A DNA stretch of 64,000 nucleotides, taken from Dugong dugon. Its lineage: Eukaryota; Chordata; Mammalia; Sirenia; Dugongidae. The position numbers and the translations under genes were made by a program. Positions 1-64,000 of the stretch are shown piece by piece. Position 1 is the stretch's first letter. Each line of letters starts with the position of its first letter. Location: contig CM057463.1 in the NCBI GenBank assembly GCA_030035585.1, positions 141,702,736-141,766,735 of the forward strand. The letters are read 5' to 3'. Below the pieces are notes generated by a model. That model was not told the DNA's origin. It ran no database searches and saw nothing but the letters and a program-made list of their open reading frames with translations.

Positions 1-3000
1 GAATCCTGGAATGCTGGAAACCCTGAACGTCTTCCACTGCTTGAAAGGAGAAACGTCGTACACTTTATCAAAGTAGACAATGCACAGGAACTTTCTTAGA
101 CATGTAAAACAGAGCGGTTCTCAAACACAGAAAGTGAATCGTGCTCCCTTCATCCCCAGACTGAGAGCAACAAGCTGTTGCTTTCTCTCTCAGGCAGGGA
201 AGAAACTACATGCTCGTGTTAAGCATACAAGCTTTAGTCAGCAAAACTGAACCTCTTCTGCTGTCCTCTAGCTGAAGGCGGAGAATCTTCCTGTTCGGCT
301 TTGAAAGCCAGTACTACCCTCATTCCTGGAAGGCAAACTTCCCTTTGAATACCAGAGGATTCAAATACTTGTTAGGCCTGCACTCTCCAGCCTTCTCCCA
401 CTCAGAGAACATTGGAGAAAGCAGCTTGTGCTGGGCAGACTCTTTCTTGTAACAAAACTGAAAACGTAAGTAGATTCAGTTAAGCAGCTTGAAGGAGAAG
501 GCTGTCTTTTGCTTTCTCTTTCATATGGTGAATAGGGAACTTAAACTTACTGCTAACAAAGTTTTTACTCAAGAGAATAACGCTTTGCCTCCTTCGCCTT
601 CGAGAATGGGAGAAACGCGGTTTCTCTTCTCCTTTAGCGATACCATCTGTAAAGCCCTATTCTCAGCTTCGCAGCACAGAATGAATCCTGGAATGCTGGA
701 AAGCCTGTACGGCTTCAACTACTTGAAAGGGAGAAAAGTCATACGTTTATCCTGGTAGACAATGAACAGGCAACGTTCTTAGTTATGTAACACAGAGGGA
801 ATTTCCAACACAGAAAGTGAATTGTGCTCCGTTCCTCCCAAGACTGAGAACGACAAGCTCTCACTTTCTCTTTCAGGCAGGGAAGAAGCTACAGGCTCCT
901 GTAGAGCATACAAGCTTTAGTCAGCAAAACTGAACCTCTTCTGCTGTCCTCTAGCTGAAGGCAGACAATCTGCCTGTTTGGCTTTGAAAGCCAGTAATAC
1001 CTTCATTCCCTGGTATGCGAAATTCCCTTGGAAATCCAGGGGATTCAAATGCTTGCTAGGCCTGCACTCTCCAGCCTTCTCCCACTCAGAGAACATTGGA
1101 GAAAGCAGCTTGTGCTGGGCAGACACTTTCTAGTAACAAAACTGAAAACTTAAGTAGATTCAGTTAACCAGCTTGAAGGAGAAGGCTGTGTTTTGCTCTC
1201 TCTTTCATATGGTGAATAGGAAACTAAAACTTACTGCTAACAAATGTTTTACTCAGGCGAAGTACGGTTCTGCCTCCTTAGCCTTGCAGAATGGGAGAAA
1301 CGCCGTTTCTCTTCTCCTTTAGCGATACCGTCTGGAAAGCGGTATTCTCAGCAGCGCAGCACAGAATGCCTCCCGGAATGCTGGAAACCCTGAACGTCTT
1401 CAACTGCTTGAAAGGGAGAAACGTCGTACACTTTATCAAAGTACACAATGCACAGGAACTTTCTTAGACATGTAAAACAGAGGGATTCTCAAGCACAGAA
1501 AGTGAATCGTGCTCCTCTCATCCACAGACTGAGAGCAACAAGCTCTTGCTTTCTCTTTCAGGCAGGGAAGAAGCTACAGGCTCGTGTTATGCACACAAGC
1601 TTTAGTCAGCAAATCTGAACCTCTTCTATTGTCCTCTAGCTGAAGGCACACAATCTACTTGTCTGGCTTTGAAAGCCAAGAGTACCTTCATTCCCTGGTA
1701 TGCAAACTTCCCTTAGAAACCCAGGGGATACAAATACTTGCTGGGCCTGCACCGTCCAGCCTTCTCCAACTCAGAGAACATTGGAGAAAGCAGCTTTGCT
1801 GGGCGGACTCTTTCCTCGAACAAAACTGAAAACTTAAGTAGATTCAGTTAAGCAGCTTGAAGGAGAACGCTGTATTTTGCTTTCTCTTTCATATGGTGAA
1901 TAGGGAACTTAAACTTACTGCCAACAAAGTTTTTACTCAAGAGAATAACGCTTTGCCTCCTTCACCTTCGAGAATTGGAGAAACGCGGTTTCTCTTCTCC
2001 TTTAGCGATACCGTCTATAAAGCCCTATTCTCAGCTTCGCAGCACAGAATGAATCCTGGAATGCTGGAAACCCTGAACGTCTTCCACTGCTTGAAAGGAG
2101 AAACGTCGTACACTTTATCAAAGTAGACAATGCACAGGAACTTTCTTAGACATGTAAAACAGAGCGGTTCTCAAACACAGAAAGTGAATCGTGCTCCCTT
2201 CATCCCCAGACTGAGAGCAACAAGCTGTTGCTTTCTCTCTCAGGCAGGGAAGAAACTACATGCTCGTGTTAAGCATACAAGCTTTAGTCAGCAAAACTGA
2301 ACCTCTTCTGCTGTCCTCTAGCTGAAGGCGGAGAATCTTCCTGTTCGGCTTTGAAAGCCAGTACTACCCTCATTCCTGGAAGGCAAACTTCCCTTTGAAT
2401 ACCAGAGGATTCAAATACTTGTTAGGCCTGCACTCTCCAGCCTTCTCCCACTCAGAGAACATTGGAGAAAGCAGCTTGTGCTGGGCAGACTCTTTCTTGT
2501 AACAAAACTGAAAACGTAAGTAGATTCAGTTAAGCAGCTTGAAGGAGAAGGCTGTCTTTTGCTTTCTCTTTCATATGGTGAATAGGGAACTTAAACTTAC
2601 TGCTAACAAAGTTTTTACTCAAGAGAATAACGCTTTGCCTCCTTCGCCTTCGAGAATGGGAGAAACGCGGTTTCTCTTCTCCTTTAGCGATACCATCTGT
2701 AAAGCCCTATTCTCAGCTTCGCAGCACAGAATGAATCCTGGAATGCTGGAAAGCCTGTACGGCTTCAACTACTTGAAAGGGAGAAAAGTCATACGTTTAT
2801 CCTGGTAGACAATGAACAGGCAACGTTCTTAGTTATGTAACACAGAGGGAATATCCAACACAGAAAGTGAATTGTGCTCCGTTCCTCCCAAGACTGAGAA
2901 CGACAAGCTCTCACTTTCTCTTTCAGGCAGGGAAGAAGCTACAGGCTCCTGTAGAGCATACAAGCTTTAGTCAGCAAAACTGAACCTCTTCTGCTGTCCT

Positions 3001-6000
3001 CTAGCTGAAGGCAGACAATCTGCCTGTTTGGCTTTGAAAGCCAGTAATACCTTCATTCCCTGGTATGCGAAATTCCCTTGGAAATCCAGGGGATTCAAAT
3101 GCTTGCTAGGCCTGCACTCTCCAGCCTTCTCCCACTCAGAGAACATTGGAGAAAGCAGCTTGTGCTGGGCAGACACTTTCTAGTAACAAAACTGAAAACT
3201 TAAGTAGATTCAGTTAACCAGCTTGAAGGAGAAGGCTGTGTTTTGCTCTCTCTTTCATATGGTGAATAGGAAACTAAAACTTACTGCTAACAAATGTTTT
3301 ACTCAGGCGAAGTACGGTTCTGCCTCCTTAGCCTTGCAGAATGGGAGAAACGCCGTTTCTCTTCTCCTTTAGCGATACCGTCTGGAAAGCGGTATTCTCA
3401 GCAGCGCAGCACAGAATGCCTCCCGGAATGCTGGAAACCCTGAACGTCTTCAACTGCTTGAAAGGGAGAAACGTCGTACACTTTATCAAAGTACACAATG
3501 CACAGGAACTTTCTTAGACATGTAAAACAGAGGGATTCTCAAGCACAGAAAGTGAATCGTGCTCCTCTCATCCACAGACTGAGAGCAACAAGCTCTTGCT
3601 TTCTCTTTCAGGCAGGGAAGAAGCTACAGGCTCGTGTTACGCACACAAGCTTTAGTCAGCAAATCTGAACCTCTTCTATTGTCCTCTAGCTGAAGGCACA
3701 CAATCTACTTGTCTGGCTTTGAAAGCCAAGAGTACCTTCATTCCCTGGTATGCAAACTTCCCTTAGAAACCCAGGGGATACAAATACTTGCTGGGCCTGC
3801 ACCGTCCAGCCTTCTCCAACTCAGAGAACATTGGAGAAAGCAGCTTTGCTGGGCGGACTCTTTCCTCGAACAAAACTGAAAACTTAAGTAGATTCAGTTA
3901 AGCAGCTTGAAGGAGAACGCTGTATTTTGCTTTCTCTTTCATATGGTGAATAGGGAACTTAAACTTACTGCCAACAAAGTTTTTACTCAAGAGAATAACG
4001 CTTTGCCTCCTTCACCTTCGAGAATTGGAGAAACGCGGTTTCTCTTCTCCTTTAGCGATACCGTCTATAAAGCCCTATTCTCAGCTTCGCAGCACAGAAT
4101 GAATCCTGGAATGCTGGAAACCCTGAACGTCTTCCACTGCTTGAAAGGAGAAACGTCGTACACTTTATCAAAGTAGACAATGCACAGGAACTTTCTTAGA
4201 CATGTAAAACAGAGCGGTTCTCAAACACAGAAAGTGAATCGTGCTCCCTTCATCCCCAGACTGAGAGCAACAAGCTGTTGCTTTCTCTCTCAGGCAGGGA
4301 AGAAACTACATGCTCGTGTTAAGCATACAAGCTTTAGTCAGCAAAACTGAACCTCTTCTGCTGTCCTCTAGCTGAAGGCGGAGAATCTTCCTGTTCGGCT
4401 TTGAAAGCCAGTACTACCCTCATTCCTGGAAGGCAAACTTCCCTTTGAATACCAGAGGATTCAAATACTTGTTAGGCCTGCACTCTCCAGCCTTCTCCCA
4501 CTCAGAGAACATTGGAGAAAGCAGCTTGTGCTGGGCAGACTCTTTCTTGTAACAAAACTGAAAACGTAAGTAGATTCAGTTAAGCAGCTTGAAGGAGAAG
4601 GCTGTCTTTTGCTTTCTCTTTCATATGGTGAATAGGGAACTTAAACTTACTGCTAACAAAGTTTTTACTCAAGAGAATAACGCTTTGCCTCCTTCGCCTT
4701 CGAGAATGGGAGAAACGCGGTTTCTCTTCTCCTTTAGCGATACCATCTGTAAAGCCCTATTCTCAGCTTCGCAGCACAGAATGAATCCTGGAATGCTGGA
4801 AAGCCTGTACGGCTTCAACTACTTGAAAGGGAGAAAAGTCATACGCTTTATCCAGGTAGACAATGCACAGGCAACTTTCTTAGGCATGTAACACAGAGGG
4901 ACTTTCCAACACAGAAAGTGAATCGTGCTCCGTTCCTCCCCAGACTGAGAGCAACAAGCTCTTGCTTTCTCTTTCAGGCAGGGAAGAAGCTACATGCTCG
5001 TGTTAGGCACACAAGCTTTAGTCAGCAAATCTGAACCTCTTCTATTGTCCTCTAGCTGTCTACCTGTCTGGCTTTGAAAGCCAACAGTACCTTCATTCCC
5101 TGGTACGCAAACTTCCCTTAGAAACCCAGAGGTTACAAATACTTGCTGGGCCTGCACTCTCCAGCCTTCTCCCACTCAGAGAACATTGGCGAAAGCAGCT
5201 TTGCTGGGCGGACTCTTTCCTCTAAGAAAACTGAAAACTTAAGTAGATTCAGTTAAGCAGCTTGAAGGAGAACCTTGTATTTTCCTATCTCTTTCATGTG
5301 GTGAATGGGGAACTTAGAATTGCTGCTAACAAAGTTTCTACTCAGCACAACTACGGTTTTGCCTTCCTCGCGTTCCAGAATGGGAGAAACGCGGTTTCCT
5401 TCTCCTTTTGCGGTACCGTCTGTAAAGCCCTAATCTCAGCTTCGCAGCGCATAATGCCTCCCGGATTGATGGAAAGTCTGAACGGCTTCAACTACTTGAA
5501 AGGGAGAAATGTCATACGCTTTATTCAGGTAGACAATGCACAGGCAACTTTCTTAGGCATGTAACCCAGAGGGACTTTCCAACACAGAAAGTGGATCGTG
5601 CTCCGTTCCTCCCCAGACTGAGAGCAACAAGCTCTTGCTTTCTCTTTCAGGCAGGGAAGAAGCTACCGGCTCCTGTAAAGCATACAAGCTTTAGTCAGCA
5701 AAACTGAACCTCTTCTGCTGTCCTCTAGCTGAAGGCAGACAATCTGCCTGTTTGGCTTTGAAAGCCAGTAATACCTTCATTCCCTGGTATGCGAAATTCC
5801 CTTGGAATTCCAGGGGATTCAAATACTTGCTAGGCCTGCACTCTCCAGCCTTCTCCCACTCAGGGAACATTGGAGAAAGCAGCTTGTGATGGGCAGACTC
5901 TTTCTTGTAACAAAACTGAAAACTTAAGTAGATTCAGTTAAGCAGCTTGAAGGAGAAGGCTGTCTTTTGCTTTCTCTTTCATATAGTGAGTAGGAAACTA

Positions 6001-6634
6001 AAACTCACTGCTAACAAATGTTTTACTCAGGAGAAGTACGGTTTTGCCTCGTTAGCCTTCCAGAAAGGGAGAAACGCGGTTTCTCTTCTCCTTTAGCGAT
6101 ACCGTGTGTAAAGCCCTATTCTCAGCTTCGCAGCACAGAATGCCTCGAGGAATGCATGCTGGAAAGTCTGAACGGCTTCAACTACTTGAAAGGGAGAAAA
6201 GTCATACGCTTTATCCAGGTAGACAATGCACAGGCAACTTTCTTAGGCATGTAACCCAGAGGGACTTTCCAACACAGAAAGTGAATCGTGCTCCATTCCT
6301 CCCCAGACTGAGAGCAACAAGCTCTTGCATTCTCTTTCAGGCAGGGAAGAAGCTACAGGCTCCTGTAGAGCATACAAGCTTTAGTCAGCAAAACTGAACC
6401 TCTTCTGTTGTCCTCTAGCTGAAGTCAGACAATCTGCCTGTTTGGCTTTGAAAGCCAGTAATACCTTCATTCCCTGGTATGCGAAATTCCCTTGGAAATC
6501 CAGGAGATTCAAATACTTGCTAGGCCTGCACTCTCCAGCCTTCTCCCACTCAGAGAACGTTGGAGAAGGCAGCTTGTGCTGGGCGGACTCTTTCTTGTAA
6601 CAAAACTGAAAACTTAAGTAGATTCAGTTAAGCA
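1..6634 (+). repeat. HOR block 1: (C)-A-B-C-A-B-C-A'-D-E
   Basis: The block starts inside a C monomer; base 1 equals base 2051. Two and a half trimers follow, then A' (4587), D (5260) and E (5945). A' is a mosaic: its 5' half is A-type. From about 4844 it switches to the CTTTATCCAGGTAG type found in monomer F, and further on it resembles B'. It also lacks about 11 bp near 5058 (GCTG directly followed by TCTACC), making it 673 bp. D resembles F in its 5' half. E is B-like in its 5' half and identical in diagnostic bases to G in its 3' half (GAAGTCAGAC, GAGAACGTTGGAGAAGG). E also carries a short insertion near 6151 and is 690 bp long. The block reads as a recombined, shortened version of the 11-monomer unit. 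Confidence 0.85.
487..2536 (+). repeat. Reference HOR trimer A-B-C, 2050 bp
   Basis: Three distinguishable monomers form the basic higher-order unit: A (487-1170, 684 bp), B (1171-1854, 684 bp) and C (1855-2536, 682 bp). A is marked by GAATGAATCCTGGAATG and a TATCCTGGTAGACAATGAAC variant. B is marked by TCAGTTAACCAGC, GCCGTTTCTC and GGTATTCTCAGCAGCGC. C is marked by GAGAATTGGAGAAAC and by AAAACGTAAGTAG at its 3' end, where most other monomers read AAAACTTAAGTAG. The trimer repeats with exact 2050-bp spacing, for example A at 487 and 2537 and C at 1855 and 3905. Copies differ by only a few substitutions, such as GTTATGC versus GTTACGC in B near 1599 and 3649. Confidence 0.95.
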
Positions 6635-9600
6635 GCTTGAAGGAGAACGCTGTCTTTTGCTTTCTCTTTCATATGGTGAATAGGGAACTTAAACTTACTG
6701 CCAACAAAGTTTTTACTCAAGAGAATAACGCTTTGCCTCCTTCACCTTCGAGAATTGGAGAAACGCGGTTTCTCTTCTCCTTTAGCGATACCGTCTATAA
6801 AGCCCTATTCTCAGCTTCGCAGCACAGAATGAATCCTGGAATGCTGGAAACCCTGAACGTCTTCCACTGCTTGAAAGGAGAAACGTCGTACACTTTATCA
6901 AAGTAGACAATGCACAGGAACTTTCTTAGACATGTAAAACAGAGCGGTTCTCAAACACAGAAAGTGAATCGTGCTCCCTTCATCCCCAGACTGAGAGCAA
7001 CAAGCTGTTGCTTTCTCTCTCAGGCAGGGAAGAAACTACATGCTCGTGTTAAGCATACAAGCTTTAGTCAGCAAAACTGAACCTCTTCTGCTGTCCTCTA
7101 GCTGAAGGCGGAGAATCTTCCTGTTCGGCTTTGAAAGCCAGTACTACCCTCATTCCTGGAAGGCAAACTTCCCTTTGAATACCAGAGGATTCAAATACTT
7201 GTTAGGCCTGCACTCTCCAGCCTTCTCCCACTCAGAGAACATTGGAGAAAGCAGCTTGTGCTGGGCAGACTCTTTCTTGTAACAAAACTGAAAACGTAAG
7301 TAGATTCAGTTAAGCAGCTTGAAGGAGAAGGCTGTCTTTTGCTTTCTCTTTCATATGGTGAATAGGGAACTTAAACTTACTGCTAACAAAGTTTTTACTC
7401 AAGAGAATAACGCTTTGCCTCCTTCGCCTTCGAGAATGGGAGAAACGCGGTTTCTCTTCTCCTTTAGCGATACCATCTGTAAAGCCCTATTCTCAGCTTC
7501 GCAGCACAGAATGAATCCTGGAATGCTGGAAAGCCTGTACGGCTTCAACTACTTGAAAGGGAGAAAAGTCATACGTTTATCCTGGTAGACAATGAACAGG
7601 CAACGTTCTTAGTTATGTAACACAGAGGGAATATCCAACACAGAAAGTGAATTGTGCTCCGTTCCTCCCAAGACTGAGAACGACAAGCTCTCACTTTCTC
7701 TTTCAGGCAGGGAAGAAGCTACAGGCTCCTGTAGAGCATACAAGCTTTAGTCAGCAAAACTGAACCTCTTCTGCTGTCCTCTAGCTGAAGGCAGACAATC
7801 TGCCTGTTTGGCTTTGAAAGCCAGTAATACCTTCATTCCCTGGTATGCGAAATTCCCTTGGAAATCCAGGGGATTCAAATGCTTGCTAGGCCTGCACTCT
7901 CCAGCCTTCTCCCACTCAGAGAACATTGGAGAAAGCAGCTTGTGCTGGGCAGACACTTTCTAGTAACAAAACTGAAAACTTAAGTAGATTCAGTTAACCA
8001 GCTTGAAGGAGAAGGCTGTGTTTTGCTCTCTCTTTCATATGGTGAATAGGAAACTAAAACTTACTGCTAACAAATGTTTTACTCAGGCGAAGTACGGTTC
8101 TGCCTCCTTAGCCTTGCAGAATGGGAGAAACGCCGTTTCTCTTCTCCTTTAGCGATACCGTCTGGAAAGCGGTATTCTCAGCAGCGCAGCACAGAATGCC
8201 TCCCGGAATGCTGGAAACCCTGAACGTCTTCAACTGCTTGAAAGGGAGAAACGTCGTACACTTTATCAAAGTACACAATGCACAGGAACTTTCTTAGACA
8301 TGTAAAACAGAGGGATTCTCAAGCACAGAAAGTGAATCGTGCTCCTCTCATCCACAGACTGAGAGCAACAAGCTCTTGCTTTCTCTTTCAGGCAGGGAAG
8401 AAGCTACAGGCTCGTGTTACGCACACAAGCTTTAGTCAGCAAATCTGAACCTCTTCTATTGTCCTCTAGCTGAAGGCACACAATCTACTTGTCTGGCTTT
8501 GAAAGCCAAGAGTACCTTCATTCCCTGGTATGCAAACTTCCCTTAGAAACCCAGGGGATACAAATACTTGCTGGGCCTGCACCGTCCAGCCTTCTCCAAC
8601 TCAGAGAACATTGGAGAAAGCAGCTTTGCTGGGCGGACTCTTTCCTCGAACAAAACTGAAAACTTAAGTAGATTCAGTTAAGCAGCTTGAAGGAGAACGC
8701 TGTATTTTGCTTTCTCTTTCATATGGTGAATAGGGAACTTAAACTTACTGCCAACAAAGTTTTTACTCAAGAGAATAACGCTTTGCCTCCTTCACCTTCG
8801 AGAATTGGAGAAACGCGGTTTCTCTTCTCCTTTAGCGATACCGTCTATAAAGCCCTATTCTCAGCTTCGCAGCACAGAATGAATCCTGGAATGCTGGAAA
8901 CCCTGAACGTCTTCCACTGCTTGAAAGGAGAAACGTCGTACACTTTATCAAAGTAGACAATGCACAGGAACTTTCTTAGACATGTAAAACAGAGCGGTTC
9001 TCAAACACAGAAAGTGAATCGTGCTCCCTTCATCCCCAGACTGAGAGCAACAAGCTGTTGCTTTCTCTCTCAGGCAGGGAAGAAACTACATGCTCGTGTT
9101 AAGCATACAAGCTTTAGTCAGCAAAACTGAACCTCTTCTGCTGTCCTCTAGCTGAAGGCGGAGAATCTTCCTGTTCGGCTTTGAAAGCCAGTACTACCCT
9201 CATTCCTGGAAGGCAAACTTCCCTTTGAATACCAGAGGATTCAAATACTTGTTAGGCCTGCACTCTCCAGCCTTCTCCCACTCAGAGAACATTGGAGAAA
9301 GCAGCTTGTGCTGGGCAGACTCTTTCTTGTAACAAAACTGAAAACGTAAGTAGATTCAGTTAAGCAGCTTGAAGGAGAAGGCTGTCTTTTGCTTTCTCTT
9401 TCATATGGTGAATAGGGAACTTAAACTTACTGCTAACAAAGTTTTTACTCAAGAGAATAACGCTTTGCCTCCTTCGCCTTCGAGAATGGGAGAAACGCGG
9501 TTTCTCTTCTCCTTTAGCGATACCATCTGTAAAGCCCTATTCTCAGCTTCGCAGCACAGAATGAATCCTGGAATGCTGGAAAGCCTGTACGGCTTCAACT

Positions 9601-12104
9601 ACTTGAAAGGGAGAAAAGTCATACGTTTATCCTGGTAGACAATGAACAGGCAACGTTCTTAGTTATGTAACACAGAGGGAATATCCAACACAGAAAGTGA
9701 ATTGTGCTCCGTTCCTCCCAAGACTGAGAACGACAAGCTCTCACTTTCTCTTTCAGGCAGGGAAGAAGCTACAGGCTCCTGTAGAGCATACAAGCTTTAG
9801 TCAGCAAAACTGAACCTCTTCTGCTGTCCTCTAGCTGAAGGCAGACAATCTGCCTGTTTGGCTTTGAAAGCCAGTAATACCTTCATTCCCTGGTATGCGA
9901 AATTCCCTTGGAAATCCAGGGGATTCAAATGCTTGCTAGGCCTGCACTCTCCAGCCTTCTCCCACTCAGAGAACATTGGAGAAAGCAGCTTGTGCTGGGC
10001 AGACACTTTCTAGTAACAAAACTGAAAACTTAAGTAGATTCAGTTAACCAGCTTGAAGGAGAAGGCTGTGTTTTGCTCTCTCTTTCATATGGTGAATAGG
10101 AAACTAAAACTTACTGCTAACAAATGTTTTACTCAGGAGAAGTACGGTTCTGCCTCCTTAGCCTTGCAGAATGGGAGAAACGCCGTTTCTCTTCTCCTTT
10201 AGCGATACCGTCTGGAAAGCGGTATTCTCAGCAGCGCAGCACAGAATGCCTCCCGGAATGCTGGAAACCCTGAACGTCTTCAACTGCTTGAAAGGGAGAA
10301 ACGTCGTACACTTTATCAAAGTACACAATGCACAGGAACTTTCTTAGACATGTAAAACAGAGGGATTGTCAAGCACAGAAAGTGAGTCGTGCTCCTCTCA
10401 TCCACAGACTGAGAGCAACAAGCTCTTGCTTTCTCTTTCAGGCAGGGAAGAAGCTACATGCTCGTGTTACGCACACAAGCTTTAGTCAGCAAATCTGAAC
10501 CTCTTCTATTGTCCTCTAGCTGAAGGCACACAATCTACTTGTCTGGCTTTGAAAGCCAACAGTACCTTCATTCCCTGGTATGCAAACTTCCCTTAGAAAC
10601 CCAGGGGATACAAATACTTGCTGGGCCTGCACCGTCCAGCCTTCTCCAACTCAGAGAACATTGGAGAAAGCAGCTTTGCTGGGCGGACTCTTTCCTCGAA
10701 CAAAACTGAAAACTTAAGTAGATTCAGTTAAGCAGCTTGAAGGAGAACACTGTATTTTCCTATGTCTTTCATGTGGTGAATGGGGAACTTAGAATTGCTG
10801 CTAACAAATTTCTACTCAGCACAACTACGGTTTTGCCTCCTTCGCGTTCCAGAATGGGATAAACGCGGTTTCTCTTCTCTTTTAGCGATACCGTCTGTAA
10901 AGCCCTATTCTCATCTTCGCAGCACAGGATGCCTCCAGGAATGCTGGAAAGTCTGAACGGCTTCAACTACTTGAAAGGGAGAAAAGTCATACGCTTTATC
11001 CAGGTAGACAATGCACAGGCAACTTTCTTAGGCATGTAACACAGAGGGACTTTCCAACACAGAAAGTGAATCGTGCTCCGTTCCTCCCCAGACTGAGAGC
11101 AACAAGCTCTTGCTTTCTCTTTCAGGCAGGGAAGAATCTACATGCTCGTGTTAAGCACACAAGCTTTAGTCAGCAACACTGAACCTCTTCTGCTGTCCTC
11201 TAGCTGAAGGCAGACAATCTACGTGTTTGGCTTTGAAAGCCAGTAATATCTTCATTCCCTGGTATACAAAATTCCTATGGAAATCCAGGGGATTCAAATA
11301 CTTGCTAGGCCTGCACTCTCCAGCCATCTCCCACTCAGAGAACATTGGAGAAAGCAGCTTGTGCTGGGCAGATTCTTTCTTGTAACAAAACTGAAAACTT
11401 AAGTAGATTCAGTTAAGCAGCTTGAAGGAGAACGCTGTCTTTTGCTTTCTCTTTCATATGGTGAATAGGGAACTTAAACTTACTGCTAACAAAGTTTTTA
11501 CTCAAGAGAATAATGCTTTGCCTCCTTCGCCTTCGAGAATGGGAGAAACGCGGTTTCTCTTCTCCTTTAGCGATACCGTCTGTAAAGCCCTATTCTCAGC
11601 TTCGCAGCACAGAATGCCTCCCGCATTGCTGGAAAGTCTGAACGGCTTCAACTACTTGAAAGGGAGAAAAGTCATACGCTTTATTCAGGTAGACAATGCA
11701 CAGGCAACTTTCTTAGGCATGTAACACAGAGGGACTTTCAAACACAGAAAGTGAATCGTGCTCCGTTCCTCCCCAGACTGAGAGCAACAAGCTCTTGCTT
11801 TCTCTTTCAGGCAGGGAAGAAGCTACAGGCTCCTGTAGAGCATACAAGCTTTAGTCAGCAAAACTGAACCTCTTCTGTTGTCCTCTAGCTGAAGTCAGAC
11901 AATCTGCCTGTTTGGCTTTGAAAGCCAGTAATACCTTCATTCCCTGGTATGCGAAATTCCCTTGGAAATCCAGGAGATTCAAATACTTGCTAGGCCTGCA
12001 CTCTCCAGCCTTCTCCCACTCAGAGAACGTTGGAGAAGGCAGCTTGTGCTGGGCGGACTCTTTCTTGTAACAAAACTGAAAACTTAAGTAGATTCAGTTA
12101 AGCA
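6635..12104 (+). repeat. HOR block 2: 8-monomer unit C'-A-B-C-A-B'-F-G, 5470 bp
   Basis: Monomers start at 6635 (C'), 7317 (A), 8001 (B), 8685 (C), 9367 (A), 10051 (B'), 10735 (F) and 11420 (G). C' differs from C by GCTGTCTTTTGC versus GCTGTATTTTGC. B' differs from B by ACTCAGGAGAAG versus ACTCAGGCGAAG, by GATTGTCAAGC versus GATTCTCAAGC and by AGTGAGTCG versus AGTGAATCG. F carries a TCCTATGTCTTTCATGTGG variant and TCTCATCTTCGCAGC. G carries GAATGCCTCCCGCATTG. The following C' at 12105 begins the next unit. Confidence 0.93.
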
Positions 12105-15100
12105 GCTTGAAGGAGAACGCTGTCTTTTGCTTTCTCTTTCATATGGTGAATAGGGAACTTAAACTTACTGCCAACAAAGTTTTTACTCAAGAGAATAACG
12201 CTTTGCCTCCTTCACCTTCGAGAATTGGAGAAACGCGGTTTCTCTTCTCCTTTAGCGATACCGTCTATAAAGCCCTATTCTCAGCTTCGCAGCACAGAAT
12301 GAATCCTGGAATGCTGGAAACCCTGAACGTCTTCCACTGCTTGAAAGGAGAAACGTCGTACACTTTATCAAAGTAGACAATGCACAGGAACTTTCTTAGA
12401 CATGTAAAACAGAGCGGTTCTCAAACACAGAAAGTGAATCGTGCTCCCTTCATCCCCAGACTGAGAGCAACAAGCTGTTGCTTTCTCTCTCAGGCAGGGA
12501 AGAAACTACATGCTCGTGTTAAGCATACAAGCTTTAGTCAGCAAAACTGAACCTCTTCTGCTGTCCTCTAGCTGAAGGCGGAGAATCTTCCTGTTCGGCT
12601 TTGAAAGCCAGTACTACCCTCATTCCTGGAAGGCAAACTTCCCTTTGAATACCAGAGGATTCAAATACTTGTTAGGCCTGCACTCTCCAGCCTTCTCCCA
12701 CTCAGAGAACATTGGAGAAAGCAGCTTGTGCTGGGCAGACTCTTTCTTGTAACAAAACTGAAAACGTAAGTAGATTCAGTTAAGCAGCTTGAAGGAGAAG
12801 GCTGTCTTTTGCTTTCTCTTTCATATGGTGAATAGGGAACTTAAACTTACTGCTAACAAAGTTTTTACTCAAGAGAATAACGCTTTGCCTCCTTCGCCTT
12901 CGAGAATGGGAGAAACGCGGTTTCTCTTCTCCTTTAGCGATACCATCTGTAAAGCCCTATTCTCAGCTTCGCAGCACAGAATGAATCCTGGAATGCTGGA
13001 AAGCCTGTACGGCTTCAACTACTTGAAAGGGAGAAAAGTCATACGTTTATCCTGGTAGACAATGAACAGGCAACGTTCTTAGTTATGTAACACAGAGGGA
13101 ATTTCCAACACAGAAAGTGAATTGTGCTCCGTTCCTCCCAAGACTGAGAACGACAAGCTCTCACTTTCTCTTTCAGGCAGGGAAGAAGCTACAGGCTCCT
13201 GTAGAGCATACAAGCTTTAGTCAGCAAAACTGAACCTCTTCTGCTGTCCTCTAGCTGAAGGCAGACAATCTGCCTGTTTGGCTTTGAAAGCCAGTAATAC
13301 CTTCATTCCCTGGTATGCGAAATTCCCTTGGAAATCCAGGGGATTCAAATGCTTGCTAGGCCTGCACTCTCCAGCCTTCTCCCACTCAGAGAACATTGGA
13401 GAAAGCAGCTTGTGCTGGGCAGACACTTTCTAGTAACAAAACTGAAAACTTAAGTAGATTCAGTTAACCAGCTTGAAGGAGAAGGCTGTGTTTTGCTCTC
13501 TCTTTCATATGGTGAATAGGAAACTAAAACTTACTGCTAACAAATGTTTTACTCAGGCGAAGTACGGTTCTGCCTCCTTAGCCTTGCAGAATGGGAGAAA
13601 CGCCGTTTCTCTTCTCCTTTAGCGATACCGTCTGGAAAGCGGTATTCTCAGCAGCGCAGCACAGAATGCCTCCCGGAATGCTGGAAACCCTGAACGTCTT
13701 CAACTGCTTGAAAGGGAGAAACGTCGTACACTTTATCAAAGTACACAATGCACAGGAACTTTCTTAGACATGTAAAACAGAGGGATTCTCAAGCACAGAA
13801 AGTGAATCGTGCTCCTCTCATCCACAGACTGAGAGCAACAAGCTCTTGCTTTCTCTTTCAGGCAGGGAAGAAGCTACAGGCTCGTGTTACGCACACAAGC
13901 TTTAGTCAGCAAATCTGAACCTCTTCTATTGTCCTCTAGCTGAAGGCACACAATCTACTTGTCTGGCTTTGAAAGCCAAGAGTACCTTCATTCCCTGGTA
14001 TGCAAACTTCCCTTAGAAACCCAGGGGATACAAATACTTGCTGGGCCTGCACCGTCCAGCCTTCTCCAACTCAGAGAACATTGGAGAAAGCAGCTTTGCT
14101 GGGCGGACTCTTTCCTCGAACAAAACTGAAAACTTAAGTAGATTCAGTTAAGCAGCTTGAAGGAGAACGCTGTATTTTGCTTTCTCTTTCATATGGTGAA
14201 TAGGGAACTTAAACTTACTGCCAACAAAGTTTTTACTCAAGAGAATAACGCTTTGCCTCCTTCACCTTCGAGAATTGGAGAAACGCGGTTTCTCTTCTCC
14301 TTTAGCGATACCGTCTATAAAGCCCTATTCTCAGCTTCGCAGCACAGAATGAATCCTGGAATGCTGGAAACCCTGAACGTCTTCCACTGCTTGAAAGGAG
14401 AAACGTCGTACACTTTATCAAAGTAGACAATGCACAGGAACTTTCTTAGACATGTAAAACAGAGCGGTTCTCAAACACAGAAAGTGAATCGTGCTCCCTT
14501 CATCCCCAGACTGAGAGCAACAAGCTGTTGCTTTCTCTCTCAGGCAGGGAAGAAACTACATGCTCGTGTTAAGCATACAAGCTTTAGTCAGCAAAACTGA
14601 ACCTCTTCTGCTGTCCTCTAGCTGAAGGCGGAGAATCTTCCTGTTCGGCTTTGAAAGCCAGTACTACCCTCATTCCTGGAAGGCAAACTTCCCTTTGAAT
14701 ACCAGAGGATTCAAATACTTGTTAGGCCTGCACTCTCCAGCCTTCTCCCACTCAGAGAACATTGGAGAAAGCAGCTTGTGCTGGGCAGACTCTTTCTTGT
14801 AACAAAACTGAAAACGTAAGTAGATTCAGTTAAGCAGCTTGAAGGAGAAGGCTGTCTTTTGCTTTCTCTTTCATATGGTGAATAGGGAACTTAAACTTAC
14901 TGCTAACAAAGTTTTTACTCAAGAGAATAACGCTTTGCCTCCTTCGCCTTCGAGAATGGGAGAAACGCGGTTTCTCTTCTCCTTTAGCGATACCATCTGT
15001 AAAGCCCTATTCTCAGCTTCGCAGCACAGAATGAATCCTGGAATGCTGGAAAGCCTGTACGGCTTCAACTACTTGAAAGGGAGAAAAGTCATACGTTTAT

Positions 15101-18100
15101 CCTGGTAGACAATGAACAGGCAACGTTCTTAGTTATGTAACACAGAGGGAATATCCAACACAGAAAGTGAATTGTGCTCCGTTCCTCCCAAGACTGAGAA
15201 CGACAAGCTCTCACTTTCTCTTTCAGGCAGGGAAGAAGCTACAGGCTCCTGTAGAGCATACAAGCTTTAGTCAGCAAAACTGAACCTCTTCTGCTGTCCT
15301 CTAGCTGAAGGCAGACAATCTGCCTGTTTGGCTTTGAAAGCCAGTAATACCTTCATTCCCTGGTATGCGAAATTCCCTTGGAAATCCAGGGGATTCAAAT
15401 GCTTGCTAGGCCTGCACTCTCCAGCCTTCTCCCACTCAGAGAACATTGGAGAAAGCAGCTTGTGCTGGGCAGACACTTTCTAGTAACAAAACTGAAAACT
15501 TAAGTAGATTCAGTTAACCAGCTTGAAGGAGAAGGCTGTGTTTTGCTCTCTCTTTCATATGGTGAATAGGAAACTAAAACTTACTGCTAACAAATGTTTT
15601 ACTCAGGCGAAGTACGGTTCTGCCTCCTTAGCCTTGCAGAATGGGAGAAACGCCGTTTCTCTTCTCCTTTAGCGATACCGTCTGGAAAGCGGTATTCTCA
15701 GCAGCGCAGCACAGAATGCCTCCCGGAATGCTGGAAACCCTGAACGTCTTCAACTGCTTGAAAGGGAGAAACGTCGTACACTTTATCAAAGTACACAATG
15801 CACAGGAACTTTCTTAGACATGTAAAACAGAGGGATTCTCAAGCACAGAAAGTGAATCGTGCTCCTCTCATCCACAGACTGAGAGCAACAAGCTCTTGCT
15901 TTCTCTTTCAGGCAGGGAAGAAGCTACAGGCTCGTGTTATGCACACAAGCTTTAGTCAGCAAATCTGAACCTCTTCTATTGTCCTCTAGCTGAAGGCACA
16001 CAATCTACTTGTCTGGCTTTGAAAGCCAAGAGTACCTTCATTCCCTGGTATGCAAACTTCCCTTAGAAACCCAGGGGATACAAATACTTGCTGGGCCTGC
16101 ACCGTCCAGCCTTCTCCAACTCAGAGAACATTGGAGAAAGCAGCTTTGCTGGGCGGACTCTTTCCTCGAACAAAACTGAAAACTTAAGTAGATTCAGTTA
16201 AGCAGCTTGAAGGAGAACGCTGTATTTTGCTTTCTCTTTCATATGGTGAATAGGGAACTTAAACTTACTGCCAACAAAGTTTTTACTCAAGAGAATAACG
16301 CTTTGCCTCCTTCACCTTCGAGAATTGGAGAAACGCGGTTTCTCTTCTCCTTTAGCGATACCGTCTATAAAGCCCTATTCTCAGCTTCGCAGCACAGAAT
16401 GAATCCTGGAATGCTGGAAACCCTGAACGTCTTCCACTGCTTGAAAGGAGAAACGTCGTACACTTTATCAAAGTAGACAATGCACAGGAACTTTCTTAGA
16501 CATGTAAAACAGAGCGGTTCTCAAACACAGAAAGTGAATCGTGCTCCCTTCATCCCCAGACTGAGAGCAACAAGCTGTTGCTTTCTCTCTCAGGCAGGGA
16601 AGAAACTACATGCTCGTGTTAAGCATACAAGCTTTAGTCAGCAAAACTGAACCTCTTCTGCTGTCCTCTAGCTGAAGGCGGAGAATCTTCCTGTTCGGCT
16701 TTGAAAGCCAGTACTACCCTCATTCCTGGAAGGCAAACTTCCCTTTGAATACCAGAGGATTCAAATACTTGTTAGGCCTGCACTCTCCAGCCTTCTCCCA
16801 CTCAGAGAACATTGGAGAAAGCAGCTTGTGCTGGGCAGACTCTTTCTTGTAACAAAACTGAAAACGTAAGTAGATTCAGTTAAGCAGCTTGAAGGAGAAG
16901 GCTGTCTTTTGCTTTCTCTTTCATATGGTGAATAGGGAACTTAAACTTACTGCTAACAAAGTTTTTACTCAAGAGAATAACGCTTTGCCTCCTTCGCCTT
17001 CGAGAATGGGAGAAACGCGGTTTCTCTTCTCCTTTAGCGATACCATCTGTAAAGCCCTATTCTCAGCTTCGCAGCACAGAATGAATCCTGGAATGCTGGA
17101 AAGCCTGTACGGCTTCAACTACTTGAAAGGGAGAAAAGTCATACGTTTATCCTGGTAGACAATGAACAGGCAACGTTCTTAGTTATGTAACACAGAGGGA
17201 ATATCCAACACAGAAAGTGAATTGTGCTCCGTTCCTCCCAAGACTGAGAACGACAAGCTCTCACTTTCTCTTTCAGGCAGGGAAGAAGCTACAGGCTCCT
17301 GTAGAGCATACAAGCTTTAGTCAGCAAAACTGAACCTCTTCTGCTGTCCTCTAGCTGAAGGCAGACAATCTGCCTGTTTGGCTTTGAAAGCCAGTAATAC
17401 CTTCATTCCCTGGTATGCGAAATTCCCTTGGAAATCCAGGGGATTCAAATGCTTGCTAGGCCTGCACTCTCCAGCCTTCTCCCACTCAGAGAACATTGGA
17501 GAAAGCAGCTTGTGCTGGGCAGACACTTTCTAGTAACAAAACTGAAAACTTAAGTAGATTCAGTTAACCAGCTTGAAGGAGAAGGCTGTGTTTTGCTCTC
17601 TCTTTCATATGGTGAATAGGAAACTAAAACTTACTGCTAACAAATGTTTTACTCAGGAGAAGTACGGTTCTGCCTCCTTAGCCTTGCAGAATGGGAGAAA
17701 CGCCGTTTCTCTTCTCCTTTAGCGATACCGTCTGGAAAGCGGTATTCTCAGCAGCGCAGCACAGAATGCCTCCCGGAATGCTGGAAACCCTCAACGTCTT
17801 CAACTGCTTGAAAGGGAGAAACGTCGTACACTTTATCAAAGTACACAATGCACAGGAACTTTCTTAGACATGTAAAACAGAGGGATTGTCAAGCACAGAA
17901 AGTGAGTCGTGCTCCTCTCATCCACAGACTGAGAGCAACAAGCTCTTGCTTTCTCTTTCAGGCAGGGAAGAAGCTACATGCTCGTGTTACGCACACAAGC
18001 TTTAGTCAGCAAATCTGAACCTCTTCTATTGTCCTCTAGCTGAAGGCACACAATCTACTTGTCTGGCTTTGAAAGCCAACAGTACCTTCATTCCCTGGTA

Positions 18101-19624
18101 TGCAAACTTCCCTTAGAAACCCAGGGGATACAAATACTTGCTGGGCCTGCACCGTCCAGCCTTCTCCAACTCAGAGAACATTGGAGAAAGCAGCTTTGCT
18201 GGGCGGACTCTTTCCTCGAACAAAACTGAAAACTTAAGTAGATTCAGTTAAGCAGCTTGAAGGAGAACACTGTATTTTCCTATGTCTTTCATGTGGTGAA
18301 TGGGGAACTTAGAATTGCTGCTAACAAATTTCTACTCAGCACAACTACGGTTTTGCCTCCTTCGCGTTCCAGAATGGGATAAACGCGGTTTCTCTTCTCT
18401 TTTAGCGATACCGTCTGTAAAGCCCTATTCTCATCTTCGCAGCACAGGATGCCTCCAGGAATGCTGGAAAGTCTGAACGGCTTCAACTACTTGAAAGGGA
18501 GAAAAGTCATACGCTTTATCCAGGTAGACAATGCACAGGCAACTTTCTTAGGCATGTAACACAGAGGGACTTTCCAACACAGAAAGTGAATCGTGCTCCG
18601 TTCCTCCCCAGACTGAGAGCAACAAGCTCTTGCTTTCTCTTTCAGGCAGGGAAGAATCTACATGCTCGTGTTAAGCACACAAGCTTTAGTCAGCAACACT
18701 GAACCTCTTCTGCTGTCCTCTAGCTGAAGGCAGACAATCTACGTGTTTGGCTTTGAAAGCCAGTAATATCTTCATTCCCTGGTATACAAAATTCCTATGG
18801 AAATCCAGGGGATTCAAATACTTGCTAGGCCTGCACTCTCCAGCCATCTCCCACTCAGAGAACATTGGAGAAAGCAGCTTGTGCTGGGCAGATTCTTTCT
18901 TGTAACAAAACTGAAAACTTAAGTAGATTCAGTTAAGCAGCTTGAAGGAGAACGCTGTCTTTTGCTTTCTCTTTCATATGGTGAATAGGGAACTTAAACT
19001 TACTGCTAACAAAGTTTTTACTCAAGAGAATAATGCTTTGCCTCCTTCGCCTTCGAGAATGGGAGAAACGCGGTTTCTCTTCTCCTTTAGCGATACCGTC
19101 TGTAAAGCCCTATTCTCAGCTTCGCAGCACAGAATGCCTCCCGCATTGCTGGAAAGTCTGAACGGCTTCAACTACTTGAAAGGGAGAAAAGTCATACGCT
19201 TTATTCAGGTAGACAATGCACAGGCAACTTTCTTAGGCATGTAACACAGAGGGACTTTCAAACACAGAAAGTGAATCGTGCTCCGTTCCTCCCCAGACTG
19301 AGAGCAACAAGCTCTTGCTTTCTCTTTCAGGCAGGGAAGAAGCTACAGGCTCCTGTAGAGCATACAAGCTTTAGTCAGCAAAACTGAACCTCTTCTGTTG
19401 TCCTCTAGCTGAAGTCAGACAATCTGCCTGTTTGGCTTTGAAAGCCAGTAATACCTTCATTCCCTGGTATGCGAAATTCCCTTGGAAATCCAGGAGATTC
19501 AAATACTTGCTAGGCCTGCACTCTCCAGCCTTCTCCCACTCAGAGAACGTTGGAGAAGGCAGCTTGTGCTGGGCGGACTCTTTCTTGTAACAAAACTGAA
19601 AACTTAAGTAGATTCAGTTAAGCA
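12105..19624 (+). repeat. HOR block 3: 11-monomer unit C'-(A-B-C)x2-A-B'-F-G, 7520 bp
   Basis: Monomers start at 12105 (C'), 12787 (A), 13471 (B), 14155 (C), 14837 (A), 15521 (B), 16205 (C), 16887 (A), 17571 (B'), 18255 (F) and 18940 (G). F and G are exactly 7520 bp downstream of their counterparts in block 2 (10735 to 18255; 11420 to 18940), and C' recurs at 19625. The unit equals block 2 plus one extra 2050-bp trimer. A few private substitutions distinguish copies, for example ACCCTCAACG near 17789 in B' where the other B-type copies have ACCCTGAACG. Confidence 0.95.
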
Positions 19625-22359
19625 GCTTGAAGGAGAACGCTGTCTTTTGCTTTCTCTTTCATATGGTGAATAGGGAACTTAAACTTACTGCCAACAAAGT
19701 TTTTACTCAAGAGAATAACGCTTTGCCTCCTTCACCTTCGAGAATTGGAGAAACGCGGTTTCTCTTCTCCTTTAGCGATACCGTCTATAAAGCCCTATTC
19801 TCAGCTTCGCAGCACAGAATGAATCCTGGAATGCTGGAAACCCTGAACGTCTTCCACTGCTTGAAAGGAGAAACGTCGTACACTTTATCAAAGTAGACAA
19901 TGCACAGGAACTTTCTTAGACATGTAAAACAGAGCGGTTCTCAAACACAGAAAGTGAATCGTGCTCCCTTCATCCCCAGACTGAGAGCAACAAGCTGTTG
20001 CTTTCTCTCTCAGGCAGGGAAGAAACTACATGCTCGTGTTAAGCATACAAGCTTTAGTCAGCAAAACTGAACCTCTTCTGCTGTCCTCTAGCTGAAGGCG
20101 GAGAATCTTCCTGTTCGGCTTTGAAAGCCAGTACTACCCTCATTCCTGGAAGGCAAACTTCCCTTTGAATACCAGAGGATTCAAATACTTGTTAGGCCTG
20201 CACTCTCCAGCCTTCTCCCACTCAGAGAACATTGGAGAAAGCAGCTTGTGCTGGGCAGACTCTTTCTTGTAACAAAACTGAAAACGTAAGTAGATTCAGT
20301 TAAGCAGCTTGAAGGAGAAGGCTGTCTTTTGCTTTCTCTTTCATATGGTGAATAGGGAACTTAAACTTACTGCTAACAAAGTTTTTACTCAAGAGAATAA
20401 CGCTTTGCCTCCTTCGCCTTCGAGAATGGGAGAAACGCGGTTTCTCTTCTCCTTTAGCGATACCATCTGTAAAGCCCTATTCTCAGCTTCGCAGCACAGA
20501 ATGAATCCTGGAATGCTGGAAAGCCTGTACGGCTTCAACTACTTGAAAGGGAGAAAAGTCATACGTTTATCCTGGTAGACAATGAACAGGCAACGTTCTT
20601 AGTTATGTAACACAGAGGGAATTTCCAACACAGAAAGTGAATTGTGCTCCGTTCCTCCCAAGACTGAGAACGACAAGCTCTCACTTTCTCTTTCAGGCAG
20701 GGAAGAAGCTACAGGCTCCTGTAGAGCATACAAGCTTTAGTCAGCAAAACTGAACCTCTTCTGCTGTCCTCTAGCTGAAGGCAGACAATCTGCCTGTTTG
20801 GCTTTGAAAGCCAGTAATACCTTCATTCCCTGGTATGCGAAATTCCCTTGGAAATCCAGGGGATTCAAATGCTTGCTAGGCCTGCACTCTCCAGCCTTCT
20901 CCCACTCAGAGAACATTGGAGAAAGCAGCTTGTGCTGGGCAGACACTTTCTAGTAACAAAACTGAAAACTTAAGTAGATTCAGTTAACCAGCTTGAAGGA
21001 GAAGGCTGTGTTTTGCTCTCTCTTTCATATGGTGAATAGGAAACTAAAACTTACTGCTAACAAATGTTTTACTCAGGCGAAGTACGGTTCTGCCTCCTTA
21101 GCCTTGCAGAATGGGAGAAACGCCGTTTCTCTTCTCCTTTAGCGATACCGTCTGGAAAGCGGTATTCTCAGCAGCGCAGCACAGAATGCCTCCCGGAATG
21201 CTGGAAACCCTGAACGTCTTCAACTGCTTGAAAGGGAGAAACGTCGTACACTTTATCAAAGTACACAATGCACAGGAACTTTCTTAGACATGTAAAACAG
21301 AGGGATTCTCAAGCACAGAAAGTGAATCGTGCTCCTCTCATCCACAGACTGAGAGCAACAAGCTCTTGCTTTCTCTTTCAGGCAGGGAAGAAGCTACAGG
21401 CTCGTGTTACGCACACAAGCTTTAGTCAGCAAATCTGAACCTCTTCTATTGTCCTCTAGCTGAAGGCACACAATCTACTTGTCTGGCTTTGAAAGCCAAC
21501 AGTACCTTCATTCCCTGGTATGCAAACTTCCCTTAGAAACCCAGGGGATACAAATACTTGCTGGGCCTGCACCGTCCAGCCTTCTCCAACTCAGAGAACA
21601 TTGGAGAAAGCAGCTTTGCTGGGCGGACTCTTTCCTCGAACAAAACTGAAAACTTAAGTAGATTCAGTTAAGCAGCTTGAAGGAGAACGCTGTATTTTCC
21701 TATGTCTTTCATGTGGTGAATGGGGAACTTAGAATTGCTGCTAACAAATTTCTACTCAGCACAACTACGGTTTTGCCTCCTTCGCGTTCCAGAATGGGAT
21801 AAACGCGGTTTCTCTTCTCTTTTAGCGATACCGTCTGTAAAGCCCTATTCTCATCTTCGCAGCACAGGATGCCTCCAGGAATTCTGGAAACCCTGAACAG
21901 CTTCAACTACTTGAAAGGGAGAAAAGTCATACGCTTTATCCAGGTAGACAATGCACAGGCAACTTTCCTAGGCATGTAACACAGAGGGACTTTCAAACAC
22001 AGAAAGTGAATCACGCTCCGTTCATCCCCAGACTGAGAGCAACAAGCTCTTGCTTTCTCTTTCAGGCAGGGAAGAATCTACACGCTCGTGTTAAGCACAC
22101 AAGCTTTAGTCAGCAAAACTGAACCCTTTCTGCTGTCCTCTAGCTGAAGGCAGACAATCTACCTGTTTGGCTTTGAAAGCCAGTAGTACCTTCATTCCCT
22201 GGTATGCAAAATTCCCTTGGAAATCCAGGGGATTCAAATACTTGCTAGGCCTGCACTCTCCAGCGTTGTCCCCCTTAGAGAACATTGGAGAATGCAGCTT
22301 TTGCTGGGCAGACTCTTTCTTGTAAGAAACCTGAAAACTTAAGTAGATTCAGTTAAGCA
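19625..22359 (+). repeat. HOR block 4, truncated: C'-A-B-F'
   Basis: C' (19625), A (20307) and B (20991) match the beginnings of the preceding units. B then passes into F' (21675) with no further trimer. F' starts like F but from about 21881 has its own substitutions (GGAATTCTGGAAACCC, TTTCCTAGGC, AATCACGCTCC). The last 3' third of B already shows the B'-type CCAACAGTACC. This is where regular order breaks down. Confidence 0.88.
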
Positions 22360-25300
22360 GCTTGAAGAAGAACGCTGTCTTTTGCTTTCTCTTTCTTAGG
22401 GTGAATAGGGAACTTAAACTTACTGCTAACAAAGTTTTTACTCAGGAGAATTAGGGTTTTGCCTCTTTCACGTTCCAGAATGGGAGAAACGCGGTTTCTC
22501 TTCTCTTTTAGCGATACTGTCCATAAAGCGGTATTCACACCCGTGCAGCACAGAATGACTCCCGGAATGCTGGAAACCCTGAACGGCTTCAACTGCTTGA
22601 AAGGGAGGAACGTCATATACTTTATCAAAGTACACAATGCACAGGAACTTTCTTAAATATGTAAAACAGAGGGATTTTCAACCACAAAATTGAATCGTGG
22701 TCCGTTCATCCACACAATGAGAGCAACAAGCTCTTGCTTTCTGTTTCAGGCAGGGAAGAAGCTACATGCTTGTGTTAAGCACACAAGCTTTAGTTGGCTA
22801 AACTGAACCTCTTCTGCTGTCCTCTAGGGGAAGGCAGACAGTCTACCTGGTTGGCTTTGAAAGCTAACAGTACCTTCATTCTCTTGTATGCAAATTTCCC
22901 TTTGAAACCCAGGAGATACAAATACTTGTTGGGCCTGCACTCTCCAGCCTTCTCCAACTCAGAGAACATTGGCGAAAGCAGCTTTCCTGGGAGACTCTTT
23001 CTTCTAACAAAACTGAAAACTTAAGTAGATTCAGTTTAGCAGCTTGAAGGAGAAAGCTGTATTTTGCTTTCTCTTTCATATGGTGAATAGGGAACTTCAA
23101 CTTACTGGTAAGAAAGTTTTTACTCAGGAGAACTACAGTTCTGCCTCCTTCGCGTTCCAGAATGGGAGAAACGTGGTTTCTCTTCTCCTTTAGCGATACC
23201 GTCTGTAAAGCCCTATTCTCAGCTTCGCAGCACAAAGTGACTCCCGGAGTGCTGGAAGCCTGTACGGCTTCAACTACTTGAAAGGGAGAAAAGTCATAAG
23301 CTTTATTCAGGTAGACAATGCAGAGGCAAATTTCTTAGTTATGTAACACAGAGGGACTTTCAAACACAGAAAGTGAATCGTGCTCCGTTCCTCCCCCGAC
23401 TGAGAGCAACAAGCTCTTGCTTTCTCTTTCAGGCAGGGAAGAAGCTACATGCTCGTGTTAAGCACAAGAGCTTTAGTCAGCAAAACTGAACCTCTTCTGC
23501 TGTCCTCTAGCTGAAGGCAGACAATCTTCCTGTTTGGCTTTGAAAGCCATTAGTACCTTCATTCCCTGGTATGCAAACTTCCCTTTGAAAACCAGGGGAT
23601 TCAAATACTTGCTAGGCCTGTACTCTCCAGCCTTCTCCCACTCAGAGAACATTGGAGAAAGGAGCTAGTGCTGGGCGGAACTTTTTTCTCACAAAACTGA
23701 AAACTTAAGTAGATTAGTTAAGCAGCTTGAGGTGAACGCTGTATTTTGCTTTCTCTTTCATGTGGTGAATGGTGAATTCCCACTTGCTGCTAACAAATAT
23801 TTTACTCAACACAGCTACGTTTTGCCTCCCTCGCGTTCCTGAACGGGACAAACGCGGTTTCTCTTCTCCTTTAGCAATACCGTCTGTAAAGCGTATTCTC
23901 AGCCGCGCAGCACAGAATGCCTCCCGGAATTCTGGAAACCCTGAACAGTTTCAACTGTTTGAAATGGAGAAACTTCACACACTTTAATCAAAGTAGACAA
24001 TGCACAGGCAACTTTCTTAGGCATGTAACACAGGGGGACTTTCAAACACAGAAAGTGAATCACGGTGCTCCGTTCATCCGCAGACTGAGAGCAGCAAGCT
24101 CTTGCTTTGTCTTTCAGGTAGGGAAGAAGCTACATGCTAGTGTAAGCACACAAGCTTTAGCCAGCAAAACTGAACCACTTCTGCTTTCCTCTAGCTGAAG
24201 GCAGACAATCTACCTGTTTGGCTTTGAAAGCCAGTAGTACCTTCATTCCCTGGTATGCAATCTTCCCTTTGAAAACCAGGGGAAGCAAATACTTGCTAGG
24301 CCTGTACTCTCCAGCCTTCTCCCACTCAGAGAACATTGGAGAAAGCAGCTTGTGCTGGGCGGACACTTTCTTCTAACAAAACTGAAAACTTAAGTAGATT
24401 AGTTAAGCAGCTTGAGGGGAATGCTGTATTTTGCTTTCTCTTTCATGTGGTGAATGGTGAATTCCCACTTGCTGCTAATAAAGCTTTTACTCAGCACAGC
24501 TAGTTTTGCCTCCCTCGCGTTCCTGAACGGGAGAAAAGCGGTTTCTCTTCTCCTTTAGCGATACCGTCTGTAAAGCGTATTCTCAGCCGCGCAGCACAGA
24601 ATGCCTCCCGGAATTCTGGAAACCCTGAACAGCTTCAACTGTTGGAAAGGGAGAAACGTCACACACTTTATCAAAGTAGACAATGCACAGGCAACTTTCT
24701 TAGGCATGTAACCCAGAGGGACTTTCCAACACAGAAAGTGAATCGTGCTCCGTTCCTCCCCAGACTGAGAGCAACAAGCTCTTGCTTTCTCTTTCAGGCA
24801 GGGAAGAATCTACATGCACCTGTTAAGCACACAGCTTTACTCAGCCAAACTGAATGCCTTCTGCTGTTCTCTAGCTGAAGGCAGACAGTCTACCTGTGTG
24901 GCATTGAAAGCCAGTAGTAACTTCATTCCCTGGTATGGAAAATGCCCTTGGAAATCCAGGGGATTCAAATACTTGCTAGGCCTGCACTCTCCAGCCTTCT
25001 CCCACTCAGAGAACATTGGAGAAAGCAGCTTGTGCTGGGCTGACACTTTCTTGTAACAAAACTGAAAACTTAAGTAGATTCAGTTAAGCAGCTTGAAGGA
25101 GAAGGCTGTCTTTTGCTTTCTCTTTCATATGGTGAATAGGAAACTAAAACTTACTGCTAACAAATGTTTTACACCGGAGTAGTACGGTTTTGCCTCGTTA
25201 GCCTTCCAGAATGGGAGAAATGCCGTTTCTCTTCTCTTTTAGCGATACCGTCTGTAAAGCCCTATTCTCAGCTTCGCAGCACAGAATGACTCCCGGCAAG

Positions 25301-26973
25301 CTGGAAAGCCTGTAAGGCCTCAACAGCTTGAAAGGGAGAAAAGTCATATGCTGTATGCAGGTAGACAATGCACAGGCAACTTTCTTAGGCATGTAACACA
25401 GAGGGACTTTCAAACACAGAAAGCGAATCGTGCTCCGTTCATCCGCACACTGAGAGAAACAAGCTCTTGCTTTCTCTTTCAGGCAGGGAAGAAGCCACAT
25501 GGTCGGGTTAAGCACACAAGCTTTAGTCAGCAAAACTGAACCTCTTCTGCTGTCCTCTAGCTGAAGGAAGACAATCTACCTGTTTGGCTTTGAAAGCCAG
25601 TAATACCTCCATTCCTGGTACGCAAAATTCCCTTGGAAAACCAGGAGATTCAAATACTTGCTAGGCCTGCACTGTCTAGCCTTCTCCCACGCAGGGAACA
25701 TTGGAGAAAGCAGCTTGTGATGGGCGTAAACTTTCTTCTAACAAAACTGAAAACTTAAGTAAAATAGTTAAGCAGCTTGAGGGGAACGCTGTATTTTGCT
25801 TTCTCTTTCATGTGGTGAATGGTGAATTCCCACTTGCTGCTAACAACGATTTTAATCAACACAGCTACGTTTTGCCTCCCACGCGTTCCTGAACGGGAGA
25901 AACGCGGTTTCTCTTCTCCTTTAGCGATACCGTCTGTAAAGCGTATTCTCAGCCGCGCAGCACAGAATGCCTCCCGGAATGCTGGAAACCCTGAACGGCT
26001 TCAACTGCTTGAAAGGGAGGAACTTCATACACTTTATCAAAGTACACAATGCACAGGAACTTTCTTAAATATGTAAAACAGAGGGATTTTCAACCACAAA
26101 ATTGAATCGTGGTCCGTTCATCCACACAATGAGAGCAACAAGCTCTTGCTTTCTGTTTCAGGCAGGGAAGAAGCTACATGCTTGTGTTAAGCACACAAGC
26201 TTTACTCAGCCAAACTGAACCTCTTCTGCTTTCCTCTAGCTGAAGGCAGACAATCTACTTGTTTGCCTTTGAAAGCCAGTAGTACCTTCTTTCCCTGGTA
26301 TACAAAATTCCTTTGGAAATCCAGGGGATTCAAATACTTGCTAGGCCTGCACTCTCCAGCCTTCTCCCACTCAGAGAACATTGGAGAAAGCAGCTTGTGC
26401 TGGGCAGACACTTTCTTGTAACAAAACTGAAAACTTAAGTAGATTCAGTTAAGCAGCTTGAAGGAGAACGCTGTCTTTTGCTTTCTCTTTCATATGGTGA
26501 ATAGGAAACTAAAACTTACTGCTAACAAATGTTTTACTCCGGAGAAGTACGGTTTTGCCTCGTTAGCCTTCCAGAATGGGAGAAATGCGGTTTCTCTTCT
26601 CCTTTAGCGATACCGTCTGTAAAGCGGTATTCTCATCAGCGCAGCACAGAATGCCTCCCGGAATGCTGGAAACCCTGAACGTCTTCAACTGCTTTAAAGG
26701 GAGAAATGTCGTACACTTTATCAAAGTAGACAATGCACAGGAACTTTCTTAGACATGTAAAACAGAGCGGTTTTCAAACACAGAAAGTGAATCGTGCTCC
26801 CTTCTTCCCCAGACTGAGAGCAACAAGCTCTTGCTTTCTCTCTCAGGCAGGGAAGAAGCTACATGCTCGTGTTAAGTACACAAACTTTAGTCAGCAAAAC
26901 TGAACCTCTTCTGATGTCCTCTAGCTCAAGGCAGACAATCTACCTGTTCGCCTTTGAAAGCCAGTAATACCTG
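22360..26973 (+). repeat. Diverged edge monomers H to N of the satellite
   Basis: Monomers start at 22360 (H), 23042 (I), 23725 (J), 24410 (K), 25091 (L), 25775 (M) and 26455 (N, partial). They carry many individual substitutions, small indels and damaged CpG sites, and none is a close copy of another. J, K and M share GGTGAATTCCCACTTGCTGC. L and N share a B-like 5' part with TTTTGCCTCGTTAGCC. K to M is 1365 bp and L to N is 1364 bp, so a relic two-monomer order is visible. M (about 26037-26204) shares a long private block with H (about 22625-22790), a sign of exchange between edge monomers. N stops at CCAGTAATACCT (26973). Confidence 0.9.
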
Positions 26974-29040
26974 AATAATGCCCTGCTTACACATCACTGG
27001 GTAATAGAAGAAATCAGAGATGGAATCCAAAAGATCCCGAATCAAATGAGAATGAAAACCCATCATACCGAAAACTTTGCCACACAGCAAACGCAGTCCT
27101 CAGAGGGCAATTTATACGAATAGATGCACACATCAAAAAAGAAGAAAGGGACAAAATCAAAACATTAACTACAGAACTCAAACAAATGGAAAGAGAACAG
27201 CAAAAAAAGCCCAGAGCCACTGGAAGAAAGGCAATAGTAAAGGTCAGAGTAGAAATAAATGAAATAGAGAACAGAAAAACAATAGAAAGGATCAACAACA
27301 AAAAAAAGCTGGTTCTTTGAAAGAATCAACAAAATTGACAAAACACTGGCCAGACAGACAAAAGAAAAACAGGAGAGGACGCAAATAACCTAAATAAGAA
27401 ATGAAATGGGGGACATTACAACAGACCCCTCTGAAATAAAAGGGATTATAACAGAATATTATGAGAAACTATACACCAACAAATTTGAAAACTTAGAGGA
27501 AATGGATGAATTTCTAGAAACACACCACCTACCCAAACTACAACAATGTGATGTTGAAAATCTGAACAGACCCATAACAAGAGAAGAGATTGAGAAGGTA
27601 ATAAAAAATACTCCCGACCGAAAAAAGCCCTGGCCCAGATACCTTCACTGGTGAATTCTACAAAACTTTTTCAGAAGGCCTTGTACCAGTACTACTCAAG
27701 CTATTTCAGAGCATTGAAAAGGAAGCGACCTTCCAAATTCATTCTATGAAGCCAGCATAATGCTGATACCAAAACCAGGCAAAGACATCATACAAAAAAG
27801 AAAATTACAGACCAATATCTCTCATGAATACAGATACAAAAATTCTTATCAAAATTCTAGCCAATAGAATTCAGCATCATATCAAAAAAGTAATACACCA
27901 CGAGCAAGTAGGATTCATACCAGGTATGCAAGGATGGTTCAACATGAGAAAATCAATCAATGTAATCCACCACATAAATAAAAGGAAAGAAAAGAATCAC
28001 ATGATCATCTCAATTGATGCAGAAAAGGCATCTGACAAAGTCCAACACCCATTCCTGACAGAAACTCTCAATAAAATAGGTATAGAAGGGAAATTTCTCA
28101 ACATACTAAATGGCGTCTATGCAAAACCAACAGCCAACATCATTCTTAATGGAGAGATGCTGAAAACATTCCCCTTGAGAACAGGAACAAGACAAAAATG
28201 CCCTTTATCACCACTCCTATTTACCATGGTGCTGGAAGTACTAGCTAGAGCAATAAGGCAAGAAAAAGAAATAAAAGGCATCCAAATTGGTAATGAAGAA
28301 GTGAGACTGTCCCTGTTTGCGGATGATATGATACTATACATAGAAAACCCTAAAGATGCCACGAGAAATCTACTGGAACTAATAGAAAGATTCAGCAGAC
28401 CAGGATCACAACAGAGAGTTCTAGACAAGGCTGGAGAACGATGTAGAACAAGATTCTAACTCACAAAAAAAGACCGGGTTTTCTGATCTAAAGGAGACTG
28501 GAGAAACCCCGAGAGTATGGCCCCCAGACACCCTTTTAGCTCAGTGGTGAAGTCATTTCCGAGGTTCACCATTCAGCCGCGGAGTGGACAGCCCCATAAA
28601 ACCAAATGGGACTAATGAGGCACAGCAGTCCAGGGACAAGGGCCAGAAGGCAGAAGGGGACAGGAAAACTGGTGATAGGGAACCCAGGTTGAGTAAGGAT
28701 ACTGTTGATGTGGTGTCAGGTTGTTAACCATTGTCATAAGGTGACATGTGTAGTAACTGTTAAATGAGAAACTATTTTGTTCTGTAAGCCTTCATCTAAA
28801 GTGAGAATAGCAGCACAATTGGAAGAACGTAATCGATGTCACTGAACTGTGCATGTAGAAATTTTTGAAATGGTGTATCTTTGGCTATGTATATTTTCAC
28901 CAAAACAAAGGTCGAGAAGGGAGAGGGTTGACATGTTGCGGGGTTATTACCCAATGTCATACAACCATATATGTACGACTGTTTCATGAGAAACTATTTG
29001 TTCTGTAAGCCTTCACCTGAAGTACAATATTAAAAAAAAG
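26974..29040 (+). mobile_element. L1 LINE, 5'-truncated and internally deleted, abutting the satellite
   Basis: The sequence after 26973 is L1 ORF2, beginning in the linker between endonuclease and reverse transcriptase. It continues through the RT core to about 28434, then jumps within some 30 bp to the 3'UTR (about 28435-29040). The missing part covers the RT thumb and the C-terminal cysteine region. The 3'UTR type (CCCCGAGAGTATGGCCCCC, then AGAAACTATTTTGTTCTG) is shared with the minus-strand copy at 34031 and nested piece at 35480. The terminal 3'UTR segment occurs twice (about 28670-28800 and 28905-29035) around a ~100-bp spacer. It ends in a short A-rich tail. Confidence 0.9.
27406..28434 (+). 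pseudogene. L1 ORF2 reverse-transcriptase fragment
   Basis: Two reading-frame pieces remain, 27406-27654 and 27824-28434, separated by frameshifts and stops. The second piece shows the core of a LINE-1 reverse transcriptase: [30 protein letters not shown] (the motif A aspartate region), [20 protein letters not shown] and the catalytic [10 protein letters not shown] motif. G-R changes such as TGTRQKCPL, where TGTRQGCPL is usual, indicate neutral decay. The usual ORF2 protein is about 1,275 residues; only about 450 codons of it can be traced here. It cannot support retrotransposition. Confidence 0.93.
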
Positions 29041-29064
29041 GAAAATAAAACCATAAACAAAAAA

Positions 29065-29185
29065 CACTCTGGCTGCAGTACACAGAAGGGACTGTGGAAG
29101 ACCAAGAGGACTGCTAGGGAAACCAGTAAGAAGGCTGATTGTGGGAGTCCAGGAAGGAAATAGGATGATGTTGGTAAAGAGCTAT
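29065..29185 (+). repeat. Fragment of an ancient mammalian interspersed repeat
   Basis: CTCTGGCTGCAGTACACAG, followed by CCAGTAAGAAGGCTGATTG, resembles the middle of a long, old mammalian repeat. Other parts of that repeat are seen at 33230-33900 and 48590-49720. The family name is not certain; it may be associated with LINE-2. Confidence 0.45.
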
Positions 29186-29389
29186 AAATAATCACAGGTG
29201 TTTCTCCCCTTGGTTTCCCAGAGGTACATGTAATCTCTATGGTACTAGTTCTAAGGAAACGATTTTTTCTTCCATTTGAGAGAAGTGGAAATGTGAGACT
29301 GATATCTTAAAGTCGTCTTACATTAAGTATAACCCAACTGAAAAGAAAGCAAAAACCTCAAATGCATATATAACTAGCACTATTAACAA

Positions 29390-29550
29390 CGCAGAGCCCT
29401 GGTTGCACAGTGGTTAAGAGCTACAGGGAGCTACGGCTGCTAACCAGAAGGTCAGCAATTTGAATTCACCACGTGCTCCTTGGAAACCCTATGGAGCAGT
29501 TCTACTCTGTCCTATAGGGTCACTATGAGACGGCAGCAGGTTTTATGAAC
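29390..29550 (+). mobile_element. AfroSINE-like SINE
   Basis: It has the typical order: CCCTGGTTGCACAGTGGTTAAG head (tRNA-like box A region), GCTAACCAGAAGGTCAGCAATTTGAATTC (box B region), then TGGAAACCCTATGGAGCAGTTCTACTCTGTCCTATAGGGTCACTATGAG and a degenerate tail. This is a partly decayed full-length copy. Confidence 0.9.
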
Positions 29551-30225
29551 CACACACACAAGCACAACGTTGGTGTGCACACTGTGAAGAATTGCTATTC
29601 TCTAGGACTCTAAAGAAATAGTAGTGAGAAATTCTATTTAATAAATAAAGTTCTTTCCCCCTAAAATTTTAAAATTAAGTCATGTGTGGCATAATCTAGC
29701 AAAGGAAATTCTGTTAAGAAAACCTGATCATGAGCATCGCGTGTTTAGCACCACTGAAGCGGAAAGGCAACTAAATAGGAAACGTTGTCAAACACAAGCA
29801 GGAGGATTTTCCCTTCCATTTTCATTTCTCCAAAAAGAGCAGAGTCAAGTATAACAGCAATCCTTCGTTGCTCTATAGTGACCCTTAGTGGCCAATGACA
29901 GATGATTTTAGATGAACACAATTGCCTTTTCATGACTGCCTGAGTGAATCAGAATTTGAGAATCACCTACATCTTTCTTAATCTAAAGAGTCTATCAAAT
30001 GAACTTTAAAATTTATGTTTGGTTTTAAAAACACAACTCTATTCACATTATCTTCAAAATCCCATGTGGTAATAAACAATTATGTCAAGTTAACAAAGTT
30101 ATGGAGGAAGTACCAAGGAAATTTGAAGGAAAGAACAAGTTTTAGAGCCCTGTTCTAGTTTGTTCACTGTTACGAGGCTATTGTCACCTTTTTAAAGTTG
30201 AAAACATCCACAGGCACAGTAGCTC
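29551..30225. other. No recognisable feature
   Basis: AT-rich, non-repetitive-looking sequence with no gene or repeat that I recognise. Confidence 0.5.
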
Positions 30226-30229
30226 TTAC

Positions 30230-30422
30230 CTTCCAAATATGCAAGAGTTCCAGCTCAAAGGAAAATGGCTACCTTCCATCCCCATCCTCCTGATGAGGAC
30301 CACACGTCCCAAAGGAGCCATTATCTCAACTCTATAGCACAAGCAGCAAAGAATTGGCAGATGTTCCAAAAGGTTTGCCAAAGCCAACAGAAGAACAACT
30401 CTTCCACCGCAACAACACGTCG
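30230..30422 (-). other. Candidate spliced exon, minus strand
   Basis: On the minus strand a pyrimidine-rich tract ending TTTTGTTTTCTTCAG (acceptor boundary at 30422/30423) opens a 193-bp segment. The segment ends at GGAAG followed by GTAAGAG (donor at 30229/30230). One frame is open across the whole segment. It contains an ATG at 30321 in good context (A at -3, G at +4) that would encode MAPLGRVVLIRRMGMEG and run open into the donor. A CpG-rich block lies just upstream on the same strand. I do not recognise the product; it could be a noncoding RNA exon, a decayed exon or chance. Confidence 0.3.
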
Positions 30423-30503
30423 CTGAAGAAAACAAAAGGAGGAAAAATGACTCTCAAAGCAAAGGAGCTACAAAGTGACCTTTAGATGACAAATTAGAGT
30501 CTC

Positions 30504-31083
30504 TTGGGCAACGAACCTATTCCACTGCCTACGGCCCACACCTTATATGATTTACATGACTCCTGTCTGAACTCCGGCCGGACCCAGGGCTGCACCCCGA
30601 GTGCGCCTCTCAGAACCAAACTCTGTCCCCTCGGGCTCCAGAAGCTTCCTGGGGCCCCCAAAGAAACTCAGCCGGAACATTGCGCATAAATTGCGACTCG
30701 CTCCCTACAGTTCCCAGTCTAGGACCCCAGGCGGTAACCGAGGACCACTCGGAACCCAGATCACACTCTTGGCGATCTTCCACCGACAGAGCTCAGGCAG
30801 CTCCCCGAGAAAGGGTAGCTCAAGATCTTCACGAGCTCTGTAACTGTCCCCAAATCGCAAATCCACTCTACACGTCCACCACCCACCGCAGCCAATCACC
30901 TACATAGCCTGCCAGCTGCCTGCCGCCAGTCCTCAATGCTGTCAGGTGCCAACTCACAAACGGTCTAGGTGCCACGAATGACTCATGCCCACAAATGGTC
31001 AGGCCAGCTGCCGGCTCCCGCTGAGCTGACCACCCAGAAGGAACGGAGGAGTTGGAGGGGGATAGAGTGGGGTTCGCAGGCAA
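30504..31083 (-). promoter_or_regulatory. CpG-rich block, possible promoter
   Basis: By hand count there are about 28 CpG in roughly 580 bp, far denser than anything else outside the satellite. The observed/expected ratio is roughly 0.5-0.6, so it is borderline for a CpG island. On the minus strand it contains GTGATTGGCTGCGG (CCAAT-box core), and no TATA box is obvious. It lies directly upstream of the candidate minus-strand exon. Short open frames on both strands here show no family resemblance. Confidence 0.4.
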
Positions 31084-31144
31084 GGGACTGAATGGAACAA
31101 TTAGGACACTTCATTAGGAAGAAAAACATTACTGTCTTCATATT

Positions 31145-31200
31145 ATCAAACACCCATTGCCTTCCAGTCAATTCCTACTCATGGTGACCCCGTGAATCAG
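31145..31200 (-). mobile_element. AfroSINE/RTE tail fragment
   Basis: CCATTGCCTTCCAGTCAATTC followed by CTCATGGTGACCCC is the reverse complement of the RTE-type SINE tail (GACTCGATGGCAATGG). Only a short piece is left. Confidence 0.65.
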
Positions 31201-31544
31201 AGGAAAGCATAAAGAGGGCCAAAACGGAACACAATCCCACCAAAACAATAACCTTTCTTGCCTTATTTTACGGCCGACATAGGTAGAAACGTGATTTGAT
31301 GTTTCTCACTGCTGGGCTTAAAATGTTTAAAGTAATAACCTTTCTCCACTTCTTCCATCTCCTCAAAGATAATTATTTTTCACAGTTTCTTGTGTATTTT
31401 CCCAGGAATACAAATATGATTCAGTTTTTCAAAACTACACAGACACACAAAAAAGATAATAATATACACATTATTCTATGCTGCTTGTTCTATGTTTATT
31501 AAATCCTGAGGCTATCCTCCTTAATCCGATACTGCCCATTTTAC

Positions 31545-31566
31545 TTGTTTTTTTTTTTTTTTTTTT
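31545..31566 (+). repeat. Poly(T) run
   Basis: About 21 T residues, followed by a GGCGGCCGC word. This may be the A-tail of a minus-strand insertion whose body is no longer recognisable. Confidence 0.7.
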
Positions 31567-31679
31567 GGCGGCCGCAGAGTATTCTCTTGTGGGGAACCAT
31601 GATTTATTTAATTAATTCCATTGTTTCACATGTAGGTTTATAATGTTTTCCTATTAGAGATAATTCTGCCATTAAGAAA

Positions 31680-31776
31680 CCTTGTACATTACAGGATGGA
31701 TAAATCTTAAAATAATCACGCAGAGTGAAAAAAGCCAGATACATAAGAATACATACTAAGAGATTCTGTTTTAAAA

Positions 31777-31818
<42 letters not shown>

Positions 31819-32060
31819 AAAAAAAACTCTAGAGAATGTAAACTAATCTATAGTGATAGTATGTACAGTAGTGGTGGGAGGAGATGGAGGGAAGAAAGGT
31901 GGAATTATAAAGGGAACAAAGAAACTTTGGAAGACGATGAGTGTGAGCCCGATAATGATTGTGGAGATGTCACAGTTTACACAACCTGATGAAATTTTAC
32001 ACTTTAAATATGTCCAGTTTATTGTATGCCAATTATACTTCCAGAAAGCCACTTAAAAAA
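31680..32060 (+). mobile_element. Old L1 3' end
   Basis: It carries the L1M-type 3' terminal signature: GTGGAGATGTCACAGTTTAC, then TTTTACACTTTAAATATGTCC and TATGCCAATTATACTTCC. The (TA)n at 31779-31818 interrupts it. Confidence 0.75.
31779..31818 (+). repeat. (TA)n microsatellite
   Basis: About 40 bp of alternating T and A with one G interruption. Confidence 0.95.
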
Positions 32061-32193
32061 AATCCTTTTCATATTTTCCTAGCAATCTTTTGGGTCAGAG
32101 GATGAGTACACATAATATTGTTCTGTGTATTACCAAATGGCCCTCTAGACGTTTGAACTCATTATTTCTTTCACCACCCATTTACCAGTATGT

Positions 32194-32196
<3 letters not shown>

Positions 32197-32246
<50 letters not shown>
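32197..32246 (+). repeat. (TA)n microsatellite
   Basis: About 50 bp of pure alternating T and A. Confidence 0.95.
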
Positions 32247-32248
<2 letters not shown>

Positions 32249-32349
32249 ACTTCTTTAATGTCAATCTAGTAGATAAAATAACAAAACTGATCATCTCTTT
32301 GTTTGGATTTGCGTGTCTTTCCTGGACAGTGATGTTGAACATCCTTCCA

Positions 32350-32860
32350 TGTTGGTGTCTGTAGTAATTTCCTATGGTTGCTGTAACAAGTGAACACAAA
32401 CTTGGTGGCTCAAAACCACACAAATTTGTGAGTTTATAGTCCTGGAGATCAGACATGAAATGAGTCTCACTGGGTAAAATCAATGTGCCTTCAGGAGGCT
32501 CTAAGAAAGAATCTATCTCTTTGCCGTTCCCAGCTTCTGGAGGCTGCCCACATCCTTGGCTCTTGACCTCCTTCCATATTTAAAGCCGGTAATGTGACTT
32601 AAGTCTTTCTCCTCTCACCTCACTCTGACTCTCTTTCCTGCCTCCCTCTTTCACTTATATAAGCACCCTTGTAATCACACTGGGTTTACTAGGATAATCC
32701 AGGTTGATCTCCCCTCTAAGGTCAGTTGATCAGCAAACTTCATTCTATCGGCAACCTTAATCCCCCTTTGCCATGTTACATAACGTAACATAGTCACAGA
32801 TTCCAGGGATTAGGATGACGATATAGGGGTGGGGGAGAACTATTCTTCCTATCAAAGGGT
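32350..32860 (-). mobile_element. MLT1-type LTR (ERVL-MaLR), antisense
   Basis: GTAGTAATTTCCTATGGTTG, then TGTAACAAGTGAACACAAAC and GGTGGCTCAAAACCACAC form the reverse complement of the MLT1 3' end (CTAATACA...GGTACTTTG...). The body includes TCCTGGAGATCAGACATGAAATGAG and GCTTCTGGAGGCTGCCCAC. It is a solo LTR with no internal region. Confidence 0.75.
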
Positions 32861-33229
32861 TCATTACATTTCTTTTACTTATGCACATTGTCTATTTTTC
32901 TATTTTTGTTTAACTTTTATCTTGTTAGCCTAAGTTTTTCTTAAATTAAGGACATTAACTATTTGATAATTTATTACAGTTTTCTCTCCCAGTTGTTATT
33001 TGCTTTTCTCTAATGTGTAGTTCTTTTAAAAAAAAAGTTGTCATTAAATATCATTGTATCTTGCTTAGGAAGGACTTGTTCACTCATTGTAAGAACTCTC
33101 TGAGTTCCATTGTAAAGGAATACCACTGACTTCTGTATAAAGACCAGACCAGAGGAGGCCAGAAGCAGAACAGGGAGAAACGAGTTGAAGGCCACTGAAA
33201 GAATCCAACGTAGGTGGCTGCATGTGGTT
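32861..33229. other. No recognisable feature
   Basis: AT-rich sequence; I see no gene or family in it. Confidence 0.45.
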
Positions 33230-33930
33230 GTTTTCCGTATCTAAAGTGAAAGTAGAACTGGCAGGAATTGCTCAGGGATCAGGTGTGTGCATGTGTGTGT
33301 GTGTGTACATGTGTCAAGAGAGAGACAGAGAGATTCTTAAAGGTTTTCGCTTGAGCAGCTGGGTGAAAAGGCAGTTTCATTTAGTGAAATGGTAAAGCCT
33401 GGTGGGAGGGGGGCTGTCTTTCTGTGTCTGAAGTTCAAGGGTCCCGGGATGTGTTGACATGTAGGTGGTTTTTCAAACCCCCATCCTCAACGATGTCACC
33501 TAGAGTACTTGTATGAAAGAAAGAGTAAGGGTCCGAAGGTAGAGCCTTGGAGCCCTCCAACCACAGGAAGAGAGGAGGATTAAGCACAGGAATCAGTGAA
33601 GGAAGTCAGTGGGGTAGGAAGAAGATCTGGAGACTGAAGCAAGGGAATCTAATGTTTCCAGAAGGAGAAGGGGGTGATGAACCATGCCAAATGCTGCCAC
33701 GGTCAAGGAAGACGTGGACCGAGAAGTGATCTTTGGTCTTGTCAATCAGAGGTCACTGATGACCATAAGTAGCAGATGGAGGGGTAGGAACAAAAGCCTG
33801 ATTGGAGGGAATTTCAAGGACAACGGTACCAGAAGAACAGAAGCAATACTCTAAAGTTGGGTTCTAGAGGGCAATGAGTTTTAGCTGAAGGGTGATGGAT
33901 TTAGGGAGGGGTATTTAAAGATGGAGAAGT
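33230..33930 (+). repeat. Ancient mammalian interspersed repeat, with a short (GT)n
   Basis: It contains blocks typical of the late part of an old repeat family: GTAGAGCCTTGGAGCCCTCC, CCAAATGCTGCCACGGTCAAGG, GGTCACTGATGACC and AAAGCCTGATTGGAGGG. It may be the same insertion as 29065-29185, separated by later insertions. A GT-rich run lies at 33282-33307. An open frame at 33547-33729 is a by-product. Confidence 0.5.
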
Positions 33931-35479
33931 TGTTCAACATTCAGTAATAGGTTTATTTTAGCATCCAAACTCTTGCTCAGCCCTATGAGGCCATATAGGA
34001 TCTAGCCTCTCCTGGCTCCTTGGTCTTCTTCTTTTTTTAAATTATTGTACTTTAGATGAAGGTTTATAGAACAAACTAGCTTCTCATTCAACAGTTAGTA
34101 CACATATTGTTTTATGACATTGGTTATCAACCCCCAAGACATGTCAACACTCTCCCTTCTTGATCTTGGGTTCCCTATTACCAGCTTTCCTGTCCCCTCC
34201 TGCCTTCTAGTCCTTGCCCCTGGGCTGGTGTGCCCCTTTAGTGTCATTTTGTTTTATGGGCCTCTCTACTCTTTCGATGAAGAGTGAAGCTCAGGAGTGA
34301 CTTCCTTACTGAGCTAAAAGGGTGTCCGGGAGCCATACTGTCAGGGTTTCTCCAGTCTCTGTCAGGCCAGTAAGGCTGTTCTTTTTTTTGTAAGTTACAA
34401 TTTTATTCTCCATTTTTCTTCAGCTCTGTCCAGGACTCTTTATTGTCATCCCTGTCAGAGCAGTCAGTTGTGGTAGCCGGGCACCATATAGTTGTACTGG
34501 ACTCAGTCTGGTGGAGGCTGTGATAGTTGTCGTCCATTAGTAAATTGGACTAATCTTTCCCTTGCGTCTTTTGTTTTCTTCTTTCTCCCTTGCTCCCAAC
34601 AGGGTGAGGCCAGTGAAGTATCTTAGATGGCTGCTGACAGGCTTTTAAGACCTCAGACTCTACTAAACAAAGTAGAATGTAGAATATTTTCTTTATAAAC
34701 TATGTTACGCCAATTGAGCTAGATGTTCCCTGAGAACATGGTCTCCACAGCCCTCAGCCCAGGAATTTGGTCCCTCAGGGAGTTGTTTCCATCCCCACCC
34801 CTTCCCTCCCTCATAACCATCAAAGATTGTTTCTTTTTGCGTGTAAAGCTTTTCATGAGTTTTTATAATAGTGATCTTATACAATATTTGTCGTTTTGGG
34901 ATTGACTTATTTCACTCAGTGTAATGGCCTCCAGATTCATTCATGCTGTGAGATACTTCATATATTCATCACTGTACTTGCATACTACTCCACTTTACCG
35001 CATGTACCATGTACCATAGTTTGTTTATCCATTCATCTGTTGATGGGCATCCAGGTTGTTTCCACCTTTTTGCTATTGTGAACAATGCTCCAGTTTACAT
35101 GGGTGTGCATATGTCTATTCATGTAATGGCTCTTATGTCTCTAGGATATATTCCTAGGAGTGAGATGGCTGGATCATACAGTATTTCTGTTTCTAGCTTT
35201 CTAAAGAAGTGCCATATGGTTTTCCAAAACGGTTGTACCATTTTGCATTGCCACCATCTGTGGGGAAGGGTACCAAGCTCCCTGCAGCCTCTCCAACGTT
35301 TGTTATTTCCTGGTTTTTTTGATTCATGCCAGTAATGCTGGGGTGAGATGGTATCTCATTGTGGTTTTGATTTACATTTCTCTAACGGCTAGTGATAGCG
35401 AGCATTTCTTCATCTGTCTGTCAGTCACTTGAATGTCTTCTTTGGTGAAGTGTCAGTTCATTTCAGTTGCCTAGTTTTT

Positions 35480-35677
35480 GTTTTTTTTTGTTTTTTTTTT
35501 TTTTTAATATATATTTTATTGTACTTCAGGTGAAAGCTTACAGAGCAAATAGTTTCTCATGAAATAGTAGTACACATGTTGTTTTTTGACATTGGTTAAC
35601 AACCCCACAACGTATTAAGCCTCTAAATTCTCAACCTTTTTTTTTGATGAAAATTACAGATCCGTTGCCTAGTTTTT
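35480..35677 (-). mobile_element. Nested short L1 3' end with 14-bp target-site duplication
   Basis: The 14-bp word GTTGCCTAGTTTTT occurs at 35466-35479 and again at 35664-35677, flanking the insertion. After the first copy comes a T-rich tract (reverse of the A-tail), then TTGTACTTCAGGTGAAAGC and AGTTTCTCATGAAATAG, which is the reverse complement of the terminal L1 3'UTR. The insertion is only about 185 bp, so it is a heavily 5'-truncated copy that landed in the older minus-strand L1. Confidence 0.92.
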
Positions 35678-35749
35678 AAATTGCATTATTTGTCTTTTTG
35701 TTGTAGAGCTGTTGGATTTTCCTGTAGATTTTAGAGATGAGAACTTTGC

Positions 35750-36381
35750 CAGTTTTGTTAGAAGAAACAGTCTGCCCACCACCAGCTGCTTTCTCAAATG
35801 TTCTCTCAGTGGGAGAAGACTGGAGGGTGCCTGCCTTGCAAGTATTTGAATCCCCTGGTTCTCAAAGGGAACTTTGCATAACAGGGAATGAACATACTTT
35901 TGGCTTTCAAAGCAAAAGAAGCAGATTGTTTGCCTTGAGCTAGAGGATGGCAGAAGAGGTTCAGTTTCGCTGACTAAACCTTGTGTGCTTAACGCGAGCA
36001 TGTAGCTTCTTCCCTGCCTGAAAGAGAAAGCAAGAGACTGTTGCTCTCAGTCTGGGGATTGAGAACGATTCACTGACTGTGTTTGAAAATCCCTCTGTTT
36101 TCTATACCTGTGCATTGTCTATCTGGATAAAGCGTATGACTTTTCTCCCTTTCAAGTGGTTGAAGCCATTCAGGGGTTACTGCATTCCGGGAGGCATTCT
36201 GTGCTGCGAGGCTGAGAATACCGCTTTACAGACGGTATCCCTGAAGGAGAAGAGAAACGGCGTTTCTCCCGTTCTGGAACACGAAAGAGACAAAACCGCA
36301 GTTTTGCTGAATAAAAACTATGTTCCCAACAAGTATAAGTTCCCAACACACCGCATGAAAGAGAAGGCAAAATATAGCGTA
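35750..36381 (-). repeat. Isolated diverged satellite monomer inside L1
   Basis: The reverse complement reads as one array-type monomer from just after its start (near the GCTGTATTTTGC block) to ACAAAACT, about 632 bp. Landmarks are all present: GAACGGGAGAAACGCC, GCAGCACAGAATGCC, GCTTTCTCTTTCAGGCAGGG, GGCTTTCAAAGC on the plus strand, and TTCTCCCACTGAGAGAACATT in reverse. It is clearly more diverged than interior array monomers, with a deletion near 36110, and lacks the ~50-bp stretch around the array phase start. It lies about 8.8 kb from the array edge, in the opposite orientation to the array but the same reading direction as its host L1. Confidence 0.95.
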
Positions 36382-37180
36382 GTGGGTGCCTAGATAATAA
36401 GTATGGTTATGTCTTCATGATGGATCGTCCTTTTAATCATTATATAATGCCCATCTTTGTCTTTCATGGTGGATTTTGTATTAAGGTCTATTTTATCTGA
36501 GATTAGTATCTTCACTTCTGCTGTTTTTGGGTACCTGTTTGCTTTATATATTTTTTTCACCCTTTGATTTTTAATAACTTTACATCTTTGTTTCTAAGGT
36601 GTATCTCTCGTAGACAATATAGGATAGATCCTGTTTTTTTATTTATTCTGTCACTCTCTGTCTCTTTATGAATGCATTTAGGCCATTGACATTCCACGCT
36701 ATTATTGATAGATGTGAGTTTATTGCTGTCATTTTGCAGTGCTATTTTTGTGGTGCTGACATTTTCTTTGTTCCTCTTACTCTCCTATACTGAATTCCTT
36801 TTGTTTGTGGGTTTGTTTTTTCATTTCTTTTGTTTTTCTAGATTTTTTTCTTACTGAGACTTTAGGTTTATCTTTTTTCTCTTGATGAGTAGGTGTGTTA
36901 ACTTTCTTTGTGCTTACCTTGAAATCTACCTGTATCTTCCTATGTTTGAACCAGTCTTTTATTACTTGGTATTGCCTTGCCTTCCTCTCCTTTAGAAAGT
37001 TCTATACCTACACCCTTTATTCTGTCTTTTCTTGTTCTGATATTGTTGTCATTTACAGACTAACCTCTCTGGATCCCAGTTGTAAGTCTTTTCGTTTTGA
37101 AAAACCTTGGGAGTTGGTTTCCTAAGTTAGTATCTTGTTGGTGCGACCTTGCATCTTAGATTCAGGCTCTTAATTTCACC
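36382..37180 (-). pseudogene. L1 ORF2 endonuclease start, remnant
   Basis: The plus strand shows the reverse complement of the ORF2 N-terminal region: ATAATGCCCATCTTTGTCTTTC, GTATTAAGGTCTATTTTATC, AAGGTGTATCTCTCGTAGAC and TGTCTCTTTATGAATGCATTTAGGCC on the plus strand. No long frame survives. The region ends at GGGTGCCTAG next to the satellite, in codons that normally lie about 100 residues into ORF2. Confidence 0.7.
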
Positions 37181-37181
37181 A

Positions 37182-37675
37182 TCATATTTGAACGAGAGTT
37201 TCACAAGCTATATTATTCTTGGCTAGCAGTTTTTCTTTCAAGGTTTTATATATGTCATACCATTGTCTTCTTGCCTCCGTGGTTTCTGCCGAGTAGTTAG
37301 AGCTTAGTCTTGTTGTTTCCCCTCTGTATGTGACTTTGTGGTTTTCTTGAGCTGCTCTCAGCATTCTTTCTCTGTCTTTGCTTTTAGCCAGTGTGATTAT
37401 GATATGCCTTGATGATTTTCTTTTGGGGTTTATCCTATACGGGATTCGTTGAGCTTCTTGGATGGTCAGCTTTCCATCTTTCATGACATTAAGGAAGTTT
37501 TCTGTCAGCAATTCTTCAGTGATTCTCTCCGTGTTTTCCGTTTTCTCCCCCTATTCTAGAACTCTGCTCTCTCACAGAGTTTTGCTTTTAAATATATCCC
37601 ACATCATTCTCAGCTTTTCTTCATTTTTCTTAGATCTTTTTTCTCATTTTTTTCCTAAAAAGAGTGCTATCCAAG
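37182..37675 (-). pseudogene. L1 ORF1 C-terminal half, remnant
   Basis: A 109-codon open stretch (37182-37511) contains the conserved C-terminal domain of the L1 RNA-binding ORF1 protein: RIPYRINPKRKSSRHIIITL, then KDRERMLRAAQENHKVTYRG and RLSSNYSAETTEARRQWYDI. The normal role is trimeric nucleic-acid binding and chaperoning in the L1 ribonucleoprotein. The frame breaks upstream, and the gene is split from its N-terminal half by an LTR at 37676. Confidence 0.88.
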
Positions 37676-38182
37676 TGTCTCAGTTATTTAGTGCCACTGT
37701 AACAGAAATACCACAAGTGTATGGCTTTAAGAAACACAAGTTTATTCTCTCACAGTCTAGTAGGCTGAAAGTCCAAATTCAGGGCATTAGCTTCAGGCGA
37801 AGTGTTTTCCTGTCAATTCTGGAGGAAAGTTCTTGTCATCAGTCTTCCCCTGGTCTAGGAGCTCCTCTGTGCAGGAACCCAGATCCAAAGGATGTGCTCT
37901 GCTCCTGGCACTGCTTTCTTGGTGGTATGAGGTGCTCCCTCTCTGCTTGCTTCTCTTTCCTTTTCTATCTTGTAAGATAAGAGGTGGTTCAGGGCACTCT
38001 CCAGGGAAACTGCCTTTATACTGGATCAGCGATGTGACCTCAGTAAAAGTGTTACAATGCCACCCGAATCCTCTTTAACATCAAATTCCAATCACAGAGT
38101 GGAGGGCAACCACACAATACTGGGTATCATGGCCTAACCAAGTTCACATATATATTTGGAGGACACAGTTCGATCCATGACA
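37676..38182 (-). mobile_element. Solo LTR-like element inserted in L1 ORF1
   Basis: A 507-bp element begins TGTCTCAGTTATTTAGTG and ends CGATCCATGACA (TG...CA termini). It is flanked by CCAAG (37671-37675) and CCGAG (38183-38187), a 5-bp target duplication with one change. On both sides L1 ORF1 continues. The internal layout (AATACCACAAGTGTATGGC, TTTATTCTCTCACAGTCTAG, GGAGGACACAGTTCGATCC) is MaLR-like in reverse orientation. I recognise it as a recurring elephant-type repeat but cannot give its name. Confidence 0.75.
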
Positions 38183-38187
38183 CCGAG

Positions 38188-38640
38188 TATTTGTCTTCAA
38201 TTTTGCTGTTCCTGTCTTCCATCGTTTCAAACTTGATCCTCAGAATGTTTATGACCCTGTCCATTTCTGAAATCTTGTTGTTTATCTTTTGGATTTCTAA
38301 TTACTGTTTTTGTATGATTTCTAGTTGTGAATTAATTTGGACATTTTGTTCATGTGTTATTTTCCTGAATTCTTCTATTGTTTTAGCTGTGTTTTCCATG
38401 ATTTTGACTGCCTTTTCCATGATTTTGTCTATTTTTTCCTCATTCGTGTCTACTTTTTGCTTCAACTCTTGGGTAGCTCTGACTATTAGAGATTTGCATT
38501 CCCTATCAGGTAGTTCTAGTGCCTTTTCTTCTACTGGAAAGCCATCTGGTGTTTTATTTTGATGCCCACTGGAACCATCCTGTCCTGTTTTCTTATGTTT
38601 TCAATTTTCTGCTGTCTTCAGGACATTCAGTAGTTATTTT
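38188..38640 (-). pseudogene. L1 ORF1 N-terminal, coiled-coil half, remnant
   Basis: The plus strand is rich in TTT, TTC and CCAT-type words with repeated CATGATTTTG units. On the minus strand these give Lys/Glu/Ile-rich heptad-like sequence, as expected for the ORF1 coiled coil. Its position directly between the LTR insertion and the L1 5'UTR supports the assignment. The 123-codon plus-strand frame here is a shadow of this region. Confidence 0.65.
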
Positions 38641-38935
38641 CTTTGTTAATTTATTGTAGACTTGTTTGTTCTGTCCCCCTTTTTTGTTTTATTTGGTTAT
38701 GTCTGAGCAAGCGGGCTGTGCGTGCTTTGTTGTTTGCTTGTCTGTGGGCATGAGGTTTTCACCCCCTCGTGCAATGGGCAGAGCCAGTAGCTCAGCTATG
38801 GTGCAGCAGGACAGGTCTCGCTGAAGGGGAGGGGCTAGGATGGGTTGTTTGTAGCATGAACTGTGGCCGACAGGAGTGGGCCGAGGTTCACTGCAGATGG
38901 TGTTTCAGGCCTGGAATGCCGTGATATATAGATGA
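38641..38935 (-). other. L1 5'UTR remnant
   Basis: GC-richer sequence with GAGGTTTTCACCCCCTCGTG, TAGCTCAGCTATGG and GGAGTGGGCCGAGGTTCAC follows ORF1 upstream, as an L1 5'UTR/promoter would. No intact promoter is claimed. Confidence 0.55.
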
Positions 38936-39359
38936 ACCAGGTCTGCCATCCTGAAACTCAGAAACTTGGGGGTGCAGTGTGCTGTTAACAGTTACCAATG
39001 AGACAAACAAAAGGACAAGATCATTTTTGGTATTGAGGAGGGCTATGAAGACAATAAAATAAGGTGGATCACTCGGAGATGTTGAAGCCAAGAACTGATG
39101 ACAGCGTGGGAGCCTTGATCCAGGGGCAGACTGTGCTCCACTCTCATCCTGAGGCACACCTGGGACACAAAGCTGAAGATCCTGACGCAGCTCACGAGAC
39201 CCTACACCACCACCTGGCCCAGGCTCCTTCGCCTACTCCATAGTCAGTTGTGTCCAAACCCAGGGTCACACATAGCCACACTGATTCCCATTGCATTATG
39301 TACCTGATGGATGCTCAGAAGGGACTGCAAAATTGGACTTTCCAGGCTAATGTAACTAT
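38936..39359. other. Unassigned stretch
   Basis: A short piece around 38985-39065 looks faintly like an ancient MIR or L2 fragment. The remainder is unrecognised. A minus-strand open frame at 38888-39157 has no family resemblance. Confidence 0.4.
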
Positions 39360-39830
39360 TTGTTTTTCATAGCAGCCTTCAAGTAGGCTCCTACTCACAG
39401 TGACCTTATGTATAACAGGAGGAAACATTGCCGGTTCCTGGTCTTTAATATGTTTGAGTACATTTTTGCAAGTATTTTATCAGTTGATCTCCTTGAGGGT
39501 TTCCCTTGATTTTGCTGACCTTCTACCAAGCAGGATGTCCTTTTCTAGCGATTAGTCTTTCCTGATGATGTATACAAAGTAAGTGAGCTTTGCACTCTTG
39601 TCATCTTTTCTTCCAAGGAGCATTCTGCTGTAGTTCTTCCAAGATTGATTTGCTCACTTTTCTGACAGTCCACAGTATATTCAATATTCTTCACCAACGT
39701 AATTTGAATGTGCCCATTCTTCTTCGGTCTGGCTTTTTTATTGTCCAGCGTACACATGCATATGAAGTGACTGAAAAGACCGTACAAGCTTCCACTGACT
39801 TCCTCGATGAAATCTGGGACCTGTTCCAAA
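39360..39830 (-). mobile_element. RTE (BovB-like) LINE 3' fragment
   Basis: In reverse it matches the RTE 3' region seen at 51796-52250: AGTATATTCAATATTCTTCACC, CATGCATATGAAGTGACTG and GCATTCTGCTGTAGTTCTTCC. It is more diverged than the large copy at 51.8 kb and 5'-truncated. Small minus-strand frames here are debris of the RTE C terminus. Confidence 0.75.
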
Positions 39831-40284
39831 CCTGATAAAACAGCAACTTCAATTTGAACAGTATCGATAAAACTGCAGAAGGCACCGGCCTGACCTCAGC
39901 AAGGAGCTCTGAGGTTGACTTTCGAAAAATAATCACGAAGGAGAAGAATCTTCAACATATCTATACTGGGTCATGATATCCTAAAGTTGACTAGGAAGCA
40001 AAATGCTGTGAAACAAGAAATGGGTTACAATTTGAAGATAAATTTAATCATCTTGACTTGTGATTTGTGTGATATGTTTTGAAATATACCTAAAGTCATA
40101 CAGTTTGGTACAAAAGTTAAAATCTTGCAACTATAAAAAATTGTGGGAGGAGAAAACAAAAATATGTATTGCCCAAGTTGTAAAGAAGTTTATTAATAAA
40201 TTTGAAGAAACTACCAGCATACTGCCATAAAATAGCTCTGAGCAAATTTTTTGTAGTTGCAAGCAGTGAGGCAAACAGATACAT
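39831..40284. other. No recognisable feature
   Basis: AT-rich sequence without a gene or family that I can name. Confidence 0.45.
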
Positions 40285-40790
40285 ATACAACAATGTTCAC
40301 TGCAGCACTATTCACAATAGTCAAATTGTAGAAACATCTCTAATATCCATCCATAGATGAAAGGATAAATAAAATGGGGTACATACATGCAATGGAATAT
40401 TCCTCTGCCATAAAGGGAAATAAACTCCTGAGACATGCCACAGCATGGATGAACCTTGAAAACATGTTAAGTGAAATTAGGCAATCATAAAAAGACAAAT
40501 AATGCAAGGTTTCACTACTATGAAATAGCTAGAATAGGTAAAGGTATAGAGATTAGAGTTTAATAGTGCTAACCAGGGGTGGGAGAGACAGGGAAAGGAG
40601 GAGAGCGTTGCTTATGAAACATAGAGTTTTTCTTTATGAGGTTATGAAATTTGGCAGAGGATACTGGTGATGATTGCACAATATAATTGGTGTAATGTGC
40701 TTTATGAAATCGTACACTTGAAAAACGTTGAATTGGCAAACGTGTTCTTCATATGTTTACAGTTATAATTTTTTTTAAACATTCAAGTTT
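40285..40790 (+). mobile_element. Old L1 3' end (L1M type)
   Basis: Diagnostic L1 3' blocks are CACTGCAGCACTATTCACAA, GGATGAACCTTGAAAACATG, TACTATGAAATAGCTAGAAT and CGTACACTTGAAAAACG. It is ancient and 5'-truncated. Confidence 0.85.
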
Positions 40791-41280
40791 CATCAACTGA
40801 AGTGAATTTTTAGGATTCCTTAAATAATTGAAATCATTATATAAAATGACAAAGCGTTTGGATGTCAATAACACTTGGGACCTTTAGGTTAGGAGTCAAA
40901 TGCTTTAGCCCCTGACCCCCGAGGGCTTCTTCCCAGAAGTGAAGGCAAGAGCAAAAACTGTGTATCCACAGGCACTGCAACCAGGGAACATATGAGTCAG
41001 ATTCAGGACCAGTACGTACCAAACTCCATAAATAGTGCCTCCATATTTTTGCATATGTAAAGTTTGAGGGGTTTGGAGTGAGCAAGTAAAGAATGTCATA
41101 TAAATGATATTAATGTCTAATGGGGTTTCAAAGGAGGAAAATTATATCTGAATTATTACAGAGGGAGGATCCAAAAATCTCCCAAAGCAAATAATTTATT
41201 TCTTTAACCAATGTCATATTTTTTGGCTTCTCAAACTATCAATGAGCAGTATTTTCTTTTCAATATGAAAAGAAAAGAAA
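40791..41280. other. No recognisable feature
   Basis: Unassigned sequence; a minus-strand open frame at 40837-41085 has no recognisable domain. Confidence 0.45.
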
Positions 41281-41442
41281 AAAACCCAAACCTATTGCCC
41301 TCGAGTTGATTCTGACTCATAGCAACCCTATAGGACAGAGTAGAAGTAACGCATAAGGTTTCCAAGGAGGGGCTGGTGGATTCGAACTGCTGACCTTTTG
41401 ATTAGTAGCCAAGCTCTTCACCTCTGTGCCACCAAGGCCCCA
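41281..41442 (-). mobile_element. AfroSINE-like SINE, antisense
   Basis: Reverse order of SINE blocks: CTCGAGTTGATTCTGACTC, AGCAACCCTATAGGACAGAG, GGATTCGAACTGCTGACC and TCACCTCTGTGCCACCA. Close to full length. Confidence 0.9.
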
Positions 41443-41509
41443 CATGTAGAAGACTAATAATTTTATAATAAATAAAAATGAATTTATAATAAATCAAAAT
41501 AAAAAGACG

Positions 41510-41832
41510 CAGCCAATATAGTACATGTATTGAAGAATTAGATCCAGCATGCTCGTTAGAAGTAAGGATGGTGAGACTTCATCTCACATGCTTTGGACAC
41601 GTTATAAGGAGGGAGCAATCCCTGGAGAAGGACATCATGCTTGGTAAAGTAGAGGGTCAGTGAAAGAGAGGAATACCCTTCACGAGATGGGTTGACACAG
41701 TGGCTGCAACAATCGACGTTAACATAGCAATGATTGTGAGGACTGTGCAGGACCTGGCAGTGTTTCCTTCTGTTGTACATGGGGTCACTATGAGTCAGAG
41801 TAGGCTCGACGGCACCTAACAACAACAACAGG
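41510..41832 (+). mobile_element. RTE LINE 3' fragment
   Basis: CTTTGGACACGTTATAAGG, GACATCATGCTTGGTAAAG, GATGGGTTGACACAGTGGC and CACTATGAGTCAGAGTAGG, ending CACCTAACAACAACAACAGG, reproduce the RTE 3' terminus. The tail is the AACAAC-type repeat typical of RTE rather than poly(A). Confidence 0.88.
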
Positions 41833-42358
41833 CAATATAAGCTCATTTTTATTATTCTATTCATTTGCCATAATATTCTGTCAATTTAATATAACATTAT
41901 CTCAGTACTCAATTTTAATACTTATATAGTAACACACCAGTAACAAAGAGTTCTTTCACCTGTTGGTGGTGCTTCTCTACCCACAATTCAGCTACCTTTA
42001 CAGTTGGTTTCCTTTCCTTACACCTACTAACAAGTTAAGCTAGCGGGCAGTGTTTGCTTTATCTCAAAAACTAGCTTTTCCCATAGAAGCTGGTGAGCAG
42101 CAGGTTCAACATTAAGGTTACTCTATCTACAGGTAAGGAGAAATACTTAGCAATAGTGGAGACCTTGAAATTGAAGTCCCTATTGCTGATATCAGGTGCA
42201 CTTATGATATGTCTCATAAGCAGTCAGTTCCTACTGGGTCATTTTCAACTAGCTTGTGGAGCTTCCTAAAACCTGGGGAAAATAGAAATGCTTAGGCCTA
42301 ACCCTAAACATACAAAATCAGAAGTTTTCAAAGATGAGCCCAAAATTGTGCTTTAAGA
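41833..42358. other. No recognisable feature
   Basis: AT-rich unassigned sequence. Confidence 0.45.
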
Positions 42359-42518
42359 AAATGCCCCATGGTGGCACAGTGGTTAAGAGCTGGGTTGCTA
42401 ACCAACAGCTTGGCAGTTCAAATCCACCAGCCACTTCTTGGAAACACTATGGGGCAGTTCTACTCCATCCTATAGGTTTGTTAGGAGTCAGAATCAACTT
42501 GATGGCAATGGGTTTCTT
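42359..42518 (+). mobile_element. AfroSINE-like SINE
   Basis: CATGGTGGCACAGTGGTTAAG, GTTCAAATCCACCAGCC, CTATGGGGCAGTTCTACTCC and GTCAGAATCAACTTGATGGC occur in the expected order. Confidence 0.92.
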
Positions 42519-42881
42519 GGATGGTTGATTCTACACCAAAATACTCTAGTAATAATAGATTCTGTCACCTAGAAGGGCAAAGTTACGCTCCTCTAGTTTC
42601 ACAGGACATCTGTCTATCAAAACTGGGAAGCATCTTAGACGCTCAGAATTTTCATAATGTGATTGACTTCAGACACATAAAGATGGATTCCTGGGAGACA
42701 AAAGGAGTCACACAATAAGGTAAATAAAAGAGTTCACAAGTTTGAGTTCTACATTTTGGGGTTGTCTCAACCAAAGGTTTGCAAGAAATAAGATCAGGGG
42801 ATCTCTAGGAGGCTTTTACACCAAAAGTGTAAGGCTGACTCACTACCCTTATTTTGAATTATAAAGAGCAAGTATAGATAA

Positions 42882-43070
42882 GGAACCCTGGTGGCACAGT
42901 GCTTGGCTGCTAATTGAATGGGCAGCGGTTTGATACCCTAGCTCGTCTCAGAAGAAAGATGTGGAAGTCTGCTTCTGTAAAAATGTACATCCTTGGAAAC
43001 CCATGGGCAGCTCTACTCTTTCCTATGGGGTCGCTAGGAGTCAGAATTGATTCAACAGCAATGGTTTTTG
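42882..43070 (+). mobile_element. AfroSINE-like SINE, longer variant
   Basis: GGAACCCTGGTGGCACAGTG head, then a middle insert with AGAAGAAAGATGTGGAAGTC that is absent from the shorter SINEs, then the usual CTATGGGGTCGCTAGGAGTC. The same longer form is seen at 57277-57488 (reverse) and 62073-62280, so two subfamilies are present. Confidence 0.9.
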
Positions 43071-43774
43071 CTTGTTTTTTGTTTTCCCATCCCTCTTGCT
43101 ATTCCCTGCTATTCGCTCCCTAACTTCTCTACTTCCTCTATGAGACCTTATTGCAATTATCCAGGTCTTCACTAATAATCTGTCACGGTAGACAATGATC
43201 TTGCTAGTGAGACTGTCTACCACAGAGCAAATCATTGCTGAATGAATTAAGGTATTTTATTAATTCATGTCTATACATAAGGTAGGGGTGTAAAACTTTT
43301 AGGAAAAATACATTTACAGGGAAATAAACTCACTAATAACTGATGCAGAATCCTAAAATCTGGCAAGGTCTGCTAAACTGACATTAGGAGATCCAAGGCA
43401 CATCTACATCTGGGGCTTCTGTAGGGAAGCATTGCTCATTTTTCATTCAAACTGATCAAGTAATAGTGTAATAAACTCTTGTTGGTGCAAACTTCTATCT
43501 TTTGACTCGGGTGGAACTTCCATGTTTGTAAGACTGTTCTCCTCATAGACTGCTAACATAGAGTTTTCTGGTAGTGCAACATCCACCACTGAACTCCGTG
43601 ATTCCTGTTAATTTGAAAAATAAGAACAGAGCTATAGATTTCTTTCAGATGCAGAATTCATATTTATTAAAATATTTTTGCTATTATGTTCTTTACCAAT
43701 TTGCTTCTCTGTGATTTGGAGAGACTTTGCTTGAAAAATGAGTCCAAGGTGCTGCAGTGTGATTGTTTACATTG
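43071..43774. other. No recognisable feature
   Basis: Unassigned sequence between a SINE and the left LTR of the ERV-like element. Confidence 0.45.
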
Positions 43775-44514
43775 TGTGGTCTTTCTAGCCATGGTCTTGT
43801 AACTTCCACCCAGATGCTTGGATGGGAGTGTGTAATAGGGCAGTTGTGGCCCACCAAGGGGATTGGTCAGTTTTGCCTTAAAAGAGAGCTAATTCCAGAG
43901 CAGAGAGGAGATCCAACCACCACCAAGGAAGAACAGCCAGGAGCAGAGAACGCATCCTTTCGACCTGATATCCTTGAGCTGAGCAGCTCCTGGAAGCAGA
44001 AAACAGTGAGAGAGAGAGAGAGAGCAAGCTGTTACCCTGAAGATGATGAGAAGCGGTGGCAGGAGAGACCCGGCAGCAGAGATCTGGCAGCAGGAAACAG
44101 TGCGGTGGACTTCCAGGCCAATGGAGAGAGAAAACTGAGTACCTCTGAGGAGAGGCCTAGGGTCAGGGAGAGCTGTGCCTTTTAGCACGTTTGGGAAGAG
44201 GTTGTCCTGATGAAAGAAGTGTATTCTGAGTGTCATTGAGCCTGAATAGTAACTATCACTTCACTAATAAGCCCCATAATCATGAGTATAGTCAGTGAGT
44301 TCTGTGTGGCCATTACAATGGCTTATCAACCCAGCAGAGAACTAGAGAGTGCTGTGTGAGGGATGGCTGCTGTCAGAATTAGTAAAGATGGTGGACTGAG
44401 GTTACTTATCTGATCTCCACATCATGGAAGTCAGTCTTGCACTGTATATCTCGGTTCTCCTTCCCTCTTGTGGGGTTGGAGGAGGTCAGACACTGCCTCT
44501 AAGCAGTTTGTACA
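43775..44514 (+). repeat. Left LTR of the ERV-like element
   Basis: It runs from TGTGGTCTTTCTAGCC to AGCAGTTTGTACA, with the expected TG...CA ends. It includes a polypurine GA run at about 44009-44024. A likely poly(A) signal variant (CTAATAAGCCCC) lies near 44263. The open frame at 43763-44185 follows the GA- and CAG-rich LTR sequence and is not a gene. Confidence 0.85.
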
Positions 44515-44516
44515 GT

Positions 44517-44536
44517 TGGCGTCAGAAGCAGGATTC
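44517..44536 (+). promoter_or_regulatory. Degenerate primer binding site, tRNA-Leu type
   Basis: TGGCGTCAGAAGCAGGATTC lies 2 bp after the left LTR. It matches the complement of a tRNA-Leu 3' end (TGGTGTCAGAAGTGGGATTC) at 17 of 20 positions. Leucine tRNA priming is the hallmark after which ERVL elements are named. Confidence 0.7.
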
Positions 44537-46497
44537 TTTGCCATGGCTCCAGACTTATGAAAGCATAGAACTTAGTAAGAGAAAGAATGAAGGGGCTTGG
44601 GAAGAGAAACATTTCATTCTTGGATGGTTGCTTTGGTTGTTGCTACCTGTAATGCCTGAAAAGTTGCACTTGGAGTGGTCTGGAGCAAATGCCAGACCAG
44701 ATAAGCAGGAGGATTGATAAGGGGCCAGGATCTTCTGGTTCCAAGGAGCCAGAGGCCCAAGGTCATTTTCATGGGTCATATGAATGGGAAGATAGTTCAG
44801 GTGTAGAGAAGAGTAAACTGGAATGTTTTGAAAGGGTTACGTGTTTAGGATTATGCATTTATCTGAATGTACTAAGGATATTGAATGTTTCCCCTACCTC
44901 AGGTTGTAATGCAGACCTAAATGCATGCTAGAAATGAATACTGGGTATTATGGATTATAGATAATGTGTAACTCTGCCTTCAGCCAATACTTGATTGGAT
45001 ATGCTAAAAGAGGAAAGGGAAACACAGGCTGTTGATTTGAATGTAGTAGCCCTGTGTATAGAGTGAGGGCTTAGGTTGAAAACCTGAGCCCCACCTATAT
45101 TTTCATTTGAAAAGACAGGCAGAACCACCTAGAACTGCTGAGAGAACAGAAGATTTGCAACTGAAACAAGGATCTGCAGAAAAAAGTGACCGTCTGTTTT
45201 TTGAATTTCAAGCAAGTGGTTTGCTGTTGGATGCACCGAGGCAGGAAAAGTCAGTGTCCATCAGAAAGAGTCCCCTTTCAGGCCTGGAAGTTAAAGGGAG
45301 TTGGCAAGTAGACAGCTTGGTCTGCTCCCTTCTGGTGACCACCTGGATCCTCCAATGAATGGAAGTGGAGGAAGTACCGCAATAAATAGATGGGCTGTGT
45401 TTGGACATGTTCCATTGTCTCCTGTCGATCTAGCCCACTGGGGCTAGAGATGAGAGAGAGAAGAAAGGCTGGCTGGTCAGAAGTGAAAGGAGTTGTTAGA
45501 CTCCTGAAGTTTACAGGTGGAACATACTGACCTAGCGCAAGGGGGCTAAGGCTGAGAGTGTTTGAAGGGGCTGACTGAATTGCTGGGAGGTGTGTGTGAA
45601 CTCTCGAGCCTGAGGCTGCTATCCATTGTAACCTAGCTTGGATGGCTAGGGATGAGCTGACCAGAACCCGACCGAATGAAAAGGAAGATGTTGGAAACCG
45701 TGAGGCTGGTGTTGACTGCTGCAATTTGATGACTTCCTCTGCAGTGGACTTTGCTCAGGGATGCAGATGCTCAAAGTCCCAACCAGAACAGAAGATTCTT
45801 CAAGACCAAGGAACATGGTCTTCAGAGTACTAGTTTGATAGGGATGGACAATTTAAACATTGGCTATCTAAAACAGGGGGCAGATAAAGGCATGAAGTGA
45901 CTGGCTTGCACGCTTTCCTGAGCATGCTTACATTAAATGAGGAGGACAAGGGAAGACCTCCATTGAATAGATTTCTCTTTTCCTGATGGGTCTGGGGAAG
46001 AGAGGGTGGGGAAGATGCTGATAGGATTATATGATTCAGCTGTTGAGTGTTGATTGTTAACAGGGTTGATTGTGATCGTAAAAACTGTAGTTGTAGAAAC
46101 TGTAAGTGTGAAAGAGTGGACTAAGAGGGAGGCACTGCTGGACTGAAGTGCAGTGACTGGACCTAAAGCCCCTTGAAAGTTTTGCTATGCTGATCCATTG
46201 TGAGGCTCAGAGCAAGGGAATAATCTTCTCTCACTTAATTTTACTGGAGACCAGAAAGTGTGAAGACGAAGTGACTTTTGGAGAAGCTGACCAGATCAGA
46301 TGAACACTTGCAGCAGACCTGAATGGCTGGGACCTGTGTAACCTCACCCTGTGGACTCTTTGCCCTAGTGAAAGACTAATTATTAATGACTGTTTTGGAC
46401 TGGTAAAATGATTGGGAGGTGGAAGTTATCCTCCAAATATGAAAGAACCATGGCTAGAAAAGCCAGGGGGTGGCCTGTGTTGTAATTGACTGTTTTC
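44537..46497 (+). other. Interior of the ERV-like element
   Basis: 1.96 kb of non-coding sequence. I find no gag, protease, reverse transcriptase or integrase motif in any frame, and the short open frames (for example 44424-44717 and the minus-strand 45278-45724) show no family resemblance. AGCCAGGGGGTGG near 46461 is the only purine-rich candidate for a polypurine tract, but it lies about 30 bp from the right LTR. Mobility would have depended on enzymes supplied by another element. Confidence 0.6.
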
Positions 46498-47245
46498 TGT
46501 GGCCTTTCTAGCCATGGTCTTGTAACTCCCACCCAGGTGATTGGGCAAGACTGTGTGATAGGGTAGCTGAGGCCCACCAAGGAGTTTGGTCAGTTTTGCC
46601 TTAAAGGAGAGCCAATTCCAGAGCAGAGAGGAGGATCCTACCACTACCAAGGAAGAACAGCCAGGAGCAGAGAGCGCATACTTTGGACCTGAGATCCCTG
46701 CGCCGAGAAGCTCCTGGAAGCAGGAGACCACGAGTGAGAGAGAGAGAGAGAGACAGGAAGGTGTAACCCGGAAGACGATGAAAAGCGGTGGCAAGAGAGA
46801 CCCGGCAGCAGAGACCAGCAGGAGATGGCATGGTGGGCTTCCTGACCCATGGAGAGAGAAAGCTGAATGACTTTAGGGAAAGGCCTAGGGCCAGGGAGAG
46901 TCATACCTGCAAGCATGATTGGGAGGAGGCTGTCCTGATGGAATAACGGTATTCTGAGTGTCTTTCAGCCTGAACTGTAACTGTTACTTACCTAATAAAC
47001 CTCACAATCATGAGTATGGCCTGTGAGTTCTGTGTGGCCATTGCAATGAATTATCAAACCCAGCAGAAAAGTAGAGAGTGACATGGAAGGGAGGGCTGGT
47101 GTCAGAATTGGTAAAAAAATATGTTGGAGGGAGCAGGTATGTCTGACCTCCACCTCTCAGGAATCAGCCTTGGTCTGTGTTGGTGATTCTCTCTTCCCCT
47201 CCCGAAGTTAGAGAAGGTCTGATGCCTGCAGTGCGAATTTTTACA
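46498..47245 (+). repeat. Right LTR of the ERV-like element
   Basis: It begins TGTGGCCTTTCTAGCC and ends GCGAATTTTTACA. It contains the same blocks as the left LTR, including GAGAGAGAGAGAGAGA near 46735 and CTAATAAACCTCAC near 46996, where the poly(A) signal is intact (AATAAA). The two LTRs differ at many positions and by small indels, so the insertion is old. Confidence 0.85.
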
Positions 47246-47388
47246 ATTTCTAAACTTCAAAATGTCTCTAGAGGATTGTTTTTGTGTGTGGTATTTTGTT
47301 GTTGTTTTGTTTTGATCTGGTTATTGTTTTGTTTTCTGTCATTGATGCATTATGGTCACAGAATATATACCTCTTTCTAGATCACTGT

Positions 47389-47484
47389 CTTAGAAACCCT
47401 ATGGGCAGTTCTATAGTTCTACTTTGTCCTATAGGATCACCATGAGTCAGAATCGACAGAATAGCAAACGGTTTTTTTTTTTTT
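47389..47484 (+). mobile_element. AfroSINE-like SINE, 3' part
   Basis: TTAGAAACCCTATGGGCAG, TTGTCCTATAGGATCACC and GAGTCAGAATCGACAG, then a T-rich end. The head is missing. Confidence 0.85.
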
Positions 47485-48589
47485 TGTCTTATAATTTTAG
47501 AGTATTTTAATATGTCTAAGTTCAATTTGTTTTTATCACAATAGTCACATTCTCCTCCTATAACCAATGAGCTGTACTCGCTGTCAATGACTTAAAGTGA
47601 GAAACCATTCATTCAAGTACATATAAATGGGTTTAGATCATCATGCCAAGGAATCAAAGTCCAAACCTTGACGATCTTTTCCATCACTTCTTTACACTGT
47701 TGTTCTTGACTTTCAGTTTGTTGCTTCCATCAGGAACACTTTGGATTCAAACTTAAATGCAAAGAATGACAGACCAAGTTTCAGATGAAAGTGTTGTATT
47801 CCCTGGTTAAAGTTTCCATATCTCGTTAATGTGCAAGGTCAAGAAACAAACTTCAGACTTTGTTCCAGATATTACCTTGTCCATGGAAGTAAATTTAGAG
47901 TTAGTATTTTTACAGTAAACACTTAGATCTACATTGCCTTATGTGTCTTTTGGAATATCATTGTCAGAGGATTGAGACCCAGGTCAATCTCTGAACACTG
48001 ACTAGACTGAGTATGATTCAAGTATATCCTGAGCGCCATCTGTATGTGAATCTAGTGTAGATAAGAGCAAAATTGTGTTACGTCTAGTTTGAAGGAAAAT
48101 TAGCGAGATTGGTGACTACTGATGCTTTTATCATCTTGCGAAGTCACATACTGCAGTGTAACCACAGAACTGTACTTCTATTTAATAACATTATCATCTC
48201 TTCAATTTTCCACTTAGTTAATCTGTGTCTCAACAAATCGAGGTACATCTTTTAAGGCACATTTAGCAAGATTCATAATTGTTGTGATAGAACTCAGGGA
48301 TAATTCACAGAACCAAACTTTTCATATGGAAAACTTGGGCACCTCAGTGGGAGGGCCTGATTTGAATTTAAATATACATCTAAGGAAAATTGGAGGCAGT
48401 CAGATATCTGGACTTCTTTCTCAGGGTAGTAAATATCTAAGGACCTTCTTCCTAAGATCCATTTTTTAATTCTTTGTTGGAGATCTTTAACCATTTCAGT
48501 TGAACAACATTTCCTTTGGGGGAATAGTTATGGTCTCAACAATTTCTTCTTACCTCATGACTCTCCCTTTCCTAGTGCTTAGTGAACAG
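47485..48589. other. No recognisable feature
   Basis: About 1.1 kb without an assignable gene or repeat. Overlapping open frames at 48284-48494 on both strands are uninformative. Confidence 0.45.
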
Positions 48590-49720
48590 GCTCATTCATT
48601 GAGCATTCATTCAACAGGTATTTGAGGACCTAAGATTTGCCACAAGGTTCTGAGGCACTATGCAATACAAATGAATGAAAATAAAGTCCTTTTTTAAAGG
48701 AGCTTAGACACTAGTAGGAAGAAAAAGACATGTCAATTGTTGGTGAAGTGTTCAAATAGGAAGAAAAGTAGAGCATGTGGACTGATGGACAGCGGTGGGG
48801 TGGGGGTTGGTTCAGAATATACCTCCGAGTCGTTTTTACAAATCTGAAAGAAGGTGATAATGTTCTATGAGAACATCTAGCAAAAGACATTAGCAGGAAA
48901 AGGGAAGAGTGAAGACAAATGCTCCAGGCAAAAGCGTGCTTGTATGCTCAATGCATTGAGGGGACCAGTGTAACTTCAGAAGTGGAAAGGGCAAAAGAAT
49001 AAAGGATGGGGTCAAGGAGGTCAGCAGGAGGCAACTGACCCAGAATCTCATAAGTCATGGAAAGTCGATTGGATTTTACTCTGAGTGAGAGTGGAAGCAA
49101 TTAGAGACACAGGGATCATGTGCTTTGCATTTAGAAGGATAATTCTAGTTGTGTGGGTAGAAGCAGGGAGAAAATCATAAGGAGCTTGGAGATCAAGATA
49201 ATTGGTTGAGAGCAGAAATAGACGAGGTGAATGGTGGTCTAATTCCAGATATATTTTAAAGTAGAGCCTTCAGTACTTGATACTAAATGTTATGTATGCG
49301 ATAAGAAGGGAATGACTTTATGGGTTTTGAACAAAAATTGAATTGCCCATTTGCTGATATAGAGAAGACTGAGGGACACTGAGGATATCAAGACTTTGGT
49401 GTATCACTATATAGATATCTTGACAGAACAATGGAGAAGGTAGTTGAATATACAGGTTCAGACTACCTCTGAGAGACTGAGATCACATGAGAAAAGACTA
49501 TGAATGAAAGCAGAAGAGATATAAGAACTGAGCTTTGAAGCACTAAAAGAAAGAGATAGCCAGGGAGTAGCCAGTAATGGGGGATCAGAGAGAGTGTGGG
49601 AGTCAAAGGAAGACTTTTAAGGACAAGGAAGTAACCAACTGAGTCAGACTTAGGATGAGAATGTAAAATTAACTGTCGGACTTGGCAATGTGATAGTTAA
49701 CAGAGTCTTAATAGACCTTT
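48590..49720 (+). repeat. Ancient mammalian interspersed repeat beginning with an L2-like 3' end
   Basis: It starts with CATTCATTCAACAGGTATTTGAG, the reverse complement of the LINE-2 terminus. It continues with blocks of the same old family as 33230-33930: GGATTTTACTCTGAGTGAGAG, GTGGTCTAATTCCAGATATA and AAGTAGAGCCTTCAGTAC. It is highly diverged and its limits are approximate. Confidence 0.5.
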
Positions 49721-51795
49721 TTATGGAATTTTACAGTAAAAGGAAATCATGACATGGGCACTTCCTGGCTAGACTCTAGGGAATGATCTTTTGTTTTATT
49801 GATGAAGACTATAATCTGTTATAATATTGTTGGAACTGATCCAGTACAGGGAAAAATTGCTAGAGTTGTGTTCTTTGTCCTCCAAGAATGAGGGCCTCAG
49901 TAGGCAAAGAGAGGGAATCTAATCTATAAATAAGTGGAAGGTTGTCTAAATAAAGGCACACAGATAGTCCATTTTAAGAGGAAAAGCAGATATATAGCCA
50001 CAGATACAGGTAGATTTGTTGATTAAGACAGTTGCATCCTATGTGTTTGGCTTGTTTCTGTAATGGAAAGCTTGGTAATTTGGACCAGCTTTGGGACTGC
50101 TTTGCCTCTGGAGGTATGAACAGTAGACTATAGAAACAGATTCATTTGAAGAGTCAGATAGTGTTAATGTGGGGCAATGTTTAAAATAACTGGGTTTACT
50201 ATGCCCGAGGAAATTAAAGGTGAAGAATTTTAGCTGATAACTAAGAATCAATCTTAGCAGGAGATTCCAACATTCCTCTGAGAATAAGTAATAAGCATGG
50301 GGAAAAATAGTATTATAGAAGATTTGAGTCTCATGGACATATAGATTAGACAGTGTACCTAATAACTGTAGTTTACACATTCTTTTCAAATACATGAAAT
50401 ACATTAGTTCATTTAGATGGATTTTAATAAAGAGAGACAAACCACGATGTTTAGAGATGCATGCTTAGGTAGAAAGGACCAAAAATTTTATGCTGTCATA
50501 AAACATAATAGCAGCTTACATGGCAAAGGGAAGAAGTAGAGATTAGAAGACAGTATGAAGGAAGCTTCTGGTACTCTTCTATTTCATGATGAGTGGTGAT
50601 CCCATGGGTGCTCACTTCATGATCAGTTCAGCTGTACATTTTGTTTTGTGCCTTTTCCTATGCATGTATTGTACTATAAAGACACTAGAAGACTCATAGA
50701 GCTTCATATCCAGTCAGACTTTTCAAGTAAATAACAAACTTCCTAAGGACCAAGTCACCCTTCTTGCCATAGACCTGCGTGTTCAAATCCTTGAATTTAG
50801 ATCCCATTTAATGCTCATTTTTCACTCCTCCTAAATTCATTTGCCATAAGATTAAGAAAGTTTTGAGAATGACAGGAAGAAACACTCTGACACTCATCAG
50901 CATTAAAGACAGATCACAGTTGAACTTTGAAACTAGTTTATGGTTAATTGGAATGTGCTGTTTATAGTAAACCCAATTAGTTTTTACTACTTAAAACATC
51001 GATCAAGAATTGTTATCGTATCTCCATGCTTTAGTTTTACAGGTTCATTATCATAGGCTCCATTTAGTTGTGCAGGAATGGTGGTACTGAAATTAATCAG
51101 TAGTAGCTACAAGTAGAGAAGGGAGAAACATGTAACAAATAAATAGATAAAAAGTAAAGTAAAAAAAGTGTTTAAAACAACTGAGAAAAAACACTTACCT
51201 CCTGCTGATGGATACCAATTTTGCAATAGTTTTGGGACACCACAGTAAGCAGGATATGGATGTCATACTCCATACCCCTTAATTCAAAAAAAGAAAGACT
51301 TCTTTGAGTTGCTACACATTTTTTTTACAAAAATTACCTCAAATATTCAAAATAAAAAAGCACTTGACTAGTTTTGTTGATCCCTAAACACAACTACATA
51401 AAGCTACAACAAATTGGACAATGTGAATAAACTTCACGTTTTGCTATTTTTACAACAATTGTTTAAACAACTGTTTAGATATTTAAGAATTAGAGTACTT
51501 AAAAGTTATGATGATAGAAAATACTAGAATACAAAATTCAGTTTTTTCAAATTGAAACAGCCATGTTTATAACCCATAAATGAAGGAGTACTTTAAGTCA
51601 GTTTCGTGAAATACCAGTTTAAGACTTTTTTATACTCTACCTGCTTTTTGTTCTATAAACCATTGTATGTTTCAAGATCTAATCATTCCTGAAATACTTT
51701 TCTTTCTACACTAAAACCTCTTTGTGCCTCAGTGTCTTCTCTAAAAAAGGGGTATTACATCAGCACCGGCCTGATAGTGTTTGAATGAATGAGTT
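49721..51795. other. No recognisable feature
   Basis: About 2 kb of AT-rich sequence. The minus-strand 133-codon frame at 50039-50440 has no recognisable domain, and I do not call it a gene. Confidence 0.45.
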
Positions 51796-54065
51796 ATACA
51801 TTAGGTTGTTAGGTGCCGTCAAGTCAGTTCCGACTCATAGTGACCCTGTGAACAACAGAACAAAACACTGCCCAGTCCTGCGTCATCTTCACAATCATTG
51901 TTATGCTTGAGCCCATTGTTGCAGCCACTGTGTTAATCCATCTTGTTGAGGGTCTTCCTCTCTTTCACTGACCCTGTACTTTACCAAGGAGATTGTCTTT
52001 CTCCAGGGGCTGATCTCGCCTGACAACATGTCCAAAGTATGTAAGACGTAGTCTCACCATCTTTGCTTCTAAGGTGCATTCTGGTTGTACTTCTTCCAAG
52101 ACAGACCTGTTCATTCTTTTGGCAATCCGTAGTATATTCAATGTTCTTCACCAATACCAGAATTCAAAAGCATCAGTTCTTCTTCAGTCTTCCTTATTAA
52201 TTGTCCAGCTTTCGCATGCATATGAGGCAACTGAAAACACCATGGCTTGGGTCAGGTGCACGTTAGTCCCCAAGGTGACATCTTTGCTTTTCAACACTTT
52301 AAAGAGATCTTTTGCAGCAGATTTGCCCAACGCAATGTGTCTTTTGATTTCTTGACTGCTGCTTCCATGGGTGTTGATTGTGGATCCGAGGAAAACGAAA
52401 TCCTTGACAACTTGAATATTTTCTCCATTTATCATGATGTTGCTTATTGGCCCAGTGGTGAGGATTTCTGTTTTCTTTACGCTGAGGTGTAATTTATACT
52501 GAAGGCTGTAGTCTTTGATTTTCATCAGTAAGTGCTTCAAGTCCTCTTCACTTTCAGCAAGCAAGGTTGTGTCATCTGCATAACCCAGGTTGTTAATGAG
52601 TCATCCTCCAATCCTGATGCCCCCTTCTTCTTCATATAGTCCAGCTTCTTGGATTATTTCCTCAGCATACAGATTGAATAGGTATGGTGAAAGGATACAA
52701 CCCTGACGCACACCTTTCCTGACTTTAAACCACACAGAATTCCTTTGTTCTGTCCGAATGACTGCCTCTTGATCTATGATCAGGTTCCTCATGAGCACAA
52801 TTAAGTGTTCTGGAATTCCCATTCTTCACAATGTTGTCCATAATATGTTATGATCTACAGAGTCGAGTGCCTTAGCATGGTCAATAAAACACAGGTAAAC
52901 CTCTTTCTGGTGTTCTCTGCTTTCAGCCAGGATCCATCTGACATCAGCAATGATACCCTTGGTTCCATGTCCTCTTCTGACTTTGGCCTGAATTTCTGGC
53001 AGTTCCCTGTCAATATACTGCTGCAGCCGCTTTTGAATGATCTTCAGCAAAAATTTTGCTTGCATGTGATATTAATGATACTGTTGGATAATTTCTATAT
53101 TCGGTTGGATCACCTTTCTTGGGAATAGGCATAAATATGGATCTCTTGCAGTCGGATGGCCAGGTAGCTGTCTTCCAAATTTCTTGGCATAGACGAGTGA
53201 GCACTTCCAGTGCTGCATCCATTTGTTGAAACATCTCAATTGATATTCTGTCAATTCCTGGAGCCTTGTTTTTCACCAATGCCTTCAGTGCAGCTTGGAC
53301 TTCTTCCTTCGGTACCATCAGTTCCTGATCATATTCTGCCTCTTGAAATGGCTGAATGTTGACCAATTCCTTTTGGTATAATGACTCTGTGTATTCCTTC
53401 CATCTTCTTTGGATGCTTTCTGCGTCATTTAATATTTCCCCCATTGAATCCTTAACTATTGCAACTTGAGGCTTGAACTTTTTCTTTAGTTCTTTCAGTT
53501 TGAGAAATGCCAAGCATGTTCTTCCCTTTTGGTTTTCGATCTCTAGCTGTTTGCACACGTCATTATAATACTTTATTTTGTCTTCTCAAGCTGCTCTTTG
53601 AAATCTTCGGTTCAGTTCTTTTACTTCACCATTTCTTCCTTCTGCGTTAGCTACTCGACGTTCGAGGGCAAGTTTCAGAGTCTCTTCTGACATCCATTTT
53701 GGTCTTTTTTTTCTTTCTCATATTTTTAACGACCTTTGGATTTCTTCATGCATGATATGCTCGGTGACATCCCACAGCTTCTCTGGTGTCTGGTCATTAG
53801 TATTCAATGTGTCATAGCTATTCTTGAGACAGTCTCTAAATTCAGGGGAGATATACTCAAGGTTGTACTTTAGCTCTCCTATACTTGTTTTGATTTTCTT
53901 CAGCTTCAACTTGAAATTGCATAAGAAAAATTGATGGTCTGTTCTGCAATCTGACCCTGGCCTTGTTCTGATTGATGATATTGAGCTTTTCCATCTTCTC
54001 TTTCCACAGATGTAGTTGATTTAATGCCTGTGTATTCCATCTGGTGAGGTTCATGTGTGTAGTCA
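51796..54065 (-). mobile_element. RTE (BovB-like) LINE, minus strand, 5'-truncated
   Basis: The 3' terminus on the plus strand reads TTAGGTGCCGTCAAGTCAG. Moving upstream on the minus strand come the C-terminal domain, the reverse transcriptase, and the linker between endonuclease and RT, ending near 54065. The endonuclease domain itself is missing. Reading-frame breaks are few, making this the best-preserved LINE in the window. Confidence 0.93.
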
Positions 54066-54069
54066 TCAT
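52184..54069 (-). pseudogene. RTE reverse-transcriptase pseudogene
   Basis: Frame pieces at 53857-54069, 53718-53909, 53010-53558, 52826-53065, 52601-52822 and 52184-52564 line up as one RTE polyprotein. Visible RT landmarks in order are NKAPGIDRISIEMFQQM, FMPIPKKGDPTEYRNY, the motif-A region LCFIDHAKALDSVDH, GVRQGCILSPYLFNLYAEE, the catalytic YADDTTLLAESEEDLK (frame-adjusted near 52560) and KDFVFLGSTINTHGSSSQ. A TGA in the G-G-stop-L-I-N stretch near 52605, likely from a CGA codon by CpG decay, interrupts the frame just before the YADD motif. Not functional. Confidence 0.92.
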
Positions 54070-55345
54070 TTATTGGACAATATCATAAATATCACAGGCA
54101 GGTAAAATTTCGCTGAAGATAATTCAAAAACAGTTGCAGCAATACACTGACAGGGAACTGCCACAAATTCCAGCCAGATTTAGAAGATGATGAGGAACGG
54201 GGATATATCATTGATGATGTGAGATGGTTCTTGGCTGAAAGCAGAGAATAGCAGAAAGATGTTTACCTGTGTTTTATTGACTATGCAGAGGCATTTGACT
54301 GTGTGGATCATAACAAATTATGGATAACATTAGGAAGAATGGGAATTCCAGAACACTTAATTGTGCTCATGCAGAACATATACCTAGACCAAGAGGTAGT
54401 CATTTGAACAGAACAAGGGGATTAAAATCGAGAAGGGTGTGCATCAAAGTTGTATCCTTTCACCATACTTTTTCAATCTATATGCTGAGAAAAAAATACA
54501 ACAAGCTGGACTACATGAAGAAGAACCTGGCATCAGGATTGGAGGAAGACTCGTTAACAACCTGCGATATGCAGATGACACAAACTTGCTTGTTGAAAGC
54601 GAAGAGGACTTGCATCCCATGCTGATGCAGATCAAACACTAAAACCTTCAGGATTATACCTCAACATAAAGAAAGTAAAAATCTTCACAACTGGACCAAT
54701 AATCAACATCATGATAAATGGAAAAAATATTGAAGTGGTCAAAGATTTATTTTATTTGGATCCACAGTCAAAGCCTATGGAAGCAGCCGTCAAGAAATCA
54801 AAGGACATAGTGCACTGGGCAAATCTGCTGCAAAAGACCTCTTTAAAGTGTTAAAAAGCAGAGATGTCATTTTGAGGACTGAGGTGTGCCTGACCTAAGT
54901 CATAGTATTTTCAGTCACCTCATAAGTATGTGAAAGCTGGACAAAGAATAAGGAAGACCAAAGAGAATTGATGCCTTTGAATTACGGTGGTGGTGATGAA
55001 TATTGAATATACCATAGACTGCCAGAAGAATGAACAAATCTGTCTTGGAAGGAGTACAGCCAGAATGCTCTTTAGAAGTGAGGTTGGCCAGACTTTGTCT
55101 CCAGTGCTTTGGACGTGTTATCAGCGGGGACCAGTCCTTGGAGACAGACATCATGCTTGGCAAAGTAGAGGATCAGCAAAAAATAAGAAGATCCTCAGTG
55201 AGATAGAATGACACAGTGACTGCAGCGATGGGCTCAAACACAGCAATGATTGTGAGGATGGTGCAGGATCAGGCAGTGTTTTGTTCTGTTGTATATAAGG
55301 TAGATATGAGTCGGAACAGGCTCAATATCACCTAACAACAACATG
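54066..55345 (+). mobile_element. RTE LINE, plus strand, 5'-truncated
   Basis: It starts near the RT motif-A region (CTGTGTTTTATTGACTATGC, giving CFIDYAEAFD). It continues through GGTGTGCATCAAAGTTGTATCC and the ADDTNLLVESEEDL region, and reaches the 3' terminus at CACCTAACAACAACATG. Frames are more damaged than in the minus-strand neighbour. Its 5' end meets the 5' end of that neighbour, so the pair is head to head. Confidence 0.92.
54320..54650 (+). pseudogene. RTE reverse-transcriptase remnant, plus copy
   Basis: The frame at 54439-54642 contains SCILSPYFFNLYAEKKIQ and YADDTNLLVESEEDL, the RT palm motifs of the RTE family, with stops and frameshifts on either side. It covers only the palm region. 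Confidence 0.88.
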
Positions 55346-55509
55346 AACAATCTTGGGAACTAATTCAGGCTTATGTCCTAGGAGTTGTGTGAGCCTAGAC
55401 ATGTTACAAAACATCTCTGAACTGAAGATATGACATGAGGATATTAATACATATTTTCCAGCAGAGTAGCTAGAAGGAGCAAAAATATATGTATATCAGT
55501 GTATAATGT

Positions 55510-55555
55510 ATTTGTCTGTATACACATATATGTATATATATATATATATATATAA
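55510..55555 (+). repeat. (TA)n microsatellite
   Basis: TATACACATATATGTATATA continues into about 24 bp of pure TA. Confidence 0.9.
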
Positions 55556-56539
55556 AAGATCAGTTGCCTGATACATTGTGTGCACATAAAAAGAGATTTT
55601 TTGTTATGTATTTTTCAAAACACAACAAAAAGTTACTACAGAGAGTTTCATAGTTATAAGTCTAAGTCAAAACTTCAGAATGTATAAATCAGGAAAGTGA
55701 AGGTTTAGGAATTCTAAACTCAGTTAATTTCCTAATTGATTAATTTTGTGATTTAGAAAACTATGGTGTGTTTTAAACATGTACTACCTATATTTCAAAG
55801 CACCATTTCCTGTTATAATTTTTAAGAGAATAAAAATTTATAGAAAGAAACATTCATTTGAATGCAGAAGCCATGAAACCCAGTAATAAGTATAGACACT
55901 ATTTATTTATTTATTTATTTTTTAAAAAGCATCACTGAGCTATTACTTGTCCATGAATAGGGAAAGAACTGAGTATGTGAGACTTACATGCCTTCCTGAG
56001 GTATTCTGCAGGGGTTTATAATCATTCAACCTACAAAATAAGAAAGCTTTCTCTTTGCTCATGGTGATGTGAACACTGCAAGGGTTTTACCTCCTGGAGA
56101 AATGTAAAAATGTCTTGGCAGAGGAGAGAAGACTGAAAGAATGTTTCCTAGTACTCCAACAGTAAAAAGGAGCTGTTGGTGTTAGACCAACTGCTGCTCT
56201 GGGGAGGCTGGAGATTCCTGCTCCAGGATTCCAAGGATGGCTCTGGCCCAAGTGACAGTTAAATGTAAAGATTTAACTGGCGGAGTTGATGAATACCAAT
56301 CTATAATAACCTGGCTTTGTGGGAATGAAGGAAATCTTACTCTATACTGTAATATGGGAAGAATTGTTATGTGGCATTTTGGTAACAACATTTATAACAG
56401 CCATTTTGGTCCTTGATCATTCAAAGCATTTGGATTATGGAGTTTCAGAGTGAACTTTAAGCTGTATATATTTTTTGCATAAGCAGTTATAATATTTTTT
56501 ATTGTTTATTTTGTTTTATTGAGGTATTTCCATCAGTTT
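55556..56539. other. No recognisable feature
   Basis: Unassigned AT-rich sequence with a short (TTTA)n at about 55900-55922. Confidence 0.45.
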
Positions 56540-56806
56540 TGGAGGAAGTACAGCCAGAATGTTCATTAGAAGCAAGGATGAAGCCAAAGGAAAGACCAAT
56601 CACTCAAAAAAGGCATCATGTTTGATATAGTACAGAGTTAGCAGAAATAAGGGAAAACTTCCATGAGATGGATTGACGTGGTGACTGCAACAATGAGTTA
56701 AAACATACCAAAGATTGTGGCTGCAACAATGGGTTCAAACATACCAACTGGGTAAAGTTTCATAAGGCTGTCAAGACTCGGAGCCAGCTCAACAACAACA
56801 ACAATT
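56540..56806 (+). mobile_element. RTE LINE 3' fragment
   Basis: GGAGGAAGTACAGCCAGAATG, GGCATCATGTTTGATATAG, GATGGATTGACGTGGTGACTG and CTCAACAACAACAACAATTT are RTE 3' blocks. A short internal duplication (GGCTGCAACAATGGGTTC) is present near 56719. Confidence 0.85.
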
Positions 56807-57276
56807 TTGTTAAAATTTCAAACTTACAGAAAAGATATAATAGTGCACAGAGCTTCCATATATCTTTTATGAGAGTCACCAATTTTAGCATTTTCCCCAT
56901 TTACTCTCTCTCTCTTTCTGTTTCTTTCCATATACATATACTTATGTGCCTTTTCTAAACAATTTGAAATTAAGTTGCAGATGCTATGCCCCCCTCCATT
57001 ATGCTTAAATACTTAAGAAGAAGGATATCGCCCACATAACCACATTACAGTGATAAAAACCTGGAAATTTCACATTATTATAATTTAACACTATTAGCTA
57101 AAGCAAAGTTGATATTTAAATTTTATCAATTGTTCCTATAATGCCTTTCATAACTATTTTTTCCTAGTTTTTGGATCTAATCTAGATCACTCATTGCATT
57201 TAGTTGACATATCCTAGAATCTGGAAACATTCCTCAGTCTGTCTTTGTCTGCTGTAGCCTTGACACTTTTGAAGAA

Positions 57277-57488
57277 TAAAAATCAAAAGCAAACCCCTTT
57301 GCCACCTAGTCTATTCCAACTCATAGCAACCCTATAGGACAGAATAGGACTGCCCCATAGAATTTCCAAAGCTGTAACCTCTAAGGAAGCAGACTGCCAC
57401 ATCTTTTTCCCATGGAGCTGCTCGTGGGTTGGAACTGCGACCTTGTGGTTAACAGCTGGGCACTTAACCACTGCATATCAGGGCTCTT
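57277..57488 (-). mobile_element. AfroSINE-like SINE, longer variant, antisense
   Basis: AGCAACCCTATAGGACAGAA, TTTCCAAAGCTGTAACCTC, GAAGCAGACTGCCACATC and GGTTAACAGCTGGGCACTTAACC show the longer subfamily in reverse, ending at its CAGGGCTC head. It sits within the old LINE. Confidence 0.92.
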
Positions 57489-57767
57489 TAACAGACCAGT
57501 TATTTTTAATTGGGGTTAGTCTGATGTTTCCACATGATTACATTCACATTAAGCAGTCTTGAGAGAAACGCTATAAAACTAATGTGTCTTTCTCAGTGCA
57601 CGCTGTCAGGGTCACATGATTTAGTTAGTTTGTCCCATTGCTGGGATATTAACTTTGATCATTTGGTTAAGGTAGTGTTCAATAGGTTTCTCCACTGTAA
57701 ATTTACTGTTTCCATTTGTTAATAAATAATAAACAACTTCGTGGGAAGGTATTTCAAAACTGATTAC

Positions 57768-57815
57768 ATATCCTATGAGTCGGAATTGACTCGATGGCAA
57801 CGGGTTTGGTGTTTT
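57768..57815 (+). mobile_element. AfroSINE-like 3' tail fragment
   Basis: CCTATGAGTCGGAATTGACTC followed by GATGGCAACGGGTTTGG is the SINE 3' end only. Confidence 0.8.
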
Positions 57816-58299
57816 TTTAATCTCTTATCAAATGTTCATCCATTGGTCATTCTCAACTGAATTATATGTTATTATGACATTTATAAAACAGGGCTTTAAA
57901 TCCATCATTCCTTCTACACTGTAAGGATCATATTTTCCATTTTCACTCACTTATTATTTATTTATTTATATCAGTATGAACTTATAGTTTCCTATTTTAT
58001 TTCATTATTGTCCCTGTTTATGTTGATGGTCAATTGTCTGCTATTTGGCCAAAAGGAGACACTTCAGGCTGAGTCCTTGTCCTCTTCACAAGCTCCTATC
58101 TTATTTACGTATTTACCTACTTTCTGGTATAAGCTGTTCCAGGCTCATCTTGTATTTTTTCTACCACTGACCTGAAATTGGGCATTTTCCAAGGACCCCT
58201 GTTCCCTTTGTTGGGAATGGTATTTAGAAAACAAAATATGTATGCTAGATGTGCTCACAGATACTGGCATGTCATTGTGTCTAGGTCTTCTCTGCAGAG

Positions 58300-58432
58300 A
58301 GAGCTAGGTACATACACAGATACATAGACACACAGGCACACACACCAGCACATACACATACACATTTGCTCAGGCACATGCAGGTACACACATGCACACC
58401 CAAGACACATATATGCATGCATATAAACTGTT
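58300..58432 (+). repeat. Imperfect CA-rich tract
   Basis: Many ACACAC and CATACACA words; the long minus-strand open frame at 58255-58557 (Cys/Val/Met-rich) is a product of this simple sequence. Confidence 0.8.
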
Positions 58433-58914
58433 AAAATAATAAAATGATGCACACAAGAGACATTTTTCATCTCATTCCTGAGTCTGACACTATCCCAGAA
58501 ACTCATCTCTGATGAAATGAAATAGGGACCAGGCAATAGGCAAATAAACCTCATCAAATCAGGAGTCCTATTTTTTACTACACTTGCTCACCTCCCAAAT
58601 GGCTGCAAATCATGCTAAGTATAGTGGCTTCTCTATCTCTGAGTGGGCCTTTAATTCTTAAATATTCTGTGTTTCTAAATCTCTAACTTGTCTTAAAGTG
58701 ACAATGGTCAGTCACATTTATTTTAATGTTGGAATATATTCAACTATATAATAACAGTTCTTAGTTTGTGAAATCTAGACATAAATGCTTCCATTTGGGG
58801 GGGTTCCCATATACATACCCTTGTTTGATTTTTCATATACTATAAGATGCAGAAAGGGGTAGGTAGTGGGGAAAGGGAAGTAAATATCCATTAGCCACAT
58901 TATGTCCCTTTTTG

Positions 58915-59225
58915 AGGGGATAGTGCTGGTTGGTAGAATTCTTGCCTTCCACATGGGAGACCTGGGTTTGATTCTTGGCCAGTGCACCTCACACCTAGCA
59001 CCATCCATCTGTCATTGGAGGCTTGACAGTTGTTATGATGTTTAACAGGCTTCAGCAGAGTTTCCAGACTAAGACGGACTAGACAGAACGGCCTGGTGAT
59101 CTACTTCCAATAGTCAGACAACGAAAACCCTATGCATCACAATGGTCTGCTCTACAACTGACCATGGGGATAGTTCAGGACCTGACCATGTTTAGATCCC
59201 TTGTGCCTGAGGTCACATGAGCCAA
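58915..59225 (+). mobile_element. tRNA-Gly-derived SINE with RTE tail, 5' part
   Basis: GGTTGGTAGAATTCTTGCC and CCTGGGTTTGATTCTTGGCC correspond to the A and B boxes of a glycine tRNA (GTGGTAGAATTCTCGCC and CGGGTTCGATTCCCGGCC), with decay. A longer RTE-like body follows, including AGCAGAGTTTCCAGACTAAG and ATGGGGATAGTTCAGGACC. This is a different SINE subfamily from the CTGGTGGCACAGTGG type. It is split by the LTR at 59226, and its end resumes after 59990. Confidence 0.85.
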
Positions 59226-59990
59226 TGTGAAAATGGCCTGGGGGCAGTGTCTGATCTCCTCCAACCCCACAAGGGGAAAGGAGAACCAAGATCAGCAGAC
59301 CAAGGCTGACTCCCATGAAGCAGAGGCCAGACAAGCCTCCTCTCACTGTCATCTTTACCAATTCTGACACCAGCTGTCCCTCCCACGGCAATCTCTACTT
59401 TTCTGCTAAGATCAATAATTCATTGCAATGACCACACAGAACTCTTACACTATACTCACAGTTATGGGGTTTATTAGGGAAGTAACAGGTTACAATTCAG
59501 TCTCAGCAACACTAGAGCATACAGTTCTTCCATCAGGACAGCCTCTTCCCAGCCGTGCTCGCTGGCACAGCTCTCCCTGGCCCACAGCTTCTGTCCAAAG
59601 GCACTCAGTTTTCTCTCTCCGTGGGCCAGGAAGCCCACCGCCCCATCTCCTGCTGCCAGATCTCTACTGCCAGGTCTCTGCTGCTGGGTCTCTGCTGCTG
59701 TATCTCTGATACCAGGTCTCACTGCCTTTAGTTTTACAGTTCTCTGTCCCTCTCTCTGTGTCCTGGTTCCAGGAGCTTCTTAGCCCAGGGATCCCAGGTC
59801 CAAAGTATATGCAGGTTCTTCTTCCTTGGTGGTGGTGATAACTTTTCCTCACCTCTAGAGTGGCTCATTTCAAATCCAGCAGGGTAGTAAAACTGACCAC
59901 TCTCTTTGGTGGGCCACAAATACCCTGTTACACAGTCCTTCTCAATTACTTGGGTGTGAGTTATAAGATCAAGTCTCGAAAGGCTACACA
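59226..59990 (-). mobile_element. Solo LTR, same family as the ERV-like element at 43.8 kb
   Basis: In reverse complement it begins TGTGTAGCCTTTCGAGAC and ends in ...CACA. It contains GGCCCACCAAAG, GGTCAGTTTTACTACC, GAAGAAGAACCTGC, GCAGCAGAGACC, AATAAACCCCATAAC and TCTGTGTGGTCATTGCAATG, the ordered blocks of the LTR family. CAG/CTG repeats near 59650-59700 are amplified relative to the other copies. SINE sequence lies on both sides, so it inserted into the SINE. Confidence 0.85.
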
Positions 59991-60055
59991 AAAGCGATCT
60001 ATGGCACCGCAGTCAGGAACCAACTGACTGTAGCTAACAACAATAACAACAACGG
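59991..60055 (+). mobile_element. 3' end of the interrupted SINE
   Basis: CTATGGCACCGCAGTCAGG followed by GCTAACAACAATAACAACAAC is the RTE-type tail expected to complete the SINE at 58915. Confidence 0.7.
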
Positions 60056-60451
60056 TCCCTTCAGTCCCTTCTCAGCTCTAGACCATGTGAAAATTCTCAG
60101 TAGATTTTCTATTAGTTCATTGAATACTTTTAGAATAGTAAATTAATACATAATTTTCGATATTATAAATCTTCACAATATAATTTTGTAGAGCAGGATG
60201 GATACACTCTTGATAGACTTTCTGAAATCTGCTAAGGAAGGAATGGAAGGCAGTTTGATAGATGCCTTATCAAGGATCACTTGATTCTGGATGTTAGCAG
60301 CAGAGAAGAGACAATGTGTTTTAGCCCTGGGGCACTGTAAATTACTGTTTCCAAGACAACAGAAAATAAGTTGCAGTTGGTCTGAAAAGTATAATTGGAA
60401 ACTGCCCTATATATAGCAACTTGAGTAACAAAATAAATTCATTAATGGAAG
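60056..60451. other. No recognisable feature
   Basis: Unassigned AT-rich sequence. Confidence 0.45.
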
Positions 60452-60872
60452 ATCGTTATGAGTTTGTGTCCCCCCAAAATATATGTTGGTGTCCTAACCC
60501 CTGGTAGCTGTGCATGTGATGTTATTTGTAAGTAGGGTCTTTGCTGATGTAATTAGTTAACATGAGTTCATAGTGGAGCAGGGCAGGCCCAAATCCAAGT
60601 AGACTGGTGTCTTTATTAAAAAAAAAAGAGAGAGAGAGAGAAGACACAGGCAGAGAGATGGAAAGGGAAGACAGCCACGTGAAGACAGAGGCAGAGATTG
60701 GTGTTATGCTGCTGCCACAAGCCAAGAAATGCCTGGGAATACCAGAAAGTGATAGAGACAAGGAAGACCTTCCCCTAGAGCCTTCAGAGAGAGTATGACC
60801 TTGCTGCACCCTGAATTTGAATTTCTAGCCTCAAGAACTGCAATGTTACGGCAGCACTAGGAAACTAATACA
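60452..60872 (+). mobile_element. MLT1-type LTR (ERVL-MaLR)
   Basis: GTGTCCCCCCAAAATATATG, TGGTGTCCTAACCCCTGG, AGTAGGGTCTTTGCTGATG, ACAAGCCAAGAAATGCC, TTCTAGCCTCAAGAACTGC and GAAACTAATACAAAG give the complete order of an MLT1 LTR. Open frames at 60522-60809 on both strands follow the internal GA run and are not genes. Confidence 0.88.
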
Positions 60873-60910
60873 AAGACAATTTGTGCCTCCATGTGCTTGT
60901 TAACTATAGA

Positions 60911-60911
60911 A

Positions 60912-60970
<59 letters not shown>
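60911..60970 (+). repeat. (CA)n microsatellite
   Basis: About 30 CA units, nearly pure. Confidence 0.97.
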
Positions 60971-60972
<2 letters not shown>

Positions 60973-61130
60973 TACCACTATTGAAAATTTGAAAATGATT
61001 CCTCTTTCTAGGATAGCATGCTCACTAACACTTCTGGATACTATAAATTGCTTAGAAAATCTTTACAAAGTACTCTGGCCTCTTCCAATTAGCATTTAAG
61101 CAAATTCAAGCCTTTTACCATCTTGAACCT

Positions 61131-61149
61131 AAATAAATAAATAAATAAA
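61131..61149 (+). repeat. (AAAT)n run
   Basis: Four to five AAAT units. Confidence 0.85.
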
Positions 61150-61209
61150 GTAATAAGATTTCTGCTCCCAGCTATGCCTAGCTTAGTATGACAATAAGAG
61201 AAGAATGAG

Positions 61210-61780
61210 ATGATGTGATCGTTAAGTTTGTGTGTCAGCTTGGCTGGGCCATGATTCTCAGTAGTTTGGCAGTTACAATGTAGTTTGGCAGTCCAATGAT
61301 GCTGTGATCACTTCCATGGTGAGATTTTATATCATGTGATCACCTCTACGATAGGATCTGCTGTGAGTAGTCAATTATTGGAAGGGAGTTTCCTTGGGGA
61401 TATGGCCTGCAACCAACATAGGTGGACTTTCTGGCAAACTCATGGGCTTTTTCTCACACAGGATCCTGAAGCGAGCTCCTGTTCATCTGAACTCTGGTCC
61501 TTGAAACTTGAGCTGGCAAATTACCTCCATCTTGACTGCAGGTCTTGGGATTCATTGGTCTTCACAGCCTGTGAGCCAGAGCCCTGCTGTCTGACTTGCT
61601 GATCTTGGGTTCACCAGCTCCTGTGGCTATGTGAATCAGAAGCCTTCAGCCTGACCCATAGGCTTGGGACGTTCCAGCCTCTACAAATGCATGAGCCATT
61701 TCCTTAACATAAATCTCTCTATGTATGTATTTACATGTTTTACTAGTTTTGCTTCTCTAGAGAACCCAGCCTAAGATAGA
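61210..61780 (+). mobile_element. ERVL-type solo LTR
   Basis: GTTTGTGTGTCAGCTTGGC, TGGGCCATGATTCTCAG, CATGAGCCATTTCCTTAAC, a TCTCTCTATGTATGTA stretch and TTGCTTCTCTAGAGAACCC followed by AGCCTAAGATAG match the ordered layout of ERVL-group LTRs. Subfamily not assigned. A plus-strand frame at 61336-61602 is a by-product. Confidence 0.7.
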
Positions 61781-62072
61781 TGACAAAAACCCAGCACTTT
61801 GAAGGCATTGGAGAGCAACCAAGTAACCAAGATATGAGAGAAAAAGGAAATGCATTGAGTGCACCTAATATTCACCATGACCTTTTGTTCATTTACTGTG
61901 CCAGGCATAGAAACTGAACAAAAAGCACCAGTCTAGAGCTTGTAGAAATCTCACTGTGCTGCAGAGACAAAGAAAAAAAGAGTTCAGGATATGAGGGACA
62001 AAATCCAGGAAGAAAGGAAACCATCAGATGCTTAACATTGTGTATGCAACCTCCCAAGAAGGCATGTCTCAC

Positions 62073-62280
62073 TTCCTAGTGGCTGAATAGTTAAGTGCTT
62101 GGCTTCTAAACAAAAGATTGGTGGTTTGAACCCACCAGCCACTCCGCAGGACAAAGATGTGGCAGTCAGCTTCCTTAAAGATTTACAGCCTTAGAAACCT
62201 TATGGGGCAGTTCTACTCTTTCCTATAGGGTCGCTATGAGCTGGAATTGACTCGACAGCAATGGGTTTGCTTTTTGATTT
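62073..62280 (+). mobile_element. AfroSINE-like SINE, longer variant
   Basis: TGGTTTGAACCCACCAGCC, GACAAAGATGTGGCAGTCAG, TTATGGGGCAGTTCTACTC and GACTCGACAGCAATGGG. Full length, moderately diverged. Confidence 0.92.
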
Positions 62281-62635
62281 GGGTATCCAGAGTCTATCTT
62301 CCCTCCAGGAGACAATCTTATCTGGAGGAAAACAATATCATCCAGAACCTCTATAATTATTTATATATAATATCTTGTATTTAATAAAAATGTAATGTAC
62401 TAGGCATTTAGAAAACAGGGCCAACTAACCAAAAATATAAGAAAATACACACACACTAGAGAAAGCCCACAAATAATTCATATAATGTTGTATAGACGGC
62501 CAGATTTCCCTAGAAGCTGAGTGAGAACAGAGTTTATTCAGAAATGCACTTGGATCAACACCTGTGGAAGGGAGGATAAGGAAGCAGGATTAGACAGATG
62601 GAGGAATTGAATCATGATGCAGACCCAGCAATAAA
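62281..62635. other. No recognisable feature
   Basis: Unassigned AT-rich sequence. Confidence 0.45.
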
Positions 62636-62820
62636 CCCCAAACCAAACCCATTGCTGTCGAGTCAATTCTGACTCCTGGTGACCATGGTGGCGTAGTGGT
62701 TAGCATTTAGCTGCTAACCAAAAGGTTGGCGGTTTAAATCCACCTGTTGCTCCTTAAACACCCTATGGGGTAGTTCTACTCTGTCATATAGGGTCACTCT
62801 GAGTCTTTATGAGACCCAAC
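62636..62820 (+). mobile_element. Two abutting AfroSINE pieces in opposite orientation
   Basis: A reverse tail (AACCCATTGCTGTCGAGTC, 62645-62680) is immediately followed by a forward SINE from CATGGTGGCGTAGTGGTTAG to GTCACTCTGAGTC (62682-62815). The forward copy lacks its own tail. Confidence 0.85.
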
Positions 62821-62958
62821 AGTAGCCTCAGCCAACTCCCCAGGGAGCTCTGGAGCAAGAATAGCCTTTCCCACTTGTATCACCCTGTGCAAAGATGGTC
62901 AGGCTTTTATATTCTTGAATCAATCCATGGATTTGAGACACCCTCGGAGGGAGCATGA

Positions 62959-63122
62959 AGCCCTGATGGAGCAGTGGTTAAATGTTTGGCTGTTCACCAA
63001 AATGTTGGCAGTTCGAATCCACCAGCTGATCTTTGGAAACGCTATGGGGCAGTTCTACTCTGTCCTATAGGGTCTCTATGAGTTAGAATCAACTTCACAG
63101 TAACGAGTTTGGGTTTTTTACG
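62959..63122 (+). mobile_element. AfroSINE-like SINE
   Basis: CCTGATGGAGCAGTGGTTAAA, GCAGTTCGAATCCACCAGC, CTATGGGGCAGTTCTACTC and TAGAATCAACTTCACAG. Full length. Confidence 0.92.
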
Positions 63123-63499
63123 AGTTTAGGAGGGAGCATAACCTTGGTCAAGTGGCTTTCTGCAACTGAGGCAGTCCCTGAAGGGGCTGACTTAGGAAGG
63201 CTACCTGCTGACAGCAGTCCCAGTAATGGGGCCAACAAATCCATTTAAGTGGGGGCCTGCGGGACACATCACTTGTCCAAGAGGCTAGAGAAAAAATGAA
63301 GGATTTCACCAGTGTACTGTGATCTAAAAAGTGATGATGTGTTAATCTGGGATCTCTGAGAAACAGAAGCCAAGACAAGATTAAATGTGTAAGAAATTTA
63401 TTAGGGGAAACACTTCCTAGAGGAAATGAAGAAAGACCCTGAGAGAGCCAACTACATGATTCCAATGATAGGACATTCTGGAAAAGACAAAGCTATAAA
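63123..63499. other. No recognisable feature
   Basis: Unassigned. The minus-strand 105-codon frame at 63148-63465 shows no domain that I recognise. Confidence 0.4.
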
Positions 63500-63815
63500 G
63501 TAAAAAGATCATTCGGCGGAGATTTTAGGGAAAGGATGGAGGGATGAATAGGTGGGGCACAGGGGATTTTTTGGGCAGTGAAGCTATTCTGTATGATACT
63601 GTAATGGTAGACACATGACATTATGCATTTGTGAAAGCCCATAGGACTATACAACGCAAAGAGTGAACTCTAATGTAAACTCTGGGCTGCAGTTAATAAT
63701 AATGTATCAATGCTGGTACATCAATTGTAACCAATGTACCACACCAATGAAGATGTATGTGGGAGATGGGACAATATAGGAACACTCTGTGCTTTCTGTT
63801 CAATTTTTTTGTAAA
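63500..63815 (+). mobile_element. Old L1 3' end (L1M type)
   Basis: TTCTGTATGATACTGTAATGG, AGGACTATACAACGCAAAGAG, AAACTCTGGGCTGCAGTTAA and AACCAATGTACCACACC, then TTTGTAAACCTAAAACTCC: the standard order of an L1M 3' end. Confidence 0.88.
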
Positions 63816-63821
63816 CCTAAA

Positions 63822-64000
63822 ACTCCTCTGCTGCAAAAGACCCCTTTAAAGTGTTAAAAGGAAAGATGTTACTTTGATGAGTAAGGTGTTCTGACCCAAG
63901 CCAGGGTATTTTCAACCCCCTTATATGCATTTGAAAGCCGGACAATGAAAAAGGAAGACAGAAGAAGAGCTGATGCATTTGAACTGCTTGTTGGCAAGGA
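63822..64000 (+). mobile_element. RTE LINE fragment running off the window
   Basis: CTGCTGCAAAAGACCCCTTT, AAGTGTTAAAAGGAAAGATG and GCATTTGAAAGCCGGACAATG match the RTE C-terminal coding region seen at about 54828-54970. Its 3' part lies beyond 64000. Confidence 0.88.

Follow-up and report, generated by a model that had tools for sequence, protein, structure and literature searches.

The divided L1 and the neighbouring satellite array

The window analysed here, a 64,000-nucleotide stretch of Dugong dugon contig CM057463.1, begins within an array of TMAsat, described in PMC8421680 as a ~684-bp centromeric satellite of sirenians. The array occupies 1..26972 on the minus strand and runs off the window; 39 monomer starts give it a period of ~684 bp, individual monomers measure 673-690 bp, mostly 680-685, and shift comparison gave higher-order repeat shifts of 2050, 7520 and 5470 bp. 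At its right edge the array abuts the ORF2 of an L1 on the plus strand (26972..29050), and this contact was found only in this window when the best 40 of 3488 candidates were scored, the satellite side being absent from the 39 other matches.

Farther right, another L1 lies on the minus strand and is divided by a single TMAsat-like monomer. Its 5′ part (36381..38935) comprises the 5′UTR, ORF1 and the start of the ORF2 endonuclease to about codon 118, and its 3′ part (34031..35749) comprises ORF2 from about codon 1045 and the 3′UTR; identities to the satellite-free locus at C13:103.29 Mb, described below, are 91-93% and 92-93%, respectively. The naming of ORF1 and the 5′UTR and the placing of the 5′ end at 38935 are assumed from an earlier note on this DNA and from general knowledge of L1s, and what follows ORF2 in the 3′ part is presumably the 3′UTR. 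By phmmer, a 65-residue window peptide just right of 36380 (with an X at a stop) corresponds to human ORF2p residues 59-117, and the left-side stretch of a satellite-free paralogue (L029) corresponds to residues 768-1075, with the break near 1045; the window's own 29 codons left of the satellite carry the same motif as L029 at this break. Because the two alignments end and resume near codons 118 and 1045, about 2.8 kb of ORF2 is missing, an estimated 927 or so codons that include the reverse transcriptase. The 3′ part additionally contains a short L1-3′-end insertion of 184 bp (35480..35663, minus strand) flanked by GTTGCCTAGTTTTT at 35466 and 35664; it is absent from 20 other copies that were fetched and from seven satellite-free copies, whose alignments skip from about 35464-35500 to 35657-35666. 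No outer L1 target-site duplication was found in the window copy when 33961-34050 was compared with 38861-39080, an absence that says little in an old element.

The insert itself (35750..36380, plus strand, so labelled because it corresponds to the array's minus strand) contains 631 of ~684 bp of a monomer, bearing out the single monomer of ~632 bp proposed in the earlier note, and it stands where ORF2 codons ~119-1045 are missing, so that, as also proposed, it replaces lost sequence and is not a simple addition. BLAST aligned it to the array monomers at about 80-83% (best E 1.5e-166). The published TMAsat motif CTTTGCATAACAGGGAA matches exactly at 35872, within the insert; motif 1 is exact in the insert and occurs in the array only with two mismatches (10 places), and motif 2 shows one to two mismatches in the array and three in the insert. 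By its ~684-bp monomer length and these motifs the satellite is assigned to TMAsat. Compared with the array, the plurality sequence of 21 insert copies is missing 38 bp of the monomer, carries an additional 4-bp and a 1-bp indel, and differs from the array plurality by 12.9%. Within the monomer the two insert ends lie side by side, separated by these 38 bp, and most copies retain about 94% of its length; a 13-bp deletion in the window monomer was not found in the other 20 composites. The closest free monomer among the matches listed reached 86%, and none was identified as the donor.

Composite copies and satellite-free paralogues

To find other copies of the L1/satellite composite, the Dugong dugon genome was searched and the best 40 of 5703 candidates were scored, so that copies elsewhere may have escaped notice. 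Counting the window, at least 37 matched, with identities of 90-100%, and these lie on 19 contigs. Both junctions were spanned in 35 of the 37 (the window and 34 others), while the other two begin at query 57 and 63 and cover the right junction only. The matches listed span 692-756 bases of genome, none with two monomers, and each of the 20 fetched composites holds a single monomer. At least one flank outside the L1 was kept in every one of the 37 composites listed; moreover, in the 31800..42000 part of the surrounding segment that was read, sequence to the left and to the right of the L1 is about 93-97% identical in each of the 20 fetched copies, later gaps having arisen in some, and this similarity of about 10 kb at several places extends beyond a known repeat, as in segmental duplications defined by ≥1 kb and ≥90% identity. 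Because flanks outside the L1 are common to the copies, the composites are, as judged from these sequences, products of segmental duplication and not of fresh insertion. On each large contig the coordinates listed are confined to a single region no wider than about 1.4 Mb, in several cases close to the end of the contig, and the window composite adjoins the TMAsat array; one cluster per contig suggests that the duplication was probably pericentromeric.

At C13:103.29 Mb this L1 recurs, again bounded by these 5′ and 3′ flanks, and is continuous through both junctions with ORF2 in place; the locus has no satellite match. The L1 there is interrupted by a second L1, such that 9.4 kb lies between the points that flank the patch elsewhere. 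Among nine 3′-flank copies without a listed composite, seven continue through the left junction, whereas L036, which retains that junction, is a composite that later underwent a deletion, and L037 diverges at 34409. On the 5′ side, three more copies (L039-L041) are continuous through the right junction, and L042, one of the four 5′-flank copies sampled, resembles the L1 at only about 80% and gives no information. Fusion of two different L1s at the breakpoint had been considered on account of the 5′ flank, for which 19 of 40 scored matches lay away from composites, and was dropped in view of the C13 locus, where both flanks surround one L1.

The junctions lie at an identical place in 21 of 21 composites, with a few point differences. 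At the left junction (35749..35752), seen in the window and 20 fetched composites beside seven satellite-free paralogues, there is a 3-bp microhomology, CAG, within an 8/9 match between CAGATTTGT of the L1 and CAGTTTTGT of the satellite; the satellite-free site reads CAGATTTGT in six of the seven and CACATTTGT in L029. The right junction (36378..36383), compared across the same composites and four satellite-free paralogues, has no clear microhomology (0 bp). A microhomology of 3 bp is a weak sign and could be chance. No target-site duplication exists at the satellite edges when these are judged against the satellite-free paralogues, in agreement with the earlier note.

In an unrooted tree of the 3′ side, the 21 sampled composites formed one group (96/95), and in a 5′ tree rooted on other L1s they formed one group (100/99) inside the satellite-free copies; bootstrap values in both had yet to stabilise, and the grouping could be blurred by gene conversion between copies. 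Since the sampled composites group together beside or inside satellite-free copies, the replacement by satellite probably happened once, as far as the tree topology can tell.

Probable origin and spread of the satellite patch

These observations are best explained by one end-joining or template-switch repair event with a satellite patch, followed by spread through segmental duplication, to which a probability of roughly 0.9 is assigned. The starting point was a full-length L1, later with a second L1 in its ORF2, in the segment still present at C13:103.29 Mb; comparison with that locus shows that one descendant segment lost ORF2 codons ~118 to ~1045 and gained one near-complete TMAsat monomer instead. 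The likeliest mechanism would be that a replication intermediate broke or stalled near satellite DNA and was repaired by joining in a satellite fragment or a copied template, presumably with 3 bp of microhomology at one end only; this step is read from old junctions in present-day sequence. Segmental duplication then carried the patched segment to at least 37 copies on 19 contigs, and the single cluster per contig suggests exchange between pericentromeres. Of the two explanations in the earlier note, a repair patch of satellite DNA at a break is thus supported by the satellite-free paralogues, the grouped composites and the repair-like junctions. A point against a repair patch is that most copies of the insert retain about 94% of a monomer, a length for which a random fragment does not account.

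That length, with ends 38 bp apart in the monomer, would fit a special case of the repair patch: integration at the break of a satellite circle (eccDNA) of one monomer that had opened near the missing 38 bp. This is possible though unlikely: there is one event only, the outcome would look no different after capture of a linear fragment, synthesis-dependent strand annealing (SDSA) or replication template switching, and apart from the insert ends there is no sign of circles. A doubtful extension holds that, after such a circle had served as the patch, duplicons carried solitary monomers to many chromosomes as possible seeds or alignment sites for satellite growth or exchange. Tandem arrays do shrink, and a longer TMAsat array that split the L1 might later have been reduced to one monomer by unequal exchange. 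With a single monomer in each of the 20 fetched composites, any such collapse would predate the spread; with none of the 37 listed matches holding two monomers, and the missing ORF2 left unexplained, this history seems quite improbable.

The other explanation in the earlier note, an L1 that carried the monomer and spread it by retrotransposition, would fit the junctions common to many copies, the single orientation of the L1 parts, and the elephant TMAsat arrays that are mostly L1-flanked (9/10 and 15/16; PMC8421680). However, it is rejected on the flanks of the copies listed, since in each of the 37 duplicon sequence outside the L1 is preserved on one side at least, and no copy seen favours mobility; the reverse transcriptase is among the lost codons, one paralogue has these flanks and no satellite, and the want of an outer target duplication at the window copy is a weak further point in an element so old. 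Mobility is accordingly given next to no probability. The check proposed for it, many copies with identical junctions and different flanks, was thus borne out in the shared junctions and failed in the flanks, since the copies have duplicon flanks in common; it was too narrow, for it took many copies to mean mobility and a lone locus to mean repair, and omitted segmental duplication. Derivation of TMAsat from L1, with the insert a relic of that origin, is very improbable as well. A possible L1 relation of TMAsat is stated in PMC8421680, alongside the L1 flanks in elephants, but in a comparison of satellite with the L1 sequences in hand the best E was 0.30, no better than 20 shuffles (three better, six equal), and the two places in the window where satellite meets L1 both appear secondary. 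An array born from L1 was therefore dropped, and the suggestion that retrotransposition seeded the array finds no support, given a satellite without detectable L1 similarity and an array contact seen only here among the 40 scored matches.

Comparison with known systems

The satellite resembles TMAsat (PMC8421680) in monomer length, the published 17-bp motifs, and a tandem array with higher-order structure, and differs in the solitary monomer inside an L1, at the plurality distance from the window array given above. The patch likewise resembles Class 2 templated sequence insertions (PMC5110952) in that distant sequence would have patched a break with microhomology (CAG, 3 bp at one edge and 0 at the other) and target deletion (9.4 kb in the C13 paralogue), with no target duplication at the insert edges relative to the satellite-free paralogues and no poly(A). 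In contrast to those insertions, the patch is a centromeric satellite, whereas that screen discarded alpha satellite; it is also old and duplicon-carried, and an RNA origin for it is conjectural.

Pericentromeric segmental duplications are known from human genomics, and the blocks described here are similar in their size (≥10 kb), identity (about 93-97%), presence on many contigs and, in the window copy, position beside a satellite array; they differ in being sirenian, with a position near centromeres that is suggested by clustering. No description of a duplicon in the sirenian group was among the publications listed in literature searches. As this case shows, a composite of satellite and L1 that recurs many times with identical junctions can mimic a mobile element without being one, and because the window's two L1 contacts appear to be secondary, L1 flanks of TMAsat should not be taken as a sign of L1 origin. 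Given its apparently single origin, the patch can serve as a marker for the history of a sirenian duplicon and for what TMAsat was like when the event occurred.

Elsewhere in the window, three open reading frames right of the composite had no Pfam match, and an RNA family search returned one weak tRNA match at 62078.

Structure and copies of the composite

The minus-strand L1 at 34031-38935 is occupied, between 36381 and 35749, by a satellite monomer of 631 bp; the first position falls in the ORF2 endonuclease, at about human residue 117, and the second at about ORF2 residue 1045, as placed via the paralogue L029 (L012 to L042 being loci fetched from the host assembly, G000). Of the full monomer, 38 bp are absent from the insert, whose ends are neighbors in the monomer sequence. 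The 5′ part of the L1 also carries ∼504 bp (37679-38182) that are present in a paralogue on contig C13 and absent from related L1s (the nested L1 of L029, and L042), and this segment looks like an older repeat insertion.

A genome query made of the insert with about 50-60 bp of adjoining L1 at both ends found 59 matches among the best 40 of 5703 candidates. At least 37 were composites (window included), with 90-100% identity and spread over 19 contigs, and the remaining 22 were satellite only. Both junctions were spanned by 35 of the 37, the other two starting within the satellite at query positions 57 and 63. Insert length was 642-646 bp in 19 of 20 other copies and 633 bp in L028; the 13-bp deletions in the window and L028 inserts differ from each other.

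Around 20 of the 36 non-window composites, 10 kb was read, and beyond the L1 each of these 20 matched the window on both sides at about 93-97%. Later changes include the loss of 33153-34869 from L024 and of 40299-41358 from L023 and L024; L012 contains 200 Ns, its left match starting at 33629. Probes from the 3′ flank (33000-34000, best 40 of 57 candidates) and the 5′ flank (39020-39340, best 40 of 96) were compared in position with all 37 composites; 34 had one or both probes at the distance and on the strand expected, and 18 of these had both. L024 is one of the three composites without a placed probe, and its flanks were seen in its 10-kb read; of the other two, both read in part, C18:897728 shows the 5′ flank (38752-39551, 94%) and C7:86733128 shows both flanks (32239-34510, 95-96%, and 41624-42430, 92%). 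The earlier note had held that many copies with identical junctions and different flanks would support a mobile composite, and a single locus a repair patch; many copies do exist among the matches listed, but none of the at least 37 composites had unrelated flanks on both sides. The 5′-flank probe also repeats at about 15.0-kb spacing in several loci on C11, C12, and C20, suggesting a tandem structure inside the duplicon, the repeated copy of which was sampled in L039 and L040 only and carries a satellite-free L1 in both.

Satellite-free paralogues and order of events

Nine of the best 40 3′-flank matches lay away from the listed composites, and all nine were read. ORF2 continues straight across the left junction, without satellite, in seven; the other two are L037, which departs at 34409, and L036 (G000:C143:46579-50578), which keeps the satellite to the equivalent of window position 36160, is then joined to 40659, and is, judged from its sequence, a composite with a later deletion ending on one side inside the monomer. 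A gap-free read of C13:103288922-103304899 contains the same L1; the match, at 91-93%, takes in the 3′ flank from 33000 onward and the 5′ flank as far as 40288. ORF2 is present there, stop-broken, and has a nested L1 inside; no satellite match was found over this read, and 9,422 bp separate the two break positions. Among the best 40 5′-flank matches, 19 lay away from composites and four were sampled: the L1 crosses the right junction without satellite in L039-L041 (92-96%), and L042, about 79-83% like the L1, was uninformative.

Phylogenetic analysis of the 3′ side (28 rows: the window, 19 of the 20 fetched composites, L036, and seven satellite-free copies, with L024 and L037 left out as too short, and no outgroup) parted 21 composites from the seven satellite-free rows on one branch (96/95, bootstrap not settled). 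The 5′ tree (27 rows, with the nested L1 of L029 and L042 as outgroup) placed C13 first, L039-L041 next, and then the 21 composites as one group (100/99, bootstrap likewise not settled). The grouping points to a probable single origin of the patch. In each of the seven satellite-free copies, the nested L1 begins 800-816 bp away from the left break; because this distance is about equal throughout, the nested L1 is probably older than the patch, and the patch would therefore have taken out some 9.4 kb of sequence, not 2.8 kb, although gene conversion could mislead on both points. Among the fetched composites, 106 bp at 37168 are kept by L028 only, and since L028 shares this segment with C13, L040, and L041, its loss from the others probably came after the patch.

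Junctions and probable repair

At the left junction (∼35749/35750), the L1 side reads ...TTTGC/CAGATTTGT in six of the seven satellite-free copies, with CACATTTGT in L029; the satellite reads ...TTTT/CAGTTTTGT and the composite ...TTTGC/CAGTTTTGT, an overlap of 3 bp exact and 8/9 overall. At the right junction (∼36380/36381), satellite ...AGCGT is joined to L1 (A or G)TTGGGTGC, and no overlap is evident. Comparison with the satellite-free paralogues revealed no target duplication at the insert edges, and these edges have no A or T run. The left-junction microhomology and the absence of both features make up the signature described for class 2 templated insertions (PMC5110952). The signature fits end joining and replication template switching alike and does not separate them. 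The structure is real and well-defined, and the best explanation combines two processes of known kinds, first repair and then duplication.

Satellite array and insert donor

A tandem array of ∼684-bp monomers fills the left 27 kb of the window (G000:C4:141702736-141766735, part of a 3.16-Gb assembly). Its higher-order structure (1-26972) is nested: stretches of 97-100% identity arise when the array is shifted against itself by 3 monomers (2050 bp), 8 (5470 bp), or 11 (7520 bp). The array matches TMAsat, the sirenian centromeric satellite (PMC8421680), by monomer length and motifs rather than by the full published consensus. The published Trichechus manatus motif CTTTGCATAACAGGGAA has an exact match in the insert at 35872 and occurs at 10 places in the array, each with two mismatches and none exact; a second published motif has one or two mismatches in the array and three in the insert.

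The plurality sequence of 21 inserts differs from the array plurality by 12.9% and from single array monomers by 14.0-18.0%; the mean difference between array monomers is 9.5% (maximum 15.6%), and that between insert copies is 2.6% (maximum 5.1%). These distances make an older TMAsat variant, or a different one, the probable donor. The closest free-standing monomers among the matches listed, in groups at C7:85964919-85970252, C1:206123124-206126040, and C3:165224552-165226922, reach up to 86% identity to the insert, versus about 80-83% by BLAST for the window array, and are possible older satellite layers.

The array ends at 26972 inside ORF2 of another, plus-strand L1. Among the best 40 of 3488 candidates, the satellite side of this contact was found in the window only, the 39 others having the L1 side alone, and the boundary looks private to this locus. 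The satellite consensus showed no similarity above shuffled controls to the L1 sequences in hand. LINE-1 is reported to flank 9/10 and 15/16 TMAsat arrays in two elephants (PMC8421680); because the 26972 contact is window-only among the matches listed and satellite/L1 similarity did not exceed the controls, those flanks are unsupported as a sign of L1 origin on the basis of this genome. L1 may simply be common in TMAsat-flanking regions.

No description of this duplicon or patch was found in titles and opening abstracts of the papers listed, in part the best 8-20, on TMAsat, Loxodonta satellites, satellite/LINE-1 composites, templated insertions, pericentromeric or Trichechus segmental duplications, and dugong assemblies, a search with subscription journals mostly outside its scope. 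Elsewhere in the window, 62078-62144 resembles a tRNA weakly (30.1 bits against a gathering threshold of 29) and is possibly a tRNA-derived SINE.
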